46,114 bases of DNA from Crenothrix sp. D3. GTDB lineage: Bacteria > Pseudomonadota > Gammaproteobacteria > Methylococcales > Methylomonadaceae. The stretch spans positions 1 to 46,114 of the forward strand of contig MBQZ01000020.1 of the NCBI GenBank assembly GCA_002134785.1, in the 5' to 3' direction. Every line of letters starts with the position of its first letter. The stretch's first letter is position 1. This document shows, piece by piece, positions 1-46,114 of this stretch. The notes beneath the pieces were generated by a model. It searched no databases. It had not been told where the DNA came from and was given only the letters and a program-made list of their open reading frames with translations. A program made the translations under genes and the position numbers.

Positions 1-89
1 TTTTTTCCAAACCAGCGACGATAGGTCTTTTCATTCAACTTACTGTAACGACTCAGATTGTTATAGGTCGCCCTGCCTCGCAAGCACAT
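1..89 (-). pseudogene. Edge-truncated transposase fragment
   Basis: Reading the minus strand from the ATG at 89-87 gives 29 open codons that run off the window edge. The residues include LRGRATYNNL, SRYSKL and NEKTYRRWF, which resemble the N-terminal region of IS4/ISH3-type DDE transposases, where an arginine-rich 'EKT-RR-F' segment follows a helical region. The upstream coding frame (stretch NYLAASLLMGG) lies in another frame and meets this one at a run of eight C at 93-100. A slippage frameshift may therefore have occurred there. Only the start of the protein is visible, so the family is inferred and the rest of the gene cannot be judged. Confidence 0.45.
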
Positions 90-160
90 CAACCCCCCCC
101 ATCAATAGAGATGCTGCCAAATAATTAAACCCCGCCTCCGCTCCTGTGAATGTGTTGATT

Positions 161-1063
161 TTATCTGCACGCTAAATTCAAATTCCACAAACCAGCAGCC
201 AAAAAGATGAATTGATCATCTTGACCATTGCGATTACGGTAAACGTGATGCAAGCAATTCATGCGTTTCAAGCCCGCAAAAACGTGTTCAATCGGCATTC
301 TAAGGGCGGAAATGACGCAATTTTCTGCCTTTTCATCCGCAGTCAGCTGTCTATTTTTGGGCTTTTTCTTGGGCATCATCACGTTTTTAGGGTGGTGTTG
401 AACGCCTTGAAAGCCTTTGTCCAGCCAAAGAGTTTGGTCTGGCGGAATACCTCGAAACGAGGTTTCTTTATCAAAGAGCTTTTTATCGTGATAACGACCT
501 GCCTTGGTAGGGCTTAGAAAAAGACTCTTTTTTTCAGGATTCCCCATGACGATATTTTTGCGCGTATGGCAGCCTTGTTTGCCTGAATAGTGTTTGCGTT
601 GGGTTTTTGCACAGCTTGAACGTTGCGTTCTGCGCTCAGTACTGTCAATCAGCAAATCTTTCTCGTGCGGAAAAAGCTGTAAAAATTCCTCAACACTGCG
701 AATTTTCCGCGCAGGCAACCCCTGTTTTTTGCCCAACGCCGTCTCCAAAACAGGCAGCAAGCGTTTGATCCAATCACAACAGTCGCCACTGTCGAGATCA
801 AACAGCATCCCCAGCACATCATAGGTCGGATATCATTTCAGATAAATCAGCACGAAAAACAACTCCAGCCGTGCGCTTGCCAGCCTTGGCTTTTTCCCAG
901 CCCCTTTTTTACGCTCACAACCTCGTTTGCTTCTGTCCGCATCCATCGCTTTTTCATACGCGCTATCAAAATCACCCAGTCATTCGTCAAACTGCTTCAG
1001 GGTTAAACCTGTCGTGGCTCTCATTAGGCGTTCTTTTTTGTCAATTCGAGTTAAGTTAAGCAT
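161..1063 (-). pseudogene. IS5-like DDE transposase with two internal TGA stops
   Basis: A 301-codon frame starts at the ATG at 1063-1061 (MLNLTRIDKKERLMRATTG) and ends at the TAA at 161-163. It is interrupted by in-frame TGA codons at 980-982 and 833-835. Joining the pieces gives a full-length IS5/HARBI-type transposase. It has a helix-turn-helix N-terminus, the LFDLDSGDCCDWIKRLLPVL segment, the first catalytic aspartate in LLIDSTERR, the second in LWLDKGFQG, and the glutamate in MPIEHVFAGLKR. Conservation continues across both stops, so these look like recent point nonsense mutations. I could not define terminal inverted repeats. The element is probably inactive. Confidence 0.85.
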
Positions 1064-1126
1064 CGTTTTTTCGCTGTTTGTCGCGGTATGGCTAGATTTT
1101 ACTGAATTTAGCCGTATTTGGCAGCA

Positions 1127-1378
1127 AATCTAATTTGTCTTCTGTTTTGGCAACCTTGATTTTATTAGCTTTTTTATTTCACACGGTACTTGAACAGTTT
1201 GATAAATGTTATCAACTGCTTAGATCAGTACTTTCGAGTCGAGAAATGTTTTTTGATGATGTTCGCGCTTTAACTCGTTATATCTGCTTTGAAAGTTGGC
1301 AGCTTATGCTTGAGGGCTTGGAAATCCCCATCCCTGAGTCAGTTTGATGTATGGCGGCGGTCATAATGAGAATTGCTG
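1127..1378 (+). mobile_element. 3' remnant of an IS4-like element
   Basis: This stretch is a near-identical inverted copy of the transposase-3' end of the element at 8365-9581. It encodes the C-terminal 70 residues (ATLILLAFLFHTVLEQFDKC onward, ending IPESV) and finishes with the same 17-base terminal repeat, cataatgagaattgctg, at 1362-1378. Homology starts abruptly near 1127, where the preceding sequence (IS5-like remnant side) is unrelated. One internal difference is that this copy reads LMLEGLEI where the other has a four-residue duplication, LMLEFMLEGLEI. It has no promoter or start of its own and is a scar. Confidence 0.85.
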
Positions 1379-1558
1379 GCGTTTAGATGCCAGTCGCACA
1401 GAAACTGCCCCAGCTGATACAATACGCGACTTAATTTGAAGCCATGAAATTATGTGCTGCCACAGGTTCTGTGCCAACAGAGCAAATCCCTAGCATAGGT
1501 TGCTCAATTAAATGGCGACAAAACTAGAATTTCCCATAAACAGTAGAGAGAACAAAAT

Positions 1559-2731
1559 ATGTCAATTCAAAGAATGATTGATCTGGATTTAGCAGGCAAA
1601 CGGGTATTAATTCGTCAAGATTTAAATGTGCCAGTTAAAAATGGCGTGGTTACTAGCGATATTCGTATTCAAGCTAGCGTGCCGACCATTCAACAAGCGC
1701 TAGCCAAAGGCGCGGCAGTGATGGTCATGTCACATTTAGGTCGTCCTGAAGAAGGTGTTTATGACGAATCCGCTTCTTTAAAACCTGTCGCTGATCGCTT
1801 AGCGTTATTACTCGACAAACCTGTACGTTTAGAAAAAGACTGGATTGATGGCGTGACTATCGCTGCTGGTGAAGTCGTGCTGTGTGAAAATGTGCGTTTC
1901 AACGTGGGCGAAGAAAAAAATAGCGACGAGCTGGGCAAAAAAATGGCAGCATTGTGTGATGTGTTTGTCATGGATGCTTTTGGTACTGCCCATAGAGCGC
2001 AAGCCTCAACCCACAGCGTGGCAAAGTTTGCCCCTATCGCGTGTGCAGGCCCGTTATTAGGCAATGAATTAGACGCACTGGGCAAAGCCTTAGAAACCCC
2101 CACTAAACCCTTAATCGCCATCGTTGGTGGTTCTAAAGTATCGACTAAACTGACGGTATTAGAATCGTTATCGACCAAAGTCGATCAACTGATTGTGGGC
2201 GGTGGTATTGCTAATACGTTTATCGCCGCTGCGGGTTTTCCTGTCGGTAAATCATTGTATGAAGCGGATTTAATCCCAGAAGCGCAACGCTTAATCGCTG
2301 CTGCTAAAGCCGCAGGCTCTGCTATTCCTATTCCAACTGACGTAGTGTGTGCCAAAGAATTTTCCGAAAATGCGGTTGCTACCATTAAACAAGTCGCTGA
2401 CGTTGAAGCCGATGATTTAATTTTGGACATCGGCCCTGATACGGCTAAGCAATACGCGGAACTATTAAAATCAGCAGGAACAATAGTCTGGAATGGCCCC
2501 GTCGGTGTATTTGAAATTGAACAATTCAGCCACGGCACGCAAACATTGGCTACTGCAATTGCCGAAAGTAGCGCGTTTTCTATTGCTGGCGGTGGCGATA
2601 CCCTAGCCGCAATCGACAAATATGGCATTAGCGAGCAAGTGTCTTACACCTCAACTGGCGGCGGTGCGTTCCTTGAATTTTTGGAAGGAAAAGAATTACC
2701 TGCGGTGGCTGTGTTAGAATCACGAGGTTAG
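1559..2731 (+). CDS. pgk: Phosphoglycerate kinase
   Basis: The 390-residue product matches the usual size of bacterial PGK, which transfers phosphate between 1,3-bisphosphoglycerate and ADP in cytosolic glycolysis and gluconeogenesis. Visible signatures are RQDLNVP near residue 20 (substrate arginine/aspartate), VMSHLGRP near 57-64, [13 protein letters not shown] with the [15 protein letters not shown] hinge region, [10 protein letters not shown], and [13 protein letters not shown] for nucleotide binding. The ATG at 1559 follows a purine-rich AGAGAG ribosome site about ten bases upstream. Its common partners gapA and fba are absent. The IS scar ends only 180 bp upstream, so an older neighbour may have been lost or separated. 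Confidence 0.98.
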
Positions 2732-2749
2732 TAAATATAAAGCTCATAG

Positions 2750-2848
2750 TTCCCACGCTCCAGCGTGGGAATTCATCATGCAACGCTCCAGCGTTGCATG
2801 ATGACGCTAGAGCGTCAACATCTGCATTCCCACGCCAGAGCGTGGGAA
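2750..2848. repeat. Cluster of four palindromes between pgk and rpoZ
   Basis: Four hairpins stand head to tail: 2750-2771 (ttcccacgct / agcgtgggaa type), 2774-2803 (14-bp perfect stem, loop cc), 2803-2816 (gacgct ag agcgtc) and 2827-2848 (again ttcccacgc / gcgtgggaa). The first and last are near copies. This is the REP-like 'cgctccagcg' kind of repeat that is scattered through intergenic regions of many gammaproteobacteria. It sits immediately after the pgk stop and could stabilise or terminate the pgk transcript. No U-run follows. Confidence 0.85.
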
Positions 2849-2873
2849 CGATACCCACATAAAGGTTTAAAAA

Positions 2874-3113
2874 ATGGCCAGAGTTACCATAGAAGATTGT
2901 TTAGAAAACGTAGAAAACCGCTTTAAACTGGTGTTATTAGCCAGCACTAGAGCGCGTCAATTAAGCCACGGTGCGACTGAATTTTTGCCACGCGGCAAAG
3001 ACAAAGACACCGTATTAGCCCTACGCGAAATTGCCGCAGGTCATGTTACCCCTGAAAATGTCAACTCGTTACACCGCGTCGGTGAAGTGCATGACTACAA
3101 CCCGACGTTTTAA
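2874..3113 (+). CDS. rpoZ: RNA polymerase omega subunit
   Basis: The 79-residue product begins [20 protein letters not shown] and contains the conserved ASTRARQL helix, which latches onto the C-terminal part of the beta-prime subunit during RNA polymerase assembly. The length is slightly below that of the E. coli subunit (91 residues) but normal for the family. The spoT start is 11 bases after the stop, so the two genes are co-transcribed, as is usual in gammaproteobacteria. The usual upstream gene gmk is not present. Instead the palindrome cluster and pgk precede it. Confidence 0.97.
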
Positions 3114-3124
3114 CGGCTAAGCAG

Positions 3125-5290
3125 ATGAATACGCCAGATGTCCACGCACTCGAACGTCCTGAAGATAAGCTGATTGCCCGTTTATCTCAAGACTTATCTG
3201 GCTATTTAGATCAAAATCAAGTTGACGATTGTGTCCGCGCTTACCACTTTGGCGCGGCCGCTCATAGCGGTCAATTTCGCAAAAGTGGCGAAGCCTATAT
3301 TTGTCACCCGCTGTCAGTCGCTATCATATTGGCTGGGATGCACATGGATGCAAACGGCATTATGGCAGCCATACTGCATGATGTGATTGAAGATTGTCAG
3401 TTTAGCAAACAAGAACTTGCTCACCAATTTGGTGTAGAAGTTGCTGAACTGGTGGACGGTGTCACTAAACTCACCAAAATTGCTGATAGAACGCAAGCTG
3501 AAGCCCAAGCGGAAAATGTCCGTAAAATGTTTCTGGCAATGGGCAAAGATTTACGCGTTATTCTGGTTAAACTTGCCGACCGACTGCACAATATGCAGAC
3601 ACTCGGCGTAATGCCTCCCGAAAAAAAACGCCGTATTGCACGGGAAACCATTGATATTTACGCGCCGATAGCCAACCGCTTAGGCATGAATAACATTCGT
3701 CATCAATTAGAAGCTTTGAGCTTTGAAGCCATGTACCCGCATCGCTACGCTGTTCTCTGTCACGCGCTAAAAAAAGCACGCGGTAATCGCCGAAAAATTG
3801 TTGACCCTATCGAAAGCTCTATAAAAAGCCGCTTAGAACAAGCGGGTCTAGTCTGCAAAGTATCAGGGCGAGAAAAACACATCTACAGCATTTATCAAAA
3901 AATGCACCTAAAAAAAATATCACTCGCCGCCGTTGTTGATCGCTATGCGTTTCGCATTCTTTGTGACACGGTTGATAATTGCTATCGAGTATTAGGCGTG
4001 GTTCATAATCTGTACAAACCAATTCCCGGCCGCTTTAAAGATTACATTGCTCTGCCTAAAGCCAATGGCTACCAATCCTTACATTCATTACTAATGGGAC
4101 CTTATGGCGTACCCATAGAAATACAAATTAGAACCCACGAAATGCACCTCATGTCAGAATCTGGCATTGCCGCGCATTGGCTCTACAAATCTGATAATGG
4201 TAAAACTGAAAAAATTCAAGCGCGGGCTAACGAATGGCTTAGAGATTTACTGGAAATTCAAAAATCAGCGGGCGATTCACTGGAATTTATTGATAATTTA
4301 AAAGTTGATTTATTTCCGCAAGAAGTCTTTGTTTTTACCCCTAAAGGCAAAATTATCAAAATTGCCAAAGGGGCAACTATTATTGATTTTGCTTATGCAG
4401 TGCATACCGATGTCGGTAATTCCTGTATTTCTGCCATGATTGATAGGCAGCTTGTTCCGTTGCAAACGAAACTGGAAAATGGCATGACGGTCGAAGTCGT
4501 TACCGCTACCTTCGCCAGACCCAATCCACTGTGGCTAAATTATGTCACTACGGTGAAAGCCCGTTCCAGTATTCGCAACTTTTTGAAAAATTTTAAACAA
4601 ATAGAAGCGATTAATTTAGGGCGCAGATTGTTAGAAAAAGAACTACAAGCGATGAATTTGCAATTGGACATCATTGAAGAATCACGTCTACAAGCCCTAC
4701 TCAAATCGACCGCTAAGCGGTCATTAAACGATTTATTAGAAGACATTGGCTTAGGTAACAAAATGCCGTTCTTGTGTGCCAAACAACTGGCTCAAGATGA
4801 TGTCAGTGCGAATGTTAAACTCCATGATAACGACAACGTCCAAAAAACCCCGCTCATTATCAAAGGCACAGAAGGCATGGTCATCACCCTCGCCAAATGT
4901 TGTAGACCCATACCTGGTGATTCCATTATTGGTTTCTTTAACCCAGGTAAGGGTATCGTCGTTCATCATCACGCCTGCCGTAATCGCACCACCCTCAGAA
5001 AAAAACACACCAACTGGTTAGATGTGGAATGGAGTGCCGACGCAGTGGGCGATTTCCCCGCTGAATTGCGCCTAGAAATTCTCAATCAACGCGGTGCGTT
5101 AGCCACCATCGCCTCAACCATTTCTCACTTAGACTCTAACATTGAAAATGTCACCGTAGTCGATCAAGATGCCCAGATCTGTATTGATTTAATCATCCTA
5201 ACCGTCAAAGACCGCGTGCATCTAGCCAAAATTATGCGCCGCTTGAAAGAACTTCCCATCGTGTTAAAAATCACGCGCGTCAAAGCGTAG
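3125..5290 (+). CDS. spoT: Bifunctional (p)ppGpp synthetase/hydrolase SpoT
   Basis: The 721-residue RelA/SpoT-family protein makes and degrades the stringent-response alarmones ppGpp and pppGpp. The order of domains is: an HD hydrolase near 45-200 with CHPLSVA and the HDVIEDC metal motif; a synthetase near 240-360 with GRFKDYIALPKANGYQSLH and EIQIRT; a TGS domain near 390-450 (DLFPQEVFVFTPKG); and a C-terminal ACT domain from about 650. Because the HD motif is intact and the synthetase retains its EIQIRT glutamate, both activities are likely. It forms an operon with rpoZ. Confidence 0.97.
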   Translation: MNTPDVHALERPEDKLIARLSQDLSGYLDQNQVDDCVRAYHFGAAAHSGQFRKSGEAYICHPLSVAIILAGMHMDANGIMAAILHDVIEDCQFSKQELAHQFGVEVAELVDGVTKLTKIADRTQAEAQAENVRKMFLAMGKDLRVILVKLADRLHNMQTLGVMPPEKKRRIARETIDIYAPIANRLGMNNIRHQLEALSFEAMYPHRYAVLCHALKKARGNRRKIVDPIESSIKSRLEQAGLVCKVSGREKHIYSIYQKMHLKKISLAAVVDRYAFRILCDTVDNCYRVLGVVHNLYKPIPGRFKDYIALPKANGYQSLHSLLMGPYGVPIEIQIRTHEMHLMSESGIAAHWLYKSDNGKTEKIQARANEWLRDLLEIQKSAGDSLEFIDNLKVDLFPQEVFVFTPKGKIIKIAKGATIIDFAYAVHTDVGNSCISAMIDRQLVPLQTKLENGMTVEVVTATFARPNPLWLNYVTTVKARSSIRNFLKNFKQIEAINLGRRLLEKELQAMNLQLDIIEESRLQALLKSTAKRSLNDLLEDIGLGNKMPFLCAKQLAQDDVSANVKLHDNDNVQKTPLIIKGTEGMVITLAKCCRPIPGDSIIGFFNPGKGIVVHHHACRNRTTLRKKHTNWLDVEWSADAVGDFPAELRLEILNQRGALATIASTISHLDSNIENVTVVDQDAQICIDLIILTVKDRVHLAKIMRRLKELPIVLKITRVKA

Positions 5291-5305
5291 AAAAATAAAG
5301 AAATA

Positions 5306-5425
5306 TCCACGAAAAACACAAAAGACACGAAAAATAGAAGCGATTATGCAGACTTTATTCGCTTTTATTTCATCAAGAATGCCAAAATTCAGTTACTTTT
5401 TCGTGTTTTTCGTGTTTTTCGTGGA
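5306..5425. repeat. Nested inverted repeat between spoT and lipoprotein gene
   Basis: Two 29-base arms (5306-5334 and 5397-5425) are complementary with two mismatches. Both are built from the unit 'cacgaaaaa'. Inside them a second pair of arms (about 5333-5344 and 5359-5370) can also pair. The whole 120-bp unit could fold into one long hairpin located between two convergent genes, where it could act as a bidirectional terminator. The same arm sequence flanks the palindromes at 22615-22772, so this is a dispersed family. Confidence 0.8.
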
Positions 5426-5451
5426 CAAGAGCTTCTTATCTCGAACTCAGG

Positions 5452-7290
5452 TTAGTGTAATTTTTGCAATAACGCAGGATCAATTCGACAAGCACCTAAC
5501 TCTGGATGGTCTACCAAATCTTGTTCAACATCGCGCTGACTTGGCAATTGAAAGGCGAGTCGGTTAATTTTACCGTCTGAAAATTCAAACTCTATCACAC
5601 CGCCTTTGGCACGCGGACTGCCATCTTGAGTGCTGAATAATAAGATGCCGATATTATTTATCTGATTACCTTGTTGGTCGGGGATAAGTCGCGCACAGCT
5701 TAATTCGTTAATGGCTAGCCCAGAAAAAACTTGTGCTAATTGGTGGGCATTCACAATCGTACCTTCACCTGAAATAGTGATGGCGATAGGCGGTGTTTCG
5801 CTCGGTGTAGCAGGGTTAAGCAGCTTCTCCAAGCCAAAATCACCTAAATAATTTTGTAACAATACCGTCCCTGCACCATTTTTTGCCGTGCTGAGTAAAG
5901 GAAATATCTGGCTTTCCATTTCGGCTTTATTGGGATTTTTTAGCACCGACACTAATTGCCGCTCAATGGATTTAAGTGCCGTGTAGCGTTGTTCTTTCTT
6001 TTGGCTGGATTCGCCGATTTGTTGCCAGTCTGCGGCAACATTGACCGTTAAGCCCATTGCTTTCATCGCAAGATAATCCTCATTTACCAGACAGTTACTA
6101 AAGTTTTTGTCGCGGTAACTTTGTGCTGTTTTGGCGGCAACGTCATTACTCAGTAATTGTTGTGGATTGAGATTGTAGTTTTTCCAATCATTGTTGTTGG
6201 CTAAAAAATAATAAATAACTGCATTGCGATCAAACTTGTTAAACCCTAGGTCTTTCAGCACGGTTTTTAATTTGTGGCATTCCGTTTCTACCTCGGTGTA
6301 GTTATGCCAATCGGGTTTTAAATTGGGTTTAGCAGGGTGCTTAGATTGCTCAAGCAGTTGTATTAATTTCACGTCCCCCGTCGTTGATTTTATGGGTAAA
6401 TAGCCCATTTCCTCCCACGATAGATCACGCGCATCGGGTGTGCCGTCCGCGCTGGTTTTTAGTAATAAAGACGCGGTAATTTCTGGATAAACTTTTAACT
6501 CGCCGAGTGGTTTTGTTTCTGAACTGAGAATATTAATTCCGCCTTCTGCAACCGCATATACCTTAAATGAGGTTTCATTCAGCGTGCCTGTTTTACCTGA
6601 AAAACTAACAATCGCGGGTAAAGTATGTGATTCTGAACTGTGTTTACCCGTGCTTGGCGCAGGTTTTGTAGCGGTTGGCGTACTGCCTACCCATTGACTG
6701 GCAAACTGTCCAAGTAGTGAAACCCCCATACCCACACCCGTAAATGCCAATAAATTACTGGCGGTTGACATATCACCTGCCAGACTTGACATATCAACAT
6801 CACTGTTGGCACTGGAAAAAAAGCTATAGTCAACACGCGTGTCTTTACCAGAATCTAAGCGCATCCACGGAGTTAACGTTTGTTTTTTCGCATCAAACTT
6901 AAAATTACATTTACCCGAACCTGCTTGGTATAAAAAGCCAGCCGCTTCATTAGTAAACTTAAGATTACTGTTATAAACAGTAAACACCAGCGCGGACGAC
7001 AAATCGCTTTTGGTATAGGACGGTGTTCTATCCTGACAACCGCTTTTTAAACTATTCTCGCCCTTAAATTCAAATTCTGTGAGCAAGCGCACATAATAAT
7101 CATCACCATCAATGGCTGAAAAACTGGGTAAGGGTGCAAATGAGCGAGTATTAGTGGATTGCGCAGAGCTTGCATCACTGGCAGCATTTGCTGTTGGATA
7201 ATCAATAGCGACTTGCCGCGTGGATGCACAGCCCGCTAATAAGAGGCTGGTAAGTAAACTGAAGGTTAAAGACGGGGGATAATATGACAT
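5452..7290 (-). CDS. Large uncharacterised lipoprotein
   Basis: The 612-residue product starts with a lipoprotein signal peptide: a hydrophobic stretch at 8-18 and the lipobox LLAGC, with Cys21 as the predicted lipidation site. The mature part begins with a Ser/Ala/Thr-rich linker. There is a short glycine-rich hydrophobic stretch near residue 175 (LLAFTGVGMGVSLLGQFASQ) and several spread cysteines (CQD, GKCNF, ETECHKL, NCLV, LSCARL, GACRI) that could form disulfides in the periplasm. I do not recognise a domain family and assign no function. It is convergent with spoT and separated by the nested inverted repeat. Confidence 0.8.
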   Translation of the reverse strand: MSYYPPSLTFSLLTSLLLAGCASTRQVAIDYPTANAASDASSAQSTNTRSFAPLPSFSAIDGDDYYVRLLTEFEFKGENSLKSGCQDRTPSYTKSDLSSALVFTVYNSNLKFTNEAAGFLYQAGSGKCNFKFDAKKQTLTPWMRLDSGKDTRVDYSFFSSANSDVDMSSLAGDMSTASNLLAFTGVGMGVSLLGQFASQWVGSTPTATKPAPSTGKHSSESHTLPAIVSFSGKTGTLNETSFKVYAVAEGGINILSSETKPLGELKVYPEITASLLLKTSADGTPDARDLSWEEMGYLPIKSTTGDVKLIQLLEQSKHPAKPNLKPDWHNYTEVETECHKLKTVLKDLGFNKFDRNAVIYYFLANNNDWKNYNLNPQQLLSNDVAAKTAQSYRDKNFSNCLVNEDYLAMKAMGLTVNVAADWQQIGESSQKKEQRYTALKSIERQLVSVLKNPNKAEMESQIFPLLSTAKNGAGTVLLQNYLGDFGLEKLLNPATPSETPPIAITISGEGTIVNAHQLAQVFSGLAINELSCARLIPDQQGNQINNIGILLFSTQDGSPRAKGGVIEFEFSDGKINRLAFQLPSQRDVEQDLVDHPELGACRIDPALLQKLH

Positions 7291-7359
7291 ACACTCTGCA
7301 CCTTGCGCCGTGGCTTACACGGCAAATCAAAAATAATAGACAGACAACGTTGTCTGAAT

Positions 7360-7854
7360 TTAAAAAACGTTTGCGTGACGACTGAGTAACAGCTTATCGT
7401 CGATAGCAATAAAACGGTGTGCGGCGTTAATTAATGACGGCGCGGTTAAGACAGGAACACCATAGACTTCAGTGCTTACGCCATAAGATTGGTTTACTTT
7501 ATGCAGTAACAAATCAAAATCACCATCACCTGACAACAAGATAATAACATCGACTTGTGCGGCTAATTCCATAACATCCAAGGTAATTCCAACATCCCAA
7601 TCACCTTTAGCAGAGCCATCACCGCGCTGAATATAGGGCTTTAGTTTAACCTCAAACCCAATGTGTCTAAGTATTCGCTGAAAGCCCCGTTGTTTACTGT
7701 CGCCTTTGTCGATGGCATAAGCGATTGCTGCCACGACCTCACGATTAGCCGTCGCCTGATTCCAAAACCGCTGATAATCAAAATGGCGTTGATAAGTTTG
7801 CTTAGTCGTGTAATAGATGTTCTGCACATCGACAAAAATGGCGACTTTTTCCAC
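7360..7854 (-). CDS. NYN-domain (LabA/DUF88-type) protein
   Basis: The 164-residue protein has the PIN-like NYN fold expected of a metal-dependent RNase. Acidic residues appear at the usual sites: FVDVQNIYY near 7-15 (Asp9), GDWDVGITLDVM near 83-94, and LLSGDGDFDLLL near 105-116. There is no extra C-terminal domain, so it is a minimal version of the family. It starts four bases after the ppnP stop codon region on the same strand and is therefore probably its operon partner. The RNA substrate is unknown; nuclease activity is inferred from the family only. Confidence 0.88.
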   Translation of the reverse strand: MEKVAIFVDVQNIYYTTKQTYQRHFDYQRFWNQATANREVVAAIAYAIDKGDSKQRGFQRILRHIGFEVKLKPYIQRGDGSAKGDWDVGITLDVMELAAQVDVIILLSGDGDFDLLLHKVNQSYGVSTEVYGVPVLTAPSLINAAHRFIAIDDKLLLSRHANVF

Positions 7855-7858
7855 GCAA

Positions 7859-8170
7859 TTATTTTAAAAATGAACAAATGTAATCGGTAGGCGTGTTCAC
7901 TTTGACGGTGAACTTGGCATTAGCAGGCACACTAAACGCTTCGCCGCCTTGAACACTTTGCCATTCACTTTCGGGTAATAACACTTCTAAATCACCGTCG
8001 ATAATTTCCATTAATTCAGCTTCAGCGGTGTTAAACGTGTATTCACCGACTAACATAAAGCCCAATGTTTTCATACTACCATCGGCAAATTTAACAGTGC
8101 GGCTACTGACATTGCCACCGAAATAGACGTTCGCTTTTTTAACAACGGAGACATTAGTAAATTCTGACAT
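7859..8170 (-). CDS. ppnP: Pyrimidine/purine nucleoside phosphorylase
   Basis: The 103-residue single-domain cupin (formerly UPF0345/YaiE) is expected to cleave nucleosides with phosphate to give the free base and (deoxy)ribose-1-phosphate. Characteristic stretches are NVYFGGNVSSRTV, KTLGFMLVGEYTF, AELMEIIDGDLEVLLP and FSVPANAKFTVKV, ending DYICSFLK. The length is about that of the family (roughly 95-105). It is the first gene of a two-gene unit with the NYN-domain gene. The neighbourhood suggests RNA turnover coupled to nucleoside salvage, but that is inference. Confidence 0.95.
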   Translation of the reverse strand: MSEFTNVSVVKKANVYFGGNVSSRTVKFADGSMKTLGFMLVGEYTFNTAEAELMEIIDGDLEVLLPESEWQSVQGGEAFSVPANAKFTVKVNTPTDYICSFLK

Positions 8171-8284
8171 GATTTATCCTAAGTAAAGAGTGAAATTATA
8201 TAAATTTGGAAACGCGATAATAGCAGATTGTATTAAATCTTGGTTAATCACACAGCAATATAGCTAAAGCACAATAAAATAATA

Positions 8285-8312
8285 CCGTTCGTGGTGAGTT
8301 GTGAGCTTGTCG
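8285..8312. repeat. Dispersed short repeat, copy 1
   Basis: These 28 bases (beginning ccgttcgtggtgag, ending gagcttgtcg) recur at 36372-36399 with one difference. They belong to the 'cttgtcgaa'-type intergenic repeats found in many proteobacterial genomes. Here the copy lies 53 bp from the left end of the IS4-like element and lacks the complementary second arm present at the other locus. Confidence 0.75.
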
Positions 8313-8364
8313 GACAGTTTTAACAAGACACCGCCCCGAAATGACAAGTTTCCTCATAAAGCGG

Positions 8365-9581
8365 CAGCAATTCTCATTATGACCGCCGCCATACATCAAA
8401 CTGACTCAGGGATGCGGATTTCCAAGCCCTCAAGCATGAACTCAAGCATAAGCTGCCAACTTTCAAAGCAGATATAACGAGTCAAAGCGCGAACATCATC
8501 AAAAAACATTTCTCGACTCGAAAGTACTGATCTAAGCAGTTGATAACATTTATCAAACTGTTCAAGTACCATGTGAAATAAAAAAGCTAATAAAATCAAG
8601 GTTGCCAAAACTGAAGACAAATTCTTTTTGCCGTGCCCAAAGTTATGCTCAAAATGATAGCCCTTCGTTTTCAAGGTGTTCTCGTTTTCGATTTTCCAGC
8701 GGCTTCGACCCGCAGCAACCATCTCCAGTACATTATTTTCTGACAGCGGATGATCTGTGACAAAACTGTTGTAATACAGTACCTTGCCGTCATCGCGCAC
8801 GCTTTTCAGCTCGCACCAGTTCACCCGCATTGCATTATCACTGTTACGCAGTGGCAGCTCATTCATGAATCGGTAAGTATCAACTATTCGATGCTTGCCA
8901 TCCCAACGGCTGCGCGTCACCGTGCTAACTTTCCCCATCCGTTCAAAATCCGCCAGCCATTCGTATAACGTGGCGTGCGAATCCCGTTTACAGACCAGAA
9001 TAAAGTGCATAGCTTGTGCTTTAATGGCGGCACAATAAGGCTGATGGCTATATAAATCATCGCCCAAAATCGTGACATTGTGCGCCGACAAGCCTTGCCC
9101 TTCACGCAGTAGCCAACGTTGCGCCGCTGCCAGTTCAGAGTCTTGCTTGGTGTGACCATCTTGCGGAGTTACGAATTCGGGAGCCAAAGGAATCACGTTA
9201 CTTTGCTGAGGCGAAACGATAACGGGCGTAATCGCTTTGTGGCTGTAGCGACAATCCCGTTCGTGAATTCTTGCGTGGAACAGCAGTCACAGTGAATTTT
9301 TTCCGAGGAAAAATACTCAACGCCATCCAGTGCAACCAGTAAACTTCCGTTAAGAACCGTGCTCACCTCGTATTGGCTATTTTTTCCTGTTCTGACATCG
9401 GTCAAATTGGCGAATTTATTTTTAATCATGGCGACCAAAGATTTTTGATTTAATACGGATTCTGGTCTTTTTATGGGGGCAAACGGGAAAGCCATTAGCG
9501 ATAAATTCCTTCACAATTCTGAATAGTGAGCCATAAGATGAGCCATAAGAATAGCGTGTTTTTTCATAATGAGAATTGCTG
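8365..9581 (-). mobile_element. IS4-like insertion sequence, degenerate
   Basis: The 1217-bp element is bounded by perfect 17-base inverted repeats, cagcaattctcattatg at 8365-8381 and its complement at 9565-9581. The single transposase gene inside reads leftward. No obvious direct target duplication flanks it: gcgg on the left, tcta on the right. Its right end falls inside a thioredoxin-like coding sequence, which stops matching its family at 9582. A second, truncated and inverted copy lies at 1127-1378. The transposase is frameshifted and internally deleted, so the element is not autonomous. Confidence 0.88.
8396..9495 (-). pseudogene. IS4-family DDE transposase, frameshifted and internally deleted
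   Basis: Two frames make up one protein. Residues from 9495 to about 9255 give the N-terminus, including LTDVRTGKN and then LVALDGVEYFSSEKIHCDCC. From about 9250 the coding continues in another frame (YSHKAITPVIVSPQQSNVIP) into LGDDLYSHQPYC, SRWKIENENTLKTKGYHFEH and the C-terminus. The catalytic DDE residues are probably the aspartates in ALDG and GDDLYS and the glutamate in KIENE. From memory of the family, about 70-80 residues are missing between RTGKNSQYE and the ALDG motif, where the 'SPSFLAYQR' region should be. Both lesions indicate inactivation. Confidence 0.82.
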
Positions 9582-9987
9582 TCTAAACGCCGACGATATT
9601 GCAGTTCCAAATTCGCGTTATAACCGTACACACCGCGCCGTAGGCTTTCGCGACGGCTTGCGTGTCATCCAACAAATACGGAAAAGGATAATCGTATTGT
9701 ACGGCGAGTCGCTGCATATTTTTGTAAGAGTCTTCTGGGTAGTCTGCCGTATCGTTAGACATAATTGCCACCGAGGCAATACCAAACGCTTGCAGTTCTC
9801 GCGTGTCTCGAAGTATGCGGTCATGGATTGCTTGAACATAAGGGCAATGATTACAGATAAACATCACTAATAGCCCTTTTTCACCCACGCACTGGGCAAG
9901 CGTCCAGCGTTTTCCATCCACACCCAGTAAATCAAAGTCAGGTGCTTTTGTACCAAAATCACACACAGGTGTTTCGCGTAATGCCAT
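9582..9987 (-). pseudogene. Thioredoxin-like (AhpC/TSA-type) gene truncated by the IS
   Basis: The start at 9987 has a good GAGGTTAAT ribosome site. The protein begins ALRETPVCDFGTKAPDFDLLG and contains MFICNHCPYVQAIHDR, a thioredoxin-fold redox site with a CNHCP motif, then MSNDTADYPEDSY and AKAYGAVCT. After AVCT the annotated frame turns to unrelated residues, whereas the next frame gives YGYNANLELQYRRRLDS, the expected continuation. A short deletion (about 13 bases, removing the expected PDFF) therefore shifted the frame. The IS then removes everything after residue ~140 of an expected ~180. No C-terminus is found beyond the IS. Confidence 0.85.
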
Positions 9988-10077
9988 ATTAACCTCACAT
10001 TAAGAATAAAATTGAACCCGCTTAGATTATTTCATGCCAAAATAGTACGAGTATTTTAGACCTTAAATCAGGAAATT

Positions 10078-10998
10078 ATGAAAATTGCTATTTTATCGCG
10101 TAACGCTAAATTATATTCAACGGCACGTTTAGTTGAAGCGGCGCAAGCACGCGGTCATGAAGTACGAGTGCTGGATGTGCTGCGTTGTTATATGAATATT
10201 ACCTCGCACAATCCGTCTATTCATTATCGAGGCGAAGATTTAACGGGTTTTGATGCCGTTATACCGCGCATCGGGGCATCAGTCACGTTTTACGGCACAG
10301 CGGTATTGCGCCAATTTGAAATGATGAATGTCCTGCCGTTAAATGAATCGGTTGCCATCTCACGGTCTAGGGATAAATTGCGCTCTATTCAATTGCTGGC
10401 TAGAAAAGGCATAGGCTTACCTGTCACAGGGTTTGCTAATAATCCCGATGATATTGAAGATTTAATTGCCCAAGTCGGTGGTGCGCCGTTGGTGATTAAA
10501 TTATTGCAAGGTACACAAGGCATTGGTGTGGTGTTAGCAGAAACCCATAATGCCGCTGAAAGTGTCATTCAAGCCTTTATGGGTTTGAACGCTAACATCA
10601 TGGTGCAAGAATTTATTAAAGAAGCCAACGGCAGTGATATTCGCTGTTTTGTGGTCGGTGATAAAGTGGTTGCTGCGATGAAACGCCAAGGCAAAAAAGG
10701 CGAATTTCGCTCTAATTTACACCGTGGAGGTTCGGCTGAATTAATTCGCTTAACCCCAGAAGAACGCTCAACGGCAATCCGCGCCGCAAGAATTATGGGG
10801 CTGAATGTCTGTGGTGTCGATTTGCTCCGTTCTAATCATGGCCCTGTGGTCATGGAAGTCAATTCCTCCCCTGGTTTACAAGGCATAGAAGAAACCAGTG
10901 GCAAAGACATTGCTGATTTGATGATTCAATTTATAGAAAAACGCTTTGAGACCTCAGAAACTGCCAAAGATAAGACGCGAACACGCGGCAAGGGATAA
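10078..10998 (+). CDS. rimK: ATP-grasp ligase RimK (ribosomal protein S6 modification)
   Basis: The 306-residue ATP-grasp enzyme adds glutamate residues to the C-terminus of ribosomal protein S6 in E. coli. Visible features are [20 protein letters not shown] at the N-terminus, the [10 protein letters not shown] segment, the ATP-binding [19 protein letters not shown] near 137-155, [15 protein letters not shown], the glycine-rich [12 protein letters not shown], and the metal site [15 protein letters not shown] near 260. The C-terminal tail is basic (KTRTRGKG). It starts after an AGGA site and is followed three bases later by the SemiSWEET gene. Divergent promoters probably lie between it and the broken thioredoxin-like gene. 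Confidence 0.95.
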
Positions 10999-11001
10999 AT
11001 T

Positions 11002-11283
11002 ATGATTATTACCCCTGAGATTATCGACATCATCGGATATATTTCTGCCTCACTCACCACCGCCTCCTTTCTGCCACAAGTTATTCATACCCTAAAAACC
11101 AGAAACACGAAGTCGCTGTCACTCAGTATGTACACGCTGTTTACCCTAGGTGTACTTGGCTGGCTTATTTACGGGATTTTTATTGGGAATAAAGTCATCG
11201 TGATTGCCAATAGCATCACCCTCTTATTGGCGACATCCATACTGGTTTTTAAAATTTACAATGTACTGACTCACAAAGAATAA
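11002..11283 (+). CDS. SemiSWEET-type PQ-loop membrane protein
   Basis: The 93-residue protein has three hydrophobic helices, and the first carries the PQ motif (ASFLPQVIHTLKTRNTKSLS). This is the signature of bacterial SemiSWEET sugar facilitators, which work as homodimers. The second helix (YTLFTLGVLGWLIYGIF) and third (VIVIANSITLLLATSILVF) have the expected spacing, with an asparagine in the third helix like that lining the sugar pocket. It lies between rimK and fbp with gaps of 3 and 12 bp, so it is almost certainly in one transcript with both. The transported sugar is unknown. Confidence 0.88.
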   Translation: MIITPEIIDIIGYISASLTTASFLPQVIHTLKTRNTKSLSLSMYTLFTLGVLGWLIYGIFIGNKVIVIANSITLLLATSILVFKIYNVLTHKE

Positions 11284-11295
11284 CGGAGCAACCAG

Positions 11296-12300
11296 ATGAC
11301 TAACAAAATAACCTTAACGCAGTTCATTATCGAACAGCAACGCAGTTTGCCTGCCGCTTCGGGTACATTTACCCTGCTGCTGAATAATATTGTCACGGCG
11401 TGTAAAGAAATATCCCATCTTGTTAATCGCGGTGATTTGGTGGGTGTATTAGGCAGTGCTGAATCCGAAAATGTGCAAGGTGAAGTGCAGAAAAAATTAG
11501 ACATTATCACCCACGACATTATGGTCAATGCCTTGAATTGGACAGGGCATTTGGCGGGGATGGCATCGGAAGAAATCGACGACATTATTCAAATCCCAGC
11601 GCAATACCCAAAAGGTAATTATCTGGTGTTATTTGATCCCTTAGATGGTTCGTCCAATATTGATGTCAACATGACGGTGGGAACAATTTTTTCTATTCTG
11701 CACTGCCCCGAAGGCATAACACCGACAGAAGCCGATTTTTTGCGTCAAGGTACAGAGCAAGTGTGTGCGGGTTTTGTGTTGTATGGCCCGTCAACCATGT
11801 TGATTTTAACCACAGGGCAAGGCGTGAATGCGTTTACATTGGATCAAGATATTGGCGAATTTATTTTGACTCATCCTGAAATAAAAATCCCCGAAGATAC
11901 CCAAGAATTCGCCATTAATATGTCTAACCAACGTTTTTGGCAACCGCCTGTGCAGCGTTATGTGACTGAATGCGTACAAGGCACGGACGGTGTGCGCGAG
12001 AAAGATTTTAATATGCGCTGGATTGCGTCCTTAGTCGCTGAAGTGTATCGAATCCTCACGCGTGGCGGCGTATTCATGTATCCCTTAGATACGCGTGACC
12101 CCAGCAAAACAGGCAGATTACGACTGATGTATGAAGCCAATCCAATGGCGTTTATTATTGAGCAAGCAGGTGGCGCGTGTTCCACAGGACGCGAACGTAT
12201 ACTGGACATTAAACCCACTGGCATTCATCAACGTGTGCCGCTGATATTGGGTTCAAAAAATGAAGTAGAGCGAATAGTTGCGTATCACTTACCTACTTGA
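11296..12300 (+). CDS. fbp: Fructose-1,6-bisphosphatase, class I
   Basis: The 334-residue enzyme hydrolyses fructose 1,6-bisphosphate in gluconeogenesis (or the Calvin cycle where present). The metal and substrate motifs are clear: [10 protein letters not shown] near 90, [14 protein letters not shown] near 113-126, and the C-terminal [20 protein letters not shown] followed by [19 protein letters not shown]. Length and order match class I bacterial enzymes. A GGAG site lies 8 bases before the ATG. It is the last gene of the rimK unit and is followed directly by a strong hairpin. Confidence 0.97.
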
Positions 12301-12302
12301 TG

Positions 12303-12332
12303 TTACGCATAAGAAAATTTTCTTGTGCGTAA
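12303..12332 (+). terminator. Hairpin after fbp
   Basis: A 30-base inverted repeat starts two bases after the fbp stop. The arms ttacgcataagaaaa and ttttcttgtgcgtaa pair over their whole length with one G-T wobble. It could end the rimK-fbp transcript, but no clear U-run follows, so termination may need Rho or the hairpin may only protect the 3' end. Confidence 0.6.
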
Positions 12333-12334
12333 TA

Positions 12335-12447
12335 GGGTAGCGGGTTAAATTTGGAGTTAAAAAGCTTTAGCTTTTTATGAATCGCCAATAGCTAAAGCTA
12401 TTGGACTCCTGATAAGTCTGTTAAATAACAGATTTAACCCACTACCC
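12335..12447. repeat. 113-bp MITE-like unit with three internal palindromes
   Basis: The outer arms gggtagcgggttaaat (12335-12350) and its complement with one mismatch (12432-12447) enclose three further perfect palindromes at 12358-12377, 12385-12404 and 12417-12432. Each has an 'aa' or 'tt' centre. It carries no gene and forms the breakpoint of the CobW-type remnant next door, which suggests a small non-autonomous insertion. Confidence 0.7.
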
Positions 12448-12551
12448 GTAATATCAGTCAGTAATTGATTGAGTTGTGTCGTTTTACCACGCCCTAAAAA
12501 GCCACTAATAATAATGACGGGGATTTGTTCGATGAGCCTTGCTGATTTCAT
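12448..12551 (-). pseudogene. N-terminal remnant of a CobW/G3E-type GTPase
   Basis: The minus strand from the ATG at 12551 encodes about 34 residues, MKSARLIEQIPVIIISGFLG then RGKTTQLNQLLTD. This is the P-loop (GFLGRGKTT) that opens CobW/G3E metallochaperone GTPases, with Arg replacing the usual Ala. Homology then stops at the edge of the palindromic unit, and a stop codon follows 17 codons later. It starts five bases after the protease gene stop on the same strand, so it was once the next gene of that operon. Confidence 0.72.
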
Positions 12552-12556
12552 TACAA

Positions 12557-14950
12557 TTACGCGCCAGCTTCCTCTTTGTCATCATCATCGTCATCTTCCA
12601 GTTCAGCGATTTCTTTTAAGCGCGAAATGGCTTTAAAGTTAATGCTGTCTTCTGGGTAGTTACCAGCTTCATCCATCACGCCTACCGTTTTCCCTGTGAG
12701 CAGTTCTAGGGTTTCATTGACCGTAGACACCGCGTAGACGGCAAATAAACCCTCGGCAACGGCATCAATGACTTCTTGTTTTAACATTAAATTGCGTTTG
12801 TTAGCCGCTGGAATAATAACCGCGTGTTGCCCGTTTAAGCCGCGTGCTTTACAGAGGCGAAAAAAGCCTTCGATTTTTTCATTCACGCCGCCGATAGCTT
12901 GCACTTCGCCATATTGGTTAATTGAGCCTGTGATAGCAAAACCTTGTTTAATGGGTGTGTGAGTGAGCGCAGAAATCAAACAACACAGTTCAGCCAGTGA
13001 CGCGCTGTCACCGTCGATGTAGCTGTAGGATTGTTCAATGGCGATACTGGCGGAGATGGCTAAGGGAAATTGTTGAGCGTAAAAATGCCCAAGATAGCCT
13101 GTTAAAATCAGTACGCCTTTGGAATGTATGGATTGCCCTAATTCAGCTTCGCGTTCTATATCAACAATACCGCGTGATCCAGGGTAAACCGTGGTAGTAA
13201 TACGCGCAGGTGCGCCAAAACTACTGCCGCCGATTTCTAACACCGTTAAGCCGTTGATTTTCCCGACTGCCGCGCCTTCAGTATCAATCAGCACTGTGCC
13301 GTCGAGCATTTCATCGAGTATCGCTTGTGACAATCTGCCGTTGCGGTATTCACGCGCGGTCAGGGCTGCGTCAACGTGCTTTTTATCAATTTCATCATCC
13401 TGCGCTTGCTGACAAAACAAATTAGCTTCACCAATAATTTCCAGTGAATCATTAATGCGAGCAGAGAATTGTTGTTGGTTTTCTGATAATCGGCAACTGT
13501 GTTCTATCAAGCCGACAATCGCGGCTTGTGTTAATGGTTTCGCGCCTGAATCGGCAGCTTGTTTAATCATCACCGCAATAAAACCCTGCGTGGATTCCTG
13601 CGTGCGGGGAATAGTATTATCAAAATCAGCGAGAATTTTAAACATCTCGTTAAACTCATGGTCCAAGTCTTCTAGCAAATAATAAGTGTCGGGTGATCCG
13701 ACGAGTATTACTTTAACTTTCAGCGGAATGACTTCGGGTTTAAGGGTAATCGTATTCACGCCGAACTCAGAATAAGGCGATTCAATTTCAATATACCCCG
13801 ATTGCAACGCCCTCTTTAAACCTTCCCACACAAACGGATAGGTCAATAATTTTTCGGCATCGAGAATTAAATAACCGCCGTTGGCTTTGTGCAATGATCC
13901 TGCACAAATTTTGCGATAACTAGTGACTAATGTGCCTTGATCGCTGACATATTCGATACGTCCGAACAGATTTTGATAAGTGGGATGCGGTTCAAAAATA
14001 ATCGGCGCACCGTTTTCGTGCTTGTTATCCACCAAAATAGTGGGCGCGTACTGCTCAGTTAATAGGCTACGCTTGTTGTTGGTTTCACGCGGTTCAAGGC
14101 GGGTGGGCATTAGATAATCGGCGATAGTATTATCAAGATTTTTCTTAATTTCAGCCAAATAAGTAATGACATCATCAATGTTTTGATAGGTTTTATTCAG
14201 TTCTGCAAATAATGGCTCGATGGCGATATGAATAGTATCATTGTCTAATTGTTTGGTTTTTTCCACCAAATTTCTACGCCACTGCGGCAGTTCCAATAAT
14301 ACCTCACTCAAATAGTCTTCGAGTTGTTCAACGTGCTGGTGAAATTGTTCACGTTCAGGCTGAGGTAACTGGGTAAACTGCTCTTCATTCAGGGTTTTAT
14401 TGTCACAAATCGGCGCGAAAGTAATGGTGTCATTGTCGCGAAATACCGCAATGCTCAAGGTTTGAGCTTTTTTATCCACCAAATCAATTGCACTGTTATA
14501 GGCTTGACTGAGTTGGCGTTCTAAAGCAGATTTTTTTTGTTGATACGCAGGACTTTCAAATGCGGCTGGAAAGGTAGCAAGCAAATCATCACACATTTTC
14601 TCAATGGATTTACTAAAGGTTTGTGCGTATTCGGCAGGTAATTCAATCGCAATCGGCTCTCTGGGGTTATCAAAGTTATCCACATAGGCATAAGAAGACG
14701 GTGCGGGTAAGGTATGTGCTAAGGTATTTAAATGGTTAGTAATCAGCGACACTCGACCCAAACCTGAATCGCCCATCACAAAAATGTTATAACCCGCATT
14801 AGGCATAGCCACACCAAATGCCAACGCTGACCGCGCTCTGTCTTGCCCTAACAGCGTATTTTGCAAACGCGGGGCAGGCGGGAATTCAAACCCTGTTAAA
14901 TCAATGTGTAATTTGAGTGACTCAATGGGTAGTTTTAAGGGGGTAGACAT
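12557..14950 (-). CDS. Lon-like ATP-dependent protease (AAA_32/Lon_C type)
   Basis: The product of about 797 residues has an N-terminal AAA module and a C-terminal Lon serine-lysine protease domain. The nucleotide loop is MGDSGLGRVSLI, with Arg where classical Walker A has Lys; to my knowledge this substitution is common in this family. A middle region with coiled-coil character and a second AAA part (YLILDAEKLLTYPFVWEGLKR) follow. The protease domain has GDSASLAELCC (catalytic Ser), then QAIGGVNEKIEGFF with the Lys. The tail ends in an acidic run of six Asp. I prefer the ATG at 14950 (MSTPLKLPIESL) because the longer reading needs a TTG and runs into the divergent promoter region. Confidence 0.92.
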   Translation of the reverse strand: MSTPLKLPIESLKLHIDLTGFEFPPAPRLQNTLLGQDRARSALAFGVAMPNAGYNIFVMGDSGLGRVSLITNHLNTLAHTLPAPSSYAYVDNFDNPREPIAIELPAEYAQTFSKSIEKMCDDLLATFPAAFESPAYQQKKSALERQLSQAYNSAIDLVDKKAQTLSIAVFRDNDTITFAPICDNKTLNEEQFTQLPQPEREQFHQHVEQLEDYLSEVLLELPQWRRNLVEKTKQLDNDTIHIAIEPLFAELNKTYQNIDDVITYLAEIKKNLDNTIADYLMPTRLEPRETNNKRSLLTEQYAPTILVDNKHENGAPIIFEPHPTYQNLFGRIEYVSDQGTLVTSYRKICAGSLHKANGGYLILDAEKLLTYPFVWEGLKRALQSGYIEIESPYSEFGVNTITLKPEVIPLKVKVILVGSPDTYYLLEDLDHEFNEMFKILADFDNTIPRTQESTQGFIAVMIKQAADSGAKPLTQAAIVGLIEHSCRLSENQQQFSARINDSLEIIGEANLFCQQAQDDEIDKKHVDAALTAREYRNGRLSQAILDEMLDGTVLIDTEGAAVGKINGLTVLEIGGSSFGAPARITTTVYPGSRGIVDIEREAELGQSIHSKGVLILTGYLGHFYAQQFPLAISASIAIEQSYSYIDGDSASLAELCCLISALTHTPIKQGFAITGSINQYGEVQAIGGVNEKIEGFFRLCKARGLNGQHAVIIPAANKRNLMLKQEVIDAVAEGLFAVYAVSTVNETLELLTGKTVGVMDEAGNYPEDSINFKAISRLKEIAELEDDDDDDKEEAGA

Positions 14951-15112
14951 GAATAGAAAAAGGCTAAGGGCTGAATAAAGCGTGGATTTTAGCATTTTTA
15001 CGCAGGGCTTTCTTGCATTACCCAGTTTCAAGGGTTTGTGCTACCCTTTCCTAACACGCTTAGTGGCATTGCCAATCAAATAGAGCCTTTTTTATTTAGT
15101 GGAGTAAAAATC

Positions 15113-16912
15113 ATGACCAGAAACGCAACCATTTATGATATTTGTGATCGACCTGTGCTTGACGGAGACTGCGCCACTGAATCAGGGCGCAATCTTCGAT
15201 TTGCCTACAAGAAGCTGCTTGGACACCCTGCCCTGAAGTATTTACTTTTAAAGTGGTGCTACCTGCCCTTAACAGAACTATCTGTTTATCAAGCGATGAT
15301 GCACAACGCCATGCAGGCAAGCCCTGATAATTGGCAAGATCCTCAATGGATAGCAACCACTTTTCGCCCGTTGGCACAACTCCTCGATAGCATCGAAAAT
15401 CCCCGTTGGCAACAACGCGAAAAAGCTGAGCAAGTCACTGTCGAACTGACGAAAACCCAGATGGAGACCCTAATTGATAGCTGTCTGCATGATATTTTTC
15501 GCGTGTGGGATAAGGATAAAAAAGACCCGTGGTTTCCAGTGGCGGCGCAGGTTGAGTTATCGGGCGATGACCATACTGACGGTGACAACTTTATCAATGT
15601 ATTACAGGGACTGGGGTCACAGGAATACAAAAATATCACGGTATTGTTCGCGTTAATACGCTGCTTTTTAATGAGCAATCCACGTCTTCGTAGACTGATC
15701 CGCAGACCTTATATCGGTATTTCTGAGCCGATGACTTCTTCTTTTACTTGGCTTTGGCACAGAATCGCTTTTTCTGATGTGAATTTTTTTGAACATTTGC
15801 TGGTATTTTTAGAGTCTGATACGACGCACAAGCAATATTATGAACGTATTATCCCGATTTTGGAGAATCTGCTGCGCTATTGTGTGTGTACCAGTCGGGA
15901 ATGGCTGGAGACACCCAATAATCACACTCAACACCCTGCAATCACCTGTTTACCAAAAGACGCTGACGGCAAACCGTTGTGCAGGCTTTCAGAAGAAACG
16001 TGGCAAAAGAAACGAGATCTTGGTTTTGGTGATTACGTTCCCGATACCGATACCACTTTTCTCACCTTGGCAATGGCAAAAAAGTGGCTGGATTTCGTGC
16101 AGAAAGAACAGTTGTCAGTGGATAAAGTGCTACTTGAAGAATGCGAATCACTGTTGAATTACCCGTGGGTAGAAATTATTAGTGAGTATCAGGTCGGCGG
16201 CAACTACGCTTCCAATCCACCTACCATTCACATCACCAAGCCACTGGATTACCAAGGCGCGGTGCCAATCTGGTTCGACAAAACTTTCAAGAATGCCGAT
16301 GGTCGGATAATTCGAGAAATGCTGGGCAACGAAATTTGCCCCGGCCACAATATGGACATCCTCGATTCTATTCTGCTTAATCGAAAACAGTGGAGGGCTT
16401 TAGAGGGTGAAAACCTGCTCTTTTTACATCGGCTACTCGATTTTCATCATCGCGCTTTTATCAGCGGTAATTTCCGTCATGAAACCGCTTTGAAATATTA
16501 TTTACCCGAAATTTATACCTACTATCTGGGGCGGATGTACCAGACTTATTTGACGCTCAGTGAATCAGAAAAACACAGACTTGACCCTGAACATAAAATT
16601 GAGAGTATGCGCCAGATAGCTCTACAGTATTGCAAAGACGAACTAATCGGCTATTCCCTGAATGCCTTCGATGCCGCGCTGGCAGTTTCCGCACTGGTGC
16701 TGTTGGAATATGAACCGAAACACGATGGCGTTATTGCCACTGGACTCAAAGTAATGCGTGACGCAGCAGGAGAAGGCAAACATGGGCATCCTTACCACGC
16801 TTATGAATGGAACCGTATGCGTCACCCAACCCGAATTTTGATTGGTAGCGAAGTATCAACCTCATTGTTTGTGCTGAGAGCGTGCAGTGTAGCGATGCGT
16901 TATCTTTACTAA
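15113..16912 (+). CDS. Uncharacterised 599-residue protein
   Basis: I do not recognise this family. I choose the ATG at 15113 (MTRNATIYDICDRPVLDGDC) because a GGAG site lies 8 bases upstream; the longer frame would need a GTG and has none. No signal peptide or membrane segment is visible and the protein is rich in Trp, Tyr and His. Features include YVPDTDTTFLTLAMAKKWLD near the middle, PGHNMDILDSILLN, and the C-terminal GKHGHPYHAYEWNRMRHPT followed by IGSEVSTSLFVLRACSV. The spacing of these segments faintly recalls alpha/alpha-toroid proteins such as terpene-cyclase-like folds (DxDTT), but this is only a guess. It is divergent from the protease gene. Confidence 0.8.
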   Translation: MTRNATIYDICDRPVLDGDCATESGRNLRFAYKKLLGHPALKYLLLKWCYLPLTELSVYQAMMHNAMQASPDNWQDPQWIATTFRPLAQLLDSIENPRWQQREKAEQVTVELTKTQMETLIDSCLHDIFRVWDKDKKDPWFPVAAQVELSGDDHTDGDNFINVLQGLGSQEYKNITVLFALIRCFLMSNPRLRRLIRRPYIGISEPMTSSFTWLWHRIAFSDVNFFEHLLVFLESDTTHKQYYERIIPILENLLRYCVCTSREWLETPNNHTQHPAITCLPKDADGKPLCRLSEETWQKKRDLGFGDYVPDTDTTFLTLAMAKKWLDFVQKEQLSVDKVLLEECESLLNYPWVEIISEYQVGGNYASNPPTIHITKPLDYQGAVPIWFDKTFKNADGRIIREMLGNEICPGHNMDILDSILLNRKQWRALEGENLLFLHRLLDFHHRAFISGNFRHETALKYYLPEIYTYYLGRMYQTYLTLSESEKHRLDPEHKIESMRQIALQYCKDELIGYSLNAFDAALAVSALVLLEYEPKHDGVIATGLKVMRDAAGEGKHGHPYHAYEWNRMRHPTRILIGSEVSTSLFVLRACSVAMRYLY

Positions 16913-17623
16913 CTATGTGGAATAATGCGTAGCTCCACTTCCTGTCACTACCGACAAATTATGATTGCGATTTTTACTTAACAAAGCAACTGTAGCGTAA
17001 CTATATAATGACATCCGCCGCTTGGTTTTGCACACCAACCGTGCCTCCTGTATGATGCGTCCAATGCGTTGCCGACTTGCGTTATCACCTTGTTTTGCCA
17101 ATACTTCTTTGAGACGACGCGTTCCATAAACAGCGCGGTTTTGGGTGAAAGCGGCGGTAATCGCTGCTTTCAGTTCCTTATCGCGCTTGGCTTTGCGACT
17201 TTCAGCCGCTGTCGTTCACGCGTAGTACGCGCTACGGCTCACAGATAACGCCGAACACAATAATGCCACGTTATAATCCTCGCTCTGCTCCAGAATCCAT
17301 GTGGTCTGAACCGTATTTCTTTGGTAAAGCCTGTCCTGAGCATCACGAAGGGTACGCTGCCGCCTTGTCCATAAATCGCGTTCCTCCGTCAAACGCGCAA
17401 CGTCTTTCTTTAAGCGTTTCAGCTCATTGTATAAATGTTCATCGGTTCGCACTGCCTTATCAACCTTAGCGTGGCGGCTATACTGATAAACCCAGTTAGT
17501 CAGCGTATTCTACTTTATCCCCAACTCACGCGCCGTCTCTGCTATATTGCTCTATTAATTCACACGTTTTACGGCATTCTCTTTAAACTCAGCGGTGTAT
17601 TTTTGTTTGGCTTGGTTGATCAT
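16913..17623 (-). pseudogene. IS3 orfA/orfB pseudogene with four internal stops
   Basis: From the ATG at 17623 one continuous frame reads MINQAKQKYTAEFKENAVKR, then stops at 17555-17557, 17552-17554 and 17510-17512. It continues as TNWVYQYSRHAKVDKAVRTD and LKKDVARLTEERD (the orfA HTH and leucine zipper). The orfB start follows (ILEQSEDYNVALLCSALSVS), reaching YYA and a TGA at 17216-17218 where the family has Trp. Next come AVYGTRRLKEVLAKQGD and RIGRIIQEARLVCKTKRR, after which similarity ends. No integrase core remains. Because orfA and orfB lie in the same frame, the usual frameshift site is lost or was bypassed by deletion. Confidence 0.82.
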
Positions 17624-17685
17624 ATAATCACTCTCAGGTCTTTTCATGGATTTTATAGGAAAGTGTCCTGTTTAGTGTAGCCACA
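16916..17685 (-). mobile_element. IS3-family element remnant
   Basis: The stretch between two genes is a decayed IS3-type element read leftward. Its likely outer ends are tgtgg at 16916-16920 and ccaca at 17681-17685, but the terminal repeats are too degraded to fix precisely. At 770 bp it is far shorter than a complete IS3 element (about 1.2-1.5 kb): the 3' half of orfB, including the DDE integrase core, is missing. A second piece of a related orfA lies at 36461-36556. Confidence 0.7.
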
Positions 17686-17737
17686 TCATAATCGCGTGGT
17701 GGTGTTTACCTAAACACCGCTTGCTTATAAATTGTGT

Positions 17738-18694
17738 TTAGTTATCATCAATACCGACACTGTTTTTAACTAAATAGTGCGGTCTGGCCTTCACTTCATC
17801 GTAAATTTTGGCAACGTATTCACCGATAATGCCTAGGCTAATCATGATAAAACTACCAAGTAACAACACGCAGATAATGATGGTGTTATAACCCGAAACA
17901 GTTTGATTATTAATTAAAGACCACAGGGCTTCGCTGGCGACACCAAAACCCAGTACCAATGTCAGAACACCTAAAAAAGTCACGATTCTTAACGGCGCAC
18001 AGGTAAATGAGATTAACGCGGTAATGGCTAATTCCAATAACGACAAAAACGACCATTTGCTTTCATCGCCTTCTCGCTCTGCGACATCAAAATAAATATA
18101 GTCTTCATTAAAGCCTATCCAACTGGTTAAACCACGAAAGAATCGCTGTTTTTCAGGCAATTGATACACAATAATATTGACGATTTTTCTATCCAATAAT
18201 TTGAAGTCAGATGAGTTTTTTACGTCAATACCGCCTAACCCTGAAATAAGATGATTAACACAGTAAGCAGCAGCTTTCTGTCCTACTGAGTCTTGTGTCC
18301 GACTGCGCTTAACTGCATGAACAATGTCTGCCCCCGCTTGCCATTTGGCAATCATGTCAGGAATAAAAATCGGCGGATGTTGGCGATCAGCATCCAAGGT
18401 GAGGATGGCTGCACCTGTGGCATGAGCCAATCCTGCTAGTAACGCGCCTTCTTTACCAAAATTACGACTGAGCGCGATGCCTTTGATTCGGGTATCTAGT
18501 TGAGAGAGTGCGCAGACTTGCTGGTAAGTATCATCGTTGCTGCCATCATCAACCACGATAATTTCCCAATCACCATTAACACACCCCGTTAAAATATCAG
18601 CAACTTGTTTGATAGTGGTCTCTATGCCTTGACTTTCATTGTAGGCTGGAATAACCGCACTAATGACGGGGCGGGGGTTAATAGTTTCATTCAT
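17738..18694 (-). CDS. Family 2 glycosyltransferase, polyprenyl-phosphate type
   Basis: The 318-residue protein has a cytoplasmic GT-A domain: SAVIPAYNESQGIETTIKQV at the N-terminus, IIVVDDGSNDDT near 45-56, and TLDADRQHPP as the metal-binding DxD region near 98. Two C-terminal membrane helices span about 230-300 (IVTFLGVLTLVLGFGVASEA and IIICVLLLGSFIMISLGIIG). This layout is that of ArnC/DPM1/GtrB enzymes, which move a sugar from a nucleotide donor onto undecaprenyl phosphate. It is the last gene of the minus-strand cluster after tgt, 91 bp beyond the deacetylase gene. The sugar is not known; an N-acetylhexosamine would fit the neighbours. Confidence 0.9.
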   Translation of the reverse strand: MNETINPRPVISAVIPAYNESQGIETTIKQVADILTGCVNGDWEIIVVDDGSNDDTYQQVCALSQLDTRIKGIALSRNFGKEGALLAGLAHATGAAILTLDADRQHPPIFIPDMIAKWQAGADIVHAVKRSRTQDSVGQKAAAYCVNHLISGLGGIDVKNSSDFKLLDRKIVNIIVYQLPEKQRFFRGLTSWIGFNEDYIYFDVAEREGDESKWSFLSLLELAITALISFTCAPLRIVTFLGVLTLVLGFGVASEALWSLINNQTVSGYNTIIICVLLLGSFIMISLGIIGEYVAKIYDEVKARPHYLVKNSVGIDDN

Positions 18695-18785
18695 ATTTTT
18701 AGATAACCAAAGGATAATATTGATGTTTGTTTAACGGCTACCAGTCCTCTTAAGAACTGACAGTCATGCTTAAATCTAAATAACG

Positions 18786-19598
18786 CTAATAATGACTCAA
18801 GCGAATGTTGAATCGGTGATACAACTCTTGAAGTTCTGGGCTTTGTAATAACGCCAGTTCGGCTTCCCAATCATGGTAAGCCAGCAGTTTAGGGTCGGTA
18901 ATTTCATTGGCATCAAAATGCCCCACATGACACATCAACTCGTAACGATGACCTGCTTTAAGCGTTGAAAAAATCTGAGTTAAGGCAGCATAATCCAACT
19001 TCCCACTCCGACTTAGCCCTAAAAATAACGGCACGGGCGTGTTAATACGTCGCTGATTGACTGTTTGCATCGCTTGCATCAAAGTATTGCGAATCAGCCC
19101 CGCGCCTGTCAACGGCTTAAGCCAATCCGCTCGCGTTAGCCGCACATGAGGAATGTTGTACGCGTTCGCCAATTCCAACACCAGCGGAAACAACACGGGC
19201 AGCATATGGATATGTTCATGGGAATTCAAAAATACCAATTTTTTAGACTGACAGGCTTCAATCTGAGCGCACCATTCTTCGCGCACGGTTGCCACGCTGA
19301 TTTTGCCCGTCAAAATTAACAAACTCATCGTGTAGGCATTTGGAAAACACCCCTGCCAGCGCGTTAATTTGTCAGCCATCACCGTTGTCAACGGCTGTTT
19401 AAACGTTAAATTCAGATGTACACCTAAGTCCAATTGCGGTGTGCTATCCAACCATGCCAACTGCGTATGTAAGTCAGGATTATTTGCTAAAATACCCGTA
19501 GCGGTGAGTGAGCCTGATTGAGCGGCTTCCAGTATGCCTCGACTCACACAAGGAAAATAGCCGTAGTCATCGGCATTGATAATGAGTTCAATCGTCAT
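18786..19598 (-). CDS. YdjC/ChbG/NaxD-type carbohydrate deacetylase
   Basis: The 270-residue enzyme has the YdjC-family zinc site: INADDYGYF near 7-15 (Asp10, Asp11), LGVHLNLTF near 58-66 and NSHEHIHMLP near 126-135. ChbG and HpnK relatives deacetylate N-acetyl sugars. The Francisella relative NaxD deacetylates undecaprenyl-phosphate-N-acetylgalactosamine before the amino sugar is moved to lipid A. The start overlaps the GtrA stop by four bases, so it is translationally coupled. With GT2, GtrA and GT39 around it, a NaxD-like role in the membrane-linked pathway is likelier than chitobiose degradation. HpnK in hopanoid synthesis is an alternative, but no other hopanoid gene is present. Confidence 0.87.
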   Translation of the reverse strand: MTIELIINADDYGYFPCVSRGILEAAQSGSLTATGILANNPDLHTQLAWLDSTPQLDLGVHLNLTFKQPLTTVMADKLTRWQGCFPNAYTMSLLILTGKISVATVREEWCAQIEACQSKKLVFLNSHEHIHMLPVLFPLVLELANAYNIPHVRLTRADWLKPLTGAGLIRNTLMQAMQTVNQRRINTPVPLFLGLSRSGKLDYAALTQIFSTLKAGHRYELMCHVGHFDANEITDPKLLAYHDWEAELALLQSPELQELYHRFNIRLSHY

Positions 19599-19969
19599 GC
19601 TTTTTTTACTCTAAACGTCCACAAGCTGTTGCCTAAAAAATTCCACACTAACACCAGCGCGGTCGTTAAAATCTGCGCGTACAAATAATAAAGTTGCGCG
19701 GTTAATAGCGTCATTAACCCCATATTCAAGCCGAACCCAATACTCGCAATCACCGCAAATTTAGGAAATGCCCGCAGATGTGATTGTTGGCTTTTAAACG
19801 TTAATAGGTAATTCAAGCCATAATTGATACACATCCCTGCAATCGCGCCATAGCTGGACGCAGTAACCGCATTGACGGCGTAACTTTCCACCAACTGATA
19901 AAGCAGCAGATAATGCGCCGCTGTACCGACCAAGCCAACTAAGGCAAAGACGATAAATTTAATTAGCAT
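19595..19969 (-). CDS. GtrA-family membrane protein
   Basis: The 124-residue protein has four hydrophobic helices with the family pattern: FIVFALVGLVGTAAHYLLLY first, then SYGAIAGMCINYGLNYLLTF with the conserved Asn-Tyr region, KFAVIASIGFGLNMGLMTLL, and the final VLVWNFLGNSLWTFRV with its NF--N--WTF signature. GtrA proteins are thought to flip undecaprenyl-phosphate-linked sugars across the inner membrane. It overlaps the GT39 gene by 11 bases and the deacetylase gene by four, which places it firmly in this unit. Confidence 0.93.
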   Translation of the reverse strand: MLIKFIVFALVGLVGTAAHYLLLYQLVESYAVNAVTASSYGAIAGMCINYGLNYLLTFKSQQSHLRAFPKFAVIASIGFGLNMGLMTLLTAQLYYLYAQILTTALVLVWNFLGNSLWTFRVKKA

Positions 19970-21481
19970 CGGCTAAACGGCACGCAGTAGCCGTCGGTTC
20001 AGGTGATAAAATCGCCCACGCAATATTCACCACTGCGCCGTGTGGCGGATGCCCCCAATTCAATGCAAATTGACCTGTTGCACTCGCTGTATTGAATAAA
20101 TCGGCATAAGCAGGCAAAGCCATTTCTTCAACACTGGTCAACACTAACGCGCCACAACTTGCCACATCTTCGCGATTGACCCAAGGAGAAGTCACACTAT
20201 CATTGTCAATTAACACCGTCGGTTCGGGACGGGTATGCAGTAACACATTACCCCCTAGCCAATTATTGGTAATCACGATGGTCAACGGCTGTTGTTGATG
20301 CGTGTGCCAGAGTGCCGAAGCAGTCTCTGCCAACTGTTGACTTGGATAATTAGTTCGCGCATTGCGTCCAATCTGCGCGGGGTAAATCACCGCACCAATA
20401 AAGAAAATCAACACTATTCCAATATGTATCGTCCACACGACCCACTGGGTATTTTTTAGTAGTTTCGCTTCATCATAATGACGAAACACACACAGCGTCA
20501 GCAAAATTCCAGCGGGTAAAAAAAACGCACTCACCCAATTACTGTTCAATGAATTACCCTTAATCAACAGCGGCAACATCGCCAACACCAACGGCGTGAA
20601 CAGCATCATGAACAGAAAACGACGGTCATCGGTATAGCGAGGTGATTCCACAATTTCGATGCGCGTAGTCTGGCGCGGGCTAATTTTAGTCAACAACCAA
20701 ACTGCCAGTAACGTATACCACCAGCGTATGCCTTGATTGGCAAAAAAATTGCCCAATAATTTTAAGCGACCGCCTGAGGTGGTCAGTTGTTTATCGAGGT
20801 AAGTAAACGGTAGCCAATCATGCTCAATCAGCCACAGTAAATGCGGCGAAAACACCAGCATAAAGATCGATAAACTGACTAAAAAGCCACGAATGACAAA
20901 ATGCTTGCGCCACAGTTGTTGCCAAATCATGTACATAACAAAACTAGCCAACACCAACACCGCGCTGTACTTGGTTAGCATTGCCAAACCACAGGCAACA
21001 CCCAACAATAGCCACGTCAACAACCGTTCAGGCTGACGAATAGCGCAGTAAAAGTAATACAACGCAGCCGCCGTAAACGGCAACGACACGGTATTATGAT
21101 TGAACACCACCGCTCTGAAATTATGATAACCAATTAATGACGTAATCAACACAGCAACAATGGCTAACTGCGGCGGCAAAATACGTTTAGCTAACAGCCA
21201 AACATAAATCAATGCCACCACATTACCGCCTTGCGCGGCAAATACCGTTAATCCCTGCGAAGGCCCGCCGAACAGTTTATTTAAACCATGCAGCAACAAA
21301 GACGGCAGCGGCGGATGTTTATAATAGCCCCATTGCCACGGCTCTGACCAAACCACTTGCTCCACACTATCCACGTCCATAGACGACGGCAACCACGCCG
21401 CTAGTAGCGTCCACGTCACCCAATAAACCAGCAAAAAAGCAAATAAAGCCAGTTCACTCTTGTCTATTTCAATAGCCTTCA

Positions 21482-21482
<1 letters not shown>
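19959..21482 (-). CDS. ArnT-like family 39 glycosyltransferase
   Basis: The 507-residue integral membrane protein has about ten to twelve hydrophobic helices and a C-terminal periplasmic-looking part. The N-terminal loop after helix 1 contains SMDVDSVEQVVWSEPWQWGY followed by YKHPPLPSLLLHGL, the acidic and 'KHPP' features of PMT_2/ArnT enzymes that use polyprenyl-phosphate sugars on the outer face of the inner membrane. It begins at the A of the tgt stop codon (TAATG overlap), so its translation is coupled to tgt. It is expected to transfer the sugar prepared by the following three genes to lipid A or another surface glycan. The acceptor is inferred, not shown. Confidence 0.92.
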
Positions 21483-22772
<1,290 letters not shown>

Positions 22773-22775
22773 CAA

Positions 22776-23045
22776 CTATTCAATCACTTGAAAAAATGTC
22801 TCGTTCTCTTTAATCATCCCTAATTCATCCCGCGCCCGCTCTTCCAACGCTTCCTGCCCTTTTCGTAAATCCACCACTTCCGCATATAACGCTTCATTAC
22901 GCAGCCGTTTTTCTTCAATTTGCGCTTTCAAATCATCAAGCCGCAGTTGATACGCCCTAATTTCAGTAATACTGCCATCACCAAACCATAAGCGATATTG
23001 TAAATGCCCGATGAGGGCGATGAGGATAACAATGAGGATTTTCAT
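22776..23045 (-). CDS. ftsB: Cell division protein FtsB
   Basis: The 89-residue protein is one membrane helix (ILIVILIALIGHLQYRLWF) followed by a periplasmic coiled coil (LRLDDLKAQIEEKRLRNEAL, then LYAEVVDLRKGQEALEERAR) and the conserved ELGMIKENETFFQV end. FtsB joins FtsL and FtsQ at the division septum. In related bacteria ftsB directly follows eno. Here a 1.7-kb foreign-looking gene sits between the two. Confidence 0.96.
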   Translation of the reverse strand: MKILIVILIALIGHLQYRLWFGDGSITEIRAYQLRLDDLKAQIEEKRLRNEALYAEVVDLRKGQEALEERARDELGMIKENETFFQVIE

Positions 23046-23099
23046 AGCACTAGTATTGTTTTTACAGAGAGTTTGTTTAAATTTGAAAAATCTAAACTA

Positions 23100-24827
23100 C
23101 TAATAATCACACCGCCAAATATGAGCGGCTCTTTGAGCTATTGTTTCTTGACGTTTTTGCAAACTATCTTTATTCCATAAAGGCGATTTTATCTCTTGAG
23201 TTAATCTATATTTACTTTCTAAATAAAAAGGTTGTTTTTCCGCATAACTTTTATTTTTAATATCACGATTTATTCGTGGTTCAAGCAGTGTGTAATTACC
23301 TAAGCGATAAATATAGTTTTCTTGTTCTTTATAAGAAAAAAACGACTCCCAATCACTATTCGGATTCTCTGGTAAAATATGTTCAATGGTTGCATCATCA
23401 TCTTCAAAGTCGTAACCATACCCGTTTTCATATTCCAAAGAAAATAGAATATAGCGAACAATTTTCTTTCCAGAACTAGTTTTTATTGTCTTATAACTAA
23501 AATCGTTGATAAAGACATCATCATCGATATAAACTCTTTTTAAATTTTGAAACACTTGTTCTGGTAATTTTATAGAACCATCGTTTAATTTTATTGCGGC
23601 TTCATTATAGCTTCTTTCCAATTCATTGGGATTTTTACCACCAATAATGTTATAACGAAATGAAATAACTAAACAAATTTTTAAAATTTTATAAAAATTA
23701 TCTGGGTTATCTATATAAAATTTCTCATAAGCTGAAAATAACAAAGGATAGAGTTGTTTAACTTTAAATAAATCAATTATTTTTATAGCATTACGAATAT
23801 CTTTGGCGCAACTATCATCGATACGCCACAGTTCATGACTTGCTTGTGAAAGTGCTTGATAGAAATAAGCATATTTTTCCAGTTCATCTAATAATTTCAG
23901 AACTTCATCACCTCTATCATTAACAGGGAACTTTTGAAATTTGTTTTTAATAGACTTGAATAATCCTTCTTTTCTTATAAGCTTTTCTTTTGAATTAATA
24001 TAAATACGCAAAAATTCGGGTAGTTTTTTAATGCTGACAGTATCGGAAATTTTTATCCATTGTCTTTGAATATGCTCTAAATCATGTTCTGAATTGACAA
24101 GAGAAAATAAATAATTTTTTAATAAATCGGTTGATGTTAATTCAACACCGCGTGCATTTAAAGTTTCAAATACAGTGTAGGCATTAATTTCATCAACTAC
24201 ATTAATTTTTATAAATAGCAATTGTCTTGCAATAGAATCATTTAAAAAATTAGAAAAATCACACCCTGTTTTTAAATTTAATTCTGACAATTTTGCTAAA
24301 AAATATTTATAAGCACCCCATAATAATCTATCGGAGTCGTTTAATGATTTAGGATTTATAGGAGGTTTAAATTGCAATAAATTGCTTTGATAAAAGTTAT
24401 TATTATTTTTATTTAAAAATAACTTACTTGAATAAAAAAGAGAGCTTGGATTTTTACGCCCCAAGTAATCATTTCTCAACAATGAAACTCTTTCTGCATT
24501 CTCTTCTACCTCAATGCCGCTTTCTTGTAATTGCTTAATCTTCGCAATAACTGCAATCGCAATAATACTCAGCGTGACCAAGCGTTGCTGTCCATCGATA
24601 ATAAAAAATTCCTTTTCATTACTGCCATCTTGTAAAACAATAGCTCCCATGTAATGATAAGAACTACTATCGGCTTGTAAATTAATAATATCTTGCCATA
24701 AATCATCCCAATGTTCTTCTTCCCATGAATAATCGCGTTGATATTTAGGAATATGATATATTTTTCCATTGCCAATAATATCGCTGAAATTAGCGGTATC
24801 TGTATCTAACACATTGGTTTTAGCCAT
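23100..24827 (-). CDS. DUF262/DUF1524 (GmrSD-like) nuclease
   Basis: The 575-residue protein has both halves of GmrSD-type enzymes in one chain. The N-terminal DUF262 part shows YHIPKYQRDYSWEEEHWDDL near 29-48 and FFIIDGQQRLVTLSIIAI near 73-90, the DGQQR motif tied to nucleotide use. The C-terminal DUF1524 HNH-like part shows ATIEHILPENPNSDW and RLGNYTLLEPRINRDIKNKS. Relatives restrict phage with modified (glucosylated) cytosine in DNA. The gene is clearly more AT-rich than its neighbours, lies after the eno terminator and interrupts the eno-ftsB pair. These are signs of horizontal acquisition. No methylase or other defence gene accompanies it. Confidence 0.9.
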   Translation of the reverse strand: MAKTNVLDTDTANFSDIIGNGKIYHIPKYQRDYSWEEEHWDDLWQDIINLQADSSSYHYMGAIVLQDGSNEKEFFIIDGQQRLVTLSIIAIAVIAKIKQLQESGIEVEENAERVSLLRNDYLGRKNPSSLFYSSKLFLNKNNNNFYQSNLLQFKPPINPKSLNDSDRLLWGAYKYFLAKLSELNLKTGCDFSNFLNDSIARQLLFIKINVVDEINAYTVFETLNARGVELTSTDLLKNYLFSLVNSEHDLEHIQRQWIKISDTVSIKKLPEFLRIYINSKEKLIRKEGLFKSIKNKFQKFPVNDRGDEVLKLLDELEKYAYFYQALSQASHELWRIDDSCAKDIRNAIKIIDLFKVKQLYPLLFSAYEKFYIDNPDNFYKILKICLVISFRYNIIGGKNPNELERSYNEAAIKLNDGSIKLPEQVFQNLKRVYIDDDVFINDFSYKTIKTSSGKKIVRYILFSLEYENGYGYDFEDDDATIEHILPENPNSDWESFFSYKEQENYIYRLGNYTLLEPRINRDIKNKSYAEKQPFYLESKYRLTQEIKSPLWNKDSLQKRQETIAQRAAHIWRCDY

Positions 24828-24860
24828 AAGAATGTTTTCTATTTAATTCGGTGTTCAAAC

Positions 24861-24890
24861 AAAAATAGGGGCGTAGTTTTCACGCCCCTA
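24861..24890 (-). terminator. Rho-independent terminator after eno
   Basis: On the minus strand a 9-bp stem (taggggcgt with acgccccta, seven-base loop) is followed by ATTTTT. It lies 25 bases after the eno stop and ends the pyrG-kdsA-eno transcript before the DUF262 gene. Confidence 0.8.
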
Positions 24891-24914
24891 CAAATAAAAT
24901 AAAACCGCTAGGTT

Positions 24915-26228
<1,314 letters not shown>

Positions 26229-26233
26229 CTAAA

Positions 26234-27067
26234 TTATAAAGTGGTTTCAATGAAAGGTTGGCTTTTAACGGCTCTATCTAACACCATTAAGGTTTCTAAT
26301 AACTCGCGCATTCTGTGTAATGGCCATGAATTTGGGCCATCACTTTTCGCTTCTGCTGGATTTGGATGGGTTTCCATGAAGATTCCCGCTACACCCACTG
26401 CTACCGCTGCACGCGCTAACACTGGGACAAATTCACGTTGTCCACCTGAGCATGAGCCTTGTCCACCAGGTAATTGAACGGAGTGCGTGGCATCAAAGAC
26501 TACGGGGCAGTCGGTATCACGCATGACTGCGAGTGAACGCATATCGGACACTAAGTTATTGTAACCAAATGATACGCCGCGTTCACAGACCATAATGTTT
26601 TGATTACCTGTCGCTTTGGCTTTATTGGCGACATTTACCATGTCCCAAGGAGCTAAGAACTGCCCTTTTTTGATATTGACAGGAATACCTTGTGCGGCAA
26701 CCGCTTGAATAAAATTGGTTTGCCGACATAAAAATGCGGGGGTTTGCATGACATCAACCACGCTGGCAACTTCGGCTAACGGCGTGTCTTCATGCACATC
26801 GGTTAATACAGGTACACCGATTTGCTGTTTTACTTTCGCCAGTATTTCTAAGCCTTTTTCCACACCTAAACCACGAAAAGTTTCATGCGAGGAACGGTTG
26901 GCTTTATCAAATGACGATTTATAAATAAAGGGGATATTTAATTCGGTGGTTAATTCTTTTAAATACCCTGCGGTATCTAAAGCGAGTTGTTCGCTTTCAA
27001 TCACACAAGGGCCAGCGATTAAAAATAACGGTTGGTTTAAACCAACTTCAAAGCCACATAATTTCAT
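26234..27067 (-). CDS. kdsA: 3-deoxy-D-manno-octulosonate-8-phosphate synthase
   Basis: The 277-residue enzyme condenses arabinose 5-phosphate with phosphoenolpyruvate to make KDO-8-phosphate for the LPS inner core. Visible parts are [82 protein letters not shown] and [16 protein letters not shown]. This marks the organism as having Gram-negative lipopolysaccharide. It sits between pyrG and eno as in many gammaproteobacteria. Confidence 0.98.
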
Positions 27068-27086
27068 GTTTGTTTCTCTGTTGAAA

Positions 27087-27116
27087 ATCTAATGGGTTTT
27101 TAAAAACCCATTAGAT
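27087..27116. repeat. Perfect 30-bp palindrome between pyrG and kdsA
   Basis: Arms atctaatgggttttt and aaaaacccattagat pair completely with no loop bases spare. It stands 20 bases before the kdsA start and 15 after the pyrG stop. It could be an attenuator-like hairpin or an operator; no U-run follows on the coding strand, so a full terminator is doubtful. Confidence 0.75.
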
Positions 27117-27130
27117 TAGATAGCGGAAGA

Positions 27131-28801
<1,671 letters not shown>

Positions 28802-28841
28802 TTAATCGACAATACCCAGTTCGTCATGGTCTTTTCAGGAT

Positions 28842-30170
28842 TTATTCTTCACTTTGTAGGGAAAAACGAATACAGCCGTTTGATTTTTCATGATAAAAAT
28901 CCGCGCTTATCCATAATTCGCCCACAGCCGCCAGTTTATTATTCAAATAAATTAATGGAGTCAGGTGACGTTCCCAAGGCGGAATGCCCGCTTCCTGAAA
29001 AAGATTTTTCAGTGAATGATGCTCTTTGCGATTGGGTAAGCGAATTTTTTCACCACCGCTACGAAATTTTACGGTTATTTTTGCCTTCTGCCACTGTTCA
29101 TACAAAATACCTGTTGATGACGGTGCGTAGGATAATTTTCGGTGCGTAGCAAATGTTATAAAGTTCTGTTCAGCTGACCAGTGCATATCTTCAGGTGTTT
29201 CTTGTTCTGACTGCCTTAAACAATACAACTTATCGCGATAACGGCGAATAAAACAACCTTGCCCTAACAGCATAGGATCAGCATTTTCGCGGGCTGTAAT
29301 GACCTCGTTTTGTATGCGTTCAACAAAGGCTTGCGCAGGCATTCTTAAGCCTAAACTCTGAAACCAATGCCGAATAATCAGTTGTTGCCTAGGGCTTTTG
29401 TGGGCTTGTAATTGGCTAATGCAGATGGTTTTATTTGCTTGACTGAACACAGGATAAAACAATTCATCAGCAACCGCTGATACGACAATCTGAGCTTCAG
29501 CGCAATGTTTTGCCGAACGTGCCACGGTCTTGTCACACGATTCCCAGCGTTGTTTTAATAAAGGAATAACAGTATTGCGCAAATAATTACGATCATAATT
29601 ATTTTGTTCATTACTCGGATCTTCAATCCAGTGTAATTGGTGAGTTTGAGCGTAGTCTATAATGTCAATTTTTGAGACATTCAGCAGCGGTCTTAGCATC
29701 AAACCTAGCCCAAAAAAGCTGGTTTCTGGTATGCCAGACAAACCGCGTAGGCCAGCACCACGAAATAATTGCAACAGCACAGTTTCTAGCTGGTCGTCTC
29801 TATGCTGCCCTATCAGTAGCACATCATCAACAGCAATTAATGGCTTTAACGCCGTGTAACGTGCATTTCTTGCCGCCTCTTCAGGACTTTCGCCCGCTGT
29901 CGCTGTGGCATCAACACGCAACATGATAAAATTAACACCTAAACTGTCAGCTATTTTTTTGCAATGTTCAGCCCAAGATTCCGCTTCAGCTTGCAAGCCA
30001 TGATGCACATAAACAGCTGTTATTTTGCCGCTAAGAGCCTGTATTGATGCACATAAATGCAATAAAACATGAGAGTCAATACCACCACTGTAACCAACGT
30101 ATAGCTGTGCAAGCGGATTATGTTGGCTTAATAGGGATTCTATAATCGAGGCTGAAAGCGCGTTAGTCAT
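28842..30170 (-). CDS. tilS: tRNA(Ile)-lysidine synthase
   Basis: The 442-residue enzyme converts cytidine 34 of the CAU-anticodon isoleucine tRNA to lysidine. The N-type ATP pyrophosphatase loop is VGYSGGIDSHVLLHL near 23-37, followed by AVYVHHGLQAEAESWAEHC, LIGQHRDDQLETVLLQLFRG and the WIEDPSNEQNNYDRNYLRNT stretch typical of TilS. The C-terminal TilS domain ends with NRKEHHSLKNLFQEAGIPPW. Length is normal for gammaproteobacteria. In E. coli accA precedes it; here guaB is upstream instead. Confidence 0.97.
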   Translation of the reverse strand: MTNALSASIIESLLSQHNPLAQLYVGYSGGIDSHVLLHLCASIQALSGKITAVYVHHGLQAEAESWAEHCKKIADSLGVNFIMLRVDATATAGESPEEAARNARYTALKPLIAVDDVLLIGQHRDDQLETVLLQLFRGAGLRGLSGIPETSFFGLGLMLRPLLNVSKIDIIDYAQTHQLHWIEDPSNEQNNYDRNYLRNTVIPLLKQRWESCDKTVARSAKHCAEAQIVVSAVADELFYPVFSQANKTICISQLQAHKSPRQQLIIRHWFQSLGLRMPAQAFVERIQNEVITARENADPMLLGQGCFIRRYRDKLYCLRQSEQETPEDMHWSAEQNFITFATHRKLSYAPSSTGILYEQWQKAKITVKFRSGGEKIRLPNRKEHHSLKNLFQEAGIPPWERHLTPLIYLNNKLAAVGELWISADFYHEKSNGCIRFSLQSEE

Positions 30171-30247
30171 TTTTGTGCCATGGTCTGCAAATAGTTATTA
30201 TTTTACGCGCGGGTCGATTTGTTTTAAGGTAGCAAATGATGGCGGGG

Positions 30248-30314
30248 TAAACCTGTTATTAGCCACTTCATAACTTAGTAAAACAAGAGACTTAGATGTA
30301 AAAAAACAGGTTTA
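30248..30314. repeat. Inverted repeat between guaB and tilS
   Basis: Arms taaacctgtt (30248-30257) and aacaggttta (30305-30314) are perfectly complementary and separated by 47 bases. The same core (aacag-a/g-tttaa) recurs at about 12429 and 22695, each time in an intergenic gap, so this belongs to a short dispersed repeat family. Flanking ggtag motifs match the arms of the 12335-12447 unit. Confidence 0.55.
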
Positions 30315-30333
30315 ATGTACTACCTTTTTGATG

Positions 30334-31812
<1,479 letters not shown>

Positions 31813-31883
31813 CTAACAAGTCAGTAAAATAACGAGGCATTATACGGTGTGTTAGCGTACTACTGTATTAAAACGTGCAGGCT

Positions 31884-31908
31884 GGGTAAATAGCGTCGCT
31901 ATTTACCC
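31884..31908 (-). terminator. Hairpin after clpB
   Basis: A perfect 12-bp stem (gggtaaatagcg with its complement, one-base centre) starts nine bases beyond the clpB stop on the minus strand. A TTTT run follows about ten bases later. It probably ends the clpB transcript before guaB, although the late T run makes it a weak match to the standard form. Confidence 0.6.
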
Positions 31909-31916
31909 TGCATAAC

Positions 31917-34493
31917 TTACTGCTTCAAAAACCGTAATTCCTCATGTTCAACCTCAACCCTGATAGTATCGCCCGCAATAAAATGTCCTGATAGGATGGC
32001 TTGTGCTAACGGATTTTCGAGTTGCTGTTGAATAGCGCGTTTCATCGGTCTCGCACCATACACAGGATCGAAGCCCGCTTCACCGAGTAAATCTAACGCG
32101 TCTTCAGATAGCTCAAAACCCATGTCACGGTCTTGCAAGCGTTGTTTCAAATAGCCGATTTGAATGTTAGAAATCGCGCGAATCTGTTCACGCCCCAATG
32201 AATGAAATACCACCGCTTCATCAATACGATTGATAAATTCAGGACGAAATTTGGTACTAACAATATCCATTACTGCTGTTTTCATGACGTTGTAAAGTGC
32301 TTCACCTGATAGCGATTGAATAATGTCTGAGCCTAAGTTAGAAGTCATGACGATAATAGTATTTCTAAAATCGACTGTTCTGCCCTGCCCGTCGGTTAAA
32401 CGTCCATCATCTAGGACTTGCAATAACACGTTAAACACATCGGGATGGGCTTTTTCAATTTCATCCATCAAAATCACAGAATACGGTTTGCGTCTGACTA
32501 GTTCGGTTAAATAACCACCTTCTTCATAGCCGACATAACCAGGAGGCGCACCGATTAACCGCGCCACCGAATGCTTTTCCATGAATTCCGACATATCGAT
32601 GCGCACCATTGCATCGGGGGTATCAAACATAAATTCGGCTAAGGCTTTGCACAATTCAGTTTTACCCACGCCTGTTGGTCCTAAAAATAAGAACGAACCA
32701 TTGGGGCGATTCGGATCAGATAAACCTGCACGAGAACGGCGAATGGCGTTGCTCACCGCTTTCAGTGCCTCTTCTTGTCCGACAACGCGCTTGCCTAAAT
32801 AATCTTCCATGCGCAGTAGCTTGTCTTTCTCACCTTCCAGCATTTTGGACACAGGAATACCCGTCCATTTAGAAACCACTTCGGCAATTTCATCCTCCGT
32901 GACTTTGTTGCGTAACAAACTCATTTTCTGCGTTTCTCCCGCAGCTTCTAAACTGAGTTGCTTTTCCAGTGCGGGAATAATACCGTATTGCAATTCAGAC
33001 ATTTTCGCTAAATCATTAACACGCCGCGCTGATTCCAATTCGGATTTAGCTTGTTCCAGCTTTTCTTTAATGTTAGCTGAACCTTGCAACGTGGCTTTTT
33101 CGGCTTTCCATGTTTCTTCTAAATCGGAATATTCTTTTTCTAAATCACTAATATCGTCTTCTAAAATTTCTAAGCGTTTTTTAGACGCGGCATCTTTTTC
33201 TTTTTTCAGTGCGACTTGTTCAATTTTTAATTGAATCAAGCGGCGATACAGTTTATCCATCACTTCGGGTTTGGAATCAATTTCCATGCGTATGCGACTG
33301 CCCGCTTCATCAATTAAATCAATGGCTTTATCGGGTAATTGTCTATCGGCAATATAACGGTACGATAAGGTCGCAGCGGCAACAATCGCAGGGTCGGTAA
33401 TCTCAACGCCATGATGTACTTCGTATTTTTCTTTTAAGCCGCGCAAAATGGCAATGGTATCTTCTACAGACGGTTCATCAACCATCACTTTTTGAAACCG
33501 CCGTTCTAAAGCCGCATCCTTTTCGACATATTTACGGTATTCATCCAAGGTGGTCGCGCCGACACAATGCAGTTCACCGCGAGCTAAGGCAGGTTTAAGC
33601 ATATTACCCGCATCCATCGCGCCTTCCGCTTTGCCCGCGCCGACCATTGTGTGCAGCTCATCAATAAATAGAATAACCTGCCCTTCTTGTTTGGCTAAAT
33701 CGTTTAACACCGCTTTTAAACGCTCTTCAAATTCACCGCGAAATTTTGCTCCTGCAATTAACGCTGCCATGTCTAAGGCAAGCACTTGTTTATGCTTCAT
33801 GCTTTCGGGAACTTCGCCATTAACGATACGTTGGGCTAAACCTTCCACGATGGCCGTTTTACCGACACCAGGTTCACCGATTAACACAGGATTATTTTTG
33901 GTACGGCGTTGTAATACTTGAATGGTGCGGCGAATTTCATCATCGCGCCCGATGACAGGATCAAGTTTGCCTTGTTCGGCGCGTTCGGTCAGGTCGATGG
34001 TGTATTTTTTTAGAGCCTGACGTTGGTCTTCAGCATTTGCATCTTGCACAGTATCCCCTCCACGCATGGCATCAATGGCTTTTTCAAGTTGTGTTTTAGT
34101 GACATTAGCTTTTTTAAACAGTTCTTGTAAAAAGCCTTTTTCTTCACAAGCGGCGACTAAAAATAGTTCACTGGAAATGAAACTATCGTTGCGTTTTTGC
34201 GCTAGTTTGTCGGTTAAATTTAATAAGCGATTGGTTTCGTTAGAAATCTGTACATCACCGCCCGAACCGCTCACGGTAGCAATGCGCGTTAATTCTTGTA
34301 TGAGCTGCGTGTGCATTAACGCAATATTAACGCCCAACTGCGCCAATAACGGCTTAACGCTACCGCCTTGTTGATCGAGCATCGCCACCAAAATATGCAC
34401 AGGCTCGATAAATTGATGATCCCTGCCCAATGCCAAACTCTGCGCATCCGCCAAGGCTTCTTGAAATTTACTGGTTAGTTTATCCATTCGCAT
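31917..34493 (-). CDS. clpB: Disaggregase ClpB
   Basis: The 858-residue AAA+ chaperone rescues aggregated protein together with DnaK. The order is: Clp_N repeats at 1-150; AAA-1 with [19 protein letters not shown] near 205 and [17 protein letters not shown]; a long coiled-coil middle domain about 405-530 ([19 protein letters not shown]); AAA-2 with [20 protein letters not shown] near 600 and [16 protein letters not shown]; then the D2-small domain. Length matches E. coli ClpB (857). A heat-shock promoter would be expected upstream near 34494-34560, but I could not identify one reliably. Confidence 0.99.
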
Positions 34494-34566
34494 GATGTTA
34501 CCTTTGAGGTATTGTTAATGATGAAACTGTTATGGGGTACAAAGCACCACTTTCAAGCAAGGAGAT

Positions 34567-35775
34567 TTAGGGGTTAAGATTATTATCCGTATTCCATTGA
34601 AACTTATCGTTTTTAAACAGCCCTGCGTATTTTTCACCGTTGGCTGAAATAAATTCGCCCTGACCTTCAGACACACCATTTTTAAAATCACCGACATATT
34701 TACTGCCATCGGCATACACCTGTATTCCTGAACCATCGACACAATTGCCGCTCACACACCGCACAGGTGGCGCGGAGGCGGTTTTCAGGATTTGCGGATG
34801 TTGTTTCAGATTATCAGTGAGTAACAGCGTAGCACCCGCCGTTAAAATACCATTCAGGGCATTAGAAAAATCGGCAGGGATATTCATCCGCTCAAAAAAA
34901 GCAGCATTGAATAGCGTGTTATCGTCATGCTTGTTTATTGCCGTCCAGTGATGATTCAATAAAGAATTAGTGTCGGTGTTTTGGTCTGCCTGCATAATGA
35001 ATGCGCGTGTACCCCAATTGGTTTCAGCGGCAGGTAGTGAAATTTTAGTCCGACCAATCTCAATGCCATTGCGATACACCAATAACAACTGACTGGCTTT
35101 ATTCATCACCAACGAAACAGCCCCATCTTGTGCATTGTCAGCTTGCCAGCGAAACGCCTCCGTGGGGCTTAAATCCAGCATATTCAGCATCGCATTATCT
35201 TTACTGTCAGTCGGCAACACCATCACAGGATGCGACAAACGAAACGCCTGACTTTCATAGCCCAACACAATTACCGTCATGCCCTTAGTTGACACACTGA
35301 ACAACAAACGAGCAAATTGTGCGGGCAAACGAATACAACCATGAGACACGGGTGTACCCGTCACATGACCTGCGTGCAACGCCACGCCGTCCCACGTTAA
35401 ACGATTCGCATAAGGCATGGGCGCGTTGTCATAGGTTCGTGAGCGGTGAAAGCGGTCTTTTTCCAGTACCGTAAAAATTCCCGCAGGCGTTCCATAACCC
35501 CGCTTGCCCGTACTGACACTGGATGCCCCAATTAACACCCCATGACGGTACAAATAAAGTTGCTGCTTAGGAATACTGACCAAAGCCACTACTGCTCCAG
35601 CAGGCGCGGCATCAGGATTCCAGATAAACTGCCCTGCCTTAACCATTTTTGCTTCACCATCAATAAGTTGCGATTCACTATCGCCAGAAGCAGACTTAGC
35701 CTGTAGCACAGGCGACAATAAAACAGCTGAAACTAACCAGCAAGTAACAATAAACGAAGACACTTTCTTTGACAT
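34567..35775 (-). CDS. Exported L,D-transpeptidase with C-terminal MORN repeats
   Basis: The 402-residue protein has a signal peptide (basic MSKKVSS, hydrophobic FIVTCWLVSAVLLSPVLQ, AKS cleavage region). A YkuD domain follows near 65-175, with VALVSIPKQQLYLYRHGVL, STGKRGYGTPAGIF and the active-site HAGHVTGTPVSHGCIRLP (His, then SHGC with catalytic Cys). A second, domain-sized part near 200-330 has a repeat of the same 'QLLLVYRNGIEIGRTKISLP' type, perhaps a degenerate second YkuD-like segment. The end carries MORN units, YADGSKYVGDFKNGVSEGQG and ANGEKYAGLFKNDKF. The enzyme should crosslink peptidoglycan or attach proteins to it in the periplasm. Confidence 0.9.
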   Translation of the reverse strand: MSKKVSSFIVTCWLVSAVLLSPVLQAKSASGDSESQLIDGEAKMVKAGQFIWNPDAAPAGAVVALVSIPKQQLYLYRHGVLIGASSVSTGKRGYGTPAGIFTVLEKDRFHRSRTYDNAPMPYANRLTWDGVALHAGHVTGTPVSHGCIRLPAQFARLLFSVSTKGMTVIVLGYESQAFRLSHPVMVLPTDSKDNAMLNMLDLSPTEAFRWQADNAQDGAVSLVMNKASQLLLVYRNGIEIGRTKISLPAAETNWGTRAFIMQADQNTDTNSLLNHHWTAINKHDDNTLFNAAFFERMNIPADFSNALNGILTAGATLLLTDNLKQHPQILKTASAPPVRCVSGNCVDGSGIQVYADGSKYVGDFKNGVSEGQGEFISANGEKYAGLFKNDKFQWNTDNNLNP

Positions 35776-36371
35776 AGGCAGAAAACAACTTAATAACTAG
35801 ATGGATGATAAACGCAATAAGGTATGTTAATCATAGCTCATCAATTGGGAATGATGTTCAACGAGTAGGGCATTTTCGATAAAGCGAGATGATATACAGA
35901 ACGGTTTGTCGGAAATACCTGTTTTCACTGTCGCTCAAACAGACTTATTTCGACCTTGTATATTAACCCCCTACAACAAAAGCCAAAGAATAAAGAGCCA
36001 GTAAAAGCGATAGTAAGATTGATGTACTGGGGAAGCCGATCCGACCTAAAGCCAAGAGCTTGTATGTAGAAATACTCTCCGCCCTCGTCATCCATACCGT
36101 GGAGTATCTGAGACCTACAGGACTGAGGTAACAATAATGAATCAAGCATTGATATGTGTTGCCTTATTAAGAATGAGTCCCCTCATGAATTTTTCATCAA
36201 ATACAGCTTTTTAAGGGGCTAACTATGCTACGTTATCGCCTGAGCAACACGGTCATTTCTACCCGCGTGGACAAAAATAATGGTATGGCTCGTGTTAGCG
36301 GGAGGGTGATATTGACTGCTTAAGTAGCTGACCATATATCTTTTAACATTTTGGCTGGCAGGATTGTTAAG
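35776..36371. other. Long intergenic stretch without a supported gene
   Basis: About 600 bp upstream of the transpeptidase gene hold no convincing coding sequence. The short frames on both strands (for example a 74-codon minus-strand frame at 35925-36149 and a 37-codon plus frame at 36018-36131) have no ribosome site, unusual residue use and no resemblance I know. A promoter for the leftward transpeptidase gene must lie near 35780-35850. The rest is probably remnant DNA around the IS scars that follow. Confidence 0.5.
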
Positions 36372-36437
36372 CCGTTCGTGGTGAGCTGTGAGCTTGTCGA
36401 ACCATGAGCTACTTAACTGTCCATCCTTCGACAAGCT
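36372..36437. repeat. Dispersed short repeat, copy 2, with complementary arm
   Basis: The 28-base unit at 36372-36399 matches 8285-8312 except for one base. Its agcttgtcgaa (36391-36401) pairs perfectly with ttcgacaagct at 36427-36437, forming an 11-bp stem with a 25-base loop. This is the complete form of the repeat; the 8285 copy is a half unit. It directly precedes the IS3 orfA fragment. Confidence 0.75.
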
Positions 36438-36460
36438 CAGGATAAACGGTTAAGCCTGAA

Positions 36461-36556
36461 GAGAATGTGGTTAAGCGTGCAAATGAATCGAGCAATATAG
36501 CAGAGACCGCCCGCGAGTTGGGGATAAAGGAAAATACGCTGTATAACTGGGTTTAG
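36461..36556 (+). pseudogene. IS3 orfA fragment
   Basis: Thirty-one codons, ENVVKRANESSNIAETAREL then GIKENTLYNWV and a TAG, match the HTH region of the orfA at 17623-17470 nearly residue for residue. They are open where that copy has stops (codons NESS here versus N-stop-stop-S there). There is no start codon or downstream part. It is a second, independent scar of the same IS3 family and shows what the damaged copy used to encode. Confidence 0.75.
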
Positions 36557-36621
36557 AGCTAACTGCTAATAAAATGATTATGAAACAATAGGCGAGACAT
36601 TGGCAAACTTAGAATAACAAA

Positions 36622-36975
36622 ATGGCGTACTCAAAAGATTTCCGACAAAAAGTGTTATTGATAAGAGAAGAACGAGGACTGAGTTTATTAGAAATGGCGG
36701 AGTTGATTGGTGTCGGTGTAGCCAGTGTATTTCGCTGGACTAAGAAACCAGAACCGAGCAAAACGAGAAACAAGCCTGCGACCAAGATTGATAGGGAGGC
36801 GTTAGCGCGGGATGTAGAAGAAAAGCCCGATGATTTTCAGTATGAACGAGCCATCCGATTGGGGGTCAGTGAAAGCCGCGTTGGCAGGGCATTGAAGCGA
36901 TTAAACGTAAGTCGAAAAAACAATACTTCGGACAGTTTTTATGAAATGACAGCCTATAAAAAGATAACTCATTGA
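36622..36975 (+). pseudogene. IS630-type transposase N-terminal part, truncated
   Basis: A 117-codon frame starts MAYSKDFRQKVLLIREERGL and includes MAELIGVGVASVFRWTKKPE, KPATKIDREALARDVEEKPD and YERAIRLGVSESRVGRALKR. These are the two helix-turn-helix units of IS630-family orfA proteins. After NVSRKN (about codon 97) the sequence becomes unrelated to the family, and the DDE catalytic orfB is absent. A start with no strong ribosome site and the missing second half indicate a dead fragment that might still make a DNA-binding peptide. Confidence 0.78.
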
Positions 36976-37323
36976 AAATTAAAAACTTTATTTTTTTGAA
37001 TGAGATATTAAAAATCCTTTTTAAATCAATTGATTACAAAAATATCCGAACTATTGCAATATATGAGGTAATGAAAAACACCTGTTTTCCGTCCCCTAAA
37101 AGATCAATGATAAAATCGGTTATGATTGCCGCCCCTAGTTTTGCTAGCTTTCCAATTGTCCGAAGAAAAAATTCACGCTTACAAGCAATTTATGGCTTTA
37201 GCAGGATAGTTTTGCCCCAAGGTTAGGGATTTCATAGCACTAGCTAAACTTTTCCAGAACCCTAAATTTCCTCTGTTCATCTTCTAACAACACGCTTTCG
37301 GGTGATGCGTAACATCAGTTAAT
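36976..37323. other. AT-rich gap before the kdp operon
   Basis: About 350 bp contain one 84-codon plus-strand frame (36972-37226) of low-complexity composition with no ribosome site, plus short fragments in other frames. None resembles a known protein. It probably combines IS630 debris with the upstream control region of the kdp genes. I see no further repeats or RNA genes here. Confidence 0.45.
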
Positions 37324-37342
37324 ATTTTTACGACTTTTTTAC
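37324..37342 (+). promoter_or_regulatory. Candidate KdpE operator
   Basis: The bases ATTTTTACGACTTTTTTAC lie 74 bp before the first kdp-operon start. They consist of two TTTTTAC half-sites ten bases apart, as expected for an OmpR-family dimer on one DNA face. From memory, the E. coli kdpFABC operator has a very similar T-rich ATTTTTATAC-TTTTTTTACA form. kdpE is encoded at the end of the same operon, so autoregulation under low potassium is expected. I could not place a clear -35/-10 pair after it. Confidence 0.5.
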
Positions 37343-37415
37343 TCGTTTCTCTTGTACATTAAACAACAAACAATCACAAATGGTTGCATTTTTTACAAAC
37401 CAAGAGGCGATGTAG

Positions 37416-37508
37416 ATGGACATAACCTATTTATTCATTACAGCACTATTTTTTGTCAGCACAGCGTTGTTAAGCAAGGGGTGCGAGAAATTACGGGGGC
37501 AATCATGA
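37416..37508 (+). CDS. 30-residue membrane peptide preceding KdpF
   Basis: An ATG with a good AGAGGCG ribosome site eight bases upstream opens a 31-codon frame, MDITYLFITALFFVSTALLS then KGCEKLRGQS. It ends in a TGA that overlaps the kdpF ATG (ATGA). The peptide is one hydrophobic helix followed by a short basic/cysteine tail. I recall similarly sized peptides, starting Met-Asp and ending in Cys-Glu-x-Leu, ahead of kdpF in other proteobacteria, but they are usually unannotated. The operon position and translational coupling suggest a KdpFABC accessory or assembly role. No function is established here. Confidence 0.72.
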   Translation: MDITYLFITALFFVSTALLSKGCEKLRGQS

Positions 37509-37594
37509 ACTGGCTTTATGTGCTGAGTGGTGGTTTAGCGGTGGCAGTATTTATTTACTTGCTGGTGGCGTTATTTTATCCAGAGAAGTTCTAA
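37505..37594 (+). CDS. kdpF: Potassium-transporting ATPase small subunit KdpF
   Basis: The 29-residue peptide MNWLYVLSGGLAVAVFIYLL plus VALFYPEKF is the single-helix subunit that stabilises KdpFABC, with the typical ALFYPEKF end. The start at 37505 overlaps the upstream stop, and the stop overlaps the kdpA start (TAATG). An 80-codon longer reading of the same frame exists but only adds sequence that reads through the preceding gene in another frame, so I reject it. Confidence 0.93.
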   Translation: MNWLYVLSGGLAVAVFIYLLVALFYPEKF

Positions 37595-39375
37595 TGACTG
37601 CGCAAAGTTTTTTACAAATTATGCTGTATTTGGTGGTTTTACTGGCATTGGTTAAACCGTTGGGTGCTTATATGGCGCGGATTTATCAGGATGAACCTGC
37701 GGGTTTGAATCGTTGGTTAGCGAGTTTTGAAAAGCTACTTTATCGATGTTGCGGTATTGATGCTAAACAGGATATGCGTTGGGCGCAATACGCACTGGCT
37801 TTGCTGGTATTTAACTTGTTGGGCTTGTTGGCAGTTTACGCATTGCAACGTCTACAGGCTTTTTTGCCATTGAATCCGCAAAATCTAGCGGCTGTTAATC
37901 CTGATTCAGCATTTAACACCGCTGTCAGTTTTGCCACTAATACCAATTGGCAAGGCTATGGAGGCGAAACCACGATGAGTTATCTCACCCAAATGCTAGG
38001 GCTGACCGTGCAGAATTTTTTATCGGCGGCGAGTGGCATGGCGGTATTAGTGGCATTAGTACGCGGATTTATACGCCGTAATAGTGACGGTATCGGCAAT
38101 TTTTGGGTGGATATGACACGCAGTACCTTGTATATCTTGCTGCCTTTGTCCTTAGTTTTGGCTATGTTGTTAGTGGGTCAAGGGGTGGTGCAGACAACAA
38201 ACCCGTATCAAACGGTGACGTTGACGGAAGCGGTCAGTTACCAGCAATCCACGCTAGATGCGACGGGTAAACCTGTCACTGAAATCATTAAAAGCCAACA
38301 ACAAACTCTCGCTTTAGGCCCTGCGGCTGCACAAATCGCCATTAAACAACTCGGCACAAACGGCGGCGGTTTTTTCAATGTCAATTCTGCTCACCCGTTT
38401 GAAAATCCCACGCCACTGTCTAACTTTTTAGAAATGTTGGCTATTTTATTAATTCCTGCGTCCTTGTGTTACAGCTTTGGCGTGATGGTGGGTGATACCC
38501 GTCAAGGTTGGGTGATTTTAGCGGCAATGACGTTGATTTTTACCAGCTTAGTTTTTGTTACGGTAACGGCTGAACAAAGTGGCAATCCCTTGTTAAAAGT
38601 CGATCAAATCGCCTCAGAGTCACAAGCAGGCGGCAATATGGAAGGCAAGGAAACCCGTTTTGGTATTGTTAACTCAGCATTATGGGCAGTCGCAACTACA
38701 GCGGCTTCTAACGGTTCGGTCAATGCTATGCACGATTCATTCACTCCATTGGGTGGTTTAGTGCCGATGTGGTTGATGCAGTTGGGTGAAGTGATCTTCG
38801 GCGGTGTAGGTTGTGGTTTATACGGCATGATTGTGTTTGCCATTGTCGCGGTATTTATCGCAGGGCTAATGATAGGACGCACGCCTGAATATTTGGGCAA
38901 GAAAATTGAAGCCTTTGAAATGAAAATGGCGGCGGTGATTATTTTAGTACCGCCGTTGATGGTGTTAGGCGGTACAGCGTTGGCATTAATGCTGGAGGTT
39001 GGCAAAGTGGCAGTATTGAACAATGGCGCACATGGCTTTAGTGAAGTGTTGTATGCGTTTTCCTCTGCTGGTAATAACAATGGCAGCGCGTTTGGGGGTT
39101 TGTCCGCTAACACGCCGTTTTATAATTTGATGCTGGGGTTAATCATGTTGTTTTCTCGTTATTGGTTGATGATTCCCGTGTTAGCTATTGCGGGTTCACT
39201 TGCTAACAAAAAAATTGTCCCAGCGGGTGCAGGTACATTGCCCACGCACACGCCGTTGTTTGCGGTGTTGTTGATGATTACCGTATTAATGGTGGGCGCG
39301 TTGACTTTCGTTCCCGCTTTAGCCTTAGGCCCGATTGTTGAACATTTGCAAATGACCCAACAGGTGATGCCATGA
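37594..39375 (+). CDS. kdpA: Potassium-transporting ATPase subunit A
   Basis: The 593-residue channel-like subunit binds and translocates potassium in the high-affinity KdpFABC complex of the inner membrane. Its four selectivity-filter regions are visible: [17 protein letters not shown] near 112, [20 protein letters not shown] near 252-270, [18 protein letters not shown] near 370, and [20 protein letters not shown] near 490-510. About ten membrane helices surround them. It is slightly longer than the E. coli protein (557). Its stop overlaps the kdpB start by four bases. Confidence 0.98.
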
Positions 39376-41444
39376 GTAACAATGCTGCTTCTACTGCTTT
39401 ATTTGAACCCGCGATTGTACGGCAAGCGTTGCTGGATGCGTTTTTAAAACTAACACCGCGCCAGCAATGGAAAAATCCTGTGATGTTTGTTGTCTATTTG
39501 GGTAGTATTTTAACCACGGTTTTATGGTTGCAAGCACTCAGTGGCAACAGCGAAGAACCCGCGTGGTTTATTTTAACCATCACGCTGTGGCTATGGTTCA
39601 CGGTGTTATTTGCTAATTTTGCCGAAGCCGTGGCAGAAGGACGCAGTAAAGCGCAAGCCGCGTTTTTACGCACCGCTAAACGCGATATTACTGCCAAGAA
39701 ATTAGACGAACCGCGTTACGGTAGTAATTATTCCAAGGTGTCGGGTTCTACTCTGCGCAAAGGTGATGTGCTGTTAATCGAAGCAGGGGATTTTGTCGCG
39801 GGTGATGGTGATGTCATTGAAGGCGTGGCTTCGGTGGATGAAAGCGCGATTACGGGTGAAAGTGCGCCTGTGATTCGTGAAGCGGGCGGTGATTTTAGTT
39901 CGGTGACAGGCGGCACGCGGGTATTATCCGACTGGTTAGTGGTGCGTATTACGGCTAATTCGGGTGAAACGTTTTTAGATCGCATGATTAGCATGGTGGA
40001 AGGCGCGAAACGGCAAAAAACCCCCAATGAAATCGCACTGACTATTTTATTAGTCGCGTTGACGTTGGTGTTTTTAATGGCAACGGTGACCTTATTGCCG
40101 TTCTCCTTATACAGCGTGGAAGTAGCGGGCGCAGGTAAACCGATTAGTATCACCGTGTTAGTGGCTTTGCTGGTGTGTTTGATTCCAACCACCATCGGCG
40201 GCTTATTATCGGCGATTGGGGTTGCAGGTATTGGGCGCATGATGCAAAAAAATGTCATTGCGACTTCAGGGCGAGCGGTGGAAGCGGCGGGGGATGTTGA
40301 TGTGTTGTTGCTGGATAAAACAGGGACTATCACATTAGGCAATCGCCAAGCCGCGCTATTTATTCCCGCTAAAGGCGTGAATGAAAAACAACTCGCCGAT
40401 GCCGCACAATTATCTTCTTTAGCCGATGAAACCCCAGAAGGACGTAGCATCGTAGTGTTAGCCAAACAAAAATTTGGTTTTCGTGAGCGTGATGTGCATT
40501 CCTTAGGAGCAACGTTTGTACATTTCAGCGCACAAACGCGTATGAGTGGCGTGAATTTACGAGGACGGCAAATCCGCAAAGGCGCGGAAGATGCGATTCG
40601 TGGTTATGTACTTGAACAAGGCGGACGGTTTCCCGAAGAATTACAAAAAAGCGTGATTGATGTGGCGCGGCGCGGCAGTACACCTCTATTGGTTGCCGAA
40701 GGGGCGCGAGTGTTGGGCGTGATTGAATTAAAAGACATCGTTAAAGGTGGCATAAAAGAACGCTTTATTGAATTGCGACAAATGGGTATCAAGACCATCA
40801 TGATTACAGGTGACAACCGTTTAACCGCCGCCGCGATTGCCGCCGAAGCGGGCGTTGATGACTTTTTAGCCGAAGCCACACCCGAAGCGAAGTTAGCTCT
40901 GATTCGCCAACATCAAGCCGATGGGCGTTTGGTTGCCATGACGGGGGACGGTACGAACGACGCGCCAGCTTTAGCCCAAGCCGATGTTGCCGTTGCCATG
41001 AACAGCGGCACACAAGCCGCGAAAGAAGCGGGCAATATGGTGGATTTGGATTCCAATCCGACCAAGTTGATTGAGATTGTCGAAACAGGCAAACAAATGT
41101 TAATGACACGCGGGGCGTTGACCACGTTTTCAATTGCTAACGATATAGCAAAATATTTTGCGATTATTCCAGCGGCATTTGCCACCACTTATCCTGCGTT
41201 AAATGTGCTGAATGTGATGGGCTTAGCAACCCCTGCCAGCGCGATTTTATCGGCAGTGATTTTTAACGCGCTCATCATCATTGCCTTGATTCCATTGGCG
41301 TTGAAAGGTATCCGCTATAAACCTGTCGGTGCAGAAAAATTACTGCAAAATAATTTGCTGATTTACGGTGTCGGTGGGCTGATTGTGCCGTTTATCGGTA
41401 TCAAGGCAATTGATTTACTGCTCGTTGCGATGAATCTGGTGTAA
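39372..41444 (+). CDS. kdpB: Potassium-transporting P-type ATPase subunit B
   Basis: The 690-residue P-type ATPase energises KdpFABC. The phosphorylated residue is Asp315 in [15 protein letters not shown]. The actuator TGES motif lies near 155 ([15 protein letters not shown]), the nucleotide-binding part includes [15 protein letters not shown], and the hinge region has [20 protein letters not shown] and [20 protein letters not shown]. Length is near the E. coli protein (682). All key motifs are intact. A 283-codon open frame on the opposite strand is a codon-bias shadow. Confidence 0.99.
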
Positions 41445-41454
41445 GGAGTAAGTC

Positions 41455-42033
41455 ATGTTGAATTATTTTAAACCTGCCGTGATGTTGTTACTGTTATTGA
41501 CGTTGTTGACAGGCGTGATTTATCCCCTAGTTGTCACCGCGTTTGCGCACACATTTTATGCTGATAAAGCTAACGGTAGCTTGATTTACGATGCTAAAGG
41601 GCAAGCGGTTGGCTCAGCGTTGATTGGGCAATCGTTTACCCAAGCGAAGTATTTTTGGGGACGGGCTTCGGCGACTTCGCCTTATCCTTACAACGCTGGT
41701 GCGTCCAGTGGTTCTAATTTAGGGCCTACGAATCCTGTTTTAGTAACTGCGGTTAATGCGCGAGTTAAAACCTTGCAAGCGGCTGAGCCAAGCAACAAAA
41801 CGGCTGTGCCTGTGGATTTAGTCACCGCCTCAGCCAGTGGACTTGATCCACATATCAGCGTGGCGGCAGTAGAATATCAGCTTAAACGGGTCGCCAAAGC
41901 ACGAAACATGGATGAAAACAAACTGCGTGAATTGGTCAATGCACAGACTGAAACGCGGCAGTGGTTTGTATTCGGTGAACCTAGAATTAATGTATTACAG
42001 TTAAATCTGGCATTAGACCAAGCAACACACTAA
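41455..42033 (+). CDS. kdpC: Potassium-transporting ATPase subunit C
   Basis: The 192-residue subunit has one N-terminal membrane helix (AVMLLLLLTLLTGVIYPLVV) and a periplasmic or membrane-surface domain with GSALIGQSFTQAKYFWGRAS, YPYNAGASSGSNLGPTNP and VTASASGLDPHISVAA, all family hallmarks. It helps potassium binding and complex stability. It follows kdpB by 10 bp with a GGAGTAAGTC ribosome site. Confidence 0.97.
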   Translation: MLNYFKPAVMLLLLLTLLTGVIYPLVVTAFAHTFYADKANGSLIYDAKGQAVGSALIGQSFTQAKYFWGRASATSPYPYNAGASSGSNLGPTNPVLVTAVNARVKTLQAAEPSNKTAVPVDLVTASASGLDPHISVAAVEYQLKRVAKARNMDENKLRELVNAQTETRQWFVFGEPRINVLQLNLALDQATH

Positions 42034-42067
42034 CGTTCTTTTAATTTCACATTTGATGGATAACACA

Positions 42068-42373
42068 ATGTCTACGATAAAATCAGCCTTAAAATTTAGC
42101 GGCGGCTTAATACTTGCCCTCGTTTCGCAATACACGCTTGCCGATAATTCATACCAATTACCACCTAGTAAACTGCAAATGGAAAACTGTGAGCGTGAAT
42201 CTCTGGCATTACATTCGGGTACGGTTGAGCAAGAACGGGTATTTAATAAACAAAACCATTTTGAAGTGCGTCATGAGATACAGGCAGACGATGGTACGGA
42301 GTGGTCGGTACTGTGCGATTTGGCAACAGGAAAAATCATTGGCGAACAGAAGATGTTAGGTGACAGTAAGTAA
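42068..42373 (+). CDS. Small exported protein between kdpC and kdpD
   Basis: The 101-residue product (start chosen at 42068; an ATG at 42056 is the alternative) has a signal peptide: basic MSTIKSALK, a hydrophobic SGGLILALVSQYTLA core, and cleavage near ADN. The mature part of about 76 residues contains LALHSGTVEQERVFNKQNHF, VRHEIQADDGTEWSVLCDLA and TGKIIGEQ. The alternating 'EVR-EI--DDG--W-V-CD--TGKIIG' pattern resembles a single PepSY-like unit. Two cysteines may pair. The gap before kdpD is two bases, so the gene belongs to the operon. A periplasmic modulator of KdpD or of the pump is a reasonable guess only. Confidence 0.82.
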   Translation: MSTIKSALKFSGGLILALVSQYTLADNSYQLPPSKLQMENCERESLALHSGTVEQERVFNKQNHFEVRHEIQADDGTEWSVLCDLATGKIIGEQKMLGDSK

Positions 42374-42375
42374 CC

Positions 42376-45099
42376 ATGAGCGATGACCGTCCAGACCCAG
42401 ATCAATTATTGGCGCGTGTTGAACGCGACAATGCCAAAGCCAAACGCGGACGATTAAAAATTTTCTTCGGTGCGGCGGCGGGCGTAGGTAAAAGTTACGC
42501 CATGTTATTGGCAGCGCGTGAACGCCGTGCTGAAAATCTCGATGTGGTTATTGGGCTGATAGAAACACATGGACGCAAGGAAACACAAGCATTGCTGAAA
42601 GGTTTGGAAGTGTTGCCCACGCGCCAAATTGATTACAAAGGCACGATGCTACATGAGTTCGACATTGATGCCGCATTAAAACGCCGCCCTGCGATTATCA
42701 TCGTTGATGAATTAGCTCACACTAACGCACCCAGTTCGCGCCACCCCAAACGCTGGCAGGATATACATGAATTACTCGACGCAGGGATTGATGTTTATAC
42801 CGCGCTTAACGTTCAGCATTTGGAAAGTCTTAACGATGACATCGGGCAGATTTCTGGTATCCGCGTCTGGGAAACCGTGCCTGATACGGTATTTGAAGAT
42901 GCTGATGAAATCGAATTGGTGGATTTACCACCCGATGAATTATTACTGCGGCTGAAAGAAGGCAAAGTTTATTTACCTGAACAAGCCCAACACGCAGTGC
43001 AGCATTTTTTTCGTAAAGGCAATTTGATTGCTTTGCGGGAATTGGCATTGCGCCAAACCGCTAGCCGTGTTGATTTGCAAATGCTTAATTACCGCGAAGA
43101 CCACGCAATACATGAAGTATGGCAAGTCAATGAGCGGATTTTAGTGTGCATAGGGCCTAATGCGTTGGCTGAACGTTTGGTGCGAGCGGGCAAGCGTGTA
43201 GCCACCAGTTTGCGGGCAGAATGGATAGTGGCTTATGTAGAAACGCCAAATTTGCAACGCTTATCCGCCGAAAAGCGTGACGGTATCTTAAGAATTTTAC
43301 GCTTAGCCGAACAATTGGGCGCGGAAACGGTAACGCTCAGTGCGCCTGAAATGAGCGAGGCGATTATTAAGTTTGCGGGTGAACGCAATATTAACAAGAT
43401 TGTGGTGGGTAAACCCAGTCGGCGCGGTTGGAAACGTTGGTTATTAGGGTCAGTTGTCGATGAGCTAATCAGTCACGCTCACAATGTTAATATTTATTTG
43501 CTAGGCAGTCCGCAAATGGCAGACAGTGAGATTAATCTGTTTCATAAAAACCCCTTACCTGGTTTGCGCCAACGGACAGAGGCTAAAAAGCAAGGTTATT
43601 ACAAGGGCTATGTTTGGGCAGTACTAGTGCCGCTACTCAGTGCTGTTATTGCTTATCCAATGATAGGTCGCTTAGAACTTGCCAATTTAGTGATGGTGTT
43701 TTTACTGGGCGTGGTGTTTGTGGCGACGCGTTTTGGGCGTGGGCCATCGGTGTTGGCTTCAGTACTCGGTGTCGGTCTGTTCGATTTTTTGTTTGTGCAA
43801 CCGTATTACAGTTTTTCGGTGTCGAATGGTCAGTATTTAATCACCTTACTCACCATGTTAGTCGTGGGTGTGGTTATCAGTAATTTAATGGTAAATGTAC
43901 ACTCGCAAGCCAAAGTTGCTGCGCATAGAGAAAGACGGGCGAGCGTGTTGTATGCCATGAGTCGGGAACTGGCAAGCAGTCAAAGCGAGGAGCAAGTTGT
44001 CCGTATCGCAGTACGGCATTTACATTCCGAATTTAGCAGTCGCAATGTTATTTTATTCCCCGACAGTAACGGGGGCGTACTGACTCCTAAGCAAAAAAGT
44101 ATCGCTGAATCACTGCATGGCGCGGATTTGAGCGTGGCGCAATGGGTATTCGATCATAATGAAATGGCTGGGCAGGGAACGAATACTCTCCCCAGTGCAG
44201 AGGCGATTTACTTTCCCATCTACGGCGAAGACAGAGTATTGGGAGTGTTGGTGTTATTGCCTGTTAATTTACGCCGTGTATTTTTACCCGAACAACAAAA
44301 ATTGCTAGAAACATTTTTACGGCAAATAGGGCAAGCGATAACCCGTATTCGCCTTGCCGAACAAGCCAAGACAACACAAATGCAGGTGGAAACAGAACGT
44401 TTGCGCAATTCCTTGCTCAGTGCCATTTCGCATGATTTACGCACACCCTTAGCCACTATTATTGGTTCAGCCAGCACGCTGTTAGAAGGCGAAGGACGAC
44501 TACAACCCCAAGACAAATTGGATTTAAGTCGCGTGATTGTTGATGAAGCGGAGCGTATGTCGAACTTGATTAACAATATTCTGGACATGGCGCGGCTGGA
44601 TGCGGGTGTGGTGGAACTTAATAAACAATGGCATCCCTTAGAAGAAATTATCGGCACAGTATTGACGCGGCTGCACAAACATTTAGAGGGTCGCCCTGTG
44701 AAAGTCAAATTGCCTGAAGGCATACCAATGGTATTTGTTGATGCAGTGATGATTGAACAAGTGCTGATTAATCTCTTAGAAAATGCCGTGCGCTATACGC
44801 CAGAGGGCAGTCAATTGGATATTACCGCTGAGATGTCAACACACGCAGTTGAGATTGCGGTGGCTGATTATGGAGCTGGCATTCCAAAAGGACGCGAAGA
44901 ACATTTATTTGAAAAATTTTATCAAGCCAGACACGAAGCGGCGCAAAGTGGGGTCGGTTTGGGTTTAGCAATATGTCGTGCTATTGTGGAAGCCCACGGC
45001 GGACGCATTAACGCGCAAAATAGACCCGAAGGTGGCGCAGTGTTTACCTTCGTACTCCCTATTAATCAACCGCCACCTGTTATGGACTTGGAAGAGTAA
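42376..45099 (+). CDS. kdpD: Potassium sensor histidine kinase KdpD
   Basis: The 907-residue sensor starts with a KdpD domain containing Walker A IFFGAAAGVGKSYAML near 29-44 and IIIVDELAHTNAPSSRHPKR near 113. A Usp-like domain follows near 255-370 (KIVVGKPSRRGWKRWLLGSV). Four closely spaced membrane helices (about 410-510, DUF4118) and a GAF-like region come next, then the transmitter: His686 in SAISHDLRTPLATIIGSAST, and the ATP site with LINLLENAVRYTPEGSQLD, VADYGAGIPKGREEHLFEKF and GVGLGLAICRAIVEAHGG. Order and length match E. coli KdpD (894). kdpE begins one base after its stop. Confidence 0.98.
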   Translation: MSDDRPDPDQLLARVERDNAKAKRGRLKIFFGAAAGVGKSYAMLLAARERRAENLDVVIGLIETHGRKETQALLKGLEVLPTRQIDYKGTMLHEFDIDAALKRRPAIIIVDELAHTNAPSSRHPKRWQDIHELLDAGIDVYTALNVQHLESLNDDIGQISGIRVWETVPDTVFEDADEIELVDLPPDELLLRLKEGKVYLPEQAQHAVQHFFRKGNLIALRELALRQTASRVDLQMLNYREDHAIHEVWQVNERILVCIGPNALAERLVRAGKRVATSLRAEWIVAYVETPNLQRLSAEKRDGILRILRLAEQLGAETVTLSAPEMSEAIIKFAGERNINKIVVGKPSRRGWKRWLLGSVVDELISHAHNVNIYLLGSPQMADSEINLFHKNPLPGLRQRTEAKKQGYYKGYVWAVLVPLLSAVIAYPMIGRLELANLVMVFLLGVVFVATRFGRGPSVLASVLGVGLFDFLFVQPYYSFSVSNGQYLITLLTMLVVGVVISNLMVNVHSQAKVAAHRERRASVLYAMSRELASSQSEEQVVRIAVRHLHSEFSSRNVILFPDSNGGVLTPKQKSIAESLHGADLSVAQWVFDHNEMAGQGTNTLPSAEAIYFPIYGEDRVLGVLVLLPVNLRRVFLPEQQKLLETFLRQIGQAITRIRLAEQAKTTQMQVETERLRNSLLSAISHDLRTPLATIIGSASTLLEGEGRLQPQDKLDLSRVIVDEAERMSNLINNILDMARLDAGVVELNKQWHPLEEIIGTVLTRLHKHLEGRPVKVKLPEGIPMVFVDAVMIEQVLINLLENAVRYTPEGSQLDITAEMSTHAVEIAVADYGAGIPKGREEHLFEKFYQARHEAAQSGVGLGLAICRAIVEAHGGRINAQNRPEGGAVFTFVLPINQPPPVMDLEE

Positions 45100-45100
45100 T

Positions 45101-45793
45101 GTGACTAACGCCCCCGTGATTATTGTCATCGAAGACGATCCGCCGATACGGCGTTTTTTGCGCACGGGTTTGAACGCTCAAAACTTTACGGTGTTTGAAG
45201 CAGACACAGGCAAACAAGGTATTATCGAAGCGGGGGTGCGTAAACCCGATTTAGTCATATTGGATTTGGGTTTACCCGACATGGACGGTGTTGAAGTTAT
45301 CAAAGCCATACGCACTTGGTCAGCCATACCGATTATTATTCTTTCAGCGCGTAGCAGTGAACAACATAAAATCGATGCGTTAGATGCAGGCGCGGATGAT
45401 TATTTAACCAAACCGTTTGGTTTTGGTGAATTACTGGCGCGTATCCGCGTGGCATTACGCCATGCTATTCGACCAATGGAGCACATAAAAGCCGATGTGT
45501 TTGTCACTGCTAATCTCAAAGTGGATTTACATAATCGAGTGGTCAGTATCGATGAGCAAGAAGTTCATCTTACGCCGATTCAATACCGATTGTTGGTTGT
45601 CTTGGTGAAACACGCAGGCAGAGTCTTAACGCAGCAACAAATTCTCAAAGAAGTATGGGGTCCGTCTTATTCAGAAAATGCCCATTATTTGCGTATTTAT
45701 ATGAGCCAACTACGGCAGAAATTAGAAGCCGATCCCACGCAGCCTAAGTTTTTATTGACCGAGTCGGGCGTTGGGTATCGATTGAAAGTTTAA
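45101..45793 (+). CDS. kdpE: Response regulator KdpE
   Basis: The 230-residue OmpR/PhoB-type regulator starts at the GTG at 45101, in the kdpD stop region (TAATGTG). Earlier starts in the same frame would overlap kdpD heavily and add unrelated residues. The receiver has IIVIEDDPPIRRFL, the phosphorylated Asp55 in LVILDLGLPDMDG, and the Lys in DDYLTKPFGFGELL. The winged helix domain shows VHLTPIQYRLLVVLVKHAGR and LKEVWGPSYSENAHYLRIYM. It is expected to activate this operon when potassium is low, acting at the candidate box near 37324. Confidence 0.97.
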   Translation: MTNAPVIIVIEDDPPIRRFLRTGLNAQNFTVFEADTGKQGIIEAGVRKPDLVILDLGLPDMDGVEVIKAIRTWSAIPIIILSARSSEQHKIDALDAGADDYLTKPFGFGELLARIRVALRHAIRPMEHIKADVFVTANLKVDLHNRVVSIDEQEVHLTPIQYRLLVVLVKHAGRVLTQQQILKEVWGPSYSENAHYLRIYMSQLRQKLEADPTQPKFLLTESGVGYRLKV

Positions 45794-45808
45794 TTAATGG
45801 GTAGCTGT

Positions 45809-46015
45809 AACAACCTGCAAACATCCGTTTTTCGACCCGAATTAATTGCTAATAACGGATATATTCGACCCATATTTAAGTGTAAATAGCTGGGCGTAAA
45901 GATTCCTTCGTAGTGCGACGTGAAGTCGTATAAATAATTGCTTAGCTTGAGCAACCTGCGCTCCTCTGGCAGTAGCCTAAAAGAGGGTAGTCCCTACAAA
46001 ACAATGCAGGTTGTT
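45809..46015. repeat. Inverted repeat downstream of kdpE
   Basis: The arms aacaacctgca (45809-45819) and tgcaggttgtt (46005-46015) are perfectly complementary across 185 bases. A partial copy of the left arm (caacctgc) is also at 45952-45959, which could pair with the same right arm in a shorter hairpin. No gene is visible within, and no U-run follows. It may be a small non-autonomous element or a terminator region for kdpE. Confidence 0.45.
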
Positions 46016-46019
46016 TTTA

Positions 46020-46112
46020 TCAACGAGTTACCAGAATAGGCATCACGAATAAGAATATCCAAGTTAATGCGTCTTGAGTCAATCCCATAGCCATGGCAGG
46101 TGTTCGATGCGT
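46020..46112 (-). pseudogene. Possible transposase C-terminus, cut by window edge
   Basis: On the minus strand a frame enters from the edge and reads THRTPAMAMGLTQDALTWIF then LFVMPILVTR before a TGA at 46020-46022. The 'RTPAMAxGLT' string is typical of the C-terminal tail of several DDE transposase groups, where it is followed by a short helix. Only about 30 codons are visible and the last part does not look like the family, so the frame may be broken. Evidence is thin. Confidence 0.4.
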
Positions 46113-46114
46113 CC

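Follow-up and report, generated by a model that had tools for sequence, protein, structure and literature searches.

We identified two additional small genes in the kdp operon of Crenothrix sp. D3, one encoding a 30-residue single-helix peptide and the other a 101-residue exported PepSY-like protein, and we think it probable that the first specifies a fifth small subunit of the potassium pump, made together with KdpF, and the second a lineage-specific periplasmic partner of KdpC. The operon lies in the window, by which we mean the whole stretch of DNA analysed (46,114 nucleotides of contig MBQZ01000020.1), and its features are collected in Table 1. Both genes had been pointed out in a first-pass annotation and both are real: their coordinates were checked and their relatives are conserved, the ATGA overlap described between the peptide gene and kdpF is there (37505-37508), and so is the tight operon spacing ascribed to the 101-residue gene, which follows kdpC by 34 nt and precedes kdpD by 2 nt. 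That annotation had also suggested that the two genes together may be unrecognised assembly or sensing subunits of the pump. The part that stands is the tie to the pump, from which we infer physical membership, and it is strengthened by near-exclusive linkage of the peptide to kdp, its coupling to kdpF, its retention in two reordered operons and one natural KdpC-PepSY fusion. The part that probably does not stand is the word together: nearly all peptide operons in the loci and genomes examined lack the PepSY protein, and the two are probably separate accessories.

Table 1. Genes of the kdp locus in the window (Crenothrix sp. D3, MBQZ01000020.1)
Feature	Position	Strand	Basis or remark
30-aa single-helix peptide gene, KdpZ-like position	37416..37508 (ATG 37416, TGA 37508)	+	ATGA-coupled to kdpF
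kdpF, 29 aa	37505..37594 (ATG 37505, TAA 37594)	+	PF09604 E=2.5e-7; TIGR02115
kdpA, 593 aa	37594..39375	+	PF03814 E=1.7e-247
kdpB, 690 aa	39372..41444	+	ORF and homologues adjoining KdpA in relatives (tblastn)
kdpC, 192 aa	41455..42033	+	PF02669 E=4e-74
101-aa exported PepSY-like protein, kdp-associated	42068..42373	+	PF03413 E=0.0057 (below cut-off); PDB 9vy3 E=4e-10; relatives in or near kdp
kdpD, 907 aa, full length	42376..45099	+	PF02702, DUF4118, HisKA, HATPase_c
kdpE, 230 aa, GTG start	45101..45793	+	position and sequence

A 30-codon open frame is unremarkable by itself, and it is conservation across relatives that makes this one more than chance. The peptide family, as yet uncurated, has the consensus MDxxYLxLxxxFFxxTxxLVxxC[ED][RK]L, with a single helix and a position upstream of kdpF; most members end in C[ED][RK]L followed by a short basic tail. 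Among 207 distinct kdp loci (of 239, after duplicates and loci with <150 nt upstream were dropped and L107-L136 left out), the peptide profile matches 158, a prevalence biased upward by the 80 contig loci chosen because their KdpA is most similar to that of the window. The kdpF profile matches 201 of the same 207, the antisense control for the peptide profile gives 0 matches here as in two further scans, and the peptide-positive loci span ten phyla, Herpetosiphon (L057) and Zoogloea (L080) being among the carriers. Seed sequences for the first profile were picked by eye in those 80 contig loci, and profile A1 was built on 61 selected sequences.

Whole genomes tie the family closely to the pump. 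Across 398 Pseudomonadota genomes, 64 of 65 matches at E<=1e-3 lie upstream of the KdpA gene on the same strand, and the 65th (G205) has kdpF directly downstream and a contig end nearby; over all linked matches the distance to KdpA is 113-378 nt. All 16 matches in 121 Chloroflexota genomes lie 119-442 nt upstream of KdpA. At E<=1e-3, therefore, every match in the 519 genomes of these two phyla (81/81) adjoins kdp genes, which is the restriction to kdp operons expected of a pump subunit, and this linkage rules out a chance short ORF. With the looser threshold of E<=0.01, 67 of 79 matches in the 398 genomes are KdpA-linked, or 68 if G205 is counted by its kdpF. Acidobacteriota served as a partly independent check, at least one locus (L295, from the same genome as L081) having been in training: the peptide is found in 20 of 29 loci, 9 have no match at E<=0.01, and the antisense control yields only two weak matches (E 0.6 and 0.77).

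The family is poorly represented in existing resources. No Pfam or NCBIfam family matches the peptide at E<=1, and a PDB search with its profile returns three weak matches, all of them different single helices or short chains, the best at E=0.02. In plasmid records the peptide mostly has no listed gene, in a gene table that describes itself as incomplete, and is otherwise a 'hypothetical protein'; in 8 of 9 Mycetohabitans plasmid records it is labelled 'potassium ABC transporter ATPase'. We recognised no description of the family in the open-licence kdp literature, most subscription papers lying outside the scope of the search.

The peptide is under purifying selection. Its pN/pS is 0.33, compared with 0.26 for kdpF (20 independent pairs), and its nucleotide changes fall 58/42/104 over the three codon positions. 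Conserved position together with purifying selection in several genera had been set beforehand as the test of both small genes, and the peptide passes it very broadly. Shine-Dalgarno-like matches precede 128 of 158 peptide starts, compared with 15% of random positions, and the ATGA overlap with kdpF occurs in 76 of 157 loci; such coupling would have the peptide made in step with KdpF. Among the profile-positive sequences, Lys and Arg are commoner after the helix than before it in 149 of 158 peptides and the reverse holds in 0, with means of 0.006 before and 1.99 after. This layout is consistent with a single-pass inner-membrane peptide whose N-terminus would be periplasmic and whose basic C-terminus would be cytoplasmic. 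We propose that it may sit in KdpFABC as a small fifth subunit and stabilise or tune the pump much as KdpF does. Helical periodicity of its conservation is not significant (p 0.095 over columns 5-22; 0.80 over columns 4-26), and coevolution with KdpA and KdpF was set aside as uninformative, the effective number of sequences being ~10.

The same coupling could be read differently, with the short frame a leader ORF that controls expression of kdpF and kdpA by coupling or attenuation and the peptide itself jobless. The frame usually stands directly before kdpF, the ATGA junction is common, and one report interprets the Caulobacter region before kdpF as a structured 5' UTR of ~100 nt (PMC8552747). 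We nevertheless regard this as improbable. First, profile-positive loci of ten phyla conserve the peptide at the residue level, with the low pN/pS given above and a constant helix and charge layout. Second, the peptide is kept in two reordered operons: locus L216 has the order kdpF-peptide-kdpA (a weak peptide match, E=0.002), and in the Deinococcus locus L228 a coupled peptide-kdpF pair lies behind kdpB and before kdpA. Third, Rfam gives no match at gathering scores in 36900-46114, and 36900-37650 contains no terminator-like site, a weak argument with 0.5 expected by chance. A promoter scan of 36900-37650 was uninformative (one promoter-like site, on the minus strand; 2.4 expected), and an apparent kdpF-before-peptide order in L059 was rejected as a start-site artefact.

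It is likewise doubtful that the peptide arose from KdpF by tandem duplication and divergence and still shares part of its role. The two are of the same size, lie at the same end of the operon and are both single helices, and one profile-profile comparison gives a local match of 15 columns with E=0.0024, at a probability of only 12%. The best matches of the two profiles, however, coincide in just one of 207 loci (L221), and at the C-terminus the peptide has the motif C[ED][RK]L where KdpF has PE-x-F. The peptide lacks the P-E-x-F type of ending and matches neither PF09604 nor TIGR02115, whereas the neighbouring kdpF matches both.

That the peptide regulates the sensor KdpD from within the membrane, and is no part of the pump, seems unlikely to us, although small membrane peptides that act on sensor kinases have precedents and a regulatory role towards KdpD has been suggested for mycobacterial KdpF (PMC3618439). 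KdpD is present in all 16 genomes in which it was sought, and 15 of these carry the peptide, which leaves room for such a role; a tie by presence was set aside, since the sixteenth, that of L033, has KdpD and no peptide. Against such a role, the peptide is coupled to kdpF and lies beside kdpA rather than kdpD, E. coli K-12 carries KdpD without it, and the examined stretch of a peptide-bearing operon on a D. radiodurans plasmid encodes a universal-stress protein of 365 aa but has no gene labelled KdpD.

The peptide is absent from E. coli K-12 and from some other lineages. Of the 206 loci placed on the KdpA tree (a quick tree, with long branches flagged), 30 lack it by profile and by eye, which requires 12 changes and indicates that a Kdp pump can work without it. 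The 19 loci counted as 'divergent' comprise 18 called by eye and L004, taken from earlier locus comparisons. Among 136 KdpA-bearing Pseudomonadota genomes, 70 have no linked match to profile A1 at E<=0.01; 36 of the 70 were inspected, and some of the 70 have divergent forms of the peptide.

The second gene has a narrower distribution. The 101-residue protein scores 17.4 bits against PF03413, below the gathering cut-off of 24, and in its alignment with a chain of PDB 9vy3 both cysteines match the first repeat. We take 9vy3 to be of the lanthanide-binding lanpepsy type; it is a two-PepSY protein, whereas ours has a single repeat, is kdp-linked and is fused once to KdpC. Its signal peptide was judged by eye, and initiation at an upstream ATG in the same frame, at 42056, could lengthen it to 105 aa; the protein would then begin MDNTM, for which two relatives have MDKTM and MDNIM. 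In 61 genomes of its order, the best 10 of 36 PepSY profile matches (the window's own included) lie in or near kdp, other genera among them. Within this one order it passes the test of conserved position and purifying selection; other genes between kdpC and kdpD were named by eye, and kdpE positions were left out of the survey because the kdpE query was out of frame. Four of the 398 genomes, again including the window's own, have a match at E<=1e-3. Outside the order, inspection by eye placed KdpA on other contigs than the PepSY match in G190 and G260, and found no KdpA match in G420. Judging by these genomes, the kdp-adjacent form occurs only in the window's order, whose members are methane oxidisers by their nearest named relatives.

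We propose that the gene at 42068 encodes a secreted PepSY-like protein that would dock on the periplasmic domain of KdpC. In one genome (G029) the PepSY domain is fused in frame to the KdpC C-terminus, giving a 278-aa protein without a signal peptide, which points to a periplasmic partner. It is possible, if rather less probable, that the protein instead acts on KdpD or K+ sensing, or binds metal, its link to KdpC being incidental. The 2-nt gap to kdpD in the window and the resemblance to 9vy3 favour this, and the M. tuberculosis lipoproteins LprF and LprJ are reported to act with KdpD (PMC5401905). The fusion in G029 speaks against it, as do G035 and G022, in which the PepSY gene is upstream of kdpA, away from kdpD.

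Kdp is a textbook high-affinity K+ pump, and its mechanism is known mostly from E. coli. The PDB matches to KdpA fall into three different sequences, each of 557 aa and scoring almost alike, presumably all from E. coli. A conserved extra subunit, if true, would alter which components are purified, resolved in structures and annotated in many bacteria other than E. coli, and could account for a regulatory or coupling step that this model does not reveal. A broader proposal, on which we are evenly divided, is that bacterial Kdp is commonly a five-subunit pump with a second single-helix peptide, that the E. coli KdpFABC on which most biochemical and structural work was done has been reduced by loss, and that the methanotroph order has added a periplasmic PepSY module on KdpC.

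Several known systems offer comparisons. One-helix microproteins such as MgtS, AcrZ, CydX and sarcolipin/phospholamban stabilise or tune large membrane complexes; the peptide is likened to them by type alone and, unlike them, is encoded with its pump across distant phyla. KdpF is closer: both are ~30 aa with one membrane helix, at the operon end, with coupled translation and, we infer, in the same pump, but the peptide has a distinct profile and C-terminal motif and is absent from E. coli K-12. CydX is also treated in PMC6134056, according to which E. coli KdpF is dispensable in vivo although the pump needs it to be active in vitro, with stabilisation suggested. Extra genes also stand within kdp operons in the Picosynechococcus and Halobacterium records, at loci that have no peptide match. 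Other Kdp accessory genes include cyanobacterial kdpG and haloarchaeal kdpQ, likewise inside kdp operons but of other positions and types. In Clostridium acetobutylicum, orfZ and orfY reportedly encode hydrophobic peptides (work ascribed to Treuner-Lange, 1997). The transcript order kdpZYABCXDE given for that species in PMC5401905 resembles the window, by gene order alone, in that a pair of genes precedes kdpA and a further gene separates kdpC from kdpD.

In the window the kdp genes lie on the + strand in the order peptide gene, kdpF, kdpA, kdpB, kdpC, PepSY ORF, kdpD and kdpE (pump genes kdpFABC; sensor and regulator genes kdpD and kdpE), at the coordinates given by the first-pass annotation, which had suggested that the two small genes encode unrecognised assembly or sensing subunits of the potassium pump. 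Both are real accessory genes, and the peptide is broadly conserved and has been overlooked. Its sequence in the window is MDITYLFITALFFVSTALLSKGCEKLRGQS; an ATGA overlap joins its gene to kdpF, and Pfam and NCBIfam returned no family match for it at E<=1. The 101-aa ORF has an N-terminus that by eye resembles a signal peptide, and a sub-threshold PepSY match in Pfam. The nearest named relatives of the window's KdpA are from Methylococcaceae.

Features of the window and of related kdp loci (G, genomes; L, fetched kdp loci)
Feature	Source	Position	Remark
612-aa ORF	window	5455-7290 (-)	no Pfam match at E<=1e-10
624-aa ORF	window	15038-16909 (+)	no Pfam match at E<=1e-10
GmrSD-type restriction endonuclease	window	23103-24827 (-)	PF03235, PF07510
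117-aa ORF, IS630 transposase helix-turn-helix	window	36622-36975	directly upstream of operon; PF01710, E=2e-18
Peptide gene	window	37416-37508 (+)	30 aa
Possible alternative PepSY ORF start	window	42056-42068	MDNTM...; MDKTM, MDNIM in two relatives
PepSY ORF	window	42068-42373 (+)	101 aa
PepSY protein	G000, G001, G004, G007, G030, G046		between kdpC and kdpD
PepSY protein	G003		ahead of kdpD, contig end
PepSY protein	G035		~0.4 kb upstream of kdpA
PepSY protein	G022		1.9 kb upstream of kdpA
PepSY-like domain fused in frame to KdpC C-terminus	L181 (G029)	4648-5484	278 aa
Broken peptide frame	L004 (G021)	~85-180 nt upstream of kdpA	looks broken mid-way, ends still match
Peptide WP_191287747.1	L227 (Mycetohabitans)	6308-6412	misleadingly named 'potassium ABC transporter ATPase'

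The peptide represents a real, widespread family. Among ORFs listed upstream of KdpA in the fetched loci, a 30-residue frame recurs, and a first profile seeded from these frames recovered the peptide from 95 of 107 loci, a count in which the window's copy appears twice, with no antisense matches in the same 107. The consensus of 90 distinct sequences is MDxxYLxLxxxFFxxTxxLVxxC[ED][RK]L. When a 61-row alignment was run against 398 whole Pseudomonadota genomes, 65 matches emerged at E<=1e-3, of which 64 lie upstream of a same-strand KdpA gene and the other, close to a contig end, has kdpF directly downstream. At E<=0.01, 67 of 79 matches were KdpA-linked, lying 113-378 nt away; such a match occurred in 66 of the 136 KdpA-bearing genomes. 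All 16 matches at E<=1e-3 in 121 Chloroflexota genomes fall 119-442 nt upstream of KdpA. Whole-genome linkage in both phyla bears out a conserved position upstream of kdpF/kdpA.

Of 207 distinct loci, 158 contain the peptide by an iterated profile and 201 contain kdpF (both at E<=0.01), and neither was detected in the antisense control. Counts of profile-positive among named loci are Pseudomonadota (51/54), Planctomycetota (3/3), Rokuibacteriota (1/1), Chloroflexota (7/7), Elusimicrobiota (1/1), Nitrospirota (3/3), Myxococcota (3/3), Acidobacteriota (1/2) and Omnitrophota (0/1); Deinococcota and Actinomycetota are also positive, through plasmids. Among 30 Acidobacteriota loci fetched later, a set with at least one genome already in profile training, 20 of the 29 with upstream DNA carry the peptide; the antisense control gave two weak matches (E 0.6, 0.77). 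Eighteen of the 49 profile-negative loci contain, by eye, a plausible divergent frame, including Sinorhizobium and plasmids of one Clostridia and one Bacteroidota species. In L004, another of the 49, the frame looks broken, through either recent decay or sequencing error. A quick KdpA tree had 206 rows, of which 157 carry the peptide, 19 a divergent form and 30 none; its absence required 12 changes versus a shuffled mean of 28.5. E. coli K-12 lacks the peptide (best E=0.7, whereas kdpF in that stretch scored 1e-8). The PDB contains three distinct KdpA sequences of 557 aa among its matches, presumably all from E. coli.

The peptide behaves like a coding gene, and its translation is predicted from sequence. 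Across 20 independent close pairs, pN/pS was 0.33 and dN/dS 0.29, with 58, 42 and 104 changes at codon positions 1, 2 and 3, which indicates purifying selection; kdpF gave 0.26 and 0.20 (57 pairs). Of 158 starts, 128 have a Shine-Dalgarno-like match ahead of them, compared with 15% of random positions; an ATGA overlap forms the kdpF start in 76 of 157 loci; and basic residues are nearly confined to the part behind the helix (1.99 on average, compared with 0.006 before it). The figures cover profile-positive sequences and are therefore partly selected. This charge distribution predicts an N-out, C-in topology.

Its linkage to kdp and the coupling of its gene with kdpF favour a stoichiometric role, and the peptide is most likely a fifth subunit of the Kdp pump. 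A leader ORF fits badly, as the peptide is conserved at the residue level, follows kdpF in one locus (L216 of G256, kdpF-peptide-kdpA; peptide match E=0.002) and in Deinococcus forms a coupled pair with kdpF between kdpB and kdpA. In its full order, the reordered L216 operon reads kdpF, peptide, kdpA, kdpC and then a kdpB-like frame. Nor is the peptide clearly a copy of KdpF: best matches to the two coincide in 1 of 207 loci, and the profile-profile probability was 12% (E=0.0024, one comparison). Regulation of KdpD is possible, with KdpD present in all 16 genomes checked, 15 of them peptide-bearing. For the putative subunit we propose no binding site, because conservation showed no significant helical face and coevolution analysis was uninformative.

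Searches on kdp and the peptide among openly licensed PMC papers turned up none that describes the family. Plasmid records mostly list no gene for it (their gene table is incomplete) or a 'hypothetical protein', and 8 of 9 Mycetohabitans records name it 'potassium ABC transporter ATPase'. A passage of PMC5401905 gives the C. acetobutylicum transcript as kdpZYABCXDE, with extra genes in the same two places as in the window, compared by gene order alone; one in PMC6134056 describes E. coli KdpF as required for activity in vitro and dispensable in vivo.

The PepSY-like protein is most likely a lineage-specific KdpC partner. Four homologues lie between kdpC and kdpD, with identities to the window's protein of 91, 81, 63 and 45%. 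A profile gave 36 matches in 61 same-order genomes; the best 10, at E<=2e-13 and counting the window's, are without exception kdp-linked, and the conserved position beside kdp holds within one order. The weaker matches did not turn up in the available kdp stretches, and 398 genomes yielded no kdp-linked member outside the order. Ten pairs gave pN/pS of 0.19-0.49, and among solved structures the closest relative is 9vy3, which has two PepSY repeats. At 278 aa, compared with a median of 193.5 aa for 132 KdpC frames, the G029 fusion shows by eye a short linker of ~14 residues and lacks the free-standing protein's signal peptide, and is therefore not a mere lost stop codon. The soluble domain of KdpC is periplasmic, and the fusion is accordingly consistent with a KdpC partner in the periplasm.

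The kdpC-kdpD gap is a recurrent slot for accessory genes. Elsewhere (L168, L169, L176, L177, L178, L046, L106 and L225) it holds other genes that by eye resemble CorA-type transporters, two-helix K+ channels or porins.
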